Notes under the pieces: generated by a model
The model's input: the letters and a program-made list of their open reading frames with translations, nothing else
What the model was told of the DNA's origin: nothing
The model's database searches: none
DNA from: Phycisphaerae bacterium
Lineage (GTDB): Bacteria; Chloroflexota; Anaerolineae; 4572-78; J111
Length of the DNA stretch: 64,000 bases
Reading direction: 5' to 3'
Assembly (NCBI GenBank): GCA_028285035.1
Contig: JANQQF010000070.1
Coordinates: 62,001-126,000, forward strand
Made by a program: the position numbers and the translations under genes
Part shown: positions 1-64,000 of the stretch, in pieces
How the letters are laid out: the number at the start of each line of letters is the position of its first letter
How positions within the stretch are numbered: the first letter of the stretch is position 1

Positions 1-42
1 CACAATTTTTAAGAGGTACATTTTTTTGGGTAAGGTGGTATT

Positions 43-1170
43 TTGAACAACTTAGCAAAAACAAAGAAAATAGCGGCAATCGTTCCTATCTACAATGAAA
101 TGTCAAATGTAAATTTTGAATTTAGAGAACGGCTCGTCTATTTCCAAAATCTAGCTAAACAACATAACGCTTTATTCGACTTGTTCATCGTGGATGATGG
201 TTCAACGGATGGGACACAATCGGAGATTTTAGGTTTTGTTACACAAAATAACGTCGCTTTTCAGGTCGTCACGCTGCCTCATAATCGTCAGAAAGCCGGA
301 GCCATCAAAGAGGCAATCGCTCCCCTAAGTCATCCTTATATATTAACAATTGATTTTGATACTGATCTTGGAAACCTTGAAAATTTAGATGTTATCCTCA
401 ACCAGATGGAAGGCAATCCAAAATACATGGGATGTGCTTTACACATCTTAATCTATACTGAGGCCTCTGGCATTTTGGCTGCTTATTACCGGTTTATCTT
501 TCATTTGGGGAATGCCGCCAATGATAAGTCATTACAAGATGGGGGAGATGTTCTCATGATTCCTGGGGCAGCGGCACTTTATCGCCGATCTGCTCTCCAG
601 CAAATCTTGGCTGAACATAGCGAGCAATATTGCGCGGACGATTGGGAGACAACGATTATTGGGTTAAGATTGGGCTATCAAGCCTTTCAATCCTCACGTG
701 TGCAGGCGATGACTCGCTACCCACAGCGTTTTTTGGCTGTTCATAATCAGCAGTTTTGCTGGAAGGCTGGTCATCTACGAGTAATTGTCAAAGAATGGAC
801 TTATTGCTGGGATCAGATAAAAGGCTTCAGTCGCTTTGGGCAACAAGTTCTAGCTGAGATTGGTTATGTCCTGCTTCATCTCATGTTACCGATCGTTTTG
901 GCTTGCTTATTTATCCTGAATTGGACCAGTGCCTTATTTTTACTTATGACAATATATGGCCTCATCATTTTGCTGTTATTGCGAATATCAAATTATCCTC
1001 AATCTACGGTGAGTGGCAACATATCCTTAAAAATCATTTTGTTGTTTCCCTTTCTTTGGTTCTTAATTGAGGCTCCAGCCTCATGGCGGGCAATGGGGCA
1101 ATTGAGTTTGGTACCCTTAAAGCGAAGTCTCGCAGCATTATTAGAATTTAGATTGTTGACAAAAGGTTAA
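43..1170 (+). CDS. Family 2 glycosyltransferase with C-terminal membrane helices
   Basis: A 375-residue GT-A fold glycosyltransferase that should transfer a sugar from a nucleotide-sugar to a lipid or glycan acceptor at the inner face of the membrane. The sequence shows the N-terminal IVPIYNE strand, the DDGSTDGT motif, a DFDTDL metal-binding DxD, and a later ADDWE segment that fits the catalytic acidic site. Three or so hydrophobic helices close the protein (about residues 275-350). The TTG start is preceded by AAGGTGG at 32-38. It ends one base before the next glycosyltransferase, so the two are probably co-transcribed. The sugar and acceptor cannot be told from sequence. Confidence 0.85.
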   Translation: MNNLAKTKKIAAIVPIYNEMSNVNFEFRERLVYFQNLAKQHNALFDLFIVDDGSTDGTQSEILGFVTQNNVAFQVVTLPHNRQKAGAIKEAIAPLSHPYILTIDFDTDLGNLENLDVILNQMEGNPKYMGCALHILIYTEASGILAAYYRFIFHLGNAANDKSLQDGGDVLMIPGAAALYRRSALQQILAEHSEQYCADDWETTIIGLRLGYQAFQSSRVQAMTRYPQRFLAVHNQQFCWKAGHLRVIVKEWTYCWDQIKGFSRFGQQVLAEIGYVLLHLMLPIVLACLFILNWTSALFLLMTIYGLIILLLLRISNYPQSTVSGNISLKIILLFPFLWFLIEAPASWRAMGQLSLVPLKRSLAALLEFRLLTKG

Positions 1171-1171
1171 A

Positions 1172-1975
1172 ATGTTACAACCACCTCCACCAATTTTTGT
1201 TATAAGTTTAAAGCGATCAACTGCTCGTCAAGCCTACCTGCAGGCCCAGTTAGCCTCTCTAGGGTGTTCCTTTGAGTTTGTTGAGGCTGTTGACTGGCAA
1301 ACACTATCGGCAAGAGATCTGCAGATGTATAGCCCAAAGAAAACAATAGAAAATTATGGGCGTGAACTGGTTCTGTGTGAAATTGCCTGCGCCATGAGCC
1401 ATTTAAATATCTACAAAAAGATGATCGAGGAAGATATCGATGAAGCTGTCATTCTTGAAGATGATGTGTTTATTAAGCCGGGTCTTGTAGATTTCTTAAC
1501 CCATCGAGGGCAATTACCTTCCGATTATTTCGTAATTTGGTTGGGGTATGGTTATGGTACCTCAGGTCATTGGTATTTCGAGAAAAATGTCGGTTCTTTT
1601 TGGTCTCAACAGAAGCTGATATCCTCTCATCGACTGGTCAAATTGGTTGCCTACCCTAATGGGGCGTACGGTTATCTTATCAATCGGGATGGAGCCAAAG
1701 CCTTGTTAGATTTAGCTTATCCAATCAGTTTTGTTGCAGATGGTTTATTAACGGGTCAAAAGACTCAAACGCTGTCTGTGCCACTATATGCTATACAACC
1801 GCCTTGTGTTGTCCATAGCGATATGTTCGGTTCAACCATGACAGACAGAGATGAGATAGCAAAGGCTGCCGAGAAACCACAAATATTTGGCTCAGAATTT
1901 ACGGCCCTTGATAAGATTTATTTCAATACAACAATTTTTTTGGCTCGATTAGGTTTGATCAAGTTGGTAAAGTAA
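1172..1975 (+). CDS. Family 25 glycosyltransferase (LPS-type)
   Basis: A 267-residue protein matching family GT25 (LPS/glycan galactosyl- or glucosyltransferases). It opens with the family-typical IFVISLKRSTAR strand, has the CAMSHLNIYKKMIEE helix, then the ILEDDVFI segment that holds the metal-binding acidic residues. Length is normal for the family. It starts 1 base after the upstream GT2 gene, so translation is probably coupled. The pair may decorate a lipid or exported glycan; whether this belongs to the lipid/polyketide cluster that follows about 120 bases downstream is inference from strand and closeness only. Confidence 0.85.
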   Translation: MLQPPPPIFVISLKRSTARQAYLQAQLASLGCSFEFVEAVDWQTLSARDLQMYSPKKTIENYGRELVLCEIACAMSHLNIYKKMIEEDIDEAVILEDDVFIKPGLVDFLTHRGQLPSDYFVIWLGYGYGTSGHWYFEKNVGSFWSQQKLISSHRLVKLVAYPNGAYGYLINRDGAKALLDLAYPISFVADGLLTGQKTQTLSVPLYAIQPPCVVHSDMFGSTMTDRDEIAKAAEKPQIFGSEFTALDKIYFNTTIFLARLGLIKLVK

Positions 1976-2094
1976 TGCATAGCGTTATAAGCCTTGTGCA
2001 ATATAGTTTCTTTTAGTTCAAGGTAAAGTGTTTGAACGTTTACTAAAACCGCCAAACCTTTAATTGCGACACACTAAATCCGGGAGTTTATCAT

Positions 2095-4530
2095 TTGTTT
2101 TTAGGCCCTCTACATCTGCGTAAAATCATCCAAGATATTTGGCTTTATAAAACTCGCACGCTACTCATCGTGCTGACGATTGCCATTGGGGTATTTGCCG
2201 TGGGGACAATTGCCCGAACTTGGCTTCTCTTATCAAGAGAATTGGCCACAAGCTATACAGCAGTGAATCCAACAAGCGCAGTTATAGTTGTTGAGGGTGT
2301 GGTCACTGATGACATTGTTAAAGCAATTCAAAATATGCCTGACGTGGGGCAAGCTGAAGGTCGTTATCGTCTTAGTTCGCAGCTCGTTGGCCCAAATGAC
2401 AGTCGTCAATTACTTAGACTGACCACATTAAGTGATTTTGAGCATCTACAAATTGACAAAATCTCACCAGAAAGTGGTGCTTGGCCGCCCCAAGATCGAA
2501 CGGTTCTCATTGAGAGATCATCTCTTGCTTTAATGCGATCAGATGTACAGTTACCTAGGGTCATTGGGGATCAATTGATTGTCAAGCGTCCTAATGACAA
2601 GCTCACAGAACTAACCTTTTCGGGCGTTGTTCACGATTTAACCGAATTTCCAACCGCCTTTTCAAATATCATTTATGGCTACATCACGCCTGGCACGTTG
2701 AAACGTTTGACGGGTGTAGAGGGGTATAATCGGATTCACATCGTAGTAGCTAAAAACCCGCTTGATGTCAATCATATTGAGTACGTTGCCGATTTGGTCG
2801 CAGATCGCTTGGAGGCCCAAAGAATAACCGTGGCCAATCGCGAAATCCCTATTCCGAGACAACACCCATTAAGTAACATTGTTCAATCGGTACTTTTTAT
2901 ATTGGGCGTTCTCAGCTTCTTCTCTCTATTACTCAGCGCTTTCTTAGTCATCAATACTGTTTCAGCCATTCTAGCCCGCCAAGTTCGGCATATCGGCATC
3001 ATGGAAACTATTGGCGCAGGACAGGGAAACATCATTTTGATTTATATGGGAATGGTTTTGTTGTTTGGCGTATTTGGGCTGATTATCGCTCTCCCGCTCG
3101 CTACAATTGCAGGCCAACAATTAACGGATTTCATGGCCAACTTACTCAACTTCAAAGTGACTGATTTTGGCTTACCCCTTTGGATTTATATCTTGGATGT
3201 ATTTGCAGGTATAGGGGTTCCTTTGGTTGTCGCTTCATTCCCGATCCGCAAAGGGGCTAGTATCACCATCCGCGAAGCCGTCAGTGATTCTGGTAATGAA
3301 CAGGCTGGACAGTTTGGCCAGAGTATGTTGGACCAACTCCTAAATCGCCTGCGACAACTACCTTCAACCCTGCTTTATACCATTCGCAATATTTTTCGGC
3401 ACAAGACCCGTCTAGCTATCACCCTGACCGCCCTAACCCTGGCCAGTACATTCTTTATGGTGGTCATTAGTGTACGAGCCTCGTTATTGCTCACCATCGA
3501 CGATATTGCCGCTTATTGGAGTCAGGATATCAAAGTTTTCTTCGGTAAATCCTATCGTCTGTCTGAACTTGAACGGGCGACCACCGGCATTCCTGGGGTG
3601 GTCAGAACTGAAGGTCGTTTAGAGAAAAATGCGATTCGTATTCGACCTGATGGGGGGCAAAGTGCGGACAGCATTGCGATCTTCGGAGTCCAGCCAGAGT
3701 CAGGCTTTCTTAACCCCACCTTGATTGAGGGGCGTTGGTTACAGCCTGACGATACAAATGCACTCGTTGTCAATATCGAGATGATTAAAGCAGAACCTGA
3801 TATCGCGATTGGCGAGACAATAAAACTCGACATTGATAACCATGAGGCAGAGTGGCAGGTGGTAGGCATTGTTACTGGGCAACTGATTGGCGGGGGTGAG
3901 ATTCTTGACCCCATCATGTACACGAATTACCCGTTTTTTGCTCAAACGTTAGGTCAAACGAATCAAGTCAATCGTATTTTGGTTGAAACAGAACGACACA
4001 ATCGTATTCATCAAGCTGAAGTCGCTCAAATACTAAAAATCGAGCTTGAACGTGCTGGGATAAGTACGGGCTTTACCGAGCTTAATGCTGACATTCGAAC
4101 CGCTTTGGGCAACTTGTTCAATGTTCTCGTCAGCTTGATGGTATTGCTTGCCCTGTTACTGGCAGTAGTAGGAGGGCTCGGTCTGATGGGAATGATGAGC
4201 CTTAGTGTTCTCGAACGTACCCGTGAGTTAGGTGTCGTACATGCCATTGGGGGTAATGATCTCATTGTGCTACAGATTGTCATCACCGAAGGCGTATTTA
4301 TCGGGATATTGAGTTGGCTGTTGGGTGTCATCTTAGCAATTCCCCTTAGTCAGGTTCTAAGCAATGCAATTGGCCAGATATTCTTGAGCGTTCCCTTGAC
4401 CTACACGATGTCTATTGGCGGCATGTTGTTGTGGCTAGTCATTGTCATCCTTTTATCAGCCCTAGCCAGCTATCTTCCTGCCCAAAATGCCTCAAATATG
4501 AGTATCCGTGAAGCCTTATCCCACGAGTAG
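2095..4530 (+). CDS. ABC transporter permease with two FtsX domains
   Basis: An 811-residue membrane protein with the layout of large FtsX/MacB-type permeases: an N-terminal helix (about residues 20-42), a periplasmic MacB-like domain, a three-helix FtsX block (about 260-390), then a second helix-periplasmic domain-FtsX block (about 440-800). The sequence MMSLSVLERTRELGVVHAIG is the usual FtsX coupling segment. Family members move lipids or lipoproteins across the envelope with an ATPase partner. No ATPase gene lies nearby, so the partner must be encoded elsewhere. TTG start. Its stop codon lies 11 bases before the acyltransferase start, so it is likely part of that operon and may export the product. 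Confidence 0.85.
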   Translation: MFLGPLHLRKIIQDIWLYKTRTLLIVLTIAIGVFAVGTIARTWLLLSRELATSYTAVNPTSAVIVVEGVVTDDIVKAIQNMPDVGQAEGRYRLSSQLVGPNDSRQLLRLTTLSDFEHLQIDKISPESGAWPPQDRTVLIERSSLALMRSDVQLPRVIGDQLIVKRPNDKLTELTFSGVVHDLTEFPTAFSNIIYGYITPGTLKRLTGVEGYNRIHIVVAKNPLDVNHIEYVADLVADRLEAQRITVANREIPIPRQHPLSNIVQSVLFILGVLSFFSLLLSAFLVINTVSAILARQVRHIGIMETIGAGQGNIILIYMGMVLLFGVFGLIIALPLATIAGQQLTDFMANLLNFKVTDFGLPLWIYILDVFAGIGVPLVVASFPIRKGASITIREAVSDSGNEQAGQFGQSMLDQLLNRLRQLPSTLLYTIRNIFRHKTRLAITLTALTLASTFFMVVISVRASLLLTIDDIAAYWSQDIKVFFGKSYRLSELERATTGIPGVVRTEGRLEKNAIRIRPDGGQSADSIAIFGVQPESGFLNPTLIEGRWLQPDDTNALVVNIEMIKAEPDIAIGETIKLDIDNHEAEWQVVGIVTGQLIGGGEILDPIMYTNYPFFAQTLGQTNQVNRILVETERHNRIHQAEVAQILKIELERAGISTGFTELNADIRTALGNLFNVLVSLMVLLALLLAVVGGLGLMGMMSLSVLERTRELGVVHAIGGNDLIVLQIVITEGVFIGILSWLLGVILAIPLSQVLSNAIGQIFLSVPLTYTMSIGGMLLWLVIVILLSALASYLPAQNASNMSIREALSHE

Positions 4531-4541
4531 GAGCTATTCTT

Positions 4542-5684
4542 TTGATCTCAGTTAAGAAAGTTGATTGCCAAGATGAAGCTCAGGTCCGCCGTTTTGTCGA
4601 GCTACCTTATCGGCTCTACACAGATTGTCCGCAGTGGCTCCCCCCCCCCAAAGACGACATGATGCTTTATCTCAATCGAGAGGCCCATCCTTTTTATCAG
4701 CACTCAGTAGCCGATTTCTTTATCGCGGTCCGAGATGGCCGAGATGTTGGGCGGCTCGCCGTGATTGAGGATCGAATTAATAATCAAAGCCATGGCGTGT
4801 CTGAGGCGTGGTTCTACTTTTTTGAGTGCGAAGATGATCTGGCAGCGACCATCCTGCTTTTTGAACATGCTTACGATTGGGCCAAATCCCGAGATCTGAA
4901 TCATTTGATTGGCCCCCGAGGCTTCACTGTTCTGGATGGAATGGGCCTGTTAGCCGACGGATTTCAGCACCCACAACACACCTTGATGACGACCTACAAC
5001 TTCAATTACTATCCACACTTGCTAGAAACAATAGGCCTGAAGACGAAATCAGAAAGGCTGGTTTCTTATCACTTCAACATTGATCAGATGCAACTTCCGT
5101 CTTGGGTTCATTCTGTGGCTGAATGGGTTCAGCAGCAACACAAGCTATCTTTAAAAAGTTTTGCCGATTTCGATGAATTAATAGCTTGGGGACCGGCTTT
5201 ATTTCAAATGTATAGCCAACTCTTTGGCGCACCCGCAAATAATCAGAGCCAAGATGAGGCAGAGGCTCAAGCCGAATTGCCAACTCAAGACATTATGGCC
5301 ATGGTTCAGATCTTCCTCAAAATGGGAGTTAATCCGCACTTCACCAAAGCCATTATGAGCAATGAGCAACTTGTCGGTCTCGTGCTCGGCTTCTCTGATT
5401 TATCGCCGCTGTTACGTGAAAATCCTGGACACCTCAATATGGACAAGCTGCCTGGGGCCATCGAGGCTACACCAGCCATTATTTTTAACGGCTTTGGCGT
5501 TATTCCCGAATTCCAGCTACAAGGCTTGAATGCCTTTCTCTTCTCCGAAATGACCAAGTTGGGCCAGAGTGTAGGCGTAAATGAAGTCCATCTCATTTTA
5601 ACCAATGTGAAAATGCAACCAGATATGGAAATTGTGGGGTTACGGCCACACTTCACCCATCGGGTGTATTATAAAAATTTATAA
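4542..5684 (+). CDS. GNAT-like acyltransferase, YghO-type
   Basis: A 380-residue protein that I match to the YghO-like GNAT family. Diagnostic stretches are the LPYRLYTDCPQWLPP opening, HPFYQHSVADFF, GRLAVIED and IGPRGFTVLDGMGLL. Members of this broad family include the bacterial ceramide synthase of Caulobacter, which N-acylates an amine; this link is from memory and the exact subfamily is unchecked. It begins with TTG; the GGAG of its ribosome site overlaps the stop of the permease gene. It is followed 11 bases later by a ketosynthase and then a carrier protein. That context suggests it takes an acyl chain from a carrier or CoA, and it could supply the product-release step the synthase lacks. 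A run of eight C residues lies at about 4642. Confidence 0.7.
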   Translation: MISVKKVDCQDEAQVRRFVELPYRLYTDCPQWLPPPKDDMMLYLNREAHPFYQHSVADFFIAVRDGRDVGRLAVIEDRINNQSHGVSEAWFYFFECEDDLAATILLFEHAYDWAKSRDLNHLIGPRGFTVLDGMGLLADGFQHPQHTLMTTYNFNYYPHLLETIGLKTKSERLVSYHFNIDQMQLPSWVHSVAEWVQQQHKLSLKSFADFDELIAWGPALFQMYSQLFGAPANNQSQDEAEAQAELPTQDIMAMVQIFLKMGVNPHFTKAIMSNEQLVGLVLGFSDLSPLLRENPGHLNMDKLPGAIEATPAIIFNGFGVIPEFQLQGLNAFLFSEMTKLGQSVGVNEVHLILTNVKMQPDMEIVGLRPHFTHRVYYKNL

Positions 5685-5695
5685 AGTGGAGCATT

Positions 5696-6940
5696 ATGAC
5701 TGACAAGCAGAGAGTTGTCATCACCGGTAGTGGTATCGCCTCACCGATTGGCAACGATGTGGATACCTATTGCCAAAACTTATATCAGGGTCAATATGCT
5801 ATTGGCCCGATTACGACCTTCGACACAACAGATCACACGACCAAACTTGGTGCCTGTATAGCCACAATCCCGAGTCCAGGCAACCTAACCCCGCTTGAAG
5901 CAAAAATGAGTTCACAACTGTCTCTACTCTCAGCCTTTGCCGCCGAGCAAGCTGTGGTCCAATCGGGATTAGATTTTTCAGTAGAGAATCCTCAGCAGGT
6001 TGGTGTCATTGTGGGATCAGGCTTCCAAAATCTGTATGACTTAGAGGATTTTTACCAGAAATTTTATAAACATACAGGACGCCCCTCACCAACAACCATT
6101 CCTTTAAATATGGGCAACGCCCCCGCCAGCCGTATTGCGATGACCTATGACTTGAAGGGGGTGGTCAAAAGCGTCAGTACTGCCTGTTCCTCTGGATTTA
6201 CCGCCCTCTTGGATAGTGTTCAGCTTATCGCGGAAGGAAAACAGGAGGTGATGATTACAGGGGGGAGCGATTTAGTTGTGTGCGAGACCATCGTTACCGC
6301 TTGGGAACGCATGCGGGTATTGACCCGTGAAAAAGAGGACCCGGCCCTAGCCTGCCAACCCTTTGATCAAAATCGCAAGGGTATCGTATTGGGGGACGGC
6401 GCGGCCTTTTTTGTTGTCGAGTCCTATGAGCATGCCAAGCAACGGAATGCTCCCATTTTAGCTGAGGTGACGGGGATGTTTCAAAATTCCGATAGCCTCG
6501 ATTTGGTCAAACCCGACTCTGAAGGCGAAATTCGCTGCATCGAGCAATCGTTAACCCAAGCCAATGTTATCCCTGAGGATATGGGTATGATCTATGCACA
6601 CGCAACCGGAACCCGTCTGAATGATACAGTTGAATATCAAAGTTTACATGAGGTCTTTGGTACACATTTGAAAGAAATCCCACTTTGTGGCTTAAAGTCA
6701 ATGCTAGGTCACACAATGGGCGCTTCTGGCCCAATGGCCTTGGTCGCGGCCCTAGGCAGTTTACAGTCTGGCTATGTCTACCCGATTCCTAATTTAAATC
6801 AGCTTGAAGAGGGGATGGAACTACGCATAAAAACCACAGGGGAAACTGTAGAATCAATCAACCATATTTTAATCAATACTTTTGCCTTCGGCGGCATCAA
6901 TGTCTGCCTGGTTATTTCAAAATTGAGAGGTGAATCCTAA
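5696..6940 (+). CDS. Free-standing beta-ketoacyl-ACP synthase (FabF-type)
   Basis: A 414-residue ketosynthase of the KAS II/FabF class. It condenses an acyl thioester with malonyl-ACP. All three catalytic residues are visible: Cys164 in STACSSGF, His302 in YAHATGT and His339 in LGHTMGAS. ATG start with GGAG at 5687-5690. Its stop overlaps the start of the acyl carrier protein gene (TAATG), showing tight coupling. The genome must have another housekeeping FabF, so this copy probably serves the pathway of the large synthase, either building a starter chain or acting on its own carrier protein. Confidence 0.9.
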   Translation: MTDKQRVVITGSGIASPIGNDVDTYCQNLYQGQYAIGPITTFDTTDHTTKLGACIATIPSPGNLTPLEAKMSSQLSLLSAFAAEQAVVQSGLDFSVENPQQVGVIVGSGFQNLYDLEDFYQKFYKHTGRPSPTTIPLNMGNAPASRIAMTYDLKGVVKSVSTACSSGFTALLDSVQLIAEGKQEVMITGGSDLVVCETIVTAWERMRVLTREKEDPALACQPFDQNRKGIVLGDGAAFFVVESYEHAKQRNAPILAEVTGMFQNSDSLDLVKPDSEGEIRCIEQSLTQANVIPEDMGMIYAHATGTRLNDTVEYQSLHEVFGTHLKEIPLCGLKSMLGHTMGASGPMALVAALGSLQSGYVYPIPNLNQLEEGMELRIKTTGETVESINHILINTFAFGGINVCLVISKLRGES

Positions 6941-7194
6941 TGACTAACGTTCGTCAAACCCTAATTGACATCATCAAAGAGCAAGCCAAGTTGGAAGAGG
7001 CTGAATTTATCAGCGCCAACTCCTTTGAAAATCTGATCGACTCCCTCACGCTCCTGGAAATCGTTTACGAAATCGAAGAAAATTTTGATTTAGAAATCGA
7101 CGATGAACAAATTCCCGAGCTTCGCTCTTTCGATGAAGTCGTCACACTTGTGAGCAAAATGGTTCAAGAAAAACAAAACGCGGAAAACGCCTAG
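6940..7194 (+). CDS. Free-standing acyl carrier protein
   Basis: An 84-residue acidic acyl carrier protein. Ser35 in the LIDSLTLLE motif is the expected phosphopantetheine site. The start codon overlaps the stop of the ketosynthase gene and the stop lies six bases before the giant synthase, so the three are one translational unit. It is distinct from the two ACP domains inside the synthase. Probable partner of the free-standing ketosynthase and perhaps of the YghO-like acyltransferase. No phosphopantetheinyl transferase is visible in the window. Confidence 0.9.
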   Translation: MTNVRQTLIDIIKEQAKLEEAEFISANSFENLIDSLTLLEIVYEIEENFDLEIDDEQIPELRSFDEVVTLVSKMVQEKQNAENA

Positions 7195-7200
7195 GATCGA

Positions 7201-10200
7201 ATGAGCCAATTATCCTCAACCATTGTCACAAACTACACCACCCTTGTTGACGTCCTTCAACAACAAGCTCACCACCAACCCAACAAACAAGTGTTCACTT
7301 TCCTACAAGATGGCGAGCAGGAAGCAGCCAAGTTAACCTTTGCCGAGCTCGATCAAAAGGCACGAGCTATTGCGGCTCAATTGCAAGAATTAGAGATAGC
7401 TGGACAGCAAGCCCTGTTGTTGTACCCGCCAGGGCTAGATTTTATCGGCGCTTTCTTTGGCTGTCTGTATGCTGGGGTTGTCGCTGTGCCAACTTACCCG
7501 CCTCGGCAAAATCAAAAATCAGTTCGGCTGGACAAATTGACCAACGATGCTGAAACAGTAGTGGTTTTAACACACGAAGCGTTATCTGGTGATTACCATC
7601 GCGCTTTTTCACAAACACCAGCTCTTAACAATTTACCACAAATCACAACCGATACGCTTCGGCTTGATTTGGCTGATTCTTGGGCACCTCCAACGATACA
7701 AGCCGAACATTTGGCGTTTTTGCAATACACCTCCGGCTCAACCGGAACACCAAAAGGCGTAATGGTCAGCCATCAAAACTTGATACACAACTCAGCCTTA
7801 ATTTATCAACATTTCGGGCACAGCCCTGACTCGGTTGGGGTCAGTTGGTTGCCACCTTATCACGATATGGGCTTAATTGGTGGTATCATCCAAACGGTTT
7901 ACAGTGGTGGGCAGTCGATTCTAATGTCTCCAGTGGCCTTTTTGATGAAGCCATTTCGCTGGCTGCAGACCGTGTCCCGTTATCAAGCCGTAACCAGTGG
8001 CGGGCCAAACTTTGCCTATGATCTATGCGTGGAAAAGATCACGCCAGAGCAACGGGCCAAGCTGGACCTATCCCATTGGCGGGTCGCGGCAACAGGGGCT
8101 GAACCCGTTCGGGCTGATACCATCCAGCGGTTTTCCGAAACCTTTACCGAATGTGGCTTTAAGGCATCAGCCTTTTATCCTTGCTACGGGATGGCTGAAA
8201 CAACCTTGATGGTTTCCGGTGGCGGGCCACAATCTCCAACAATTGAACTTGAAATCGATAAAGCAGCCCTCACTCAAAATCGGGTTGAAATTAGGGAGGC
8301 GAAGTCGCCCCAAACCCAGACAGTTGTTGGCTGTGGGCAAAATATGCCCGATCAGACATTAATCATCGTTAATCCTAAGACATTGACTCCTTGCCCCTCG
8401 GACCAAATCGGCGAAATTTGGGTTTCGGGGAAAAGTGTGGCGCAGGGGTATTGGCAACGGAACGAGGAAACTAAAGCGGTTTTTGGGGCACAACTTACTG
8501 CCTCCCCTCAATCCCCCCCAAAGGGGAGAAGGCTAAATTCCCCTTCCCGGAGGGAGGAGAGAGAATTCCTCCGCACCGGCGACCTAGGATTCCTGCACAA
8601 CGGAGAGTTATTCATCACCGGTCGTCTTAAGGACCTCATCATCATTCGGGGTAATAACCACTACCCACAAGACATTGAGTACACCGTCGCACAAAGTCAC
8701 CCAGCCCTCCGCCCAGGCTTTGGCGCCGCGTTTTCAGTGGATGCAGAAGGGGAAGAGCGGCTGGTCATCGTGCAGGAGGTCAAACGTAACCATCGCCGCA
8801 CATTTAATGAAGATGAGGTTGTTATAGCCATTCGACAAGCCGTGTCTCAAACGCACGAGTTACAGGTTTATGCGATTGCTTTGCTAAAAATGGGAAGCTT
8901 GCCCATCACCTCAAGCGGCAAAGTCCAACGTCAGGCCAGTCGTCAACAGTTTCTGGAGAGCAATTTAACCACGTTGGGTGAATGGCAATTGGCGACTGCA
9001 AAAGTATCACCAAAAGAGTCGAAGGTTCTCACACCGCGAAAGAATGATTTCACCACAACAATGATTTCGACGTGGCTGGTGGCCAAACTATCTGAGCAAC
9101 TCACCCTTTCGCCAACCGAAATTGATGTTGACGCTCCTTTCGCCCAATACGGACTTGACTCCAAAACGGCCCTCACGCTGGCGGGCGAACTTGAGGAATG
9201 GCTCGGGCAATCGCGGTCGCCCACCCTGATTTATGATTTTCCCACGGTCAATTTGTTGGCCCAGCATCTGGCAACAAATGACGAGCCAGCCCAAGCAAAA
9301 TCGCAGCCAACCTATCAATCTCACAAAAACGAAGCCATTGCCATCATCGGCCTAGGCTGCCGATTTCCGGGAGCAGAAAGTCCGACCGCTTTTTGGAAGC
9401 TTCTCAAAAATGGGCAGGATGCCATTCGGCCCGTTCCAGCCAATCGACCGCATTTACAAGCGGAATTTACCCAACACAACCTACCTCAATGGGGTGGTTT
9501 TTTAGAGCAAATCGATCACTTTGATCCGTTCTTTTTTGAAATTTCGCCCCACGAAGCCACCGAAATGGACCCTCAACAACGCCTTCTGCTTGAGGTGAGT
9601 TGGGAAGCCTTAGAAAATGCAGGCATTGTGCCAGCTTCACTAAAAGAGAGTCAAACAGGTGTGTTCATCGGAATCAGCACCAATGACTACGCGCAGTTAC
9701 CCAGTAAGCGAACGGCTTTATCTGGCACGGGTAATGCCCTAAGCATCGCGGCCAATCGTCTCTCCTATCTGCTCAATCTACGGGGACCAAGCTGGGCTGT
9801 TGATACAGCCTGCTCTTCCTCGTTGGTGGCCGTACATCAAGCCGTAGGGAGTTTGCGTAGTGGCGAATGCAATCTTGCTTTGGCTGGTGGGGTTAACCTC
9901 ATTTTACGGGCCGAGTTGACCGCTGCCTTTCTAGAAGCAGGCATGTTAGCCCCGGATGGTCGCTGTAAAACCTTTGATGCTGAGGCGGATGGCTACGTCC
10001 GAGGCGAAGGGGCTGGTGTTGTCGTTTTGAAACGATTATCTGACGCTGAACGAGATGGTGACCAAATTTTAGCCGTCATTCGGGGTTCGGCGGTGAATCA
10101 CGATGGGCGAAGCAATGGGCTGACAGCCCCTAACGGACCAGCCCAGCAAGAGGTTATTCACCAGGCCCTATCGAATGCAAATCTGGCGGCTGATCAGCTT

Positions 10201-13200
10201 GGCTATATCGAAGCCCACGGAACAGGAACCAGCTTGGGTGATCCCATCGAGATCAACGCCCTCAAGGCCACATTATCCTCCAATCAAGCCGCTTTAATTG
10301 GCTCTGTCAAGACCAACATCGGCCACTTGGAGGCAGCCGCTGGAATTGCGGGTCTTATTAAAGTCGTCCTCTCTCTAAAAAACAATCAAATTCCACCCCA
10401 CCTCAACTTAAATACCCTCAATCCGCTGATTTCATTTGAGAATACTAACCTATCGATCCCAACAGGGCTACAAAGCTGGCCAAATGAACGCCGCCTTGCT
10501 GGGATTAGTTCATTTGGATTTGGCGGCACCAATGCTCACCTCATCATTGAGGCAGCCCCTGATGTAAAACCTAGAGAAAAGCCAACGTCGCTTGATCGAC
10601 CATTACACCTCCTGACCTTGTCTGGCAAAAATCAAGGTGCCTTACAGACTTTAGCGCAAAGCTACGCCCGATTTCTTGAACAACATCCAGATACAGCCTT
10701 GTCAGATATTTGCTACACGGCCAATACCAAACGATCCCATTTCCACCATCGACTGGCCGTTCAGGCTGAGACCTCCGCACAACTACAGGCACAACTCCAG
10801 GCTTTTTCTAGGGGCAAACGCGTTTCAGGTCTCATGACCGGGCGAGCACCCAAAAACAAATCGCCAAATATCGCCTTTCTGTTTACTGGACAAGGCTCGC
10901 AAACGATAAATATGGGCCGGGCGCTTTATGAAACCGAAGCCACATTTCGCGAAGTGATTGATACTTGCAATGAAATTTTAGAGCCTCATATAGAGACGCC
11001 ACTGCTCGACATTTTATATGCACCGGAAAATGAGAAAGCTGAGGCCCTGCTGCACCAAACTCGGTACACTCAGCCAGCCTTGTTTGCCCTTGAGTACGGG
11101 TTAGCAAAGGTGTGGCAATCCTGGGGAATTGAGCCGCAAATCGTTCTCGGTCATAGTTTGGGCGAGTACGTGGCGGCTTGTGTGGCAGGCGCGTTCACTT
11201 TGGAGGAAGGGCTACGCCTGATGGCGGAACGGGGCAGGTTAATGCAGGAATTGCCTCAAACCGGACAAATGGCGGCTGTCTTTGCCACAGAGGGTCAAGT
11301 CAAGCAAGTAATTCAGCCGTTCTTGGAGAGCGTATCAATCGCTGCGATTAACAGCCCAAACAATGTCGTTATTTCGGGCGAGACTAAGGCGATTGAGGCC
11401 ATTGTGACTCAGCTAAAAACAAGCGGTATTGATACCAAATCGCTCATCGTATCACACGCGTTCCATTCCACTTTGATGGAACCGATATTGTCCGAGCTTG
11501 GAAAAAAGGCCGAGCAGATTGATTTTCAGCCATTACAGCTTCCGCTGATATCCAATGTAACGGGCCAAGTTTTCGAACTCGGCCACATCTTGGACGCAGC
11601 CTATTGGACACAGCACACCCGACAGCCCGTCCGATTTACCGATAGCCTTAGCACAGCTCTCAGTCAGAAATTCGATCTATTTTTAGAAATCGGACCGAGA
11701 CCCATTTTATCAGATTTAGGCCGTTTTCAAGATCAAGGTCAGGCCACTTGGCTATCATCACTTAACCCAGACAGCGATGCGTGGGCAGCAATGTTTGATA
11801 GTCTGGCTTATCTTTATGTAGCCGGGGCTGATGTTGGTTGGACCAATATTTACCCGAAAGATCAGCATCACCACCTCCCCCTACCCACTTACCCCTTCCA
11901 AAGAAAGCGATACTGGCTTTCCCCTCAGACCGTGACCACGCAGCCATCTATTCTTAGTCAACAGGAGCCGCTTGTGATGGACTCTCAAATTAATCCGTGG
12001 CCAAATATTGCCCCAGAAACGATGTCTCGTGCCACCCAAATCCTTTCAATTTTGCAAAATCGAGCCGCCGAGTTGTTACGGGCTGAGCCAGATGAGATTG
12101 AGGTTGACAGCAGTTTCGTCGAGCTAGGTGTTGGATCCCTGGCCATCGTCGAGTTCATCCGCTATGTTGAGCAAAACTTTGGCCTACGCATTGAGGCTCA
12201 GCTCTTCTTTGAAGAGCTAAAGACATTGGAGGACTTAGCTACCTATCTTGATCGGGAGTTACCAGCCGAGGCCCCCTTGCCCCTAGCCGTTAATGGCACC
12301 CGTCAGACGGCAACGCCAACATCAATAAAAAGCAATCAGCTTTACTACCAAATTCGTTGGGAGCAAAAGCCTCTTTTCACAGAATTAGACAAACAAGGTT
12401 TGTCACAGACGAACTGGCTCATTTTAAGTGATGAGGCTGGCGTCGCTACAAAGCTGGCTACAGAATTGGAAAAGCATGGTGCCTGTTGCCATTTGATATC
12501 TTATGGACCGCTGGATCAGATAAAGTTATCAATTACCTGGCATTTAGCCGACAATATTCCTCACAATATCATCAATTTATGGCCATTAGATATACCCTCA
12601 TTTGATGATACAAGCTATGAAAGCTTGGCAACACAGTTAGATCAACGCCTGACCAATACAGTGGGTGTACTTCAGCACTTGATCGAAAACAGACAGAGAC
12701 AAGAGGCACGGTTATGGTTTATCACCCAGGGAAGCCAGCCCATTGGGTCACACCTTAGCCTTGCTGTGGGACAAGCCCCGTTCTGGGGGCTAGGGCGCAC
12801 ATGTGCACTTGAGCATCCTGAGTGTTGGGGTGGTTTAATTGATTTGGATTTGACGCCCCCCAATGGGCAGACTGCCCAGCAGATTTTGGCTGCCATATTA
12901 AGTGAAAGCAACGAGAACCAAATTGTGTTTCGACAAGGAACCCGCTATGTTCCGCGTCTAGAACAAACGCCTCCACCAGCACAATCAAGCGTGACTATCC
13001 AAAACGAGGCCAGCTATTTGATAACTGGTGGGCTTAAGGGCGTTGGTTATGAAGTGGCTCGTTGGTTAGCGCAACAAGGGGCTGGGCATCTCGTTCTACT
13101 TGGTCGAACCCCCTTGACGACCAATGATCAAGCGCAACGCATTCAAGATTTGAAAGCTCTTGGCACCACAGTTGAATACAGGGCTGTTGATGTGACAGAC

Positions 13201-15195
13201 CTTGCTGCGATGCGAGCATTTTGGCAGTCGCTCCAAGACAATAGCATCCCACCAATTCGCGGCATCATCCACTGCGCCTCAGTATGGCAGGATGAGCAGG
13301 GTCAATCATTAGTTCAACCCCTGACCTTGCTCAATCCAGCTGCTTTTTCAGCCGTAATGCGCCCCAAGGTCTTGGGCACATTGTCACTTCTACAACATCA
13401 AAGCGATCTTGATTTCTTTTTACTCTTTTCCTCGGCCGCTTCGCTGATGGGGTCAATGGGGCAAGGAAGTTATGCAGCAGCCAATGCGTTTCTTGATGGG
13501 CTGGCGCATCATTTGCAACAAGCAGGGCAGCCAGCCCTCAGCCTCAATTGGGGAGCAATCGGAGAGGTTGGTTTTGGTGGGACGACTACTGGTCGACAAG
13601 TTCACGAAACGTGGGAGACACTTGGTATCGGGCGTATTTCACCGTCCCAAGTTCTCACCTCAATTGCCCAACTTGCAGGCAGTCATGTAGCTCAGATGGG
13701 CATCATGGCGATAGATTGGACCCGGTTGGGCCAAGTTTATCCCACAATTCGAGATATGCCGTGGCTCACCAAGGTATTTGACACACGAAATGATGAACAA
13801 ACGATCCATACAGATCATTCCATGGCTGATCAATTAGCCTCACTTCAGGTAAATTTAACCAATGAGCTATCCAATTTATCAGGCCCCGAAACAGGCTTAG
13901 AGCGCGTGATTCAGCAACAACTGCAAGTGATGAGCGAGCAGTTAGCGTTGTTACGAGACAGTCATACGACGAACATAACAGACGGGGCAAATCCGGCTCC
14001 CCCTCAAACGATGTCTCAATCTCCTACCATCATTACACCCAACGACACCAACCCCAACATTGCGCCTGCTCAAACGCCCACGCAAGGCTTCTGGTCAAGC
14101 ACTACCTCTACGGCTCAATCAGTTCCCCAGCCCAATAAAATTATTCATAAGCCCACTGAAACACTTGAGTTCAGCTTGTTCTACTTCGGCAACTATCCAG
14201 CAGACTTCCAGGCCGAAAAGTATGATCTGCTGTTTGAAGGGGCTCGTTTTGCAGATGAACATGACTTTACAGCCGTGTGGGTCCCCGAGCGTCATTTCCA
14301 CGCCTTTGGTGGCTTTTCGCCCAATCCCTCGCTCATTGCAGCAGCACTGGCTCGGGAAACGAGGCATGTTCAATTACGGGCTGGGAGTGTGGTGCTACCC
14401 ATTCATCATCCGGTGCGAGTGGCAGAAGAATGGGCGCTGGTGGACAATCTGTCGCAAGGGCGAGTAGGGCTATCATTTGCCTCGGGCTGGCACCCCAATG
14501 ATTTTGTCTTTGCCCCTGAAGCCTTTGGCAACCACCGAGCACAGATGTTTGAACAAATCACCACGGTTCAAAAGTTGTGGCAGGGAGAGGCCGTTCCGCT
14601 GAGGGATGGGGGGGGACAAACCATTGAGGTCAAAATTTCACCGTTACCCAAGCAGCCAACCCTCCCCACCTGGCTAACTATTGTGAAAAATCCCCACACG
14701 TTTATCAAAGCCGGAGAAATCGGAGCGGGTGTCTTGACCAATCTGATGGGGCAATCCATCGAAGATTTAGCCCACAATATCCAGCTATATCATTCGGCTT
14801 TAGTCGAGCATAATCACAGTCTGGAAACGGCGCAGGTGACGGTGTTACTGCACACCTTTCTTGGCGATGATCTTGACGCTGTTCGTGCTCAGGCCCGTCA
14901 GCCCTTCTTAGACTATCTCAAGACCTCGGTTGGCCTCTTCAAAAATTTAGTACAGAGTTTGGGAATGCCCATCGAGCTTGAGCAATTGACTGAGGCAGAA
15001 CAAAATTACATCCTGTCGATGGCCTATGACCGCTATGTTCAAACGAGTGCGCTAATCGGCACCCCAAATAGTTGTGCTGAAATAGTTACGCAATTAAAGG
15101 AGATCGGTGTCACCGAAATTGCTTGTTTTGTCGATTTTGGCTTGGATAAGGAAGATGTCTTGGAGGGGCTAACTTATATCAAGGCATTGAAATAG
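7201..15195 (+). CDS. Hybrid type I PKS: FAAL-ACP-KS-AT-ACP-KR-LLM monooxygenase
   Basis: A 2664-residue single-module polyketide synthase. Domains in order: fatty acyl-AMP ligase about 10-590 (YTSGSTGTPKG near 175, GRLKDLIIIRG near 475); ACP1 with Ser654; ketosynthase 711-1130 with Cys871, His1006 and His1042; acyltransferase about 1222-1530 with Ser1319 in GHSLGEY and HAFH at 1419-1422, which points to malonyl-CoA; ACP2 with Ser1646; ketoreductase about 1710-2160 with GGLKGVG near 1945 and Tyr2091; a helical stretch and Pro/Thr-rich linker about 2205-2318; and a luciferase-like FMN monooxygenase of the MupA/Atu3671 natural-product type at 2320-2664. There is no DH, ER or thioesterase. Predicted path: load a fatty acid, add one malonyl unit, reduce the beta-ketone, oxidise (perhaps alpha-hydroxylate), release by another protein. 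The microginin MicA enzyme has a comparable AL/KS/AT/monooxygenase plan, but with an aminotransferase where this has KR. Confidence 0.92.
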   Translation: MSQLSSTIVTNYTTLVDVLQQQAHHQPNKQVFTFLQDGEQEAAKLTFAELDQKARAIAAQLQELEIAGQQALLLYPPGLDFIGAFFGCLYAGVVAVPTYPPRQNQKSVRLDKLTNDAETVVVLTHEALSGDYHRAFSQTPALNNLPQITTDTLRLDLADSWAPPTIQAEHLAFLQYTSGSTGTPKGVMVSHQNLIHNSALIYQHFGHSPDSVGVSWLPPYHDMGLIGGIIQTVYSGGQSILMSPVAFLMKPFRWLQTVSRYQAVTSGGPNFAYDLCVEKITPEQRAKLDLSHWRVAATGAEPVRADTIQRFSETFTECGFKASAFYPCYGMAETTLMVSGGGPQSPTIELEIDKAALTQNRVEIREAKSPQTQTVVGCGQNMPDQTLIIVNPKTLTPCPSDQIGEIWVSGKSVAQGYWQRNEETKAVFGAQLTASPQSPPKGRRLNSPSRREEREFLRTGDLGFLHNGELFITGRLKDLIIIRGNNHYPQDIEYTVAQSHPALRPGFGAAFSVDAEGEERLVIVQEVKRNHRRTFNEDEVVIAIRQAVSQTHELQVYAIALLKMGSLPITSSGKVQRQASRQQFLESNLTTLGEWQLATAKVSPKESKVLTPRKNDFTTTMISTWLVAKLSEQLTLSPTEIDVDAPFAQYGLDSKTALTLAGELEEWLGQSRSPTLIYDFPTVNLLAQHLATNDEPAQAKSQPTYQSHKNEAIAIIGLGCRFPGAESPTAFWKLLKNGQDAIRPVPANRPHLQAEFTQHNLPQWGGFLEQIDHFDPFFFEISPHEATEMDPQQRLLLEVSWEALENAGIVPASLKESQTGVFIGISTNDYAQLPSKRTALSGTGNALSIAANRLSYLLNLRGPSWAVDTACSSSLVAVHQAVGSLRSGECNLALAGGVNLILRAELTAAFLEAGMLAPDGRCKTFDAEADGYVRGEGAGVVVLKRLSDAERDGDQILAVIRGSAVNHDGRSNGLTAPNGPAQQEVIHQALSNANLAADQLGYIEAHGTGTSLGDPIEINALKATLSSNQAALIGSVKTNIGHLEAAAGIAGLIKVVLSLKNNQIPPHLNLNTLNPLISFENTNLSIPTGLQSWPNERRLAGISSFGFGGTNAHLIIEAAPDVKPREKPTSLDRPLHLLTLSGKNQGALQTLAQSYARFLEQHPDTALSDICYTANTKRSHFHHRLAVQAETSAQLQAQLQAFSRGKRVSGLMTGRAPKNKSPNIAFLFTGQGSQTINMGRALYETEATFREVIDTCNEILEPHIETPLLDILYAPENEKAEALLHQTRYTQPALFALEYGLAKVWQSWGIEPQIVLGHSLGEYVAACVAGAFTLEEGLRLMAERGRLMQELPQTGQMAAVFATEGQVKQVIQPFLESVSIAAINSPNNVVISGETKAIEAIVTQLKTSGIDTKSLIVSHAFHSTLMEPILSELGKKAEQIDFQPLQLPLISNVTGQVFELGHILDAAYWTQHTRQPVRFTDSLSTALSQKFDLFLEIGPRPILSDLGRFQDQGQATWLSSLNPDSDAWAAMFDSLAYLYVAGADVGWTNIYPKDQHHHLPLPTYPFQRKRYWLSPQTVTTQPSILSQQEPLVMDSQINPWPNIAPETMSRATQILSILQNRAAELLRAEPDEIEVDSSFVELGVGSLAIVEFIRYVEQNFGLRIEAQLFFEELKTLEDLATYLDRELPAEAPLPLAVNGTRQTATPTSIKSNQLYYQIRWEQKPLFTELDKQGLSQTNWLILSDEAGVATKLATELEKHGACCHLISYGPLDQIKLSITWHLADNIPHNIINLWPLDIPSFDDTSYESLATQLDQRLTNTVGVLQHLIENRQRQEARLWFITQGSQPIGSHLSLAVGQAPFWGLGRTCALEHPECWGGLIDLDLTPPNGQTAQQILAAILSESNENQIVFRQGTRYVPRLEQTPPPAQSSVTIQNEASYLITGGLKGVGYEVARWLAQQGAGHLVLLGRTPLTTNDQAQRIQDLKALGTTVEYRAVDVTDLAAMRAFWQSLQDNSIPPIRGIIHCASVWQDEQGQSLVQPLTLLNPAAFSAVMRPKVLGTLSLLQHQSDLDFFLLFSSAASLMGSMGQGSYAAANAFLDGLAHHLQQAGQPALSLNWGAIGEVGFGGTTTGRQVHETWETLGIGRISPSQVLTSIAQLAGSHVAQMGIMAIDWTRLGQVYPTIRDMPWLTKVFDTRNDEQTIHTDHSMADQLASLQVNLTNELSNLSGPETGLERVIQQQLQVMSEQLALLRDSHTTNITDGANPAPPQTMSQSPTIITPNDTNPNIAPAQTPTQGFWSSTTSTAQSVPQPNKIIHKPTETLEFSLFYFGNYPADFQAEKYDLLFEGARFADEHDFTAVWVPERHFHAFGGFSPNPSLIAAALARETRHVQLRAGSVVLPIHHPVRVAEEWALVDNLSQGRVGLSFASGWHPNDFVFAPEAFGNHRAQMFEQITTVQKLWQGEAVPLRDGGGQTIEVKISPLPKQPTLPTWLTIVKNPHTFIKAGEIGAGVLTNLMGQSIEDLAHNIQLYHSALVEHNHSLETAQVTVLLHTFLGDDLDAVRAQARQPFLDYLKTSVGLFKNLVQSLGMPIELEQLTEAEQNYILSMAYDRYVQTSALIGTPNSCAEIVTQLKEIGVTEIACFVDFGLDKEDVLEGLTYIKALK
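8500..8566 (+). repeat. C/G-rich palindromic repeat read through in the FAAL domain
   Basis: Inside the adenylate ligase the DNA changes to C-runs and G-runs with inverted-repeat character (CTCCCCT then AAGGGGAG; CCTTCCC then GGGAGG). It encodes a Ser/Pro/Arg-rich insertion between GAQLTA and FLRTGDLGFL, where the ligase family normally has a short loop. This looks like a dispersed REP-type element that inserted in frame and is translated. Copies elsewhere in the genome were not available to check. Confidence 0.5.
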
Positions 15196-15317
15196 ACGGT
15201 AACTATCAAGGGAACTAATTAGAAAATTCATTAGCCTGCGAGTACAATATCGGCTATATGATGCGTCTCATGGGGAGATTGTATCGATAGAAGGTGTATA
15301 CTTTGAAAGGGTCCGTT

Positions 15318-16412
15318 ATGACAACGCTTGAAAATAATAAATTTGAAATTGGATTATACTCTTTTGCCGAATTAACCCCTGATCCCCACACTGGTCATCA
15401 AATCAGCCCAGCGCAACGCTTGGAAAACTTGCTGGAAACCGTTGAGTTAGCTGAACAGGTTGGGCTTGATGTCTTTGCGCTGGGTGAACATCATCGGCCT
15501 GATTTTGTCTCCTCTTCACCCGCCGTAATTTTGGCAGCAGCAGCGGCCCGTACCAAAACCATCCGCTTGAGTAGTGCGGTGACCGTGCTTAGTTCGGATG
15601 ATCCCGTCCGGGTGTTTCAATCCTTTGCCAGCCTTGACCTGCTCGCCAAAGGTCGGGCAGAGATTATGGCGGGGCGTGGTTCTTTCATCGAGTCATTTCC
15701 TCTCTTTGGCTATGATCTCAATGATTACAACGAACTCTTTGCGGAAAAACTAGAGTTATTGATGCGGATTCGCGCTGAAGAGCGGGTGACTTGGGCTGGC
15801 AAACATCGCGCCCCCCTCCAAGATCAAGCGATCTACCCCCGACCCTATCAAGAAGACTTACCGATTTGGGTGGCCGTTGGGGGCACGCCCCAATCGGTGG
15901 TTCGGGCCGCTGGCCTGGGCTTACCGATGGCTTTGGCCATCATTGGAGGGATGCCCGAGCAGTTTGGGCCATTTACTCAATTGTATCGCCAAGCCTGGGA
16001 ACAGGCGGGGCACGCTCCAGCCCGCCGCCGCCTCAGCATCAACTCCCACGGCTACATCGCCGACACACGCAGTCAAGCCATTGATGAGGCCTTCCCCTCA
16101 TTTGCCTTGATGATGAATAAAATCGGGCAGGAGCGTGGCTGGCCACCGATGACCCGGCAACAGTTTGAGGCATCTTGCACCCTGCGCGGGGCTAACTATG
16201 TGGGCAGCCCTGATGACATCATCGAGAAAGCCCTCTTCCAACACGAACTATTTGGCCACAATCGGCTGTTGCTCAAATTCAGCGTCAGCACTATCCCCCA
16301 CGATAAAATGATGCATATGATTGAGTTATTCGGCACAAAAGTTGCGCCTGTCCTGCGCCAGGAGATTGCTAACCGGACGGAGAAACAGCCAAAGGTGGAA
16401 GTGGATAGATGA
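15318..16412 (+). CDS. Stand-alone luciferase-like FMN monooxygenase (Atu2307/SP_0267-like)
   Basis: A 364-residue LLM-class flavin-dependent oxidoreductase with a TIM-barrel fold. Typical stretches are [10 protein letters not shown] at the start, [34 protein letters not shown] and [18 protein letters not shown] chose the ATG at 15318, preceded by GAAAGGG at 15304-15310, over an in-frame GTG at 15294, because the alignment-typical region starts there. It lies 122 bases after the synthase on the same strand. It is a different subfamily from the LLM domain fused to the synthase, so the cluster may carry two flavin oxidations. It could also be an unrelated neighbour. Substrate unknown. Confidence 0.85.
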
Positions 16413-16489
16413 ATATCTTTAGAGGGTATTTGAATATTCAGTGTTTGACGGATTTTGTGGCAATGAGCCTTATAAATAACGCAAAAGAC

Positions 16490-16587
16490 ATGTCATTTCA
16501 AACCCGTTAGGGTGAGAAATCTTCTAGGTCGGTCACCTTTAAAATCCCGCCTGGAAGATTTCTCCTCGTTCCTCGTCGAAATGACAT
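16490..16587. repeat. Long imperfect inverted repeat (dispersed palindromic element)
   Basis: The left arm starts ATGTCATTTC at 16490 and contains GAGAAATCTTC; the right arm ends with the complement, GAAGATTTCTC ... GAAATGACAT, at 16587. The arms are about 38 bases and match at most positions, leaving a central loop of about 22 bases. This has the form of a non-coding palindromic repeat or MITE remnant. It fills part of the 406-base gap 16413-16818, where I see no gene. Confidence 0.65.
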
Positions 16588-16712
16588 CCTCACGTTTCGT
16601 CAAGTTTATAATTCCCAAATACCCTCTAGGCCAAGGATTTTCAATCTATCCTGCGGTTTTACAATCAGTGCAAGTCACTTTATACTTGAAGTTAATGATT
16701 GATTACAATTTA

Positions 16713-16760
16713 CGACGTTTCGGCACCCATCAATTTGAGCTGAAACGTCGATTTTTATCT
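16713..16760 (+). terminator. Rho-independent terminator
   Basis: Stem CGACGTTTCGGC (16713-16724) pairs with GCTGAAACGTCG (16739-16750) with one mismatch, followed by ATTTTTATCT. It sits about 300 bases after the flavin monooxygenase gene and would end transcription of the 43-16412 gene run. Confidence 0.6.
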
Positions 16761-16818
16761 TAAATCAAAGACCAATGCTATTTCTTGATAATTTCCATCA
16801 CAACAGAGAACACTCAAT

Positions 16819-17718
16819 ATGAAATCACAACAATCAAAAGGATTTACGCGAAAAACGACCTGGGGTATCATTGCAATCTTTGCAATCGGCTGGGCCTTAT
16901 TTAGCTACGGCATATTCTGGTGGGATGTAGAACAGAACCCCGAAACCCAGCTTTTATCCGACACATCACGTTATCTCGCTAGCTTTTTCATTCTCATCAG
17001 CCCCTTAGCTCTGATAGGGCTGATTGTGATTTTTTCACGCCGACCAACGTTTACCCGAACCTGGCAGACCCTTCAGCAACAGATGGAGCGGCATACAGAT
17101 ACGATTGACAATCTCCCCCTCAAACAAATCGGTTTATGGATTTTGTTGGCGGCTGGTCTTAGCTTGTTTACCGAATTGATGATCATTCGGATCCACTCCT
17201 CTTCGCTACAGCTCTTTTCATACTTTAAAAATATCAGTTTGTTATCATGTTTCTTGGGGCTTGGGATCGGTTACACGCTAGGCCACAAGCGTCCCGTGAT
17301 GACGCCGCTCGTTTTACCGCTATTAGCGATACAGATTGCAATTCTCTGCTTCTTACGTTCAACGGGTCTTGGCATACTGCTGCAAAATCCAATTACCGAA
17401 CAAATTTCTTTTGGTTTGCAACATATTGAAGACACCGCTCACGTTTTTATTGTGTATGGCTTTTTGATCATCAGCTTTGCCTTCAACGCCCTGGCCTTCA
17501 TCCCGCTCGGTCATTTGACGTCCCGGTTGATGCTGCACCAAGACTCATTACAAGCCTACAGTTGGAACTTGATAGGCAGTCTCAGCGGCATCATTTTGTT
17601 TACGATTTTATCGTTTGTTTGGATGCCACCCACCGTTTGGATTCTTCATACATCATTGCGTTTATCAGGTACTTCTTCGCGTTTCTTGGTACACTACAGC
17701 TACGTACAAAACAAATGA
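16819..17718 (+). CDS. Truncated multi-pass membrane protein, spermidine-synthase-like N-terminus
   Basis: A 299-residue protein with about seven hydrophobic helices. The layout and the FVWMPPTVW sequence near residue 270 resemble the N-terminal membrane part of long membrane-anchored spermidine-synthase-like proteins. In those, a soluble aminopropyltransferase-like domain follows. Here the reading frame stops about 30 residues after that motif and no methyltransferase-fold domain follows, so I think this is a 3' truncated gene. The tail sequence after the motif looks unlike a natural membrane protein end. A perfect hairpin follows the stop codon region. The family match is moderate; function, if any, is unknown. 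Confidence 0.5.
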   Translation: MKSQQSKGFTRKTTWGIIAIFAIGWALFSYGIFWWDVEQNPETQLLSDTSRYLASFFILISPLALIGLIVIFSRRPTFTRTWQTLQQQMERHTDTIDNLPLKQIGLWILLAAGLSLFTELMIIRIHSSSLQLFSYFKNISLLSCFLGLGIGYTLGHKRPVMTPLVLPLLAIQIAILCFLRSTGLGILLQNPITEQISFGLQHIEDTAHVFIVYGFLIISFAFNALAFIPLGHLTSRLMLHQDSLQAYSWNLIGSLSGIILFTILSFVWMPPTVWILHTSLRLSGTSSRFLVHYSYVQNK

Positions 17719-17752
17719 GTCCTGTAACATAAAGATGCAGGACTCATTTGTT
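17710..17752. terminator. Perfect hairpin between convergent genes
   Basis: AACAAATGAGTCCTG at 17710-17724 pairs perfectly over 15 bases with CAGGACTCATTTGTT at 17738-17752 around a 13-base loop. A-rich sequence on the left and T-rich on the right fit a bidirectional terminator shared by the truncated membrane gene (+) and the DoxX gene (-). Confidence 0.75.
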
Positions 17753-17764
17753 GATACTCAAATG

Positions 17765-18187
17765 CTACGATCGAGCTACAGATGGGGTAGAGCCAAACAT
17801 TGATATTCCCCCTGCCATTTCTCCAACCACTCCAAAAACTTTGCTCTCATACACTCGGGAAACCAGCAACAAAATGATAGCAACTATGGGCGCGGCAAAG
17901 CCCCCATCTCCAACCATCAAGTGCGCGGTAAAGGCCAATAGAAAATTAAAGAAAAAGCCAGCATAGGCCCACTCTTTGAGCAGCATTGATCGCCGTGTTA
18001 AAATTGCGATAATGCCCAACAGCTTGGCGAGGCCTAGCGGATACACGAGATAGGTTGGGTACCCTAAACTGGCAAACATATCGCTAACCATCTCATTTTG
18101 CCCCGCATACACCACCACATTCATCAGCATAAACGCCGAGAATAGCCCGGTGGCAATCCAATAAATAATTTTGTTTCGTTTTTCCAT
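17765..18187 (-). CDS. DoxX-like family membrane protein
   Basis: A 140-residue protein with four predicted helices. The stretches YLVYPLGLAKLLGIIAI and KEWAYAGFFFNFLLAFTAHL are typical of the DoxX-like family of small quinone- or redox-associated membrane proteins with unclear function. It is transcribed away from the LysR gene at 18321, which suggests that LysR protein controls it. Length is normal for the family. Confidence 0.8.
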   Translation of the reverse strand: MEKRNKIIYWIATGLFSAFMLMNVVVYAGQNEMVSDMFASLGYPTYLVYPLGLAKLLGIIAILTRRSMLLKEWAYAGFFFNFLLAFTAHLMVGDGGFAAPIVAIILLLVSRVYESKVFGVVGEMAGGISMFGSTPSVARS

Positions 18188-18320
18188 GTCACTCTCCTAA
18201 ATTTAATAGACCGGTGTATTTTGTTATATTGATTTGGAGTATAGCGCATTTTTATATAGAATAAAATTATTTATTTTTTATATTTTTAATAGATTTTATC
18301 TATATAGCAGGAGAAATATC
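18188..18320. promoter_or_regulatory. AT-rich divergent control region for DoxX and LysR genes
   Basis: This 133-base gap between two divergent genes is very AT-rich (TATATTTTTAATAGATTTTATCTATATAG region, 18280-18307). LysR-type proteins usually bind such shared regions at T-N11-A sites; several candidates exist but I cannot single one out. The LysR ribosome site CAGGAGAA is at 18308-18315. Confidence 0.4.
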
Positions 18321-19220
18321 GTGACCCTTGATCAGTTAGAAGTCTTGGTCAAAATTGTAGAACAGGGTAGTATGGGGGCGGCTGCGGAGGCGTTATATCG
18401 TACGCAACCCACCTTGAGCGTTTCAATAAAAAAATTGGAGGAAGAGTTTAATGTCGAAATTTTCTCCCGAAGCCAGCGCCGGATGACCCTCACCCCAATT
18501 GGCGAAGCCATGTATCAAAAAGCCAAGCGGGTCTTGGCGCAAGCCGAAGCATTCGAAAATTTTGGACATCTCTTGGCAAAGGGCAATGAGCCTGAGGTAA
18601 ACATCGCCTTTGATGCCAGCATCCCCATTCGATTTATCTCCGGGGTGTTAAAAGAATGCGAGGCTAACTTTCCGGAAACTAACTTGAATTTAATCGGCGA
18701 AAATTTATTTGGCACCATGGAACGCTTGGTGGAAAAGGAGGCAGACCTGGCAGTGATGACGTATTTTGCAGAAAGCCATTTACTTAAATCACTACCACTC
18801 ATCAAATTTCAATTTTTTCCCGTAGCTACCTCAACCCACCCCTTGGCCCGTTACGAAAAAGAGGTCCCGCTTGAAGATTTGAAAGACTATGTACAAGTGG
18901 TTTTAGAAGACACAGCCAGAAGCCCAACTAAAGACAATCACAGAGTCATCGAAGGGGCACGTCAATGGCGGGTCAATCATTATGAGACCAAGAAAGAGAT
19001 CATTCTTGAGGGGTTAGGCTGGGGAAATCTGCCTGACTTTACCATTAAAGATGAACTGGAAACAGGTCAATTGGTGCCATTAAAGATAGAAAACTATTAT
19101 CGTTCTGGAGAGAGTGAAATCTGTCTTGTTCGCCGAGCCGATCACATTTTTGGCCCAGTCGTACAAAGTTTGTGGGAGATGTTTGAAGCGGTTGCTAATG
19201 ATAGAGATGGAAATAATTAA
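18321..19220 (+). CDS. LysR-family transcriptional regulator
   Basis: A 299-residue LysR-type regulator: winged helix at the N-terminus (LDQLEVLVKIVEQGSMGAAA then LSVSIKKLEEEFNVEIFSR) and a periplasmic-binding-protein-like effector domain from about residue 90. I chose the GTG at 18321, which follows CAGGAGAA and matches family N-termini, instead of an upstream in-frame start at 18234 that would add an unrelated 29-residue tail. The divergent DoxX gene is its likely target. Effector unknown. Confidence 0.85.
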   Translation: MTLDQLEVLVKIVEQGSMGAAAEALYRTQPTLSVSIKKLEEEFNVEIFSRSQRRMTLTPIGEAMYQKAKRVLAQAEAFENFGHLLAKGNEPEVNIAFDASIPIRFISGVLKECEANFPETNLNLIGENLFGTMERLVEKEADLAVMTYFAESHLLKSLPLIKFQFFPVATSTHPLARYEKEVPLEDLKDYVQVVLEDTARSPTKDNHRVIEGARQWRVNHYETKKEIILEGLGWGNLPDFTIKDELETGQLVPLKIENYYRSGESEICLVRRADHIFGPVVQSLWEMFEAVANDRDGNN

Positions 19221-19248
19221 CCTGGTGTCTCAGTCAAAGAAGGTTCTT

Positions 19249-19779
19249 ATGCAAAAGATAAAAGTGATTTCCAAAAAATATGATGGGACGCTGCGAGATG
19301 AATATGAAACCTACCTATATGCGGAAACGGATGAGACCATCACGCTATTTTCTTTGCCAGGAACTAAGTTCTGGCAACACCGTAAAGCAGTTGAATCTAA
19401 AGCACCTGATGGCCTACTCGAAATTTACTTTAAACACAGATGGTACAATGTTCGGCATATTGGCGAGCAGATCAGTGGTTGGAACCTTAGTTACGTTAAT
19501 TTAGCAATGCCAGCAACGTTCAACAATGGTGTATTAGAGTGGGTCGATTTGGATCTCGATTATCGCTACCATCTTGACCACACCTTGGAACAGTTGGATC
19601 AAGTCGACTTTGAGAAAAATACCCAACAAATGGGATACCCATCCGATATGCTTGAACAGGTTGAAATCGCCTGCCAGGAAATCGAGACAGGATTCGCCCA
19701 GCAAACTTACCCATTTGACCACGACAACCAGGTCGAATTGTACCGCCACATCAAGGCTAATCTGATGAGTTCTGGTTAG
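19249..19779 (+). CDS. DUF402 domain protein
   Basis: A 176-residue protein of the DUF402 (FomD/Ntdp-like) family, whose characterised members hydrolyse nucleoside di- or triphosphates or nucleotidyl-phosphonates in a metal-dependent way. The family core is visible as WYNVRHIGEQISGWNLSYVN, then WVDLDLDY and LEQLDQVDFE, with the acidic cluster that binds metal. I chose ATG 19249 because AAAGAAGG lies five bases upstream; the open frame extends further up and overlaps the LysR gene. It starts 28 bases after LysR and may be co-transcribed. True substrate is unknown. Confidence 0.75.
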   Translation: MQKIKVISKKYDGTLRDEYETYLYAETDETITLFSLPGTKFWQHRKAVESKAPDGLLEIYFKHRWYNVRHIGEQISGWNLSYVNLAMPATFNNGVLEWVDLDLDYRYHLDHTLEQLDQVDFEKNTQQMGYPSDMLEQVEIACQEIETGFAQQTYPFDHDNQVELYRHIKANLMSSG

Positions 19780-19835
19780 AAATTAAGCCAAAGCGTGGTA
19801 GAATATCACCGAAATTAGTTACAGAAACAAGATTA

Positions 19836-20439
19836 ATGCCTATCAAAGCCATCATCTGGGATATGGGTGCTCCATCAATTTGAGGATCGGCAATGGCACG
19901 CAGTCTGGGAAAATCGGCTGGGGTTAGCTCCAGGCGAGCTCGAAGCCATTGTGTTTAGCAACGAAGATGCCGCCATCGGCCAAGCCACGCCAGCCGAGGT
20001 ATGGTACGAGGTGGGGCAGCGCTTCGATTTAACAGAAGAAGAGCTAAACACATTAGAAGCGGATTTCTGGCGAGGGTCCGAATGGAATGTAGATTTGTTT
20101 GATTACATTCGTACATCGCTGTATGGGCGTTACAAGTTGGGCATCCTTAGTGACGCTTGGTTGGGTATCCGCGAGAAGACAAAAGATTGGCTCAATTACG
20201 ATCTTTTTGATGTCATCATGTTTTCAGGGGAAGAGGGTATTCGCAAGCCCCATCCCGAGATGTATCAGCGTATATTGACTCGATTGGGCGTTGAAGCTGA
20301 AGCGGCAATTTTTATCGATGATCGGGTAGAGAACGTCGAAGGGGCACAAAGTGTAGGAATACACGGGATACTTTTTTCAAATGGCATTGATATAGCAAAA
20401 GAAATCAATGACGTCGGAAATCCGACAGACTTATACTGA
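19836..20439 (+). pseudogene. HAD-superfamily hydrolase broken at motif I
   Basis: A HAD-IA hydrolase (about 200 residues) is encoded in two frames. The first frame starts at ATG 19836 and reads MPIKAIIWDMG, the usual motif I with nucleophile Asp, and then hits a stop. A +1 shift at about 19866 enters the frame that carries LHQFEDRQW through the C-terminus at 20439, including motif II-like LGILSDAW, the motif III lysine in EEGIRKPHPEMY and motif IV FIDDRVENVEGAQ. Family members read WDMGGVL here, so a 5-base (or 2-base) deletion within the GGTGGTGTG-like repeat explains the break. A GTG at 19867 could start the second frame, but that product would lack the nucleophile. It may be a real mutation or an assembly error. 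Confidence 0.7.
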
Positions 20440-20490
20440 ACTTTAGGTTATAGTGATAAAAACTAAAAACAAACAATTGATAGGGTATAA

Positions 20491-22095
20491 ATGAATACAC
20501 CAACATTAACTAAAAACGAAACAATTACCTTTGATAATCGATTCGTCGAGTCACTTCCGGCTGATTCGAATACATCCAAATCCCCCCGACAGGTGTTTGA
20601 AGCCTGTTACTCACGGGTGTTACCGACTCCGGTAGAAAAACCGGAAACAATTGCCTGGTCGCAAGAGGTGGTCGATTTCCTCAATTTACCTGAAGAGTTT
20701 GTCAACTCGCCGGAATTTGCCGAGGTATTTGCCGGCAACAAAGTCCTACAGGGGATGGAGCCTTTTGCGATGTGTTATGGTGGACATCAATTTGGCAACT
20801 GGGCCGGGCAGTTGGGCGATGGGCGAGCCATCAATTTGGGCGAATTGGTCAATGAAGCAGGCGAGCACTGGACCTTGCAATTGAAAGGTTCGGGCCTCAC
20901 CCCCTACTCACGGACAGCCGATGGGTTAGCCGTGCTACGCTCCTCGATCCGCGAGTTTTTGTGCAGTGAGGCGATGCACCATCTCGGTGTACCCACCACC
21001 CGCGCCCTGAGTTTGGTCGGCACGGGCGAACAAGTTCTGCGGGATATGTTTTACAACGGCAATGCCAAGTATGAACCGGGTGCAATTGTCTGCCGAGTCG
21101 CTCCCTCATTCACTCGTTTTGGCAATTTCCAGATTTTCGCGGCTCGTAATGATTTAGACGTCCTCAAGCAGTTGGTCGATTACACTATTCGCAACGATTT
21201 CCCCCACTTAGGCGAGCCAAGCAAGGAAACGTACGCGGCGTGGTTCCGCGAGGTCAGCGAGCGCACCGCCGATATGATCATCCATTGGATGCGAGTGGGC
21301 TTTGTGCACGGGGTCATGAACACCGACAACATGTCGATTTTGGGTCTGACCATCGATTATGGCCCCTACGGCTGGCTGGATAATTATGATCCCAGTTGGA
21401 CACCCAACACCACCGATGCTCAATTCCGGCGTTATCGCTTCGGCAACCAACCCCAAATCGCTCAGTGGAATCTGGTGCAGTTAGGCAATGCCATCGTTCA
21501 GTTGATCGAAGAGGTCGAGCCGTTGCAAGAAGTGATTGATGATTATGCAGCTCGGTTTACCACAGGATACAATGCGATGATGGCTGAAAAGTTGGGGCTG
21601 ATGGCGCATCAGGGTGACACGGATGACCAACTCATCAACGATTTACAAAAGATGTTGGTCAGTGTTGAAACGGATATGACCATCTTTTTCCGAAAATTAG
21701 CGGATGTTCCCACCAGCGACAACGCCACAGCCGAAGAACGAATGGCTCCATTAATGGAGGCCTACTACGTACCTGAGCAGCTCACCAATGAGATCAAAGG
21801 CCAAATTGGTGACTGGCTACAGGCTTATAGTGCCCGAGTGCAACAAGACAATCGATCTGAGGCCGAGCGACGCGAGCAAATGAATCGGGTCAATCCCAAG
21901 TATGTACTTCGAAACTACATGGCTCAACTGGCTATTGATGACGCTGAGTCAGGCGATTACAGTGTCATTTGGGAATTGCTAGAGCTACTTCGTCATCCGT
22001 ATGCTGAACAATCTGAGATGGAGAAATGGGCGGCTAAACGTCCCGATTGGGCTAGACAGCGCCCCGGCTGCTCGATGTTGTCTTGTAGTTCGTGA
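20491..22095 (+). CDS. selO: Protein adenylyltransferase SelO
   Basis: A 534-residue pseudokinase-fold enzyme of the SelO/YdiU family. SelO moves AMP from ATP onto Ser, Thr or Tyr of target proteins in redox stress responses. Family stretches are clear: YGGHQFGNWAGQLGDGRA, LKGSGLTPYSRTADGLAVL, LRSSIREFLCSEAMHHLGVP, HGVMNTDNMSI with the catalytic Asn, and IDYGPYGWLD with the metal-binding Asp. The C-terminus ends SCSS, with Cys third from the end, where animal SelO carries selenocysteine. Slightly longer than the roughly 480-residue E. coli protein. The next gene converges with only five bases between stops. Confidence 0.93.
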   Translation: MNTPTLTKNETITFDNRFVESLPADSNTSKSPRQVFEACYSRVLPTPVEKPETIAWSQEVVDFLNLPEEFVNSPEFAEVFAGNKVLQGMEPFAMCYGGHQFGNWAGQLGDGRAINLGELVNEAGEHWTLQLKGSGLTPYSRTADGLAVLRSSIREFLCSEAMHHLGVPTTRALSLVGTGEQVLRDMFYNGNAKYEPGAIVCRVAPSFTRFGNFQIFAARNDLDVLKQLVDYTIRNDFPHLGEPSKETYAAWFREVSERTADMIIHWMRVGFVHGVMNTDNMSILGLTIDYGPYGWLDNYDPSWTPNTTDAQFRRYRFGNQPQIAQWNLVQLGNAIVQLIEEVEPLQEVIDDYAARFTTGYNAMMAEKLGLMAHQGDTDDQLINDLQKMLVSVETDMTIFFRKLADVPTSDNATAEERMAPLMEAYYVPEQLTNEIKGQIGDWLQAYSARVQQDNRSEAERREQMNRVNPKYVLRNYMAQLAIDDAESGDYSVIWELLELLRHPYAEQSEMEKWAAKRPDWARQRPGCSMLSCSS

Positions 22096-22100
22096 TCTTT

Positions 22101-22646
22101 TTAACTCAAATATGTGATCAGCATCAAAGCTCTAACTGTCTCCGTCCCTGAATTTCTATATTGATGGGGACAGTTCGCTTGAAAACTAATAAAGTGATCT
22201 GTCTCAACTGTAAAAGGCTCGTCATCAACTGTGATTTCGAGCCTACCTTGATAGACAAACACATACTCCTCTGGTAGGCCATGATGCGGCTCCGCATCTA
22301 ATGTTGTGCCTGAATCCACTTCAACATAATACATTTCAAACGAACGCTCAGGATCAAACGGAACCAAGGGAAAAAGACGATATCCCTCAAATTCCTCAGT
22401 GAGGGGTGTTCCTTTCCCAAATGGCTTGATAATAACTTCCGTATTTTTCTCTCTCAACAATGCGGTAAATGGCACCCGTAAACCATTGGCAATTTTCCAA
22501 AGGGTCGAAATTGTTGGACTTGATTTTCCCGTTTCAATTTGACGCAACATGCTCTTACTCACACCGGTTAATTCAGCCAATCTTTCCAAACTTAAATTAC
22601 GTTCATCACGAAGCATTCGTAAGTTTTGAGCAACAGGATCGGTCAT
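22101..22646 (-). CDS. XRE-cupin transcriptional regulator
   Basis: A 181-residue regulator with an N-terminal helix-turn-helix (LRMLRDERNLSLERLAELTG then VSKSMLRQIETGKSSPTIST) and a C-terminal cupin (about residues 105-178, with EPHHGLPEEYVFVYQGRLE). Such proteins sense small ligands such as amino acids or polyamines. It is divergent from a LysE-type exporter, with palindromic sites between them, so the likely job is control of that exporter. Confidence 0.85.
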   Translation of the reverse strand: MTDPVAQNLRMLRDERNLSLERLAELTGVSKSMLRQIETGKSSPTISTLWKIANGLRVPFTALLREKNTEVIIKPFGKGTPLTEEFEGYRLFPLVPFDPERSFEMYYVEVDSGTTLDAEPHHGLPEEYVFVYQGRLEITVDDEPFTVETDHFISFQANCPHQYRNSGTETVRALMLITYLS

Positions 22647-22669
22647 AGTATTTTATAACACCCAAATTG

Positions 22670-22722
22670 ACGTTATAACGTCCATAATGTACACTATAGC
22701 AATCAAAAATTCACTATAGTGC
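22670..22722. promoter_or_regulatory. Operator cluster between XRE-cupin regulator and exporter
   Basis: Three symmetric elements lie in the 107-base divergent gap: GACGTTATAACGTC at 22670-22683, a perfect 14-base palindrome; CACTATAG at 22693-22700; and CACTATAGTG at 22713-22722, a perfect 10-base palindrome. The two CACTATAG copies start exactly 20 bases apart, two helical turns, as expected for cooperative binding. The binding protein is inferred to be the neighbouring XRE-cupin regulator. Confidence 0.55.
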
Positions 22723-22753
22723 ATGTATCTTAATTCTACAAAAGGGGTTAGCT

Positions 22754-23350
22754 ATGATTGAAAATCTATTGCCTGTACTATCATTCGTCTTTATAACAAC
22801 ATTCACACCAGGCCCAAACAATATTTCTAGTGCGTCAATGGGTGTTCTTTATGGATACAAGAATACGTTCCGATATCTTGTTGGTATCACCTTCGGATTT
22901 TTCGTCATTATGCTGCTCACCGCCTTAATTTCCAGCTTGCTCTTAAATTTCATCCCTATCTATGAACCCATCCTACGCTTTATCGGGGCTGGCTATATTT
23001 TATATCTCGCTATTGGCACCTTAAAAGCAAGTTACTCCTTTAAAGAGGCTGATTTAAAACCGATGGGGTTTGTCAAAGGATTGCTGCTCCAACTCTTAAA
23101 TCCAAAAGTGATTGTGTATGGCTTAACTTTGTTCTCCACCTTTTTAGCATCAATTACTCATAATACAGTCTGGCTTATCATCGCCGCTATCCTCTTGGCC
23201 TTAACTGGTTTTTTTGCTACATCAACTTGGGCGCTATTTGGTACGGCCATCCGAACTCATCTACATCATAGCCATATCAAAACTGCCATCAACACTGTAC
23301 TCGCGCTCTTGTTGGTCTATACAGCATTGCAACTGGCTGGGTTACTTTAG
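22754..23350 (+). CDS. LysE/RhtB-family amino acid exporter
   Basis: A 198-residue, six-helix exporter of the LysE/RhtB superfamily. The N-terminal TPGPNNISSASMG is the family signature; the GxNN-type variant is seen in cysteine/O-acetylserine exporters such as EamB. RBS AAAAGGGG lies before the ATG. It is divergent from the XRE-cupin regulator and probably induced by its own substrate. The exact amino acid is unknown. Confidence 0.85.
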   Translation: MIENLLPVLSFVFITTFTPGPNNISSASMGVLYGYKNTFRYLVGITFGFFVIMLLTALISSLLLNFIPIYEPILRFIGAGYILYLAIGTLKASYSFKEADLKPMGFVKGLLLQLLNPKVIVYGLTLFSTFLASITHNTVWLIIAAILLALTGFFATSTWALFGTAIRTHLHHSHIKTAINTVLALLLVYTALQLAGLL

Positions 23351-23525
23351 ATAAAAACGTTCAATTGAAATATATAATTTGCGATCCATCATAACTCAAT
23401 ATACACTGCTGCGCTGATAAAAATGACGAAGATGTCAGCCTCTCACACCACACTGCCGCCAGGCCTAACTTCGTCAAGTTTTATGAATTTTTATTCAAAT
23501 TACTTTAGCATTGGAGCATTGTGTT

Positions 23526-24416
23526 ATGAATCGTGATGTTATTATCACCTGTGCGGTTACTGGTAGCGGGGACACGGCTGACAAGCACCCAAATCTCCCC
23601 ATCACCCCTAAACAAATCGCTGACGCAGCCATCGAAGCCGCTCAGGCGGGCGCGGCTGTCGCCCACATTCACGTGCGTGATCCCGAAACAGGCGCGCCTG
23701 CCCGGGATGTCGCTTTGTACCGCGAAGTCGTGTCTCGTATTCGGGAGCACGAGACCGATGTTGTTATCAACTTGACGGCGGGGATGGGTGGCGATTTATA
23801 CACCGGGCCAATAGACAATCCGCTGGCATTTACAGAAGATACGGATTTAATCGGGGCGATGGAGCGCTTGCCACATGTTGAAGAATTACTTCCCGAAATC
23901 TGCACCCTCGACTGCGGCTCCCTCAACTTTGGCGATGGCAATTCGGTCGTCATCAACACCCCGGAAACCCTACGGGTAATGGCGAAACGTATTCAAGAAA
24001 CTGGGGTCAAGCCGGAAATCGAGGCGTTTGATACTGGAAATTTGTGGTTTGGGCTACAGCTTGTCAAAGAAGGTTTGATTGATGGTGATCCTCTGTTCCA
24101 ACTGTGTCACGGTATTCCGTGGGGTGCCCCTGCCGAAATCGGCATAATGAAGGGGATGGTCGACATGCTGCCAAAGAACGCCAACTGGAGCGCCTTTGCC
24201 ATCAGTCGTAACCAAATGCCATGGGTGGCCCTGTCTGTGTTGATGGGCGGGAATGTTCGGGTCGGTCTCGAGGACAATCTGTACTTAGAGCGCGGTGTCT
24301 TTGCCAGCAATGGCCAATTGGTCGAGAAGGCCGCCACAATTGTCAGCAATATGGGGGCCAACATCTTAACGCCAGCCGAAGCCCGTGAGAAGTGGGGCTT
24401 GACCAAGCGCGGCTAA
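23526..24416 (+). CDS. Beta-keto acid cleavage enzyme (BKACE/Kce family)
   Basis: A 296-residue TIM-barrel, zinc-dependent enzyme of the BKACE family (formerly DUF849), which cleaves a beta-keto acid with acetyl-CoA to give acetoacetate and a CoA ester. The sequence shows the start strand [11 protein letters not shown], the [11 protein letters not shown] metal-binding His pair, LTAGMGG and HGIPWGAP. I chose ATG 23526, nine bases after GGAG at 23513-23516. The next gene is a hotdog thioesterase 13 bases downstream. In carnitine catabolism a BKACE cleaves dehydrocarnitine and a thioesterase hydrolyses betainyl-CoA, so this pair may act similarly. No carnitine dehydrogenase is in the window. Confidence 0.88.
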
Positions 24417-24429
24417 GGAAGATCAACCA

Positions 24430-24906
24430 ATGACTGAACCACTAAGATTGTATGAAACGCGCGTCAAGCCCGAGTGGATTGATGAATACAACCATATGAA
24501 CGTGGCCCACTACATCACGGTCTGTGATCAAGCCACGTGGGCTTTCTGGCATCACGTCAATGATGACCGGCAGATGGACGAGCGAGACGGGCACGAGTAC
24601 GTCATCCTCGAAAATCACGTGAATTATATCGGTGAAGTGGCCCTCGACGAGCCCGTTTATGTCACCACCCAACTCATCGCCTGTGATGACAAACGCTTTA
24701 TTCTCTTTCACAAGTTGTGGAAAAGTGAGGATGATTCATTATCGGCCACCAACGAGGTCAAAGGCTTGGGCTTTAACTTGAGCGAGCGACGCATCGAGGC
24801 ATTCATTCCCGAGGTGCAGGAACGATTGCAAACGCTTTTGGCTGAGCACGAGGCCTTGGGGATGCCCCCACAGGCTGGGCAGGGCATTGTGCTGAAACGA
24901 CGGTAG
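24430..24906 (+). CDS. Hotdog-fold acyl-CoA thioesterase
   Basis: A 158-residue 4-hydroxybenzoyl-CoA thioesterase-like protein. EWIDEYNHMNVAHYITVCD is the typical first helix region with the catalytic acidic residue and HMN. It should hydrolyse a short CoA thioester. Located 13 bases after the BKACE gene, it would act on the CoA ester that BKACE makes; betainyl-CoA is the best-known example of this pairing. The substrate here is inference. Confidence 0.85.
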   Translation: MTEPLRLYETRVKPEWIDEYNHMNVAHYITVCDQATWAFWHHVNDDRQMDERDGHEYVILENHVNYIGEVALDEPVYVTTQLIACDDKRFILFHKLWKSEDDSLSATNEVKGLGFNLSERRIEAFIPEVQERLQTLLAEHEALGMPPQAGQGIVLKRR

Positions 24907-24919
24907 GTCAATCAATTTA

Positions 24920-24978
24920 TCCACAGATAAACACAGATACAACAAAATGATCTGTGAAAATCTGCGTCTATCTGTGGA
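24920..24978. terminator. Inverted repeat between convergent genes
   Basis: TCCACAGATAAACACAGAT (24920-24938) pairs with ATCTGCGTCTATCTGTGGA (24960-24978) at 17 of 19 positions. The CCACAGAT...ATCTGTGG form is also known as a common dispersed repeat. It lies between the thioesterase gene (+) and the DUF4174 gene (-), so it could act as a bidirectional terminator. Confidence 0.6.
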
Positions 24979-24984
24979 CTATTA

Positions 24985-25440
24985 TCACTCCCCATTCTCT
25001 TTCTCGCGCATCTCAGCCCGACGCATCGGCATTTGGTCGATGCGTTGATAAATCTCGAAGGTGTTCAACGCATCGGCCCGATATTTTACCCCACCATCTT
25101 TGCCGACGAGTATAACCTCAACCTCAGCCGATGCATCCGTGACATACGCTTGCCACAAATTGTTCGCCAACATTCGGCTCAAACGCCTGGTGTAATTTGT
25201 CGCCACTGAATTTCGGGACACAACAAACCACAAAATGTCTCGATCTTCAATTTCATAATTTTCTACTTCTAGCTGTTTTTTAATGGGATATTGTTCGGAG
25301 CCATCCGCAAATACAATGATCAAACGATTTTGCCATTTGAAGTCGCTGACCTGCTCTAATTCACCACTGTCGTGTCGAGTGAAGGGAATTAATAGCGCCA
25401 CAATCGCAATCACTCCGGTTGACATCAACACAATTTTCAT
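24985..25440 (-). CDS. DUF4174 protein, membrane-anchored
   Basis: A 151-residue protein with one N-terminal hydrophobic helix (about residues 5-20), probably an uncleaved anchor or signal, and a DUF4174 domain. The family pattern is visible as WQNRLIIVFADGS, EDRDILWFVV and VILVGKDGGVKYR, ending with a MPMRRAEM helix. The domain has a thioredoxin-like fold in related proteins; its function is not known. It is the last gene of a three-gene minus-strand operon headed by a molybdopterin oxidoreductase, 2 bases after the upstream gene. Confidence 0.75.
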   Translation of the reverse strand: MKIVLMSTGVIAIVALLIPFTRHDSGELEQVSDFKWQNRLIIVFADGSEQYPIKKQLEVENYEIEDRDILWFVVSRNSVATNYTRRLSRMLANNLWQAYVTDASAEVEVILVGKDGGVKYRADALNTFEIYQRIDQMPMRRAEMREKENGE

Positions 25441-25442
25441 CG

Positions 25443-25922
25443 TTACACATCTCCATTAAATTGCTGACCGAGATAGGCCGCCAAATCCGGGCCAGTTGGA
25501 TTTTGTAGTACGGTCTGGAGCCATGCCTGCCGCTCAAAGCCGTGCACAGCTAGCTCCCACACACAGGCCAGCAAATCTGGCTCGGCGGGTTCGATTTGGT
25601 TGGGGGTATCCAGAGGCGAGGAGAACAATTTCTGTTTGAGGATATCCTCCTCATACCACCAATCGAGCAACAGCCAATTCCGCATCTGGCCTTGATGGAT
25701 AATCAGAAAGCCAACCCCGTAACGATTATCCGTGACAGCGGGCTGGGGCAAGGTTTTCAACACAGCGGTCTTGGCCAGTTCTACCACAGGTTCATCGGGT
25801 GTTTCCGCAGTATTCCCTTCCTGCACTCGAATCCCATACACTTTGATTTGCCAGCCTTGATGTTCAACTAGCTCTAAAAAACGAATAGGACGGGTTTGAT
25901 ATGCGCCTTTTAATTTGATCAT
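25443..25922 (-). CDS. Uncharacterised protein in molybdopterin operon
   Basis: About 159 residues; I do not recognise the family. It is soluble, acidic, with a predicted beta-rich first half (WQIKVYGIRV, YGVGFLIIHQG) and aromatic run WLLLDWWYEEDILKQKLF, then a helical C-terminus. I chose ATG 25922 because AAGGA lies seven bases upstream; a GTG at 25940 would overlap the oxidoreductase stop. Tight packing with the genes on both sides suggests a role linked to the oxidoreductase, but nothing in the sequence shows what. Confidence 0.65.
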   Translation of the reverse strand: MIKLKGAYQTRPIRFLELVEHQGWQIKVYGIRVQEGNTAETPDEPVVELAKTAVLKTLPQPAVTDNRYGVGFLIIHQGQMRNWLLLDWWYEEDILKQKLFSSPLDTPNQIEPAEPDLLACVWELAVHGFERQAWLQTVLQNPTGPDLAAYLGQQFNGDV

Positions 25923-25936
25923 TGTGTCATCCTTTG

Positions 25937-27988
25937 TCACTCATCTAACAGGGTTATCCGTACCTGATTGTCATGAAAGACCGCGCCGTGCCCCATATCG
26001 GAGTCGCGCTCCATTGTCGTGGCATTGACACTGTGACCGCCATAGTGCTTGGCCCACAAGCCTTTGCTGGTAAGCAACACACCGGGACGGGCCATCGAGT
26101 TAATTTTCAACCGAGCCATAAACGAACCACGCTCATTTTCTACGCGAATCATTTGGTTATCAAGTAGCTGTTGCCGCGCCGCATCATCTGGGTGGATCAT
26201 TACGGTCGGCTCACCCGCTTTGGCGTGGTCGGGGCTATTGGCAAACATTGAATTGAGCAGGAAGTTGTTGGCTGGGGCCAGGAGGGCCATTGTGCCATTT
26301 GGCGCTTGAGCCGCTTCAGCAGGCGGGGTGTAGTTGGGATACAGCCCAAATCCATCAGCCTCAGCTCGCTTCGAGCAAAACTCAAATTTTCCTGACGGTG
26401 TCCAAAATCGCTCCAGAAAGGGTTGAAATGGAGTCGGCCATTGCATACGCACCCAACCTTGCTTCTTCAACTCCTCCAAAGTGATGTCCACCACAGCCGG
26501 ATGATCCGAGTCCAAAGCTGCCCGAGCCAGATCATCATCACTGGCATAGACCGACGGCTCAGCCACGCCCAATTTCCGGGCCAAGCGTCGGAAAATTTCG
26601 GTGTGAGGGAGACATTCGCCAGGAGGCGCAACGGCTGGTTCGTTCCAATTTAGATAGAGATGGCTGAAGGAGTCGTGCATGTCAGCGTGTTCGGTCTGCA
26701 TTGTGCTCGGGAGCAAAATGTCGGCGTAATCGGCGGTGTCCGTTTGGAAATTTTCAATGATCACCGTAAACAGATCATCACGAGCCAAAGCCTGTCGCAC
26801 TCGATTTTGATCAGGGTTAGACACAACCGGATTGGCCGCCCACATCAGGAGGGACATCACCGGCGGATCATTCAGGTCAAGTAAATTGTGGCCAAGACGA
26901 GTCATTGGCAGAGTATGGGCTTCTTTTTGCCGCAGGTCGGTTCCCCATAAAGCCGCTGTATTCAGGGGATACCCCGGTGCGGTCGAATAACATAACCCGC
27001 CCCCCAACCGCTGATAATCACCCGTAATTGCAGGGAGACAGGAGATCACTCGGGCCGCCTGTCCACCGCCTAGATGACGCTGCATCCCCATCGAGAGCCG
27101 GATACTAGCCGGTCGATTTTGGGCAAAATGTTCGGCCAAGGCAAGAATATCAGCCTGAGGTACATCACAAATTTCAGCCGTTCGTGCCAATGAGTATTCA
27201 GCCAGGGTTTGCTTAAACCCTTCCCAGCCAATGGCGCGCTCAACCAAGTAGGGTTCATCCGTCGCCCCCATCTCCACCAATTGGCACATTACCCCCAAAG
27301 CTAACGCCCCATCCGTGCCAGGTCGGAGGGCAATGTGAAGATCGGCTCGGTCCGCTGTTTTGGTACGAATGGGGTCAATCACAATCATCGGGGCGCCGTT
27401 ATCGCGGGCCTGTTTGATGAAGGGCCAAAGATGTCGATTGGAGACGATGGTATTGGTGCCCCACAGCACCACTAGACCAGAGTGGATTGTATCCTCTGGG
27501 TCCATCCCTGCCGCCGAGCCTGTGGTGTAACTGATCCCAACGTGGCCTGACACCGAGCAAATGGTCGGTCCATGCTGCGAGGTACCCAAGGCATTGAACA
27601 AGCGTTGCCCGGTGCCATTCATCCCTTGCAACCAACCCATCGTGCCCGTACCTGCGTAGGGCCAAATGGCCTCTGCCCCAAACTCGGCAATGATTTGTTG
27701 CCATCGTTCGGCAATTTCTGTTAGCGCGGCATCCCAAGTAATTCGTTCAAATCGCCCCTTACCTTTGGCCCCGACTCGCCGTAGCGGATAGAGCAAGCGA
27801 TCAGGATGGGCGGTGTACTTGAGATACGGATTGACTTTTACACAAAGCGTGCCGCGCGTAAACGGATGGGCCGGATTCCCCCGTAATTTGATAGGCTTGC
27901 CATCTTCAAGGGTCACAATCCAAGAACAAGCATCTGGACAATCCAGGGGACAGCCGCCAATCACCTCATGTCGTTTGGGATGGCTCAT
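25937..27988 (-). CDS. Molybdopterin-dependent oxidoreductase (DMSO reductase superfamily)
   Basis: A 683-residue catalytic subunit of the molybdopterin guanine dinucleotide family. Near the N-terminus CPLDCPDAC, followed by a fourth Cys in RGTLCVKV, binds a [4Fe-4S] cluster. Later parts are typical: YAGTGTMGW, HPDDAARQ and the C-terminal MGT-binding region ending GHGAVFHDNQVRI. There is no Tat signal, so it is cytoplasmic. It resembles YyaE-type single-subunit oxidoreductases of unknown substrate. I chose ATG 27988; AAGG sits five bases upstream, whereas a GTG at 27994 and an ATG at 27991 leave no spacing. Head of a three-gene operon. Confidence 0.85.
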   Translation of the reverse strand: MSHPKRHEVIGGCPLDCPDACSWIVTLEDGKPIKLRGNPAHPFTRGTLCVKVNPYLKYTAHPDRLLYPLRRVGAKGKGRFERITWDAALTEIAERWQQIIAEFGAEAIWPYAGTGTMGWLQGMNGTGQRLFNALGTSQHGPTICSVSGHVGISYTTGSAAGMDPEDTIHSGLVVLWGTNTIVSNRHLWPFIKQARDNGAPMIVIDPIRTKTADRADLHIALRPGTDGALALGVMCQLVEMGATDEPYLVERAIGWEGFKQTLAEYSLARTAEICDVPQADILALAEHFAQNRPASIRLSMGMQRHLGGGQAARVISCLPAITGDYQRLGGGLCYSTAPGYPLNTAALWGTDLRQKEAHTLPMTRLGHNLLDLNDPPVMSLLMWAANPVVSNPDQNRVRQALARDDLFTVIIENFQTDTADYADILLPSTMQTEHADMHDSFSHLYLNWNEPAVAPPGECLPHTEIFRRLARKLGVAEPSVYASDDDLARAALDSDHPAVVDITLEELKKQGWVRMQWPTPFQPFLERFWTPSGKFEFCSKRAEADGFGLYPNYTPPAEAAQAPNGTMALLAPANNFLLNSMFANSPDHAKAGEPTVMIHPDDAARQQLLDNQMIRVENERGSFMARLKINSMARPGVLLTSKGLWAKHYGGHSVNATTMERDSDMGHGAVFHDNQVRITLLDE

Positions 27989-28182
27989 CATCACCTTCTT
28001 TCATTTATAAGAGATTTTATTGATTAAAGTATGGGCGTAATTATAAAGAGAAGCGGTGTTTCTCAAAAGAAAGATGATGACCTGTCTGCCATCAAGGAGT
28101 CTTCAGGGTTAGCTCAGGAATAAAATTAATTTTGGGGATATGCTGGATGAAAATAAGATTTATCAGATTTGGGAGACAGACA

Positions 28183-28524
28183 ATGCAGACATTTTATTAC
28201 ACCAACTCACAGCTCAAGAAGTCGGCAATCATACAAACGATTACGTTTGTGACAAAATCCGTATCAGGCACGGATACGACAACGTTGAAAAATCTGATGG
28301 AGATGATTGGCATTGGGGGTACGCACGGGGCCATTCCACCAGAACGATTATTATCAAAAATGCAAAAGCTTCACACCTATGTACCAAGCACTTGTTCTTC
28401 TACCTTGATGGTTGTCGCCGATTTGTTGGAGATCGATCTGGATACTTTCCGTAGTATCGTTTTCAACAATGAAGACCCAGCGGAATATTACACGATTCAA
28501 TTGCCAGTGAAGAAAGATAAGTAA
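28183..28524 (+). CDS. Small uncharacterised protein
   Basis: A 113-residue reading frame that I do not recognise. It starts at ATG 28183 after GGGAGA at 28171-28176. Composition is protein-like in the second half (ADLLEIDLDTFRSIVFNN), and a GIGGTHGAIPPERLL stretch looks like a structured loop. A competing frame (28140-28454) overlaps it, so the assignment is uncertain. The downstream gene converges seven bases later. Confidence 0.4.
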   Translation: MQTFYYTNSQLKKSAIIQTITFVTKSVSGTDTTTLKNLMEMIGIGGTHGAIPPERLLSKMQKLHTYVPSTCSSTLMVVADLLEIDLDTFRSIVFNNEDPAEYYTIQLPVKKDK

Positions 28525-28530
28525 GCATTC

Positions 28531-30303
28531 TTATTGAGTCAGGGTGGGCACATCAAAAATAGTGATTTCCCGCAATGCGCCCACCGCTAACCTTGAGTTA
28601 TCCGAGGAAAAAGATATGGCTAACTCAGAACAGGAGACTCGTCGTTCACCCATCTCAACTGTTACGATTGAGGTGGGTGCATTAATTTCTCGCACGGTCA
28701 ACTCACATTTGCCCGTCACATTATCGTCAACAATGTAGGCAACTGTTTTATTGTTAGAAGCAATCGCAAAAGCCGCCCGAGTTAGATTTACTGGATTTCC
28801 ACCAATCGCCCACTCTGTGATAATTTGATCAGCCTCTAAATCCCAAACCACAAGACGCCCCTCTTGATTATAAAACCACACTAGATAGCGGCCATTGGGT
28901 GAGTAAACAAGCTCGAATGAGACTCGGCCATCGGTTGGTATAGTCTGAAGCAATACACCGGTTGTCACCTCAAAAATTTCTATGGCTTGATTGTATGCCG
29001 CAGCAACTTGTTGCCCATCAGGCGAAAAGATAAAATCTCTGCCTGACGGTAAATCCGTGATTTTTTGCCAATCATCAGTAGCCCATATCCCAGCTGTAGA
29101 AACAGGCTCCTCATTCTCAAAGTTGTAGCCCGCCAAGGATAATAATTCACCATCAGCCGACAATTGTAGATGTCTAACTTGTTCAATCAACGGTTCAGAA
29201 ACACGTTGACCCTCATTGTGGTTACGCTCGAGGCGCCACACCCAGAGGTGATTTGGCTCAGGCTGACTCCCCACATCTTCACTAAAGTTTGGCAGATGCA
29301 TTACCACGACCCGCCCATTTGCTGACACATCAAATTCGCTAATGTATGTATCAAAGCCTAGTCTCGTTTGTTGCCAAGGCCAATCATTTAAGTCCTGCAT
29401 TTTCACCTCGCCAAATCTGCGACGAAAGAGGTGATCATCATTTGTGAAAAAAGGGGTGTCGCTACCATCAATCCTTGCCACACAGCCTGTTTGACGGGCC
29501 CATTGAGTCCAAGGGGCACAGGAGTTTACCTGGTTTTCCCCTAAAAGAATACTCAAATACACAACTACAACACTCAGAATAACCATTAACAGGTTACCCC
29601 CTATCATCAACCTCTGATGCCACCGTTTGACAAACACTTTGGTACGAATCGCCCAAATTAGGCTGATGATAGAGAAGACGACAAATCCCAATCGAAAAAG
29701 GAATATGGCAAAGTCAAAAATTTTGGCAAAGGGAAAGAAAAGGGCGTACCCTACACCACTTATTGCAATGAACAGAATCACCCAATTAAAAGCTTTAACA
29801 GCCTGATTAGCGTTAATCTTCTGCTTGTGGATCATAATTTTGGCAGCAGGGAGACGTTGTTTTAGACACTCAACTAAAGCAGCCATATTATCTAAAGCAA
29901 AAATCACAATAGGCTCATCTTCCCGACTCTCTAGCCGAATAAAGGTCTGAACCTCTTCTTGTCCCTCAAAGATCATAACTTTGACAACTTGGTCGTAGGC
30001 AAGTTGTTTCGTGGTCAATCGATTAGTATACTCCAGTTGTGTTGGAGCGAATGTCAGAGAGACAGTGGTTACCTGTTTAGCCAGTCGACCATAACCGATC
30101 CTCAATAAAATCACCAGAAAAAGCCAGATCAGAAGTGTCGGTCCAACGCCATAATAGAGCGGCCACTCATAATCAAATGTATGCCAAGTCAGGAAACCAA
30201 ACGATACCATCAGAAAGAACATAACGACACCGAGCCAAAAGTAGTTGTGACGTTGTTGCTCTAAATGCAATCTGGAATAGGAAAAGGTTTGGCTTGAAGT
30301 CAT
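28531..30303 (-). CDS. Membrane-anchored WD40/beta-propeller protein
   Basis: A 590-residue protein. The N-terminal half has two helices near residues 20-70, a cytoplasmic PH-like stretch, then further helices at about 175-265. The C-terminal half is a WD40-like propeller with repeats such as FIFSPDGQQVAAAYN, LVYSPNGRYLVWFYNQEG and LAISFSSDNSRLAVGA. WD40 parts usually hold proteins together; no enzyme domain is seen. I chose ATG 30303, preceded by AAGGGG, over an upstream in-frame start at 30399. It stands alone between a convergent small gene and a divergent VOC gene. Confidence 0.75.
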   Translation of the reverse strand: MTSSQTFSYSRLHLEQQRHNYFWLGVVMFFLMVSFGFLTWHTFDYEWPLYYGVGPTLLIWLFLVILLRIGYGRLAKQVTTVSLTFAPTQLEYTNRLTTKQLAYDQVVKVMIFEGQEEVQTFIRLESREDEPIVIFALDNMAALVECLKQRLPAAKIMIHKQKINANQAVKAFNWVILFIAISGVGYALFFPFAKIFDFAIFLFRLGFVVFSIISLIWAIRTKVFVKRWHQRLMIGGNLLMVILSVVVVYLSILLGENQVNSCAPWTQWARQTGCVARIDGSDTPFFTNDDHLFRRRFGEVKMQDLNDWPWQQTRLGFDTYISEFDVSANGRVVVMHLPNFSEDVGSQPEPNHLWVWRLERNHNEGQRVSEPLIEQVRHLQLSADGELLSLAGYNFENEEPVSTAGIWATDDWQKITDLPSGRDFIFSPDGQQVAAAYNQAIEIFEVTTGVLLQTIPTDGRVSFELVYSPNGRYLVWFYNQEGRLVVWDLEADQIITEWAIGGNPVNLTRAAFAIASNNKTVAYIVDDNVTGKCELTVREINAPTSIVTVEMGERRVSCSELAISFSSDNSRLAVGALREITIFDVPTLTQ

Positions 30304-30404
30304 CGAAAATATGCCCCTTGATGTAATGTAATCGTAACCAATTTGCGAAATGTAAATTGAGTATAACCTTAATTTAAAGAGTATACGAATAGGAGACACA
30401 ACTT

Positions 30405-30794
30405 ATGAAAATGGAACACTTTGCCATCAATGTACCCGACTCACGGGCTTTTGCGGACTGGTATTCAGAGCATTTGGGATTACGGATTATCCGGGCCCAG
30501 GAAGAAACACCGTACATTCGATTTTTAGCGGACGATGGCGATGGGACAATTCTTGAAGTTTACACTAATTCTGGTGGAGACTTACCTGACTACGCGAATT
30601 TAAGCCCACTCACGTTTCATATGGCTTTCGCAGTCGAAGATATCGAGGCGGAATGTGCACGTCTGATTGCAGTTGGAGCGACTGAGGCGGGTGAGGTGAT
30701 GATCTCCCCTATGGGAGATAAACTGGGGTTTGTGCGCGATCCTTGGGGTATTCCCATTCAGTTAGCACAACGGACAAAGCCATTGGTTAGTTGA
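30405..30794 (+). CDS. VOC-family (glyoxalase-like) protein
   Basis: A 129-residue vicinal-oxygen-chelate protein made of two paired beta-alpha-beta-beta-beta units: MEHFAINVPDSRAFADWYSE opens unit one and LTFHMAFAVEDIEAECARL opens unit two, ending with FVRDPWGIPIQLAQR. Family members are metal-dependent lyases, dioxygenases or resistance proteins. His4 and Glu residues at family metal positions are present (MEHF, ILEVY). RBS AGGAG precedes the ATG. Substrate unknown. Confidence 0.8.
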   Translation: MKMEHFAINVPDSRAFADWYSEHLGLRIIRAQEETPYIRFLADDGDGTILEVYTNSGGDLPDYANLSPLTFHMAFAVEDIEAECARLIAVGATEAGEVMISPMGDKLGFVRDPWGIPIQLAQRTKPLVS

Positions 30795-30876
30795 TAGAAT
30801 GCTTGGAGTTCGTAGAGTTTTGCAAGCTCAAAAAAATGGTTCAGAGCAGTGACAAACTAAGCAAGGAGTCAAAGCG

Positions 30877-31941
30877 TTGACGAGGCAGTTATTAAATCTA
30901 TTTGATTATGAAGCAGCCGCCAAAGAAGCAATGCGTGCCCCGGATTATGCCTATTACGCGGGTGGGGTCGCAGATAACATCACCCGACAAGAAAATCGGG
31001 CTGGGTTTGACCGCCTGCGGCTGCGGCCAAAAAGGATGCGAGATGTCAGTAAGGTATCGTTGGAGACAACTGTTGGCGGCACAAAAATGCCACTCCCTTT
31101 TATGTTGGCTCCAGCAGCGATGCACAAGCTAGCTCATCCTGACGGCGAATTGGGAACAGGCGGGGCGGCGCGTGCTTTAGGCATCACCCAGGTCTTGAGT
31201 ACGATGTCAACCGTGGCCGTGAATGAGGTCACAGCCTTGGGGCATCCAGTCTGGTTTCAGCTATATCTCTTTCGAGATCGGGATTGGAGTGTTCGCATTT
31301 TGAAGCGGGCCGAAGCCGCAGGGTGTCAGGCGTTGGTCTTAACGGTTGATGTACCAAGACAAGGTCTTCGAGAAAATTTGTGGCGGGCTAAATTTAAGAC
31401 TCCACCCGAACTCCCGTTTCCAAACTTGGTCGAGCCCGGTGAATCGATCTCTGTCAGCGAGCTAATGACGACCGTTGATGCTAATTTTGACCCCGCCCTG
31501 ACTTGGGATGACATTGGCTGGCTCAAATCGATCACCGATTTGCCAATTTGGGTAAAGGGGGTGCTTCGCGGAGATGATGCCCGTCTTGCCATCGAAGCAG
31601 GCGCATCTGGCATCATCGTCTCCAATCACGGCGGACGCCAGCTCGACACCGCAATTGCCTCAATCGACGCTCTTCCCGAAGTGGTTGAGGCTGTGGCTGG
31701 CGAAGTCGAAGTTTTGATCGATGGGGGTATTCGGCGGGGGACAGATGTGATCAAAGCCGTTGCGCTCGGGGCAAAAGCTGTCCTACTGGGTCGGTCGCCG
31801 TTATGGGGATTAGCCGTAAATGGGGAGACTGGGACTCGTCACATTTTTGAGATTCTACGAGATGAGCTAGCCAATGTGATGGCTCAGTGTGGGTGCCCCA
31901 CCTTAGCTGACGTTGACACAGATTTGATCCACAGAACCTAA
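30877..31941 (+). CDS. FMN-dependent alpha-hydroxy-acid oxidase/dehydrogenase
   Basis: A 354-residue TIM-barrel flavoenzyme of the lactate oxidase/glycolate oxidase/LldD family. It oxidises a 2-hydroxy acid at the alpha carbon. The catalytic motif SNHGGRQLD with His and Arg is intact, as are WFQLYLFRDR and the phosphate-binding LIDGGIRRGTDVIKA plus ALGAKAVLLGR. TTG start eight bases after AAGGAG at 30863-30868. Oxidase versus dehydrogenase cannot be told apart from sequence by eye. It is about 145 bases upstream of the dehalogenase operon but that operon has its own promoter. Confidence 0.88.
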   Translation: MTRQLLNLFDYEAAAKEAMRAPDYAYYAGGVADNITRQENRAGFDRLRLRPKRMRDVSKVSLETTVGGTKMPLPFMLAPAAMHKLAHPDGELGTGGAARALGITQVLSTMSTVAVNEVTALGHPVWFQLYLFRDRDWSVRILKRAEAAGCQALVLTVDVPRQGLRENLWRAKFKTPPELPFPNLVEPGESISVSELMTTVDANFDPALTWDDIGWLKSITDLPIWVKGVLRGDDARLAIEAGASGIIVSNHGGRQLDTAIASIDALPEVVEAVAGEVEVLIDGGIRRGTDVIKAVALGAKAVLLGRSPLWGLAVNGETGTRHIFEILRDELANVMAQCGCPTLADVDTDLIHRT

Positions 31942-31975
31942 CCAGTTAAAAAATATAACTCTGCAAAAACACCGC

Positions 31976-32004
31976 TTGACTAAATATAAATTTAGTGCTA
32001 AATT
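31976..32004 (+). promoter_or_regulatory. Sigma-70 promoter with embedded operator
   Basis: TTGACT at 31976-31981, a 17-base spacer and TAAATT at 31999-32004 form a housekeeping promoter. The spacer contains ACTAAAT-ATAA-ATTTAGT at 31979-31996, a perfect 7-base-arm palindrome, placed where a repressor would block RNA polymerase. It points at the dehalogenase-like operon 32088-34941. The regulator is not identified. Confidence 0.5.
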
Positions 32005-32087
32005 TCTTTTACGAATAAAATTTGCTTTCTAAAATAAAACACAAAACTCTACACTCAAAAAATCAACGATCTTCGATGGAGATGATG

Positions 32088-32759
32088 ATGCAAAAAGTTC
32101 CTTCGGTTCCTTTAGAATTTGAAAATTACGATGAGCCTATGATGCTGGAGAGGGCGATGACTTTTTTTGACCTGCTCAAAATGCGTCATAGCACTCGTGA
32201 CTTTGCCGATAGACCTGTCCCGATGGAGGTCATCAAGCAATGTTTAGAAACAGCGGGCCGTGCGCCCAGCGGGGCGAACCAACAACCCTGGCACTTCGTG
32301 GTTGTGACCGATCCCGATATCAAACATCAAATTCGTTTGGCAGCAGAAGAGGAAGAGCGGGCCTTTTACGAGGGACGTGCCCCCGAAGAGTGGCTTGAGG
32401 CTTTAGCCCCACTCGGCACCGATCCCGACAAATCCTTTATTGATCGAGCAGGTTGTCTCATTGTGATCTTTGCCCAAGCCTATGGCTTAAAAGCGGATGG
32501 GTCAAAGATCAAACATTACTATGTCCAAGAGTCGGTCGGCATTGCCTCTGGCTTTCTGATCGCTGCACTGCACAATGCGGGTCTGACTTGCCTAACCCAC
32601 ACCCCGAGTCCGATGAACTTCTTGGCCGAAATTTTGGGGCGGCCCAAAAATGAGCGGGCTTATATCAATCTAGTGGTTGGCTACCCTGCCGAAGATGCCG
32701 AGATTCCCATCCACGCCACACATAAAAAAGCCTTGGATGAGTTTGTAAGTTTTGTTTAA
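32088..32759 (+). CDS. Iodotyrosine-deiodinase-like flavin dehalogenase
   Basis: A 223-residue nitroreductase-fold FMN protein that closely follows the pattern of iodotyrosine deiodinase (IYD): [52 protein letters not shown] and [22 protein letters not shown] removes halogen from halotyrosines by reduction with FMN. The three residues that hold the tyrosine zwitterion in the animal enzyme (Glu, Tyr, Lys; Glu157, Tyr161, Lys182 in human) line up with Glu90, Tyr94 and Lys115 here by my hand alignment. GGAG at 32078-32081 favours the ATG at 32088, with ATG 32076, 32082 and 32085 as alternatives. A second nitroreductase gene follows 47 bases later. Confidence 0.8.
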
Positions 32760-32806
32760 AGGCCCAAGCTTTGCCATCTCAATCGGCAACTTAAAAGGAG
32801 ATTATT

Positions 32807-33649
32807 GTGAGTGATAACCTCGAACCAACGTTTGATTTTGCGTCTTATGAAAAGTTGATGGAGGTGACCCGTCGCCGGCGGAGTGTGCGTAAATTCGAGA
32901 AAGAACGAGCTGTGCCCCGCGAGGTATTACTCAAAATTCTTGATGCGGGACGCTGGGCACCCAGTGGGGCAAACTCTCAACCCTGGGATTTTATTTGTGT
33001 CGATGATCCAGACATGCGCCTCAAAGTGCGTGAGGTCTTTCTACGGCAAGCCCAACGTTTACGCGATAATGCAGAAGATTTCCCCCACGTGCGCAAGGAG
33101 TATATGGCCAATACCGTTGCCATCATTCTAGTCATCGGTGACCCGCGCTGGAAGGCGTGTTATCCGCAAGGCAAGCCAGATATTCCCGGTCAGGTCGAAG
33201 AGTATGCCGAAAACAACGACTATATTTTTATGGCCTCCTTGGGGGCTGCCATGCAAATGATCCACTTGGCCGCAGCTTCGGTAGGCTTGACCTCGGCTTG
33301 GTTATCAGGAGGTGGTGAAACCACGACCAACAATGAACTTAGCGAGCTACTAGGCTATCCGGCTTCGATGCGAGCGTACGGTACAATCCCGCTGGGCTTT
33401 CCCGCTAAGGAGGTTCAACAACGATATCGCCGCCCCTTAGAGCAAGTGGTGCATTGGAATGGCTACAATCCTGAGCAGTATCGTCCAGACGAACTCGTCG
33501 ATTTCTACATCAATCAACTACGAGCCTTTGCCATGTATCGTGGCTCGGCCGTAGCTGAAGAGTGGGAGGATATGGATGAGAAGCTAGGGGAATGGCGGGA
33601 AGCCTTTACCGGGCGGGTAACTAATCCGTCGGGGAAATTGCCAAAGTAG
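32807..33649 (+). CDS. Nitroreductase-family FMN oxidoreductase
   Basis: A 280-residue nitroreductase-fold protein: RRRRSVRKFEKER, GRWAPSGANSQPWDFICVDD and ASLGAAMQMIHLAAASVGL are the FMN-binding and dimer elements. Longer than typical nitroreductases, with a C-terminal extension of about 60 residues rich in aromatic and acidic residues. GTG start six bases after AAAAGGAG. Co-directional with the IYD-like gene, so it may reduce the same or a related substrate. Not IYD itself: the Glu-Tyr-Lys lid pattern is not visible. Confidence 0.85.
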   Translation: MSDNLEPTFDFASYEKLMEVTRRRRSVRKFEKERAVPREVLLKILDAGRWAPSGANSQPWDFICVDDPDMRLKVREVFLRQAQRLRDNAEDFPHVRKEYMANTVAIILVIGDPRWKACYPQGKPDIPGQVEEYAENNDYIFMASLGAAMQMIHLAAASVGLTSAWLSGGGETTTNNELSELLGYPASMRAYGTIPLGFPAKEVQQRYRRPLEQVVHWNGYNPEQYRPDELVDFYINQLRAFAMYRGSAVAEEWEDMDEKLGEWREAFTGRVTNPSGKLPK

Positions 33650-33666
33650 AAACGTAAAAGAGGTTT

Positions 33667-34941
33667 ATGATGCTCATTATCCCAATTTCATCTGATTTAC
33701 ACGACACCTTCACATCGATCGCCCAAAAACAGCGGATGATTTTTATGACAGGCATCCCTGGAACAGGCAAGAGCTTGATGGCCCAACAGTTATCCTTGAT
33801 TGCCACCAATGTGGGGCGGAAGGTCCATCTGTTGCAATATAACGCAGCACGGGGGCCGTTTGAAACCGAGGTCAATCTAGCCAAGTATCCTGAAATGGAA
33901 GGGGTCACCGATCCGGCTATTCGCAAGGCGGTAGGGCTATGGGCGCGTGAGGCCGTTTATCAATGGCATACTAATCATCCAGAACCAGAGCATCTGCTAA
34001 TTGGGGAGTTGCCGCTTATCGGTAATCGCCTGACCGAGCTTATCAAAGTGTACCAAGATGATACCGAGCCTCTCTTGTCAAGCGAGGAGGCACTCTTTCT
34101 GATTCCGGTTCCCTCTTGGGAGGTGCGGGAGGTAATCGAGGCACGTCGGGCGCAAACATTGGCCGAGCCGCAAAATGAGCAGGAGAAGCTGGATGCGCCA
34201 CCCAATGTGTTGCAGATGATGTGGCAAGAGGTGAATGAGGTGGCTCGGCAAATTGGCTTGACCAAGGCTAAGCCGGATACCCCTTACAACCCCTACATCT
34301 ATGGCGGGGTATTTGAAGCGCTACTTAAACATCGACAGGGGCAAGCCCTACTGATTGATCAGGTTCTGAAACCCACCCAGTCAGTCTACGAAACAGGTGT
34401 GGTTGAAGGCCAACTGTTGGCGGACCCAGATACAGTTGATCGTTTTATGAAACGGGTTGAGAGTAGTTACACCGCGCGTGAGCTTAACCAAGCCGTCACC
34501 GAGTGGCATGCGATGATCACTGACGAACCGAAACTGCCCGATACTGGCCCTGAACTACGATTGCCGCTGCCTGAAATACTGGTCGGTATCGAGCAGCAAA
34601 CCGACCTGTCCCCCAAGCAGCAGGCCGCCCTACAAAATATCCTGCATCTTCCTCTTGACGCTGAAACCGCCACGATGTTACCTGCTCTCGATAAAGCTAT
34701 CGATACATTGACAACAGAGACAGATACAATTACCGCCAATGTTCACAAATTTGATGTCTATGATAGCTACTTTAATGTCACGCGCAGCAATGAAAATAGT
34801 GGTCAGGTTTTTCTGGCTGGATTGCTGCAATCCTATCGTAATGTTCTGACCAACCTGCAAGTCTCTCCCCAACCGCTGACGGTGGTCGAGGCCCCAATGT
34901 TGCGGGTTGCTTTGGAAACAACGTTAAGGCAGTTTATTTAA
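33667..34941 (+). CDS. P-loop NTPase of unknown family
   Basis: A 424-residue protein with a clear Walker A motif, MTGIPGTGKSLMAQQL, near residue 27. No family is evident to me. The first ~200 residues look like a nucleotide kinase or ATPase core (LLIGELPLIGNRLTEL may hold the Walker B-like acidic residue). The second half is helical and acidic. It starts 17 bases after the nitroreductase, with GAGG before the ATG, and seems to be the last gene of that operon. A role in handling a small ligand or cofactor is only guessed from context. Confidence 0.65.
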   Translation: MMLIIPISSDLHDTFTSIAQKQRMIFMTGIPGTGKSLMAQQLSLIATNVGRKVHLLQYNAARGPFETEVNLAKYPEMEGVTDPAIRKAVGLWAREAVYQWHTNHPEPEHLLIGELPLIGNRLTELIKVYQDDTEPLLSSEEALFLIPVPSWEVREVIEARRAQTLAEPQNEQEKLDAPPNVLQMMWQEVNEVARQIGLTKAKPDTPYNPYIYGGVFEALLKHRQGQALLIDQVLKPTQSVYETGVVEGQLLADPDTVDRFMKRVESSYTARELNQAVTEWHAMITDEPKLPDTGPELRLPLPEILVGIEQQTDLSPKQQAALQNILHLPLDAETATMLPALDKAIDTLTTETDTITANVHKFDVYDSYFNVTRSNENSGQVFLAGLLQSYRNVLTNLQVSPQPLTVVEAPMLRVALETTLRQFI

Positions 34942-34947
34942 ATATAG

Positions 34948-35043
34948 TTTGTAGAGTTCTTAGAGTTTATAGGGTTTGTAGGGTTAATTGTAAAAACTCT
35001 AAAAACTTCCTGAACCCTATAAACACTACAAACTCATCTAGGA
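34948..35043. repeat. Short inverted/direct repeats of GTTTGTAGAGTTT type
   Basis: The gap after the P-loop gene holds GTTTGTAGAGTT, AGAGTTTATAGGGTTTGTAGG and, on the other arm, CCCTATAAACACTACAAAC, forming an imperfect hairpin. A related stretch, GGAGTTCGTAGAGTTTT, is present at about 30802. It could be a small dispersed repeat that also terminates the upstream operon. Confidence 0.4.
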
Positions 35044-35050
35044 GTAAACA

Positions 35051-35599
35051 ATGTTAGATTTACAAGAACTTGATAAAGCTAGGGTGCGCTGGCAGCTAGG
35101 CCATCAACTATTTTTTAGCTATGTCCAGGCCTTGATTATCAGTTGTTCTAACCTCAAAGCTCATATTGAGGCAGAAAATATGAATGAAGCCCGTGAAGAA
35201 ATCGAACGAGCAACTTATATCTTGTGGGGTGTTTCGGTCACCTTCAAACTAACAGGTGGCTTTTCCCAAGCTGCTTACGATGGCTACGTTCGACCAAATA
35301 TGTTTGAGGCCAGTGAAGGTTTTAGCGGCCTCTGGTCGCACGATCATGACTATTTGGTGAAAAAGGTCCTTCGTGAGATCAAGCCCATTTTTCAAGATCC
35401 CCCTGTTGAGTTGGAAAGTGCTATGCAAAATTTTCGCCAAGCCTTTGCCATCATGTACGACTCCCACAAATACGTTTGCGATAAATTTGAAGGCGGTCAG
35501 CCCAGTCTCTTGATGGGCGAAGAAGCACAAAAAACTGCCGCCGAAATGATCGACACATTCAAACGTAATCGTTTGGTCACTTTAGGCGTGCCGATATAA
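35051..35599 (+). CDS. Uncharacterised helical protein
   Basis: A 182-residue protein that I do not recognise. It appears all-helical with conserved-looking Trp, Tyr and His residues (LGHQLFFSYVQALI, GLWSHDHDYLVKKVL). ATG start with TAGGAG upstream. No signal peptide or membrane helix. It lies alone between a P-loop operon and pepF. Confidence 0.6.
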   Translation: MLDLQELDKARVRWQLGHQLFFSYVQALIISCSNLKAHIEAENMNEAREEIERATYILWGVSVTFKLTGGFSQAAYDGYVRPNMFEASEGFSGLWSHDHDYLVKKVLREIKPIFQDPPVELESAMQNFRQAFAIMYDSHKYVCDKFEGGQPSLLMGEEAQKTAAEMIDTFKRNRLVTLGVPI

Positions 35600-35752
35600 T
35601 AAAAAGTCCCTCCTCCCCTTTCCCTCACATTCTGGCCTTTCCATTCAAAATGAGTATCATTTATTGATATTTGCTTAATTGAATAGGTAACACTCACCAG
35701 ATTAGATGAGTTATCACCTACAACGTACTACAACTCAAGAAAGGTTTTTACC

Positions 35753-37531
35753 ATGGTTGTTAAAGAAAATTGGGATTTAGATATAATTTTTGAGGGAGGC
35801 AGTCAATCCAGTGTATTGAGCGCATTTTTAGCTGATGTTAAAGCTGATATTCAGGCGTTGGAGACGGATGGCTTACCTGCGGCCCTAACTGATGAAACTG
35901 TGACAGAATGGGTCGGCTGGATTAGTCACTCCATCGAGATAAGTGCTCGATTGCGTGAAGCAGGGGCGTTCACCCACTGTCTACGTGCCCAAGATGTGAG
36001 CGATGAGGGGGCCCTACAGTTAGAGGCGACAGTGAGCCAGCTTGGTACCCAACTCAGTACACTTTGGAATGATTTTGCAGCATTTTGTGCCGTTCAGCCC
36101 GACGACGTTTGGGAGAAATTAATCAAAGACACGGACTTAGCGCCAATTGCTTTTGGCTTGAACGAGAACCGTGACTTGGCCGCTCAAAAGATGGACCCAA
36201 CGTTAGAACGTTTAGCAAATGAGCTTATGCACGATGGCTATCATGCTTGGGGACGGTTATATACCATCATCAGTGGTGATCGCCAAGTAACGTTTCGAGA
36301 TAAGCCGATGTCGCTGGGGCAGTTGCAAAGTTTATATATAGATAACCCAGACCGAGCTACCCGCCAAGAAGCCTTTGAATTATTTGAGGAAAATTGGGGA
36401 GACCTGGCAAAGACGTGTGCTTTAGCCTTAAACAATCAGGCCGGTTTTCGTCTGACAATGTACAAACATCGCGATTGGCAATCGGTGCTCAAAGAGCCAC
36501 TATTCAGAAATCGGCTTTCTGCGGAGTCGCTGGAAGCGATGTGGGCCACCATTGATGCCAAGAGTGCCAAACTATTGGATTACTTTTCGGCCAAGGCTAA
36601 AGTCTTTGGGATTGATCAGCTAAGTTGGTATGATGTTGGCGCTCCCGTCGGTGAAATCACCCAAAGTTTTAGCTACAATGAGGCCGCCGATTTTGTCATA
36701 GACAACATTCGCCCCCTAAACCCTAACATTGCAGATTTTTGCCATAAAGCGATCAGCGATTTGTGGATCGAAGCGGAAGATCGCCCCGGCAAACAGGCCG
36801 GCGGTTTTTGCACCACCTTCCCTTTGCAAAAACAATCTCGCATTTTTATGACGTACAACGGCAGTTACAATGGCTTGCTCACGTTGGCCCACGAGTTAGG
36901 CCACGCCTATCATAATTGGGTGATGCGCGATCTACCCTTTGGGGCGCGTCATTATGTGATGAGCACGGCTGAAACGGCCAGCACCTTTAATGAGTTGATT
37001 GTGACGAATGCCGGACTCGATACTGCGGCATCCCCCCAAGAACGATTAAGTATCTTAGGGTCTAAGCTAAACGATGCGGCAGCCTTCCTAATGAATATTC
37101 GAGCGCGTTTTGATTTCGAGACAGCCTTCTTCGACCAACGGCGACAAGGCCAGCTTAGTGTGGATGAACTCAATGAATTGATGGTTACCGCTCAAAAGGG
37201 CGCTTATAAAGAAGGGCTGGCTCAATATCACCCCTGGTTCTGGGCCTCCAAGTTACACTTCTACATCACCCAAGCACCGTTCTACAATTTCCCCTACACT
37301 TTTGGTTATCTCTTCAGCCACGGTTTGTATGCCCAGGCTTTGGCAGAGGGCGCTGATTTTCAGGAAAAATATATCGCCTTGCTGCGTGACACCGGATCAA
37401 TGAACACCGAAGATTTGGCCAAAACCCATCTTGGCGTTGATTTAACCAAGCCCGAGTTTTGGGAAACTGCTGTTGATCAAGTCTTGGGAGACGTTGATCC
37501 CTTTGTTGCTTTAGTTGAAGAGTTGTATTAA
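35753..37531 (+). CDS. pepF: M3-family oligoendopeptidase F
   Basis: A 592-residue zinc metallopeptidase of the M3 family (PepF-like), which cuts short peptides in the cytoplasm. The HExxH zinc site is His380-Glu-Leu-Gly-His384 in LAHELGHAYHNWV, and the downstream Glu ligand fits ETASTFNEL. Length and the fold order match PepF. Its stop overlaps the stop of the convergent sugar dehydrogenase gene (TTAA shared). Confidence 0.9.
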   Translation: MVVKENWDLDIIFEGGSQSSVLSAFLADVKADIQALETDGLPAALTDETVTEWVGWISHSIEISARLREAGAFTHCLRAQDVSDEGALQLEATVSQLGTQLSTLWNDFAAFCAVQPDDVWEKLIKDTDLAPIAFGLNENRDLAAQKMDPTLERLANELMHDGYHAWGRLYTIISGDRQVTFRDKPMSLGQLQSLYIDNPDRATRQEAFELFEENWGDLAKTCALALNNQAGFRLTMYKHRDWQSVLKEPLFRNRLSAESLEAMWATIDAKSAKLLDYFSAKAKVFGIDQLSWYDVGAPVGEITQSFSYNEAADFVIDNIRPLNPNIADFCHKAISDLWIEAEDRPGKQAGGFCTTFPLQKQSRIFMTYNGSYNGLLTLAHELGHAYHNWVMRDLPFGARHYVMSTAETASTFNELIVTNAGLDTAASPQERLSILGSKLNDAAAFLMNIRARFDFETAFFDQRRQGQLSVDELNELMVTAQKGAYKEGLAQYHPWFWASKLHFYITQAPFYNFPYTFGYLFSHGLYAQALAEGADFQEKYIALLRDTGSMNTEDLAKTHLGVDLTKPEFWETAVDQVLGDVDPFVALVEELY

Positions 37532-38778
37532 CCCGTGTAGCTGATTCGATAAATTGCGTTTCCGGCATCATCAGAAACCAACATCGATCCATCCGGCATA
37601 ATCAATAAATCTACAGGGCGGCCCCAAGCTTGGCCGTCCTGTAGCCAGCCCTCCGCAAAGACCTCATAGCTGACTACGTCATTATTCTCCAAACGCACTA
37701 ACATCACGCGATAGCCGATGGGCACAGAGCGATCCCAAGAACCGTGTTCGGCAATAAAAATTTGGTTGTGATACTCCTCTGGAAACATTGAGCCATCGTA
37801 AAATCGCATCCCCAACGCAGCAACGTGAGGGCCAAGTGGCTGAGCCGGAGGGGCAAACTCGTCACATTGACGCTCTTCCCCAAATTCAGGGTCGGGGACT
37901 GTGCCGCCGTGGCAGTAGGGAAAACCAAAGTGGAGATCGGGTTCTGGCGCGTGATTCAATTCATCGGGCGGTAAATCATCCCCCATTCGATCACGGCCAT
38001 TATCGGTAAACCACAGCTCTTCCGTTTCGGGATGCCAATCAAATCCAACTGAATTACGAACCCCCCAGGCATACACCTTTAAATCAGACCCATCGGGGTT
38101 CATACTCGTAATCGTACTAAAAGGAGTGCCTGACACATCACATACATTACAGGGCGCACCGATTGGCACATAGAGGCGATCATCTGGCCCAAAGCGGATG
38201 AACTTCCAGCTATGTGCCCGGGCTTGAGGAAATTGATTATTGACAACCACAGGCTCCGGCAAATTTGGTAGACTTGCTTCGATATCGTCGTAGCGTAGCA
38301 CCCGATGTACCTCGGCGACATAAAGCGCCCCATCTCGAATGGCCACCCCATTGGGGGCCAACATCCCCTGCTGCAAGGTGATCACTTCATCGGCACGATA
38401 ATCATTATCCTCATCTAAAATTGCATACAAATTCCCCTCGGTACGCGTTCCCACAAACAACGTCCCGTTAGGGCTGAGGACCATCGACCGGGCATTAGGC
38501 ACATCGCTGGCATAAAGATCAATCTCAAAGCCAGGAGGTAATTGAATCTGATCAAGCAGGCTGGTAGTTGGGGTGGGGCTTGGCGGTACAGGAGTGGGTG
38601 GAATTAACGTCGAGGTCTCGGTTGGGGCTGGGGTGGGTTCGGGTGTTTCAGTGGCAGTTACAATGGCAACCGCTGTCGCTGACGGAGTGGGTTCCGGTGG
38701 GGCCGTAGGTCCACAGGCGGCTAAGAAACCAAATGCCATCACAAAGATTATTCCCCAACAATACTTAAAGTGTTTCAT
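37528..38778 (-). CDS. PQQ-type sugar dehydrogenase lipoprotein
   Basis: A 416-residue exported lipoprotein. Signal peptide with lipobox GFLAAC (Cys near residue 22), then a Thr/Pro-rich linker of about 55 residues, then a six-bladed propeller of the sorbosone/aldose dehydrogenase type (FEIDLYASDVPNARSMVLSP, DRLYVPIGAPCNVC, VGFDWHPETEELWFTDNGRD, FIAEHGSWDR, LLIMPDGSMLVSDDAGNAIY). Family members oxidise sugars at the outer face using PQQ. I chose ATG 38778, with GAAGG upstream, as it gives a clean signal peptide. PQQ synthesis genes are not in the window. Confidence 0.85.
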   Translation of the reverse strand: MKHFKYCWGIIFVMAFGFLAACGPTAPPEPTPSATAVAIVTATETPEPTPAPTETSTLIPPTPVPPSPTPTTSLLDQIQLPPGFEIDLYASDVPNARSMVLSPNGTLFVGTRTEGNLYAILDEDNDYRADEVITLQQGMLAPNGVAIRDGALYVAEVHRVLRYDDIEASLPNLPEPVVVNNQFPQARAHSWKFIRFGPDDRLYVPIGAPCNVCDVSGTPFSTITSMNPDGSDLKVYAWGVRNSVGFDWHPETEELWFTDNGRDRMGDDLPPDELNHAPEPDLHFGFPYCHGGTVPDPEFGEERQCDEFAPPAQPLGPHVAALGMRFYDGSMFPEEYHNQIFIAEHGSWDRSVPIGYRVMLVRLENNDVVSYEVFAEGWLQDGQAWGRPVDLLIMPDGSMLVSDDAGNAIYRISYTG

Positions 38779-38809
38779 ACTTGGCCTTCTTCTTATTTTG
38801 TTAAAAAGA

Positions 38810-38849
38810 AAAATGAGCGACTTTTGATTTAACAATCGTCACTCATTTT
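38810..38849 (-). terminator. Rho-independent terminator
   Basis: On the minus strand AAAATGAGTGAC pairs with GTCGCTCATTTT (11 of 12) and is followed by TTCTTTTTAAC. It sits just downstream of the gene at 38887-39468 and would end its transcript before the sugar dehydrogenase gene. Confidence 0.75.
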
Positions 38850-38886
38850 GAATGATAACGTATCTCTTCAAATTTTCAAATCGTCA

Positions 38887-39468
38887 CTAGGCATACAGTG
38901 GCTCCCTACTCTGGCAGCGCTCCGCCTTTTGTTTTAACAAATCCAAGACGGGTTTATACTCCAAGACAAAGTTAGGGTTATTCCATTCGTCCAAATAGCT
39001 GCCCAACAGATGAATGGCTGCTTGGGCTGAACCAAGGAGCAGATGAACAGCAACCATCAATTTCTCTCGCATATCGTTGTAGGCCATATGTTGGAAGTCC
39101 TGCAGCATCTCAACCGCAACCAGCGATAGGCGAGCAATTTCAGCCGCGCTTTCAGCCAATGTTTGTCGGCCAATCGGCATAACGTTGTTAACTAAAGATT
39201 GATTGTACGTAGCCATCGCCTTCATATCCTGCTCTGACCATTCAAGAAGAGATTTTTTAACATTTCCCATATGCTCAATACGAGCCGTCACATCCGACCA
39301 ATTTAGGGTATCAAGCTGATTCTCCAAACTAATTTGCATACAGGCCTCACCTAAAGCAGTTGCTTGAGCCGCTGTAATCGCCGTTATCGTCCCTGACATC
39401 ACATAATGCTGATCGCTCACATCTTTGACGAGATCCGCAATCACTTTTTCGTTGACATAAGATTTCAT
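38887..39468 (-). CDS. Helical protein, possibly cyclodeaminase-like
   Basis: A 193-residue all-helical protein. The first helices, SGTITAITAAQATALGEAC, resemble the start of formiminotransferase-cyclodeaminase C-terminal (FTCD_C) proteins, which are of similar length. The match is weak, the usual Gly-rich opening is absent, and I would not assign a function. It has its own terminator and stands alone on the minus strand. Confidence 0.55.
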   Translation of the reverse strand: MKSYVNEKVIADLVKDVSDQHYVMSGTITAITAAQATALGEACMQISLENQLDTLNWSDVTARIEHMGNVKKSLLEWSEQDMKAMATYNQSLVNNVMPIGRQTLAESAAEIARLSLVAVEMLQDFQHMAYNDMREKLMVAVHLLLGSAQAAIHLLGSYLDEWNNPNFVLEYKPVLDLLKQKAERCQSREPLYA

Positions 39469-39614
39469 TCGTGAACTCCCCTAGAATAGCGTGGTCTTAG
39501 GCTGAATCAAGAAACCCGTTTATTTCTTGAAAAACCTTAATATTGTTATAACCAATATAACAATGTTTAGATGAAGGGGAGATAGGAAAATAGAACTAGC
39601 GAAGGGGACATTCG

Positions 39615-40388
39615 TTAAAGTAAGCGGTTAAACTCTGCCAGCCAGGTTAAACCAGCTTCAGTATCTTTCATAGGGGTATATTCTGCAGCCAAACAGTCAT
39701 CGTAGCCGACAGCCTGAAGCGCTTTGATCGCAGCGGCAAAATCGATCCGTCCCGTGCCCGGCTCGTGGCGACCTGGTAAATCAGCAAATTGAACGTGCCC
39801 AATGCGTGTCCCAGCCTTATGGATCGCCTTAACCAGATCAGGTTCGGATCGAGCCATACGATATAGATCAAATTGTAAGTAGAGATTGGGATGATGCGCC
39901 CGATCCAAAGCCTCAAGTCCCTCATCGAGCGTGCCAATGAAAAAATCAGGGTGATCTTCACGATTGAGCGGCTCAATTTGTACAGCCACACCAAACGGCT
40001 CAAAGACACTGGCGGTGTGACGCAAGTTATTGGTCAGGGTCTGCCAAGCCTGCTCCGTACGGGCCGTTTTACCAGACAGCACATTTACTTTTCGCACCCG
40101 CAATTTCTCAGCAAATAAAGCACACTGGTCAACCGCCGCCCGAAAATCCGACTCGCGCCCAGGTAAAGCAGCTAACCCCACCTCATCCGCCGTGGTATCG
40201 CCTGGGGGAACGTTAATCAAGATAACTTGAACACCCGCCGCCTCACGAGTCCGACACAAGGTCTCCAGTTCAAATGCATAGGGGAACTGGACTTCAACTG
40301 CTTCAAAACCAAACCGCTTTGCCGCAGCAAAACGATCTAAAAGTGGGACCTCATTAAACATGAGCGATAAATTCGCAGCTAGAAACAT
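39615..40388 (-). CDS. Hydroxypyruvate isomerase-family sugar isomerase
   Basis: A 257-residue TIM-barrel protein of the Hyi/OtnI family, which isomerises hydroxypyruvate or related 2-oxo sugars acids. Seen: ANLSLMFNEVPLLDRFAAA, FEAVEVQFPYAFE, VAVQIEPLNREDHPDFF with a catalytic Glu, LQFDLYRMA and CLAAEYTPM with the second Glu. Length fits the family (about 258). The neighbouring genes give no hint to its exact substrate. A MITE-like repeat follows its start side. Confidence 0.85.
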   Translation of the reverse strand: MFLAANLSLMFNEVPLLDRFAAAKRFGFEAVEVQFPYAFELETLCRTREAAGVQVILINVPPGDTTADEVGLAALPGRESDFRAAVDQCALFAEKLRVRKVNVLSGKTARTEQAWQTLTNNLRHTASVFEPFGVAVQIEPLNREDHPDFFIGTLDEGLEALDRAHHPNLYLQFDLYRMARSEPDLVKAIHKAGTRIGHVQFADLPGRHEPGTGRIDFAAAIKALQAVGYDDCLAAEYTPMKDTEAGLTWLAEFNRLL

Positions 40389-40422
40389 TAAAACGCACCT
40401 TGCTTGAGTTTCAACACTTATA

Positions 40423-40531
40423 GGACTAACGCAAAACGTTGATTGAGCCTGTCGAAAATAACGTTTTGCGGACCAAAATGTTTGGTTTCGACAAGCTCAA
40501 CCGACAGTTTATCCCTATTCTGCGTAAGTCC
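40423..40531. mobile_element. MITE-like element, full copy
   Basis: A 109-base non-coding element with terminal inverted repeats GGACTAACGC and GCGTAAGTCC (9 of 10 pair). Inside are GCAAAACGTT/AACGTTTTGC and TTGAGCCTGTCGAAA/TTTCGACAAGCTCAA, so it can fold into nested hairpins. About 91 bases recur in the opposite orientation at 59857-59948 with only two differences. No transposase is nearby; a mobile repeat is the best reading. Confidence 0.75.
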
Positions 40532-40535
40532 TAAC

Positions 40536-41039
40536 TTAATCATCATCCTCAAATGAGAGCAACAGCTTTCGTAATAAATCTGTCAGCATATCCCGCTCAG
40601 CGTCGCTCAACGAGGCAAGCATCTCTTGCTCATTAGCAATGTGCGCTGGATATGCGTTATCCATCAAAGTGACCCCCTCTTCAGTAAGCGTCACCAAAAT
40701 TCCCCGCCGATCTTCAGGGTTTGGGCCTCGTTTAATGAGGCCAACATTCTCCAAACGATCCAAGCGATTAGTCATCGCCCCGGAGGAGAGCATCAACGAA
40801 TTAAAGAGTTGGGTAGGCGTTAATTGATACGGATATCCGGCCCGTCTCAGACTAGCCAGCACATCAAATTCCCCGCTGTTCAAGCCAAACTTAGCATAAT
40901 TCTTTTGCAGTAGTTGATCGAAATGGCGTGAAATACGAGAAATGCGACCAACGACTCCCATTGGAGTGGTATCCAAATCCGGTTTCTCAGCCGCCCATTG
41001 GCTTTGTATAAAATCAACGTGATCTTGTTTCATAACCAT
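40536..41039 (-). CDS. MarR-family regulator
   Basis: A 167-residue winged-helix repressor: LNSGEFDVLASLRRAG, LTPTQLFNSLMLSSGAMTNR and the wing PEDRRGILVTLTEEG are typical. It is divergent from a two-gene transporter, with a perfect palindrome between them that overlaps the transporter's -35 box. It very likely represses those genes and itself. Ligand unknown. ATG 41033 is an alternative start. Confidence 0.88.
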   Translation of the reverse strand: MVMKQDHVDFIQSQWAAEKPDLDTTPMGVVGRISRISRHFDQLLQKNYAKFGLNSGEFDVLASLRRAGYPYQLTPTQLFNSLMLSSGAMTNRLDRLENVGLIKRGPNPEDRRGILVTLTEEGVTLMDNAYPAHIANEQEMLASLSDAERDMLTDLLRKLLLSFEDDD

Positions 41040-41059
41040 ACCATAGCAAAAAATAATTT

Positions 41060-41101
41060 GATGTCAAGAATCTTGACATCCAGGTAAAGTGAGGTTACAA
41101 T
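41060..41101 (+). promoter_or_regulatory. Promoter with MarR operator for the DMT gene pair
   Basis: TTGACA at 41073-41078, 17 bases, TACAAT at 41096-41101: an almost ideal sigma-70 promoter. A perfect 21-base palindrome, GATGTCAAGA-A-TCTTGACATC, spans 41060-41080 and covers the -35 box. A second related half-site, TATCAAGATA, lies at about 41116-41125. Binding of the neighbouring MarR protein is inferred. Confidence 0.75.
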
Positions 41102-41171
41102 CCTACTTATCTTTATATCAAGATACTTTATATCAATATTTTTAACAAGAAGATAAAATAAAGGTAGCAAA

Positions 41172-41627
41172 ATGAATAGATATTTTTACACAGGAGGCGC
41201 CGTCACCTCAGGTGGCTTACTTGCGGTGATGATCTTTCTCAACAGTGAACTGGCCAGATACACCAGCCCAGTCTGGTCATCCTTTATTGCGCATGGGGTC
41301 GGGGTTGTGGGGAGTTGGGTTTTATGGTGGGTTCTCTCACAACATAAAGCTTTGTTGCCTTATGCCGCCGAGGCCCCACTATGGTCTTATTTTGGCGGAG
41401 CAGGGGGGGCAATCATCGTCGTGCTCGCTAATATTACGGTCAATTCAGCCATTGGGCTGGTGGGAAGTCTCTCCTTGATGATTTTGGGGCAAACCACAAT
41501 TGCAATGGTGTTTGATGTGAAAGGCTGGTTTGGTATGGAGAAACGACGATTATCAGCCAATGATTTATTACAGGTGCCTTGTATTGTAATCGGCTCAATC
41601 TTAATCATTTTTTATGGAGGAGTGTAG
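41172..41627 (+). CDS. DUF606-type DMT transporter, subunit A
   Basis: A 151-residue, about five-helix member of the DUF606/YdcZ branch of the drug/metabolite transporter superfamily. The family features are a GGLLAVMIFLNSELARY first helix and GLVGSLSLMILGQTT. Half-size DMT proteins work as dimers; the next gene is a paralogue, so the working unit is likely a heterodimer. Controlled by the MarR operator upstream. ATG with AAGG upstream. Substrate unknown. Confidence 0.8.
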   Translation: MNRYFYTGGAVTSGGLLAVMIFLNSELARYTSPVWSSFIAHGVGVVGSWVLWWVLSQHKALLPYAAEAPLWSYFGGAGGAIIVVLANITVNSAIGLVGSLSLMILGQTTIAMVFDVKGWFGMEKRRLSANDLLQVPCIVIGSILIIFYGGV

Positions 41628-41628
41628 A

Positions 41629-42072
41629 ATGACAATGATTTTGATGATAAGTTTAGCATTTTTTAACGGCCTCCTTATTGTGACCAATCGTGTCTTTAAC
41701 GCACAGTTGGGATTACACATTTCAGGCACCGGAGCTGCTTTCTGGAATCACGTCGTTGGCTCAATTGTCTTGGTTTTTATCGTCTCATTTCTCACTGACC
41801 AGCAAGCCATTGATTTTGAGGTCATTCCAATTTACCTCTTTCTAGGTGGTCTCATTGGGGCCAGCTATGTCGCCCTAAACAGCTTTGTCATGCCGCACTT
41901 AGGAGCAACCACGGCAACTGTTTTGGTCATCGGCGGGCAAATTATTTTGGCCACAATCATCGATGTGGCCAACGCTAAGATTTCCAATGTAACAATTACA
42001 TTGATTGGTATTTCTCTGATTATTTTTGGCATATGGCTGGGCGCTAAATCAAAATTTGAAAAGGCTACCTAA
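41629..42072 (+). CDS. DUF606-type DMT transporter, subunit B
   Basis: A 147-residue paralogue of the previous gene: FNGLLIVTNRVFNAQLG in helix one and GATTATVLVIGGQIILATIID in a late helix. I chose ATG 41629 instead of an in-frame ATG at 41614, because GGAGGA lies just upstream and it starts one base after the previous stop, a normal coupled arrangement. Its stop overlaps by four bases the stop of the convergent flavodoxin gene. Confidence 0.8.
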   Translation: MTMILMISLAFFNGLLIVTNRVFNAQLGLHISGTGAAFWNHVVGSIVLVFIVSFLTDQQAIDFEVIPIYLFLGGLIGASYVALNSFVMPHLGATTATVLVIGGQIILATIIDVANAKISNVTITLIGISLIIFGIWLGAKSKFEKAT

Positions 42073-42593
42073 ACGACACCAGCCTCCTCAAATAGCTTCT
42101 GAACCCACTGTTCAATGCGTTGTGGGGATGAGCGTCGTTGAGAAATCTCATCTAATAACAAGCCAGGTAACGTTCCATCAGCAGCCAGGGCGGGGCAATG
42201 GGCAAACTGGTACCCCTCACAGCGTGTTTGCCCAATTCGTACCGCCCCGGTCTGGGCGAAAATAGCGTCCAAGTGCTTTAGGCTGCCCCCAAAGGTTTGG
42301 CCGTGGTAGCGTTGATCACCTAAAGCGAACAACGCTACCAAAACATGATTAAGACGCAAACACTCAATCGAAGCGTTCACAGATTGCCACGCGGGATGCA
42401 GATCACCGATCCCATAGGTCGGTGACCCAGCCACGACAAGATCATAGGTGTGGAGTGTTTGTAGATCGACCTCCTTGATTTCACCCACGCTCACCATCAT
42501 CTGCTCTCCTAATTGTTGGGCCAAACGCTCGACAACTTTTTTGGTACGCCCTCTAGCCGTGGCGTATACAATCAGAGCGGATTTTGTAGGCAT
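42069..42593 (-). CDS. Flavodoxin-family electron carrier
   Basis: A 174-residue flavodoxin-like FMN protein: LIVYATARGRTKKV at the phosphate loop, VAGSPTYGIGDLHP and ALGDQRYHG are typical binding elements. It starts 30 bases after the acyltransferase-diiron fusion gene on the same strand, so the two form an operon. A flavodoxin could deliver electrons to the diiron centre of that fusion; this is inference from context. Confidence 0.82.
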   Translation of the reverse strand: MPTKSALIVYATARGRTKKVVERLAQQLGEQMMVSVGEIKEVDLQTLHTYDLVVAGSPTYGIGDLHPAWQSVNASIECLRLNHVLVALFALGDQRYHGQTFGGSLKHLDAIFAQTGAVRIGQTRCEGYQFAHCPALAADGTLPGLLLDEISQRRSSPQRIEQWVQKLFEEAGVV

Positions 42594-42623
42594 CGGACAA
42601 TCGTAATCGCTTTAAAGTCTCAA

Positions 42624-44069
42624 TTATGCCACGGCCATCGTTAGTCGACTGCGTGCTCTTGTCAACGCTGCGGACCAAGCAGGCAAGGGATAGACAGCCA
42701 AGAAGTATTCAATCCCGTAACAAATGCTCTCGCGCGACTCGGGATATTCATCGGCAATTTTGGCGATCAGTTCTTTTACGATGCGAGTGTGTTCTAAATC
42801 TGCGGTGGAATGGTATTCAACAAAGCCCAAAGAGTCATCGGTCATCCCCTGGGTACGCAATATCGATTTAATCTTCTCCGAGACAATAGGCGTCAGTCCT
42901 TCAAACGGATACAGAGCACCAAGATAGACAAAAGGGTCACGCATATGACAGAGCATCCGCCACATAGCGGCAATCGAGAAGGATGAGGGACTCATCCGCC
43001 GATTTCGGGCAAACTGCTCATCGCCCCCCAGTGCTATGTAGTCACGTAACGCCATTTCACCATGATCGAACTCTTCAACTTGATGGTGCAACATTTCGTC
43101 AAACAGCTCCACAGACATTGTACGGGGCATCTGAGCAATCGTGGCAATGGTCGCCTCAATCACATCGGGTTGATACATAACAACTTCCAAATAAATTTCT
43201 TTCATTACCTCTTGTACCAATTCTGGGTTTGAGTCAAAATTGGTCACAACTTGCCACACTTCACTTTCTTCAATCTCGCGTAATAACCGCTCGATTCGTC
43301 CGTCAAGAAATTCTACGATTTGTGCTCCATTCATTGTCGATGGATCAAACCCCAAATCTTCTAATGCTGCTGGTTGCATCTTTCCTACTCCTTTTGATAA
43401 TTTAGTATTAGATTTAATTGCACTAGCCACTTCTTGAAAGTACGTCACATTCTCATACGTCGGTTGCATTGAATCCCGAAACTTCAAAAAGGGAGATCGT
43501 ACCGCCTGAAAATGATCAACGTCGTTCATAATTAAATAGGTGGGATGGACTAAGCCATACTCAGGATGAACATCATTGGGCATAGCCTGACGGCACCCTA
43601 ATCTAAGAAACAGGTTGTAAAGTGGTGGGTTACAATCGGCAAAAGAGATAATAGAGCCCGCCTGCAAGGCATATTCAAATACCACAAGCATTAGACATAA
43701 AAGCGCCCGCGATCCTCGGTGCTGGGGTTCAAGACACAATTTTGTGGTGACACTGGCTTTGTGCTCATCGGTTAGACCAAAATGGGAAAGCCCAAGTAGC
43801 CTACTATAATCCTCCCCAAAGGCCTCGGTCCGATTGAGGCGAAGTGTACCCAGTAGTTCATCTTGGCGAAAAGCCCCCAAAATTAGACCAGCGTCCAAAG
43901 ATCCTTCACCCAAAGGCGGGTCCTGCGGCTCCTCGATACGCTGACGCTCATGATCCGCATACTTTTGAGGAACGCCTCTTTCCAAAGTATAGACGCGATA
44001 CCGGAGATTGAAGACAGCTTCACGCTCCTCAAATGTCTGGACTTTTCGAATCTCAATAGATGCCATCAA
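42624..44069 (-). CDS. Fusion of N-acyltransferase (FeeM/LuxI-like) and HDO diiron oxidase
   Basis: A 481-residue protein of two parts. Residues 1-200 are GNAT-fold, of the FeeM/autoinducer-synthase type, with the hallmark NLRYRVYTLERG (21-32), GTLRLNR (74-80) and the CLEPQHRGSRALLCLM CoA/ACP-binding region. Residues 270-481 are all-helical and match heme-oxygenase-like diiron oxidases: Glu291 or Glu295, Glu333-x-x-His336, Glu390, and His420-x3-Asp424-x2-His427, the same spacing as the metal helix in SznF-type enzymes. The predicted job is to join an acyl chain to an amine and then oxidise the product, or to oxidise the substrate first. Located in an operon with flavodoxin; AraC regulator divergent. 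I know of no described protein with this pairing, but cannot search. Confidence 0.75.
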   Translation of the reverse strand: MMASIEIRKVQTFEEREAVFNLRYRVYTLERGVPQKYADHERQRIEEPQDPPLGEGSLDAGLILGAFRQDELLGTLRLNRTEAFGEDYSRLLGLSHFGLTDEHKASVTTKLCLEPQHRGSRALLCLMLVVFEYALQAGSIISFADCNPPLYNLFLRLGCRQAMPNDVHPEYGLVHPTYLIMNDVDHFQAVRSPFLKFRDSMQPTYENVTYFQEVASAIKSNTKLSKGVGKMQPAALEDLGFDPSTMNGAQIVEFLDGRIERLLREIEESEVWQVVTNFDSNPELVQEVMKEIYLEVVMYQPDVIEATIATIAQMPRTMSVELFDEMLHHQVEEFDHGEMALRDYIALGGDEQFARNRRMSPSSFSIAAMWRMLCHMRDPFVYLGALYPFEGLTPIVSEKIKSILRTQGMTDDSLGFVEYHSTADLEHTRIVKELIAKIADEYPESRESICYGIEYFLAVYPLPAWSAALTRARSRLTMAVA

Positions 44070-44332
44070 AAATTTTTTCCTTTCATCTCATCATAAGTGG
44101 TCACATATCTCATCGGGCAAAAGTTTATAATAATATATCTCACATTGACTCCAACAGTTCTACAATATTCTCTTAGGGTCTGAGAATTTTCTCATAAAGT
44201 CACATTATTTCTCTAAACACACTCTCAAATTTTCTCCCTACTCTGTCATTTTCAAGGTATTAGTCTGAAAGATCACCACCTAAATCCCAAGTGGAACTTG
44301 ACTGTAGGCCCAGGAAATGATTAAATATCGGT

Positions 44333-44809
44333 ATGAGCCTCAACCATTTGGAAGCAGCCCGGTGTTTTATTGATGAGCACTTTAGCCAACCTCTTTCATT
44401 AGAGGAGTTGGCCGAACAAGCTCACCTCTCCCGTTACCATTTCATCCGCCAATTTCGTCGGGCGTTCTATGTCACCCCCCATCAATATCTCACACGCAAA
44501 CGGTTGGATCAGGCCAAATACTTATTGGCTACCAGCACCTTATCCATCACCGATATTTGTTTTGAAGTCGGTTTTGAGAGCGTCGGCTCATTTAGCACCC
44601 TCTTCCACAAATCGGTCGGTTGGTCCCCTTCCGTCTATCGGGCCAGAACTTGGGAACAAAAACGTAACCCCTTTAAATTTATCCCTGGCTGTTTTTGCAC
44701 CATGTATGGCTTGAGTGACACGCAAAAACACAAAAAAGACGAGCAAGACTTCGGTCTTGCTCGTCTAAAAAATGATATTCCCACCACCCGTACCGACGCA
44801 GAGCGTTGA
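44333..44809 (+). CDS. AraC-family regulator, DNA-binding domain only
   Basis: A 158-residue AraC-type protein with the two helix-turn-helix motifs: LSLEELAEQAHLSRYHFIRQ and ITDICFEVGFESVGSFSTLF. There is no ligand domain, so it is a small regulator of the minimal type. The last ~30 residues are probably not family: the DNA coding them contains a perfect hairpin (44737-44766). It is divergent from the acyltransferase-diiron fusion and is the likely regulator of that operon. The 263-base shared gap is AT-rich; I found no clear operator. Confidence 0.82.
   Translation: MSLNHLEAARCFIDEHFSQPLSLEELAEQAHLSRYHFIRQFRRAFYVTPHQYLTRKRLDQAKYLLATSTLSITDICFEVGFESVGSFSTLFHKSVGWSPSVYRARTWEQKRNPFKFIPGCFCTMYGLSDTQKHKKDEQDFGLARLKNDIPTTRTDAER
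44737..44766 (-). terminator. UUCG hairpin terminator inside AraC 3' end
   Basis: AGACGAGCAAGAC (44737-44749), loop TTCG, GTCTTGCTCGTCT (44754-44766): a perfect 13-base stem. On the minus strand it is followed by TTTTTTGTGTTTTTG, so it ends transcripts from the citrate synthase gene. It lies within the last codons of the AraC gene. Confidence 0.75.
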
Positions 44810-44905
44810 TACGAGTGGCATCAGTATTGTATCTTTGCCCCAACCACTTGGGAACTTGTGCCAGTGCAGAGCGTTGGCACAACTGGTGTGACGCAAAGCA
44901 TCACA
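44789..44905. repeat. Tandem small palindromic units with GCAGAGCGTT core
   Basis: Three hairpin-forming units follow each other: 44789-44813 (imperfect arms CGTAC/ATACG), 44857-44881 (perfect arms TGTGCCA/TGGCACA) and 44887-44905 (TGTGA/TCACA). The first two share the core GCAGAGCGTT and the third has GCAAAGCAT. Arms differ while the core is kept, suggesting compensating change in an RNA or protein-bound hairpin. Confidence 0.55.
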
Positions 44906-44922
44906 TCAGTTATGTTGCGTAA

Positions 44923-46191
44923 TTAGCGCTGATCGATCGGAACATAAGATCGAGCGGTTTCGCCAACATAGATTTGACGGGGGCGATTGATACGACCTTT
45001 TGGATCCTCCCACATCTCTTTCCATTGAGCAATCCAGCCCGGTAATCGCCCCAACGCAAACATCACAGTAAACATTTCCGTGGGAATACCCATTGCCCGA
45101 TAGAGGATACCGCTATAAAAGTCGACATTGGGGTAGAGGTTTCGCTTGACAAAATATTCATCCTTCAAGGTGACTTCCTCCAAATTTTTGGCTACCTCCA
45201 ATAACGGATCATCAATCCCCAAATCGCTTAGCACTTCATCAGCCATTGACTTCAAAATTCTGGCCCGAGGATCAAAATTTTTATACACACGATGACCAAA
45301 ACCCATCAGCCGAAAATCAGAATTCTTATCCTTTGCTAAATCGATATATTTCTGATAATTTTGCCCATCATCCCGAATCATACGGAGCATCTCAATTACG
45401 GCTTGGTTAGCCCCACCATGTAATGGCCCCCACAAGGCACAAATCCCAGCCGCAATCGAGGCAAATAAATTAACCCGACTACTACCTGCAATACGAATAG
45501 TCGAGGTGCTACAATTTTGCTCGTGATCTGCGTGAAGGACAAGAAGTAGATTTAAGGCTCGCTCTAGAACGTTCGGTACATGGTAAGGTTCGGCGGGGAC
45601 CGCAAACATCATATGTAAAAAATCCCCTGTATAGCTTAGGTCATTACGAGGGTAAATGTAAGGTTGTCCAATCGATTTCTTGTAAGAGAACGCAGCAATC
45701 GTCTTCATTTTAGCCAGAAGGCGAATAATGTTGAGGTCTATATCCTCTGCTATGTTAGGATAGTAGGTGGCCAAAGCAACAGTCATTGCGGCCAAAATAG
45801 GCATTGGGTGGGCTGTTGAGGGGTAGCCTTCAAAAAACTTTTTCATATCCTCGTGGATGAGGCTATGATAGGTTAAATCGTGGGAAAAATCCGCAAATTG
45901 TTGGGCACTTGGTAATTCTCCATAAATCACCAGATAACACACTTCAACAAAGTTGGCCGACTCAGCCAATTCTTGAATATCATACCCACGATACCTCAGA
46001 ATACCTTCTTCGCCATTGATAAAGGTGATGGCACTTTGACAAGACCCCGTGTTACCATAGCCTGGATCAAGCGTAATCGCCCCACTAGTATTTCGTAATC
46101 GACTTATATCCACACCCACTTCACCTTCAGAACCAACTGTGACCGGCAGGTCATACTCCTGTCCATCCAGAAACAATTTAGCTGTACTCAC
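44923..46191 (-). CDS. gltA: Citrate synthase
   Basis: A 422-residue type II-like bacterial citrate synthase that joins acetyl-CoA and oxaloacetate in the TCA cycle. The catalytic parts are visible: LHADHEQNCSTSTIR, ALWGPLHGGANQAVI with the first active His, and MGFGHRVYKNFDPRA with the second His, then Asp in the VDFYSGILYRAMG region. Length about 420, with the N-terminal beta domain. Transcript end is the UUCG hairpin 157 bases downstream. Confidence 0.95.
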   Translation of the reverse strand: MSTAKLFLDGQEYDLPVTVGSEGEVGVDISRLRNTSGAITLDPGYGNTGSCQSAITFINGEEGILRYRGYDIQELAESANFVEVCYLVIYGELPSAQQFADFSHDLTYHSLIHEDMKKFFEGYPSTAHPMPILAAMTVALATYYPNIAEDIDLNIIRLLAKMKTIAAFSYKKSIGQPYIYPRNDLSYTGDFLHMMFAVPAEPYHVPNVLERALNLLLVLHADHEQNCSTSTIRIAGSSRVNLFASIAAGICALWGPLHGGANQAVIEMLRMIRDDGQNYQKYIDLAKDKNSDFRLMGFGHRVYKNFDPRARILKSMADEVLSDLGIDDPLLEVAKNLEEVTLKDEYFVKRNLYPNVDFYSGILYRAMGIPTEMFTVMFALGRLPGWIAQWKEMWEDPKGRINRPRQIYVGETARSYVPIDQR

Positions 46192-46495
46192 TTTATACTC
46201 CTATGATGTTTATTATTTGCTCACCCCCATTATATACATTCAGGTCAAGAACGGGAATTGGCAGAGGTCAAATCAAACACTCGGCAAAAATTGAACTTTG
46301 CTGACTCAATGAGAAACAATAGAATAAAATCAGCCTGAGTTTATAGGGTAGGGGTCATCGCTTGCCAACAACGGGCTAGAAGCCCATGTCACAAAACTAA
46401 TACAAAAAAATCAGCGAGCAGTAAACTTCTGAAAAAAGTCAAACTTGGCCCTCGCCCTCTATTTGAGAGTAAGGGGTACCGTCAAAGGAGAAATA
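46192..46495. other. 304-base intergenic region, divergent promoters expected
   Basis: Holds the start regions of citrate synthase (-) and a nitroreductase (+). I see no gene. A small hairpin, GGGCT-AGA-AGCCC, lies at about 46374-46386. No operator stands out. Confidence 0.4.
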
Positions 46496-47176
46496 ATGAT
46501 TGTTAGTGAAGCTATTATGAACCGCATTTCGATACGAGCGTTTTTGGATAAACCTGTCCCCAAGGAAACGATCGTCAAAATTCTTGAAACGGCTAAATAT
46601 GCGCCATCGGGAGGGAATTTACAGCCGTGGAAGGTTTATGTGGTGGCGGGGGCTGCTCGCGATGAGTTGATCCGACGGGTTGAGGAGAAGCGCAAGACCC
46701 ACAAACGTGGGGAAGGCTTTGAATACCACGTCTATCCTCCTGACCTCAAGGAGCCTTATGATAGCCGCCGTTTTAAGTGTGGGGAAGATATGTACGGGAC
46801 CATGGGCATTAAGCGTGAGGACAAAAAGGCCCGGGTGGCCCATTTTATCCGAAACTACCAATTCTTTGATGCCCCAGTTGGTCTTATCTTCACCATAGAC
46901 CGCCAAATGGAGTGGGGACAGTGGGCTGATCTTGGTATGTTTATCCAAAATGTGATGCTTCTTGCTAAAGAGCACGGTCTCGACACTTGCGCTCAAGAAT
47001 CGTGGGCCGGCTGGCATCAAACACTCACCGGATTTCTTGATATTCCTGATCACGATATGGTCTTCTGTGGCATGGCCCTGGGTTATGTCAACCCTGATGC
47101 GCCTGTAAATAGTCTACGTACCGAACGTGCTGCACTCGATGAGTTCGCAACACTTGTCGGATTTGAGGCAGAATAA
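46496..47176 (+). CDS. Nitroreductase-family FMN oxidoreductase
   Basis: A 226-residue nitroreductase: NRISIRAFLDKPVPKETIVKI, TAKYAPSGGNLQPW and the C-terminal GMALGYVNPDAPVNSLRTER. It resembles nitrobenzoate/nitrophenol reductases. ATG 46496 with AAAGGAG at 46484-46490 is favoured over an upstream in-frame start at 46445. Third nitroreductase-fold gene in this window. Physiological substrate unknown. Confidence 0.87.
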   Translation: MIVSEAIMNRISIRAFLDKPVPKETIVKILETAKYAPSGGNLQPWKVYVVAGAARDELIRRVEEKRKTHKRGEGFEYHVYPPDLKEPYDSRRFKCGEDMYGTMGIKREDKKARVAHFIRNYQFFDAPVGLIFTIDRQMEWGQWADLGMFIQNVMLLAKEHGLDTCAQESWAGWHQTLTGFLDIPDHDMVFCGMALGYVNPDAPVNSLRTERAALDEFATLVGFEAE

Positions 47177-47327
47177 CCCTTCGCATATTTCCTTAAACAA
47201 ATCCTTAGCATTCTCTCAGGTTAGATTAAGGCTATTCTCATTCTAATTCTATATCTCTATAACTGTTGTAAATTTACTTGGGCCTCATTAAAGTGACTAG
47301 GTCCTAGCCATCAGTTAAGGAGAAAAG

Positions 47328-48209
47328 ATGCGTAACCGCACAATTTTATTTACATTTTTGGTATTATTTGGTCTATTGTTGACAGCTTGTGGATCAGCTC
47401 AATCGGAAACGGTGACCGTTGTCGAAACGGTTGTTGTTGAAAAAGAAGTTGAAGTTGAAAAAGAAGTTGAAAAAATAGTTACTGTCGAAGTAACCAGAGT
47501 CCCCGAAGAAGCTGCGCCAGCTGAAGAGGAGGCAGCGGCCGAAGAAATGGCCGAGGAAGAAGAGGCAATGGCAGATGATGCGGCTGAACCAGAACCGACC
47601 GCCGAAATTATCGAAATTGAAGAGGGAATGAGTGAAGAGGCTGAACCTGAAGAAATGGCTTCGGCTGGGCCGCAAACCTTCCAAATCGTTCAAGAGCAGT
47701 CCCAAGCGCGATTTTATATCGACGAGGTTCTCTTTGGCAATGATGTGACTGTAGAGGGGATCACCTCACTGGTGACCGGCGAAATTCAAATTGATCCAGC
47801 TAATCCTACAGACACCACGATCAGTGCCATCCAAATCGATGCTCGTGATTTAATCACAGATGAAGATCGTCGCAACAACGCGATTCGCCGCCGCGTGCTC
47901 TTGTCTGAACAGGACCAATACCAATTTATCACCTTCGCACCCACGGCTATCGAAGGTTTACCTGACAGTGTTGCCGTTGGTGACACCTTTGAATTCATGG
48001 TTACGGGTGATCTAACTATCATTGATACAACAAAATCCGAAACCTTCACAATGAATGTGACCGTCAACTCTGAAAGTGAAATCGCAGGCCTCGGCACAAC
48101 CACCGTCCTCTATCCTGATTACGGCATCTCTATTCCGGAAGTGCCAATTGTAGCCAGCGTTGAGGATGAGGTTCGTTTGGAAATTGAGTTTGTGGCCGTC
48201 GCGCAGTAA
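47328..48209 (+). CDS. YceI-domain lipoprotein with acidic linker
   Basis: A 293-residue lipoprotein: signal peptide with lipobox LLTAC (Cys near residue 21), then a charged, partly repetitive linker (VEKEVEVEKEVEK, then Glu/Ala-rich to about residue 110), then a YceI-like lipocalin domain (FQIVQEQSQARFYIDEVLFG to the end) that binds isoprenoid or other lipids. ATG with AAGGAG upstream. The VEKEVE linker is frequent in Chloroflexota lipoproteins, by my recollection. Confidence 0.85.
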   Translation: MRNRTILFTFLVLFGLLLTACGSAQSETVTVVETVVVEKEVEVEKEVEKIVTVEVTRVPEEAAPAEEEAAAEEMAEEEEAMADDAAEPEPTAEIIEIEEGMSEEAEPEEMASAGPQTFQIVQEQSQARFYIDEVLFGNDVTVEGITSLVTGEIQIDPANPTDTTISAIQIDARDLITDEDRRNNAIRRRVLLSEQDQYQFITFAPTAIEGLPDSVAVGDTFEFMVTGDLTIIDTTKSETFTMNVTVNSESEIAGLGTTTVLYPDYGISIPEVPIVASVEDEVRLEIEFVAVAQ

Positions 48210-48263
48210 TTATCAGGTTTTTTGACTTCTTTTCACTGCAAGGCCGAATATTAGTCACGTGAC

Positions 48264-49046
48264 CTAAAAATACAGATGGACATCGCCAAAGCCATTATCA
48301 AACCGGGCGATAAAATGATCGCCGGGTTGGGTGGCTTCGAGACGGACAAATGAGCCGGATAGGATGACCTGTCCGGGTTCGAAAGTGATGTCGAACTCGG
48401 ACAATTTATTGGCGAGCCAAATGACCGCATTGATGGGATTACCCAATACAGCAGACGCCACCCCCGTCGAGATAACCTCGCCATTTTTGATGATACTACC
48501 AACCACATTACGAATATCAATGTCCTCTAAACGCATCGGGTTGCCCCCCAAAATCACAGCCCCACACGAAGCTAAGTCAGCGATGGTATCGACAACCCCC
48601 ACCCGATTGGAGAGGCGGCGGTCAACCAATTCGATTGAGGGCAGGACAAAATCAGTCGCCCGAATCACGTCCGCTGCATTCACTCGTGGCCCACGTAACT
48701 GTTTTTTCATCACAAAGGCAATCTCAATTTCAACAAAGGGCTCAAAGAAATCATCCTGATTGATGATAGCCCCCTCATTAATAAAGAAACTATCAAGCAG
48801 AATACCAAAATCAGGCTCGTAAAAGCCAACTAATTCCTGCATCGCTTTTGATGTTAACCCAACTTTATACCCCTTAATTTGGGCACCCTCAGCCAAATAG
48901 CGATCCACAAAAATTTGCTGTATCCGATAGGAGTCTTCGATTTCCATCTCAGGAAAAGTTTCCTTGAGCGACGGAATTTTTTCACGGCTCCCGTGCGCCT
49001 GACGCAGTAAGTCGGCGGCTTTTTGGCGATCTGTTTGAGATAACAT
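48264..49046 (-). CDS. 2-keto-4-pentenoate / 2-oxohept-4-ene-dioate hydratase family
   Basis: A 260-residue enzyme of the HpaH/MhpD family, which adds water to 2-oxo-4-enoates in aromatic degradation. The sequence has YKVGLTSKAMQELVG, FVEIEIAFVMKKQLRG with the metal-binding Glu pair, and the GFGDVHLYF end. I chose ATG 49046 after GGGAG; an upstream start at 49154 adds 36 residues unlike the family. No ring-cleavage genes are in the window, so substrate is open. Confidence 0.85.
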   Translation of the reverse strand: MLSQTDRQKAADLLRQAHGSREKIPSLKETFPEMEIEDSYRIQQIFVDRYLAEGAQIKGYKVGLTSKAMQELVGFYEPDFGILLDSFFINEGAIINQDDFFEPFVEIEIAFVMKKQLRGPRVNAADVIRATDFVLPSIELVDRRLSNRVGVVDTIADLASCGAVILGGNPMRLEDIDIRNVVGSIIKNGEVISTGVASAVLGNPINAVIWLANKLSEFDITFEPGQVILSGSFVRLEATQPGDHFIARFDNGFGDVHLYF

Positions 49047-49234
49047 TGTATAATTACTCCCAGAATTAAGATCAAGATTTAGCCTGAGGATTATCTCCCA
49101 ATTCAAAAGATGTGGCAACTGTTCCTGCTCACGCTTGGGGGCAATTCTTTTCATAGAATTTACCCAATCATTAATATCCGAGTATCATAGCAACTATTCT
49201 TAGACTTCTCTAATGGGGTAGAAACGAGGCGATA

Positions 49235-50200
49235 ATGACAAAAGAACATTTCTTGATTACTGGCGCAATGGGTTGTATTGGGGCCTGGGTCGTTCGCAAT
49301 CTCATTCAAACTGGCGCATCTGCTACTATTTTTGATTTAGGCACAGATAAACAGCGACTGGAGCTAATCATGTCTCCCGAAGAAGTGGGGCAAGTCAACT
49401 TCGTGCATGATGACATTACAAAAACGAAAATTGTTAAAGACACCGTTTCAGCCCACGGCATTACGCACCTCATCCATTTGGCCGCCCTACAGGTTCCTTT
49501 TTGCAAAGCCAATCCACCACTTGGGGCGGCGGTCAATGTTGTAGGAACTGTTAATATATTTGAAGCGGCCAAAGAAGCTGGCATAAAGCACGTCGTCTAC
49601 GCCAGCAGCGCGGCCGTATATGGGGAGAAAGCGGAGTACAATCATCGTTTGTTACCCCATGACGCACCCTTAAATCCTCAAACCCATTATGGCGTTTTTA
49701 AGCAGGCGAACGAAGGTACAGCTCGAATTTATTGGCTGGATGATGGTATTGGCAGTATTGGGTTACGGCCTTACACTTTATATGGCCCTGGCCGCGATCA
49801 AGGGATGACCTCAACGCCGACAAAAGCGATGTTGGCTGCGGCGAAAGGCGAGGCATATCACATTTCATTCGGTGGCTATTGTGGGTTTCAATACGCCGAT
49901 GATGTAGCCAAAATTTTTATCAAAGCGGCTCGGACCCCGATTGAAGGCGCAGAAGTATTCAACCTGCAGGGAGCTGTCGCCCATATGGATGACGTCGTGG
50001 CAGCCATTGAAACGGCAGAGCCAGGGGCAAAAGGGCGAATCACCCATGAGGGAACGCCACTTGCCTTACCCGATGGGCTTGAAGATAAAGGGCTACGTGC
50101 TGTCTTGGGCAATTTACCTGATACGCCACTCACGGATGGGGTGTCTCAAACGATTAGTCACTTCAAACAAGCCTTAGCCGATGGCCGTTTGAGCTACTGA
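49235..50200 (+). CDS. NAD-dependent epimerase/dehydratase
   Basis: A 321-residue extended short-chain dehydrogenase. The Rossmann motif is TGAMGCIGAW near the N-terminus, the active Tyr and Lys are in THYGVFKQ, and ASSAAVYGE holds the Ser. Starts a run of three genes: epimerase, LarA-like racemase (100 bases on) and aminotransferase. Such enzymes act on sugar or hydroxy-acid substrates. The pathway is not identified. Confidence 0.87.
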   Translation: MTKEHFLITGAMGCIGAWVVRNLIQTGASATIFDLGTDKQRLELIMSPEEVGQVNFVHDDITKTKIVKDTVSAHGITHLIHLAALQVPFCKANPPLGAAVNVVGTVNIFEAAKEAGIKHVVYASSAAVYGEKAEYNHRLLPHDAPLNPQTHYGVFKQANEGTARIYWLDDGIGSIGLRPYTLYGPGRDQGMTSTPTKAMLAAAKGEAYHISFGGYCGFQYADDVAKIFIKAARTPIEGAEVFNLQGAVAHMDDVVAAIETAEPGAKGRITHEGTPLALPDGLEDKGLRAVLGNLPDTPLTDGVSQTISHFKQALADGRLSY

Positions 50201-50300
50201 TCCAGACGTAACTTTCTAAACTCTTCAAGATGGTCCCTGGAACAAGGAATCGTGTTTAGTTTTCTATGTCCGGGTCAGCAACAATGAAAGGATAAAACCG

Positions 50301-51566
50301 ATGCAAATCCATCTTCAATATGGGACACAAGGCCTTGATGTTACGGTTCCGTTTTCAAATGTAACCGTATTACGTCCACAATTTATTCCGGGTCTTGATC
50401 AGGAACAAGCACGTTTTCAGGAAGCCGTTCGGCATCCCATCCAAGCGCCTCCGTTAGCGCAAACGATCAAGGCCGAGGACACGGTTGCCGTGGTTATTGC
50501 CGACATCACCCGTGCCTTGCCTTCTGATCGTTTATTGCCCTGGTTATTTGCGGAATTAAATCATGTGCCTGCCAAAAATTTCACGGTCATCATTGGAACA
50601 GGTACCCATCGCGCCTGCACCCCTACCGAAATAGAGCAGATGGTTGGGTCTGATATTGCCAAAAATTATCGTGTGATCAACCACAGCGCCTATGATGATG
50701 ATACCTTAGAAACAGTCGGCACACTCGCTGGCGGGCACGGTTCGCTAAAAATGAACAAGGCCTATGTGCAGGCTGATAAACGCATCATCATTGGTTTTAT
50801 CGAACCCCACTTTATGGCTGGCTACTCTGGCGGCTATAAGGCCGTTTTTCCTGGCGTAGCAGGCATCAAAGCCATTATGCATTACCATCGAGCGGAGGCG
50901 ATTGGGCATCCTAATAGCACGTGGGGGGTGTTAGAAGATAACCCGACCCAGGATCAAATTCGGCACTATGGATCGGTTGTGCCCGTTGATTTTTGTATCA
51001 ATGTCACCTTGAACAACAAACATGAAATTACCCGTTACTTCTGTGGTGATGTCCTGGCTGCCCATGCCGAGGGGTGTGCTTTTGCAAAAGAGACGGCGAT
51101 GGTCGCCTGTGAACAGGCCTTCCCCCTGATTGTCACCACTAATAGTGGTTATCCACTGGACCAGAATTTGTATCAGGCGGTCAAAGGCATGTGCGCAGCC
51201 GCTGAGGTTGTTACAGATGGAGGTGTGATTGCCACAGCCGCCCGTTGCAATGATGGTTTCCCCGATCACGGCAATTTTACCCAACTGTTACTTGATCACG
51301 ACTCCCCCGAGGCATTGCTCAAAACAGTTTATGAGCCTGGCTTTCATATGCTGGATCAATGGCAAGCTCAGAAGCTGGCTCAGGTACAGCTAAAAGCCAA
51401 AGTTGGCCTCTATAGTGAAATTTCAGAAGCAGAAGTGGCAAAAGTACGTTTGGAGCCAATCAGTGATATGCATGATTATTTGCAGCAGAAATACACTGAA
51501 TTTGGCGATGATGTCCCCATCGCAATTCTACCTGAAGGCCCCATGACCATTCCGTATTTAGCCTAA
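50301..51566 (+). CDS. Nickel-pincer LarA-like racemase/epimerase
   Basis: A 421-residue lactate-racemase family protein. LarA carries a nickel-pincer nucleotide bound to a Lys. The needed residues line up: IADITRALP, GTGTHR, His170 in EPHFMAGYSGGYK, and Lys180 as the cofactor-linking residue with the same 10-residue spacing as in the Lactiplantibacillus enzyme (His174, Lys184), and IMHYHRAE. Whether lactate or another 2-hydroxy acid is the substrate cannot be read. LarB, LarC and LarE genes for cofactor synthesis are not in the window. Ten bases upstream of an aminotransferase. Confidence 0.87.
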   Translation: MQIHLQYGTQGLDVTVPFSNVTVLRPQFIPGLDQEQARFQEAVRHPIQAPPLAQTIKAEDTVAVVIADITRALPSDRLLPWLFAELNHVPAKNFTVIIGTGTHRACTPTEIEQMVGSDIAKNYRVINHSAYDDDTLETVGTLAGGHGSLKMNKAYVQADKRIIIGFIEPHFMAGYSGGYKAVFPGVAGIKAIMHYHRAEAIGHPNSTWGVLEDNPTQDQIRHYGSVVPVDFCINVTLNNKHEITRYFCGDVLAAHAEGCAFAKETAMVACEQAFPLIVTTNSGYPLDQNLYQAVKGMCAAAEVVTDGGVIATAARCNDGFPDHGNFTQLLLDHDSPEALLKTVYEPGFHMLDQWQAQKLAQVQLKAKVGLYSEISEAEVAKVRLEPISDMHDYLQQKYTEFGDDVPIAILPEGPMTIPYLA

Positions 51567-51576
51567 GGACCATTTT

Positions 51577-52740
51577 ATGACGCACTTACTCACGCCCGGT
51601 CGTGCCGCTATCGCTGATCTACAACCAAGCCTTATCAGAAAACTTGGCAATCTAGCCCCCACCCTCACCGATATTATCCCTTTATGGTATGGGGAGCCTG
51701 ACTTGCCAACGCCCCAGTTTATTCGAGAGGCAGCCATCGAATCGCTCAATCAGGGGCAAACCTTTTATCAAGCAAACTTAGGCATTCCGCCATTACGTGA
51801 AGCGATAGCTGGCTACACGAATAACCAGTATGGTACTCATCTGGAAAAGAAGAATATTGTTGTCACCAGTTCAGGCTTGTCAGCGCTAGCAATTGCTTCA
51901 CAATGTATCGTCAACCAAGGCGACACAATCGTCACCCACGGACCTATGTGGCCCAACCTCCCTTCCATTCAGTCGATTCTTGGGGCCAAGGTGGTTCGGA
52001 TTCCACTTCGGCTGAAAGAACATCGCTGGCAACTTGATCTGGATGAGTTGTTCGCAGCTTGTACACCAGAAACAACAATGATGCTCATCAACTCCCCATC
52101 AAACCCAACAGGGTGGATGCTAACTAACGATGAACAACAACAGATACTTGATTTTTGCCGGGACCGTAATCTGTGGTTGGTGGCCGATGAGGTTTACAAT
52201 CGTCTCACCTACAATATCCCCTATGCGCCAAGTTTTGTAGACAAAATCACTGAAGACGATCGCGTATTAATCGTTAACAGTTTCTCTAAAACCTGGTCGA
52301 TGACAGGCTGGCGCTTGGGTTGGTTGACCATTCCCCGCGCAATGCAGACGACATTTGAAATGTTAGTGGAGTACAATTTTTCGTGCGTGCTGGAGCCTAC
52401 ACAATGGGCAGGGGTTCGAGCGATTGAGCGGGGGGAGGCGTTTGTGGCTGAGTCGGTGGCCCGATATAAGACAGCCCGTGATTGCCTGTTAGAACGTTTG
52501 GCTGAATTTCCTCGCATCACCTGCCAGCCGCCAGAAGCGACCTTTTACGCTTGGCTGGCCGTTGAAGGGATGGATGACAGCTTTGCCTTTGCGGAGCAGT
52601 GTTTGCTTGAACATCGAGTGGGCTTGGCACCTGGGGTTGCCTTCGGCCCCGAAGGTGAAGGTCATCTCAGAATATGCTTTGCCGCTGAACCCGAGGTGAT
52701 TCATGAAGCGGTTGATCGACTAGCTCCTATGCTAAGATAA
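51577..52740 (+). CDS. Class I/II PLP-dependent aminotransferase
   Basis: A 387-residue fold-type I aminotransferase. The motifs are MMLINSPSNPTGWML, LVADEVYNRLTY with PLP-binding Asp and Tyr, and NSFSKTWSMTGWRLGW with the PLP Lys. It would transfer an amino group to a 2-oxo acid. Ten bases after the LarA-like gene; a 2-hydroxy to 2-oxo to 2-amino acid route together with the epimerase gene is a reasonable guess, but a guess. Confidence 0.9.
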   Translation: MTHLLTPGRAAIADLQPSLIRKLGNLAPTLTDIIPLWYGEPDLPTPQFIREAAIESLNQGQTFYQANLGIPPLREAIAGYTNNQYGTHLEKKNIVVTSSGLSALAIASQCIVNQGDTIVTHGPMWPNLPSIQSILGAKVVRIPLRLKEHRWQLDLDELFAACTPETTMMLINSPSNPTGWMLTNDEQQQILDFCRDRNLWLVADEVYNRLTYNIPYAPSFVDKITEDDRVLIVNSFSKTWSMTGWRLGWLTIPRAMQTTFEMLVEYNFSCVLEPTQWAGVRAIERGEAFVAESVARYKTARDCLLERLAEFPRITCQPPEATFYAWLAVEGMDDSFAFAEQCLLEHRVGLAPGVAFGPEGEGHLRICFAAEPEVIHEAVDRLAPMLR

Positions 52741-52788
52741 GTTTGATAGCAATTTGACCAAACAAGCAGGTTCGACGAAGATTATGAT

Positions 52789-55524
52789 ATGGTCCTCCGA
52801 AATTTAATTGATTTAGGAAATGAAACACCTGTAATCCTCGTTATCGAAAATGACTCCGTAAGCCGAAATGCTTTAACGACTTATCTTGAAAAGCAAGCCT
52901 GTAAAATCGTCACAAGTGATACTGGTCAGCAGGGTCTCCAGCAAGCCGCCCTTAGCTCCCCCAACCTCATCTTATTGGGTGATCTTGCGCCAGCAGAAGA
53001 TTGCTTTGATATCTGCCAGGAGTTGACAACAGCCAAGCATACAAAACATATTCCAGTCATCATTCTTTCGGGTCACACCACCTTGGAGCACAAGGTTGAG
53101 GCATTTGAGGCGGGGGCCGTTGATTGTGTGACTAAGCCATTTGAGAACGACGCGTTACTGCTACGGATTGCCACCTACTTACGATTAAACAAAAACAATC
53201 AGGACCACGAGCGAGACTCGCAAAATACACCTCCTAGCGACCAAAAACTTGCCGAGGAGATTCGTGGGCGCAAACGGGCCGAAGAGTCACTGCGGGATAG
53301 TGAAGAAAAATTTCGGTCATTAGCCGACCACGCCCTCATTGGCGTCTTTATCATCGATCATAACCATCGATACACCTATGTAAATGACAGATATTGCCAC
53401 TTGCTAGGCTATTCACCCGAAGAGCTTATTGGATTCGATTTTAGGACACCGATCGATGAGAAACAGCAATTTATCATCGACCTATATTGGCAGCATTACC
53501 AAGGCACCCTAGCTGAGTCACGTCAAGAGTTTAATATTTTGCAGCGCGGGGGTGAAAAACGCCGAGTCGAGCTAATTTCTACTGTTGTCAAAGATGCTAA
53601 GGGACAGACCCGCACCATGGGGCAGCTTCTTGATGTCACTGATCGGCAAAAGGCCAAAGAAAAATTACGGTATCAGGCTAATTTGCTGCAGCAAGTCTCG
53701 GATGCCATCATCGCAACAGACTTGGAGTTTAACATTCAGAGCTGGAATAAGGCTGCCGAAAAAATTTATGGGTGGACAGTGGAGGAGGTTATTGGACAAC
53801 AAATGGGGCAAGTGATCCCGACGCATTATCTCTATGATGAGGCAGACGAGGTACGGGCGCAATTTTTTGAGGATGGATTTTGGGCGGGTGAAGTCATTCA
53901 AATTGATCGTAATGGGCAAAACTTAAATATTTTTGCCACGGTATCATATCTTAAGGATAAAAATGGCAATCCGATTGGCGTTGTCGCAGCCAATAAGGAC
54001 ATTACCCATCACAAACAGACCGAAACAAACAAAGCTTTATTACAAGGAATTATAAATAACTCAAAGGCTGTCATTCACGCTAAAGATCTTGAGGGTCATT
54101 TTATTCTTATCAATCGTCAGGGGGAGAGTCTATTCAATGTCAAACACGATGACTTTATTGGTAAAACAGATTACGACTTTTTTCCTGAAGAGATCGCTAA
54201 TGGTTTTCGCCTAAAGGATCGCCAGATTATTGCGTCTGGGGAGGCACAGTTGCTGGAAGAAGAGGTTTCCTTACCCGATGGCCCGCGCACATATGTCACG
54301 CTAAAATTCCCACTGCACGACCTGATGGGCAGGATTTATGGTACAGCAGGGATATCAACAGACATCACTCAATGGAAACAGGCTGAGTTAGAGTTACGAA
54401 GCAACCGAGAAATGTTGGCACTCTCGCAGGAAATGGCCAATTTGGGGAGTTGGGAGTGGAATATTTCGACAGATGAAATGACTTGGTCAGAAGAGATGTG
54501 CCGCATTCATGGGGTTACTCCTGAACAATTCCCGAGTACCTTTACTCAGGCCCTTGAGTTTATCCACTCCGATGATCGATTTATGATTGAATATCGCCTC
54601 AAAAATATTTCAACCCATCGTAGGTCAGTACCATTTGAATATCGAATCGTCCAACCCGATGGAAATGTACGCAATGTTGTGAGCAACGGTCAATTACTTC
54701 TCAATAACGATCAACAGCCATTGTGCGTCATTGGCACGTGCTTGGACATTACCGAACGCAAACAAATCGAAATGACCTTGCAAGTTTACTCTGAAAACTT
54801 GGAGGCTATGGTAGAAAGCCGAACAGCGGAGCTAAAAGATACACAAGCCAAACTCGTTCGAAAAGAGAAGTTAGCATTTTTGGGAGAGTTAGCAGGCGGG
54901 GTAGGGCACGAATTACGTAATCCCCTTGGTGTTATCAGTAACGCCATTTTTTATCTAAAAATGATTCAGCCTGAGGCCACTGAGCCGGTCAAAAATTATC
55001 TCGATATTATTGCGTCAAGAGTACAAGAAGCCGAGCGGATTATCGCAGATTTATTAAGCCTCTCTCGCACTCGCAAGACGGATAAAACTGCGATATCAAT
55101 CAAAGGAATATTGACTGAGATTTGGAAGCATCACCCAACACCATCGAACATTACAGTTAAGTTAGACTATCCCCCTGATCTACCCCAAGTGAGTTTCGAT
55201 GAGCTACACTTAAAGCAAATTTTGACCAATTTACTCATCAATGCCTACCAAGCGATGCCAGAGGGAGGCACCCTAACCATTCACCCTCATATCGAGCTAC
55301 AAACCATCAAGCTCTCCATCAGCGACACTGGCGTGGGTATCCTTAAAGATGAGTTGGATAAAATTTTCGAACCATTGTTCACGACAAAGTCTAAAGGGAT
55401 TGGCTTGGGATTAGCTGTGGTAAAAAATCTGACGGAGCTGAATGATGGGTCTATTGCTGTAGAAAGTAAGGAAGGCCAAGGCACGACCTTCATCTTGACC
55501 TTGCCAAAAAGTGAGGCCAATTAA
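52789..55524 (+). CDS. REC-PAS-histidine kinase hybrid sensor
   Basis: A 911-residue soluble kinase. The receiver domain (about 14-135) lacks the phospho-acceptor Asp at the usual place: the strand reads NLILLGDLAP with Gly64 where Asp is expected and Asp65 next to it; Ser94 and Lys116 are kept. Then four PAS regions (about 175-300, 300-420, 420-535, 545-670), a HisKA domain with His707 in GGVGHELRNPLG, and a HATPase domain with NLLINAYQAMPEG, SDTGVGI and GIGLGLAVVKNL. It is cytoplasmic. The signal is unknown, and no response regulator gene is next to it. Confidence 0.88.
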   Translation: MVLRNLIDLGNETPVILVIENDSVSRNALTTYLEKQACKIVTSDTGQQGLQQAALSSPNLILLGDLAPAEDCFDICQELTTAKHTKHIPVIILSGHTTLEHKVEAFEAGAVDCVTKPFENDALLLRIATYLRLNKNNQDHERDSQNTPPSDQKLAEEIRGRKRAEESLRDSEEKFRSLADHALIGVFIIDHNHRYTYVNDRYCHLLGYSPEELIGFDFRTPIDEKQQFIIDLYWQHYQGTLAESRQEFNILQRGGEKRRVELISTVVKDAKGQTRTMGQLLDVTDRQKAKEKLRYQANLLQQVSDAIIATDLEFNIQSWNKAAEKIYGWTVEEVIGQQMGQVIPTHYLYDEADEVRAQFFEDGFWAGEVIQIDRNGQNLNIFATVSYLKDKNGNPIGVVAANKDITHHKQTETNKALLQGIINNSKAVIHAKDLEGHFILINRQGESLFNVKHDDFIGKTDYDFFPEEIANGFRLKDRQIIASGEAQLLEEEVSLPDGPRTYVTLKFPLHDLMGRIYGTAGISTDITQWKQAELELRSNREMLALSQEMANLGSWEWNISTDEMTWSEEMCRIHGVTPEQFPSTFTQALEFIHSDDRFMIEYRLKNISTHRRSVPFEYRIVQPDGNVRNVVSNGQLLLNNDQQPLCVIGTCLDITERKQIEMTLQVYSENLEAMVESRTAELKDTQAKLVRKEKLAFLGELAGGVGHELRNPLGVISNAIFYLKMIQPEATEPVKNYLDIIASRVQEAERIIADLLSLSRTRKTDKTAISIKGILTEIWKHHPTPSNITVKLDYPPDLPQVSFDELHLKQILTNLLINAYQAMPEGGTLTIHPHIELQTIKLSISDTGVGILKDELDKIFEPLFTTKSKGIGLGLAVVKNLTELNDGSIAVESKEGQGTTFILTLPKSEAN

Positions 55525-56969
55525 ATCTCACGGCCTAACAAATTTTCCTCAAATGGGAAATGGGATAGTAGCTCGTATCCAGTTTCGGTAATCAAGACTT
55601 GCTGCTCAAGTTTGACCCCTTCAGTGTTATCGTGAGCCTCAGCCCCATTGTGTTCCCCGATAAAGCTTTCGACGCAAAGAGTGATGCCAGGCACCAGCAC
55701 CCCATCATACCCCCCATCAAAATCATGGGAATGGAGCAAATACGGATACTCCCCCGTCATTCCAACCCCATGAGCCAAAACGTAGTAGCGATTCTTGATG
55801 TATGGCTCGGGGATTTTCCAGGCCTTTTCGGCCACCTCACGAAAAGTTACCCCCGGTTTAAGCAGCTCCATATTGTGATGAATTTGGTCGTAGGCCATCC
55901 GATACAATTTCCGTTGTTCATCACTGGGTTTGCCTGTACCACAATAGAAGGTGCGAGAAAAATCGGCGTAGTAGCCAAAAGGACCGACGACATCGGTGTC
56001 AAGCGCCACCAATTCAGACGACTGAACCACACGCGGACTGGCCTCTTGCATCCAGGGGTTGGTACGCGGTCCCGAACTAAGGAGCCGCGTTTCGACATAA
56101 TCAGCATCATTGGCAATGACTGCGTGATGGAGAACCGCCCAAATTTCCTCCTCACTCATTCCCGGCCGCATCTTGCCCCGCATCAAACTGACTGCGTGCT
56201 CAACCACTTGTAACGACCATTTGACACATGCAATCTCATCCGCCGACTTTATGGCTCGGGCTCGTTCAACCGGATGCTGGGCATCAATGATTTCAAAGCC
56301 TTTGTTCATCAAAGCCAAGCCTGCCTGGAAATTAAATCGTTCCAAACCAATACGCCGACTCCCGCCACCATAGAGTCGCATCAAATCAGCAATTTCATCG
56401 GCCCACTTTTGGGCCTTCTCACCCAAACGGTCAGCAGCGGCAACATAGGAGGCGGTGGTGGCAACGCGAACTTCATCAATGGTATCGATATCGCCAGGCA
56501 AATGCTCGCTACGGTCAAATTCAAAGAGTACAACCGGGCCTTCAACAGGCAAAAACAGGTACCGAGCCGGATTGCGGGCCGTAAAGATTTGCATATTACG
56601 GGTATCTGTCGCATATCGAATATTGACAGGATCAACCAGCACACAAGCCCCACAATCAAGTTTGGCCATCTCAGCCCGAATACTATTCAGGCGGTAATGA
56701 CGCAGTCGATGAAGATCCACATTAGGTGGGGCAGCATCGATAGTCCAGGTCCGGGCAACATCACGCGCTCGACGTTGTAAATCGGGAATTTGCCCAGGCT
56801 GCCGTGGTGCTTCCGGCGTTGATGGCAGATGCACCACCGCCACGCCCAATTTTTGGGCCGTTTCCCTCGCCTCGTCAGTTAGGATAACGTTCTCATCGAT
56901 ATGCAGCAATGTTACGCCATCGCCTGCCATTCGCTCTACATCATCTTTGGTATAGAAGGTCCTTGCCAT
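55521..56969 (-). CDS. M24-fold enzyme, DddP-like, with N-terminal extension
   Basis: A 482-residue pita-bread-fold metal enzyme. It contains VDPVNIRYATDTRNMQIF and LDTDVVGPFGYYADFSRTF, as in the DddP/M24 proteins. By hand, six metal ligands line up with DddP: Asp324, Asp326, Asp336, His400, Glu434, Glu450, and Tyr395 with the DddP active Tyr. The Asp that follows the metal His in DddP (HGVGMxDE) is Gly406 here, so DMSP cleavage is doubtful. The first ~80 residues (YTKDDVERM to VVHLP) are an extra domain with a stretch like those added to microcompartment-type enzymes. Numbering of DddP is from memory. Confidence 0.78.
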   Translation of the reverse strand: MARTFYTKDDVERMAGDGVTLLHIDENVILTDEARETAQKLGVAVVHLPSTPEAPRQPGQIPDLQRRARDVARTWTIDAAPPNVDLHRLRHYRLNSIRAEMAKLDCGACVLVDPVNIRYATDTRNMQIFTARNPARYLFLPVEGPVVLFEFDRSEHLPGDIDTIDEVRVATTASYVAAADRLGEKAQKWADEIADLMRLYGGGSRRIGLERFNFQAGLALMNKGFEIIDAQHPVERARAIKSADEIACVKWSLQVVEHAVSLMRGKMRPGMSEEEIWAVLHHAVIANDADYVETRLLSSGPRTNPWMQEASPRVVQSSELVALDTDVVGPFGYYADFSRTFYCGTGKPSDEQRKLYRMAYDQIHHNMELLKPGVTFREVAEKAWKIPEPYIKNRYYVLAHGVGMTGEYPYLLHSHDFDGGYDGVLVPGITLCVESFIGEHNGAEAHDNTEGVKLEQQVLITETGYELLSHFPFEENLLGREI

Positions 56970-57171
56970 AGATTAACTCCCGAAATGTTATTTGGGTTGG
57001 AGAACGCCCATCAATCACGAGTTTGGTTTGGAAGGTTGGAAGACTGGATGGAAGGTTGAAACACTGAAAACATCCCATCAGATTTCGCAATTGTACTGAT
57101 GTGTTGATTTTTGTAAAAAAAATGAATTCAGGATATGATACCAAAAACATACTAACGGGTAGGTATTCATC

Positions 57172-57957
57172 ATGAACTTTGAAACGTTGCTTTATGAATT
57201 AAGCGATGAGGGCATTGCCACGGTGACCCTCAATCGGCCAGATGTTCTCAATGCAGTCAATATGCAAATGCGGCTGGATTTTACCACGCTGATGGACGAA
57301 CTATTTTTTAACAGCGATGTCAAAATCGTTATCTTCACGGGGGCAGGGCGGGGGTTTTCCGCTGGCGGAGATATGGGGCATTTTGAGCACGATTGGGTTA
57401 CGCCTGAATTTCGGGCTAACAGCCGCCGTTTGACCAAATTCTTTGACGATCTCGAAGCTTTGGAGAAGCCCATCATCGCCGCCATCAACGGTCCCTGCAC
57501 CGGTGCGGGCTTTGAGTTGGCTTTAGCTTGTGACATCCGAGTTGCCGCAGAAGAATCCACCATCGGCTTCCGAGAGAATTACATCAGCCTGATTCCTGGC
57601 GTGGGTGGTACTACCCGTCTTGTCCGAGAAATTGGCGTGGCCCGTACCAAAGAGTTAATTTGGATGGGCACGATGTATTCGGCAGAAACGCTCTATGAGA
57701 TGGGCTTTGTCAACAAAGTGGTGCCAAAAGAGCGGCTCCTGACAGAGGCCAACACCTACGCCCAAACTCTGCTCAAACGCGCGCCTCAAGCCATTGGTCT
57801 CGCCAAAAGGCTCATCAACAATCTGCACAATATGGATCAAACCTCTGCTATCCAAATGGAAGGCTTGGCTCAGAGCATTTTGATTAAGACCGAGGATCAT
57901 AAAGACAGCGTACAGGCATTTCGGGAGAAGCGGAAGCCGTCATTTAAGGGGAAGTAA
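57172..57957 (+). CDS. Enoyl-CoA hydratase/isomerase
   Basis: A 261-residue crotonase-fold enzyme. Oxyanion-hole region GRGFSAGGDMG and the two catalytic glutamates at the hydratase positions are present (FRENYISLIPGVGG and TKELIWMG). It hydrates or isomerises an acyl-CoA; the exact substrate is not shown. Stop codons of this and the next gene are back to back. Confidence 0.9.
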   Translation: MNFETLLYELSDEGIATVTLNRPDVLNAVNMQMRLDFTTLMDELFFNSDVKIVIFTGAGRGFSAGGDMGHFEHDWVTPEFRANSRRLTKFFDDLEALEKPIIAAINGPCTGAGFELALACDIRVAAEESTIGFRENYISLIPGVGGTTRLVREIGVARTKELIWMGTMYSAETLYEMGFVNKVVPKERLLTEANTYAQTLLKRAPQAIGLAKRLINNLHNMDQTSAIQMEGLAQSILIKTEDHKDSVQAFREKRKPSFKGK

Positions 57958-58818
57958 TTACACCTGCCAGCGTTGTCCCATCACAACTGTAAAGGTTTGG
58001 ATATGGTGAAAATCGGGTCGGTGAAGACAGAAGTCGGCTGAGTGGGGGTCACATAGAGATTGCAAGGTCTGCCAGTCATCTTCAGTAAGATAGGGTTGCA
58101 CTCGATAATCCCAATAGCCTTTGAAGAAACCTTCAACAAAGTAGGTCACCTCCTCGTTTGTCAATGGCGTCGTCCGTTCGATAATAACGGTTTTCACCCT
58201 GACATTGTACAGACCAGCTTGTTTCATCCAACCCAATAGATTGCGGGCAGCCGTGGTCTCTAGCTCGGTCAGCCCATATTTGTCTCGATAGTATTGGCGA
58301 CAGGCTAGCATGACCTCCTTTTCCAGACGAGCATCCCAGGCAAAAAACATTTCTGGCAAAAAGGCACTTTGCCCCAACACTAGCCATCCCTTAGAACACA
58401 GACTTGCGCTCAACGCCCTCAAACAGTCCACAGGCTGGTGCAGGTGATTAATCGCATTACTGCTCCAGATCAGGTCAAAGGAATCGGCTGCCAGAGGTAA
58501 TTGGGTCATATCGGCCTGCGAAAAACCGAGCGCCAACTCTGGCGGGCTGTTCAGATGCCGAACGTGGGCTAAATGCTTGGTTGATAAATCAATACCTAAG
58601 GCCAAGCCATCGGGGACACATTCGGCTAACCATTGAGAGATTAACCCCGTGCCACAGCCAGCATCCAAAACCCAACTATCTGTCTTCAAATCTAATTCAG
58701 CAATGACAGCGCGTAATTCAGGTTCAGCAAAGCGATTAAACAGGTTTAATTTGTTCACATAGGCTTTCTGAGGTGAATCCCCCAACAAGCCAAAATTGTT
58801 TTTTTGTGAATCCATCAC
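57958..58818 (-). CDS. Class I SAM-dependent methyltransferase
   Basis: A 286-residue Rossmann-fold methyltransferase: VLDAGCGTGLISQWLAE for SAM binding, ALGIDLS for the acidic ribose-binding residue, and FDLIWSSNAINHLHQP. The C-terminal part (about 180-286) is aromatic-rich. Small-molecule methyltransferase of unknown substrate. Confidence 0.85.
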   Translation of the reverse strand: MMDSQKNNFGLLGDSPQKAYVNKLNLFNRFAEPELRAVIAELDLKTDSWVLDAGCGTGLISQWLAECVPDGLALGIDLSTKHLAHVRHLNSPPELALGFSQADMTQLPLAADSFDLIWSSNAINHLHQPVDCLRALSASLCSKGWLVLGQSAFLPEMFFAWDARLEKEVMLACRQYYRDKYGLTELETTAARNLLGWMKQAGLYNVRVKTVIIERTTPLTNEEVTYFVEGFFKGYWDYRVQPYLTEDDWQTLQSLCDPHSADFCLHRPDFHHIQTFTVVMGQRWQV

Positions 58819-58919
58819 ATTATGTCGTCAAGGTTTGGTCATCACAGCGTTGCCCCCAATTCTTTAACAGGCTAAATTTTCTAATTGCTATAACACTCAA
58901 AATCAGTGGCCTGGGGGTA

Positions 58920-59037
58920 ATTTAACGCCATAGCATCAGGCGCGCAGAATGTTAGATCAATGTACAACTGGTAACGGGACGTAACTTCAATGAAAAGACA
59001 GGCTATAGTAGGCGTCGTTTACAGGCGCTTGTTAGGT
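58920..59037 (-). other. Possible degenerate integron attC site
   Basis: On the minus strand the 118-base segment begins ACCTAAC (59037-59031), which fits RYYYAAC, continues AAGCGCCTG, and ends TGGCGTTAAAT with GTTAAAT (58926-58920), which fits GTTRRRY. It lies 47 bases downstream of the broken membrane gene, the normal place for a cassette attC. The inner arms do not pair well by eye, so this is tentative. Confidence 0.3.
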
Positions 59038-59083
59038 AGCAGCCTCAATGAAAAAAGCGGGTGTACTGACCATGATTATGTTG

Positions 59084-59583
59084 TTAGTCCGGTGCAATGG
59101 CTTGTTGGGCGGTATTTCCAGAAATAAGCATACGCATGATGGCGATATGCGTGACGAATAAGGCAGGAACATACCAGCCAAGCAAGTAATACATAGCTCC
59201 GACGTGGTTAGCTACTCCAAACCGGAACGCTTGTATTGCCGCATAAACAAGGTCTCCGAGTCCGAAGACACTGAACAGCCAAACGAAAGGAATTGCAACT
59301 GCCCAGCGATTTCGCAATGCAATCACCGCAGCTAAGGCCAAGACTGCCGTGAAATAATCCCCCAGGCTTGCGGAACTGAAAACTCTGGGGCCATGGTTGG
59401 AAGTGTGACGCCAGGGACAAGAGAAATTGGGCCAATAAATCGGCCACAGTGAAGCAGTATCAGTGGCTGCAATGCAGCGAATAAGTCCAATTTTGCAAGT
59501 CTCGGGCGCACATACCATCTATACACGAGGGTCAGCGTAATTAAGACACCGATAAAGGTCATTGCTAAATAGATTCTAGGCAT
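59084..59583 (-). pseudogene. Multi-pass membrane protein broken by a frameshift
   Basis: Two overlapping frames together read as one ~167-residue, about five-helix membrane protein. The first frame starts at ATG 59583 (MPRIYLAMTFIGVLIT) and runs to FSVPQAWG. The second carries GDYFTAVLALAAVIALRN to the end at 59084. The switch lies in a run of five G (complement at about 59365-59370); one lost G explains it. I do not recognise the family. Flanking motifs look like integron attC sites. The frameshift may be genuine or a homopolymer error. Confidence 0.6.
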
Positions 59584-59802
59584 AGGTTTAGTTCCTTAGG
59601 TTATGCGTTGACATCCAACAATATGATTCGCCGAACCTGTTTGTGTGAATTCTTGCCTTTGTATTTGTTCGCTTTAAAATGATTATACAAACGAATATCC
59701 TACAAATTATTATACTGCTAATCTCGTCCTAAATTATCAGGACTTAACTTTTTTGGCAAGATTCCATTTCTATCTGAAGCATTATACAATTTTAACGAGG
59801 CG

Positions 59803-59845
59803 CTTAACGCCGCGCATAACTGGCGGCAGCCCAAAGCGAAACGTG
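59803..59845 (-). other. Second attC-like half site
   Basis: On the minus strand GCTGCCGCCAGTTATGCG followed by CGGCGTTAAGC ends with GTTAAGC (59809-59803), which fits the attC GTTRRRY end. The left half would fall where the MITE copy begins at 59857, so an insertion may have cut the site. Tentative. Confidence 0.25.
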
Positions 59846-59856
59846 AAAAACCAATA

Positions 59857-59948
59857 GGAGTTACGCAGAATAGGGATAAACTGTCGGTTGAGCTTGTCGA
59901 AACCAAGCATTTTGGTCCGCAAAACGTTATTTTCGACAGGCTCAATCA
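59857..59948. mobile_element. MITE-like element, truncated second copy
   Basis: Inverted copy of the element at 40423-40531. Over 59857-59948 it matches with only two base changes, then diverges; the last ~17 bases, including one terminal inverted repeat, are missing. It sits between an attC-like half site and a DUF5615 pseudogene. Confidence 0.75.
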
Positions 59949-59969
59949 TTGACTGACCCGGTTCATATC

Positions 59970-60290
59970 TCACAGAAATTCAACGTGGTTTCTCATCTCT
60001 TCCGCACTCAAGATCTGAGATATGAGGTGCAAACCGCGCACCATATAACCAACTGTTGTTCTTTGATGAATATAAACAATGCCTCTATGTTCAACCCCAC
60101 TCCCAGGCAGCCTCAGAAAATCATCATCTTGAGTAAACAAGACCAGTTCTTATTCAGTCGCATAGGCTAATTGGGCTTCATCCGAGGCCCCCAACATTCC
60201 TGCCTCAACTGTAGGCAAGACATCTATTCCGTGTTGTCGCAGCCCAGCAAAAACAATGGCGTAAGCTGTGGCAAAAGATTTGGGGTTGAC
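59970..60290 (-). pseudogene. DUF5615 PIN-like protein, degraded
   Basis: Read on the minus strand, one frame gives GLRQHGIDVLPTVEAGMLGA, SDEAQLAYATE, a TAA stop at 60152-60150, then ELVLFTQDDDFLRLPGSGV and, at the end, SAEEMRNHVEFL with a normal stop at 59970. This is the complete core of DUF5615, a PIN-nuclease-like family often in toxin-type pairs, cut by a premature stop. The N-terminal metal-binding LDEN-type segment is not intact, so there are further changes upstream. No partner antitoxin (DUF433) is seen. Confidence 0.7.
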
Positions 60291-60417
60291 ACTGGGGCAG
60301 ACATCTCTAATTTTGCGGAGAACAGAAAAAACTGGAAAATGGTTGTAATGATTCTCAAAAAGAAGACCCGATTGAGAGAAATTATATTTGAAGCTGTAAC
60401 TAGGACAAGGAGTTTCT

Positions 60418-62676
60418 ATGACAATCACAACTGCTGGTAACACTGTTACATCTAGCGGGCGAACCATTGGTCTGCTGGGCGCGGTGAGCGTGGGGGTAGG
60501 TGCCATCGTCGGCGGGGGTATTTTGGCTCTGGCTGGGGTGGCTTTTGCCAGCACCGGGCCAAGTGCCATTGTTGCGTTTGGGTTAAACGGGGTAATTGCT
60601 CTGCTCACCGCCCTCAGTTTTGCCGAGCTGTCCGCCGTCTTCCCCCAATCCGGGGGCACGTACACCTTTGCCAAGAAAGTACTTTCGGTGCGGGCGGCAT
60701 TTATGGTAGGCTGGGTGGTGTGGTTTGCGTCAATTGTGGCAGCGGTGTTGTACGCCATCGGCTTTGGCGCATTTGCTGTTATTATTATTGAGCAAGTGTG
60801 GCAAACAGATTTTGGTAGCCCCCCAGTGTGGCTCCATTCGCCCTGGGCGGTGACGGGGCTGGCCATTGGGGCCACATTGGTCTACATGGCCTCGATGATG
60901 CGGGAGAGTGGCGGCGGTGGCCCGTGGGCCAATATCGGCAAGGTGTTTGTGTTTGGGGTGCTGATTGTGGGCGGCCTGTGGGCCTTGACGGCCTACAGCC
61001 CCCGCGAAATTACGGTGCGAATGACTCCTTTTTTTGCGACTGGTTTTGGGGGTCTCATTCAAGCAATGGGCTATACCTTCATCGCCCTGCAAGGTTTTGA
61101 TTTGATTGCTGCTGTGGCTGGCGAAGTGAAAGAGCCGCAGCGTGTCATTCCTCGGGCCATGCTCATCTCGCTGGGCATTGCCCTGCTGATTTACCTGCCC
61201 TTGCTTTTTGTTATTACCACCGTTGGGGTTCCTGATGGCGCAAATATTGTGGCCCTCAGCGCCGCCCAACCCGAAACTATCATTGCCATTGCCGCCCAGA
61301 ACTACTTGGGTCAGTTTGGCTACTGGCTGGTGATGGTGGCCGCCGTGTTATCGATGCTTTCGGCCTTGCAAGCAAACCTTTTTGCCGCCTCGCGGGTGGC
61401 TCTGACTATGTCTCGGGACCGGACCCTGCCCCGCCGGTTGGAGCAAATTGACCCCACTTACGGCACACCCCGCCCGGCCATTCTGGCAACCACCGCCATC
61501 ATCATCGCCCTGCTCATCATTCTGCCCGATGTAGCTTCGGCGGGAGCAGCCTCCAGTCTCATCTTTTTGATAACCTTTGCCCTAGCACACGGCATCAGTA
61601 TTTTAGCTCGCCGTCGCCGGGGTGAGAACCAGCCCGCCTTGCCTTTTCAAGTACCAGCCTTCCCCGCCGTGCCACTCATTGGGGCTGCGGCCTGCATCGG
61701 GCTGGCCGTGTTTCAGGGCAGTAGCGTTCCTTCAGCCGGCTTGATTGCCACTATGTGGCTGATAATTGGCACAGTGCTGTACCTCTCGCTTTTTGGCCGG
61801 CGGGCCAGAGTGGTAGATGCGGCGGCAGAAGCAATGGACCCGCAATTGATGCAGTTGCGAGGCCGTAGTCCGCTGGTTTTAGTGCCCATTGCCAACCCCG
61901 ACAATGCTGATGAAATGGTCTACGTAGCCGACTCTCTTAGCCCGCCCAATATTGGCCGGGTGTTGTTGTTAACGGTGGTCACGCCGCCCAGCGAAGATTG
62001 GCAGCCCTCGGAAGAGCCGCAACGAATTATTGACGCCCAAGCCATTCTGCGTGGTTCGCTAACAGCTTCGTTTGAGGCCAAATTCAAACCGGAAGCCTTA
62101 ACGACCATCGCCAACGACCCCTGGCGAGAGATTGCCCGCGTGGCTCAGGTTCACCGCTGTGAAAGTTTGCTTCTGGGGCTGACAAATTTTTCACAGGGGC
62201 ACACCGGCGACAATCTGGAACGGTTGATGACTCAGGTATCTTGTGATGTGGTGGTTCTGCGGGCCAAAGAAAATTGGCGACCCAAGAACGTCAAACGAAT
62301 TTTGATTCCAGTTGGTGGCCAGGGCAATCATAGCGCGCTGCGGGCGCGGCTCTTAAGTAACTTCTCTCGCGAGGGCGATGGGGAGCGAGAATTCACCTTT
62401 TTGCAAATTATGCCCGCCAACACCCCCGACAAAGAGCGTATCAAGGCCGAGCGACGTCTGCTGACCTTTGCCAAAGACGAAGTACCCAGAGAGCCGCAGG
62501 TCAAAGTACTTTGCACAGATGAAGTGCGAGCCAGTATCACACAGGAAGCGGCAGAGGCCGATTTGGTGATTCTGGGTCTGCGTCAAGACCGTCAGCATCG
62601 AGGCTTCGGCGACATTACCCTCCACATCGCCAAAAACACCGACACCCCAATTATTATGATCAGCCACCACAATTAG
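60418..62676 (+). CDS. APC-family amino acid permease fused to USP domains
   Basis: A 752-residue protein. Residues 10-460 form about 12 helices of the APC superfamily (GLLGAVSVGVGAIVGGGILA is the unwound first helix; FAELSAVFPQSGGTYTFAKK follows). Residues about 480-752 hold universal-stress-protein-like domains (LVLVPIANPDNADEM, CESLLLGLTNFSQG, KRILIPVGGQGNHSAL, ADLVILGLRQDRQ), which bind nucleotides and may gate transport. The gene is clearly more GC-rich than its neighbours, especially the broken genes just upstream, which may mean transfer. ATG with AAGGAG upstream. Confidence 0.88.
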   Translation: MTITTAGNTVTSSGRTIGLLGAVSVGVGAIVGGGILALAGVAFASTGPSAIVAFGLNGVIALLTALSFAELSAVFPQSGGTYTFAKKVLSVRAAFMVGWVVWFASIVAAVLYAIGFGAFAVIIIEQVWQTDFGSPPVWLHSPWAVTGLAIGATLVYMASMMRESGGGGPWANIGKVFVFGVLIVGGLWALTAYSPREITVRMTPFFATGFGGLIQAMGYTFIALQGFDLIAAVAGEVKEPQRVIPRAMLISLGIALLIYLPLLFVITTVGVPDGANIVALSAAQPETIIAIAAQNYLGQFGYWLVMVAAVLSMLSALQANLFAASRVALTMSRDRTLPRRLEQIDPTYGTPRPAILATTAIIIALLIILPDVASAGAASSLIFLITFALAHGISILARRRRGENQPALPFQVPAFPAVPLIGAAACIGLAVFQGSSVPSAGLIATMWLIIGTVLYLSLFGRRARVVDAAAEAMDPQLMQLRGRSPLVLVPIANPDNADEMVYVADSLSPPNIGRVLLLTVVTPPSEDWQPSEEPQRIIDAQAILRGSLTASFEAKFKPEALTTIANDPWREIARVAQVHRCESLLLGLTNFSQGHTGDNLERLMTQVSCDVVVLRAKENWRPKNVKRILIPVGGQGNHSALRARLLSNFSREGDGEREFTFLQIMPANTPDKERIKAERRLLTFAKDEVPREPQVKVLCTDEVRASITQEAAEADLVILGLRQDRQHRGFGDITLHIAKNTDTPIIMISHHN

Positions 62677-62775
62677 TTACATCTCAGTAAGAAACTTCCT
62701 GTGTGATTAAAGCTGTCGATTTTATGAAGCTACGTCTTGATACCATACCATAGTGATTTAAAGCCCATCTCAGCG

Positions 62776-62800
62776 GCCTAACGCCTGAGTTCAAGCGATT
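62776..62800 (+). other. attC-like start motif in 210-base gap
   Basis: GCCTAAC followed by GCCTGAGTTCAAGC fits the first half of an integron attC site. No GTTRRRY partner is found in the following 100 bases. Noted because two other attC-like ends lie about 3-4 kb upstream. The rest of the 62677-62886 gap shows nothing. Confidence 0.2.
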
Positions 62801-62886
62801 AGGATGGTGAGACTACACTTGCCTGAATGGGTCTTTGCATCAATCGTGGCGGGCTAGCTGTCCGTAATCCCTTGGATGACTAACCA

Positions 62887-64000
62887 TCACCACGCCGAGT
62901 ATTTCGGCATTTCGAAGATCGCATAGGCGGCGGGGCTGATGATATCGTTGCCAGAGATGGGGGGCCGAAGCATCGAGTAACCGACAGCGGGATGGCAACG
63001 ATCATAACGGCCAGTGACGGCGAAGTCGAAAACGACGAACATTGGACCCATCCAGGGCCAGTTGTTGTGAGCATACTCAAAGCCATTGACCAAATACTCG
63101 GCCTGTTGCGCCTCGCTGACCTGCCAAATGGTGTGCTCACCAAAGTTGCAGCCCTCTAGCCCCGCCAACCAACTAAATTCGGTGGCCCAAATAGGTGTAT
63201 CAAAGTCACCGTACTTCTCCATAATAGCCCGTTGCGCTTCGGGTTTACGGAAGTAGGGGTAGCCGTTGCCATTTTCATCAATGCCGGTGGGATGGTCGTG
63301 CGGCCAGGGACCGCCGTAGGGGTGACTGCCCACGGCATCTACCAACCCTTTAAAGCCATTGGCATACATATCTTCCAAAAATCTCAGGTCATCGTAATCA
63401 CCGCCAGGGGAGGGTGCGCCACTAACAATAATGGCTTGGGGATCAGCCGCCCGAATGGCGGCAGAGGTGGCGCGGAGGAGATTGACAAATTCGGCAGGGT
63501 TGGGGTTATTCTCCCATTCAAAATTGAGATTAGGCTCATTCCAGATTTCATAGGCGATGGTTTGGTAAGAGGCCCCATAGCGACTACGAATATGCGCCGC
63601 TGCTTCAGCCGCATTTTCGGCAAAATTTTCGATTTCCTCACCGGAGCGTGGGGCATCGGGCAACCCGCCATCAGTCCAGACAACCAATTTGAGCAAGACA
63701 TGTTGGGTATCATATTTGAGTAGATCACTCAAAAGATTATCGGCATTGTTGAGAAAATTGGTGTTATTACGCAGATTGAGGTCGTGTTTCGCCCAGGTGA
63801 ATCCCCCCTGTACTGCAAACGCCATATTTTTTGCCTCAGCCAACTGCACGCCATACCCCAAATGATATTCTGAAACCGCAGCCGCCTCTACCGCTTCCTC
63901 CTCAACAGCAGGGCTTTCTTCGGCTGCCGTTTGTACCTCAGCAGCAACTGGTTCTGGGGGCGGTGGGGTGGCCGTGGGAGGAACAGTGGTGGGGGTATCA
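62887..64000 (-). CDS. Secreted clan-A glycoside hydrolase (partial)
   Basis: At least 371 residues; the N-terminus lies beyond the window end. The open frame continues past the ATG-like position at 63861 to base 64000, where it encodes a Thr/Pro-rich linker and an Ala/Glu-rich stretch (TPTTVPPTATPPPPEP, then AEEESP-like), as in exported Chloroflexota enzymes. The catalytic domain is a (beta/alpha)8 barrel with the acid/base in AYEIWNEPNLNFEWE and the nucleophile in PIWATEFSWLAG, as in GH5/GH39-type enzymes. It would cut a beta-linked polysaccharide outside the cell. The exact family and substrate are open. Confidence 0.82.
   Translation of the reverse strand, partial: DTPTTVPPTATPPPPEPVAAEVQTAAEESPAVEEEAVEAAAVSEYHLGYGVQLAEAKNMAFAVQGGFTWAKHDLNLRNNTNFLNNADNLLSDLLKYDTQHVLLKLVVWTDGGLPDAPRSGEEIENFAENAAEAAAHIRSRYGASYQTIAYEIWNEPNLNFEWENNPNPAEFVNLLRATSAAIRAADPQAIIVSGAPSPGGDYDDLRFLEDMYANGFKGLVDAVGSHPYGGPWPHDHPTGIDENGNGYPYFRKPEAQRAIMEKYGDFDTPIWATEFSWLAGLEGCNFGEHTIWQVSEAQQAEYLVNGFEYAHNNWPWMGPMFVVFDFAVTGRYDRCHPAVGYSMLRPPISGNDIISPAAYAIFEMPKYSAW

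Follow-up and report, generated by a model that had tools for sequence, protein, structure and literature searches.

According to PMC9386255 (section 13), dihydroceramide synthesis involves the genes aasR, acpR, spt and epi together with an N-acyltransferase gene, YghO or Caulobacter CC_1154, and YghO is a presumed ceramide-synthase orthologue. Polyketide synthases (PKSs) also contribute to sphingolipids, and in PMC12134224 (section 8) they stand on the base side of the molecule. Among luciferase-like monooxygenases (LLMs), MupA hydroxylates beta-ketoacyl-ACP ahead of the KR (excerpt of PMC10952193), and PuwE has been proposed to give a 3-amino-2-hydroxyacyl product (excerpt of PMC4219810). 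For the Black Sea, Spt-like genes and correlations with lipids (218 MAGs) have led to Chloroflexota being named likely makers of sphingolipids (excerpts of PMC11334938 and PMC12619533). The latter paper reports phytoceramides and multihydroxylated ceramides, two classes that occur in sediments and have no agreed producer.

The window analysed here (the whole stretch of DNA, 64,000 nt) carries a run of genes that, judged from sequence, is moderately likely to supply the N-acyl side of a (glyco)lipid pathway of ceramide type, whose base would come from a separate protein, P0244. The gene types of the Rhodobacterial aasR-epi-acpR-spt-yghO/cerS set (Caulobacter, E. coli BL21) are also clustered in the closest relative of the window, locus L002 of Anaerolineales H5_CFX5. 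Shared with that set are an acyl-AMP ligase, an ACP, an oxoamine synthase (AOS), an epimerase-type reductase and a YghO-family N-acyltransferase, with an export permease nearby. Unlike in that set, the ligase, ACP and AOS are fused in L002 and P0244, with an LLM added in P0244; the permease is of the FtsX type instead of LptF/G as in BL21, and the line of fatty acyl-AMP ligase (FAAL), PKS and LLM is additional in the window. The MicA and PuwE synthases of microginin and puwainaphycin share with the window FAAL loading, one malonyl module and a MupA-family LLM of the same tree grade, but they follow a PKS-aminotransferase-LLM-NRPS plan, whereas the synthase described here has, by Pfam, neither aminotransferase nor NRPS, carries a KR instead and is proposed to be released by a GNAT. 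In SgaAB of Pseudomonas MYb115 a polyketide synthase likewise serves a sphingolipid pathway, yet there an iterative PKS leads to the base, while here the N-acyl chain would come from a single module loaded by a FAAL. In the mupirocin bimodule, alpha-hydroxylation precedes ketoreduction, as we propose here, and is carried out by an LLM from the family after which TIGR04020 is named; MupA is a free enzyme, however, and the LLM of the window forms the C-terminal end of its synthase, behind the KR.

The preliminary description had recognized one intact FAAL-ACP-KS-AT-ACP-KR-LLM polypeptide with all catalytic residues and with no DH, ER or thioesterase, and all of this was borne out. All of the named open reading frames lie where they were described, and for this protein, P0001, Pfam and NCBIfam return the same order: AMP-binding at residues 19-418, ACP at about 617-671, KS at 711-1070 and AT at 1226-1507 in the N-terminal half, followed by ACP at 1618-1683, KR at 1937-2121 and Bac_luciferase at 2338-2638. 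No DH, ER or thioesterase was found in P0001 among 15 Pfam families at E <= 0.001. At the level of motifs, the active sites of the FAAL, KS, AT and KR and both carriers are intact, with YTSGST at 176 in the FAAL, DTACSSS at 868, EAHGTGT at 1004 and NIGH at 1039 in the KS, GHSLG at 1317 and HAFH at 1419 in the AT, and the nucleotide, Ser and Tyr motifs of the KR at 1942, 2076 and 2091. The carrier-protein motif, by convention named DSL, reads LDSK at 652 in the first ACP and GVGSL at about 1642 in the second, where the serine is retained. The LLM domain scores 511.7 bits against TIGR04020 (cut-off 244.45), which places it in the MupA/Atu3671 group.

The same-strand arrangement and tight spacing reported for the genes from FtsX to the PKS were also found, the gaps being 11 bases (FtsX-GNAT), 11 (GNAT-KS), a 1-base overlap (KS-ACP) and 6 (ACP-PKS). 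The two glycosyltransferases (GTs) reported upstream are present on the same strand, but a gap of 119 bases between GT25 and FtsX means that they may form a separate unit. A second LLM enzyme does lie downstream, 98 bases after the PKS, but it belongs to TIGR03858 and falls outside the MupA/Atu3671 group; its nearest PDB entry is 2i7g, no similar gene was found in the run of L002, and its link to the lipid pathway is putative.

Table 1. Features of the synthase P0001 and of the genes around it, in window positions.
Feature	Position	Strand	Evidence
GT2 glycosyltransferase, 375 aa	43..1170	+	PF00535 49.9 bits
GT25 glycosyltransferase, 267 aa	1172..1975	+	PF01755 120.3 bits
FtsX/MacB-type ABC permease, 811 aa	2095..4530	+	PF02687, PF12704
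YghO/CerS-family tandem GNAT N-acyltransferase (P0002)	4542..5684	+	
FabF-like beta-ketoacyl-ACP synthase	5696..6940	+	TIGR03150 347.8 bits (below cut-off 493.75); Cys-His-His motifs
Free acyl carrier protein, 84 aa	6940..7194	+	PF00550 24.6 bits
P0001, FAAL-ACP-KS-AT-ACP-KR-LLM synthase, 2664 aa	7201..15195	+	Pfam, NCBIfam, motifs
P0001 FAAL domain (end approximate)	7255..9000	+	PF00501 residues 19-418, DIP2-like 478-591
P0001 LLM domain	14155..15192	+	TIGR04020; nearest PDB 6ket (PuwE), 514 bits
LLM2, second LLM enzyme, TIGR03858 (Atu2307/SP_0267)	15294..16412	+	502.4 bits, cut-off 462.25

In the proposed pathway, the FAAL of P0001 would load a fatty acid onto the first ACP and its KS-AT would extend the chain by one malonyl unit. 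The LLM would then 2-hydroxylate the beta-ketoacyl chain on the second ACP before the KR reduces the ketone, giving a 2,3-dihydroxyacyl-ACP. Since MupA acts before the KR and PuwE is proposed to give a 2-hydroxylated acyl product, this product is a fair inference for P0001, and the loading, single malonyl extension, 3-hydroxyl and alpha-oxidation predicted in the preliminary description are plausible by homology. The YghO/CerS-like GNAT would supply the release step that P0001 lacks, transferring the 2,3-dihydroxyacyl chain onto the amine of a long-chain base. This base is expected from P0244, probably encoded elsewhere on the same contig, which would load an acyl chain, 2-hydroxylate it with its own LLM and condense it decarboxylatively with an amino acid (serine is the best guess) into a 4-hydroxy-3-keto base of the phytosphingosine type. 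FtsX/MacB permeases serve export and GT families glycosylation; here FtsX, with an ATPase from outside the window, would export the lipid and the GTs would glycosylate it.

It is the N-terminal stretch of P0002 that is homologous with YghO (residues 14-166 in the comparison with the K-12 YghO of E. coli). P0002 alone matches YghO_BL21 at E 2.3e-15, and a profile of the GNAT family alignment A1 does so at 154.1 bits (E 1.5e-45), which places P0002 in the YghO/CerS family by sequence homology. Searches of P0002 against Pfam and NCBIfam at E <= 10 returned nothing but one chance match (SpoVIF, E 0.27), and the family profile had no match in the PDB at E <= 1. The YghO-like acyltransferase seen earlier stands as a plausible N-acylation enzyme. 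The preliminary description had not connected YghO with ceramide synthase, and it had missed the AOS and reductase genes of the relative and P0244.

The gene order FtsX-GNAT-(FAAL...LLM), which the preliminary description suggested seeking in relatives, is kept in L002, with 66% identity for FtsX and 51% for the GNAT. The L002 run begins with a FAAL-ACP-AOS protein, an epimerase-type reductase and GT28-like and Mannosyl_trans3 glycosyltransferases, and continues with FtsX, the GNAT and a radicalSAM-FAAL-ACP-LLM protein whose FAAL matches that of P0001 at 57%; an ABC ATPase, presumably cNMP-binding, precedes it. No KS or AT was found in this run, so the substrate of the L002 LLM must be plain acyl-ACP unless the enzyme works differently. 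The fusion protein itself (L002 11137-15969) is a B12-binding radical SAM enzyme joined with FAAL-ACP-LLM. In L154 (genome G212, of the same order as L002), a GNAT of the family stands beside a FAAL-ACP-AOS gene and SDRs, one of which scores 160.7 bits against KdsR (below the cut-off of 400), and a free radical SAM gene, 62% like that of L002, lies between the GNAT and the FAAL-ACP-AOS gene. The L002 reductase (3567-4496) is HpnA-like (199 bits, below cut-off), with no match to CerR_BL21 reported; it scores 17.9 bits with an ORF covering the epi gene on an E. coli plasmid and 26.6 bits with a Diaphorobacter SDR. Gene sets of the ceramide type, comprising a fatty acyl-AMP ligase, an ACP, an AOS and yghO or a relative, also occur on the plasmid records of E. 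coli PN43 (L157) and Diaphorobacter pDCB2 (L156), the latter typed as conjugative.

Scanning the genome contigs with P0002 as sole query found nothing, and alignment A1 found the loci considered here. An AOS-family gene occurred in 4 of the 79 fetched GNAT loci (1.17 Mb), against an expectation of 0.50, given the 70 matches counted over 163.9 Mb in 41 genomes (Poisson P 0.0017). Because L020 and L023 are close kin and the AOS of L071 may be there by chance, the family-wide link between GNAT and AOS is modest. It is conceivable, though in our judgment unlikely, that the GNAT instead places the 2,3-dihydroxyacyl chain on another amine, such as an amino sugar, a polyamine or an amino acid, to give an N-acyl glycolipid or aminolipid other than a ceramide. 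Two GTs lie directly upstream of the cluster, the tandem-GNAT fold is common to glucosamine N-acetyltransferases, and in the bases fetched the other 75 of the 79 loci lack an AOS, all of which agree with such a product; against it stand the homology of P0002 to YghO and the closest relatives, which have an AOS adjoining or on the contig. The listed relatives at least 49% identical to P0002 are P0004 (L002 type), with an AOS on the same contig, and P0081, with an AOS on a contig of equal size (427,555 bases).

The ceramide-type reading draws its base from P0244, a protein of 1506 residues in the order FAAL-LLM-ACP-AOS and the third match with the ACP-AOS part of the L002 protein. It lies on a 199,010-base contig, exactly the size of the contig of P0001 and P0003; this is strong, though indirect, evidence, and the contig of the window very likely encodes it. 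The same domain order is found in P0245, P0249, P0250 and P0246, the last of them shorter at the N terminus, and P0249 and the GNAT P0081 both come from a 427,555-base contig and bear a Caldilineaceae name. By tblastn of P0244, no AOS was found in the 64,000-nt window. The aminotransferase at 51577-52740 was discarded as a candidate for the AOS, since P0244 has no match there. The epimerase at 49235-50200, only 15 bits from the reductase of L002, is not supported in the role of that enzyme, and the free ACP gave no match to AcpR of BL21. The reductases of BL21, L002 and L154 had no match in the window except the KR domain of P0001.

Several observations count against the ceramide-type reading: the window shows neither an AOS nor, outside the KR of P0001, a matching reductase; most GNAT-family loci lack an AOS; the L002 reductase is not clearly CerR-like; the AOS of P0244 scores better with bioF/Kbl than with serine palmitoyltransferase (SPT); and the LLM of P0001 lies outside the AOS-linked clade. 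Among NCBIfam models, the P0244 AOS scores 361.8 bits with bioF and 331.7 with the SPT models, all below their cut-offs (640 for SPT), and its pairwise BLAST scores are 234 bits for E. coli Kbl, 202 for BL21 Spt and 168 for BioF. The L002 AOS is also highest with bioF among these models, which stay below cut-off; its PDB ranking alone is led by SPT, with two serine palmitoyltransferases at 236 and 234 bits ahead of Kbl (218), and this speaks for the ceramide-type reading. In a tree of 31 rows, in which BioF, Kbl and L154 have long branches, the P0244 clade, including a PKS-linked AOS of G193, stands apart from BL21 Spt; neither the P0244 nor the L002 AOS lies inside the Spt clade, and that of L154 groups with Spt. 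We consider it improbable that the product of P0001 feeds the AOS, in which case the PKS would supply the long-chain-base backbone, in the manner of SgaA feeding SgaB, instead of the N-acyl chain: PKS-derived sphingolipids exist (PMC12134224, section 8) and a PKS gene adjoins the same-clade AOS in G193, but the AOS proteins of P0244 and L002 have their own FAAL and ACP, and the second FAAL...LLM protein of L002 is separate as well. The weakest alternative, an ordinary FAAL-PKS lipid cluster with the equal contig size of P0244 a coincidence and the GNAT an unrelated neighbour, is very improbable: the abundance of FtsX permeases of this type, with 95 matches (E <= 1e-60) spread over 16 of 25 genomes, speaks for it, but P0244, P0001 and P0003 share the exact size of 199,010 bases and L002 keeps the FtsX-GNAT-FAAL...LLM order with an AOS in the same run.

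Of 396 Anaerolineae genomes searched with the LLM domain (E <= 1e-50), 8 had a match, and the loci fetched from the 7 besides that of L002 are NRPS/PKS assemblies with no such GNAT or FtsX in the fetched bases. The FAAL-ACP-AOS protein of L002 matched 32 of 400 Chloroflexota genomes (E <= 1e-140), nearly all through the FAAL, and only G001 and G408 along the whole length, with no GNAT among their neighbours. With the P0244 AOS (396 genomes, E <= 1e-110) only G001 and G193 were found, neither with an LLM fusion. As for FtsX, neighbours in four further genomes of the 16 matching ones (G212, G252, G319 and G297) showed an adjoining FAAL-PKS only in G212, as part of a giant NRPS-PKS. There (L133/L142, G212:C53) a like permease and an ABC ATPase adjoin the FAAL-PKS-NRPS cluster, and more than one lipid product may thus depend on exporters of this type. 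Among the listed matches (P0251-P0361), fusions in the order FAAL-ACP-AOS with a length of roughly 1080-1200 aa are common, under names that include Nostoc, Pirellulales, Thermoguttaceae and Deltaproteobacteria; P0270, P0280, P0306 and P0324 add acyl-CoA dehydrogenase-type domains in precomputed Pfam annotation.

The LLM phylogeny was built from 63 of 126 rows (62 of 125 LLM domains plus one outgroup with a very long branch). It joins the AOS fusions, the FAAL-LLM-KS lines, P0125 and L002 in one clade (100/99) and does not recover a grouping of the P0001 LLM with these AOS-linked LLMs, placing it, on a branch flagged as long, within an unresolved PuwE/MicA grade. The domain order of 119 listed relatives was read by panel BLAST, aminotransferases being left out of the panel. 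A KR directly before the LLM, with at most one ACP between, occurs in three of them (P0123, P0124 and P0125), in P0123 and P0124 within a longer line, and P0125 alone repeats the FAAL...KR-LLM plan. The earlier suggestion that KR-LLM without release domain is a new subclass is therefore only partly right, and the plan, recurring in P0125, is by itself a variant; what is new is the proposed connection to sphingolipids together with the fusion of LLM and AOS. Among the open-licence papers searched we found none joining a luciferase-like monooxygenase with sphingolipids, a fatty acyl-AMP ligase with an oxoamine synthase, or a fatty acyl-AMP ligase with both a polyketide synthase and a luciferase-like monooxygenase.

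If correct, the ceramide-type reading would link polyketide synthesis with the amide side of ceramides, a new bacterial way to sphingolipid-like membrane lipids, and it offers concrete genes and a hydroxylation chemistry for Chloroflexota sphingolipids that are open to test. Under it, plain acyl-ACP would also have to be a substrate of a MupA-family enzyme, as P0244 and L002 need, a reaction for which we found no precedent. We suggest only tentatively that Chloroflexota have an LLM route to multihydroxylated ceramides that is carrier-bound throughout, in which P0244-type proteins would hydroxylate the chain ahead of condensation and form a phytosphingosine-type base with no separate hydroxylase, and the PKS would deliver the 2,3-dihydroxy N-acyl chain directly to a YghO-type ceramide synthase. 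FMN monooxygenases need oxygen, and for this reason no link to the anoxic Black Sea water is claimed.

Elsewhere in the window, an odd fusion on the minus strand (42624-44069) combines a FeeM N-acyl amino acid synthase-like part (residues 18-172) with a Haem_oxygenas_2 iron-type redox domain (315-459). A plus-strand gene at 33667-34941 has a weak match to nSTAND3 NTPases (21.2 bits, below cut-off), and two nitroreductases lie upstream of it at 32022-33649.
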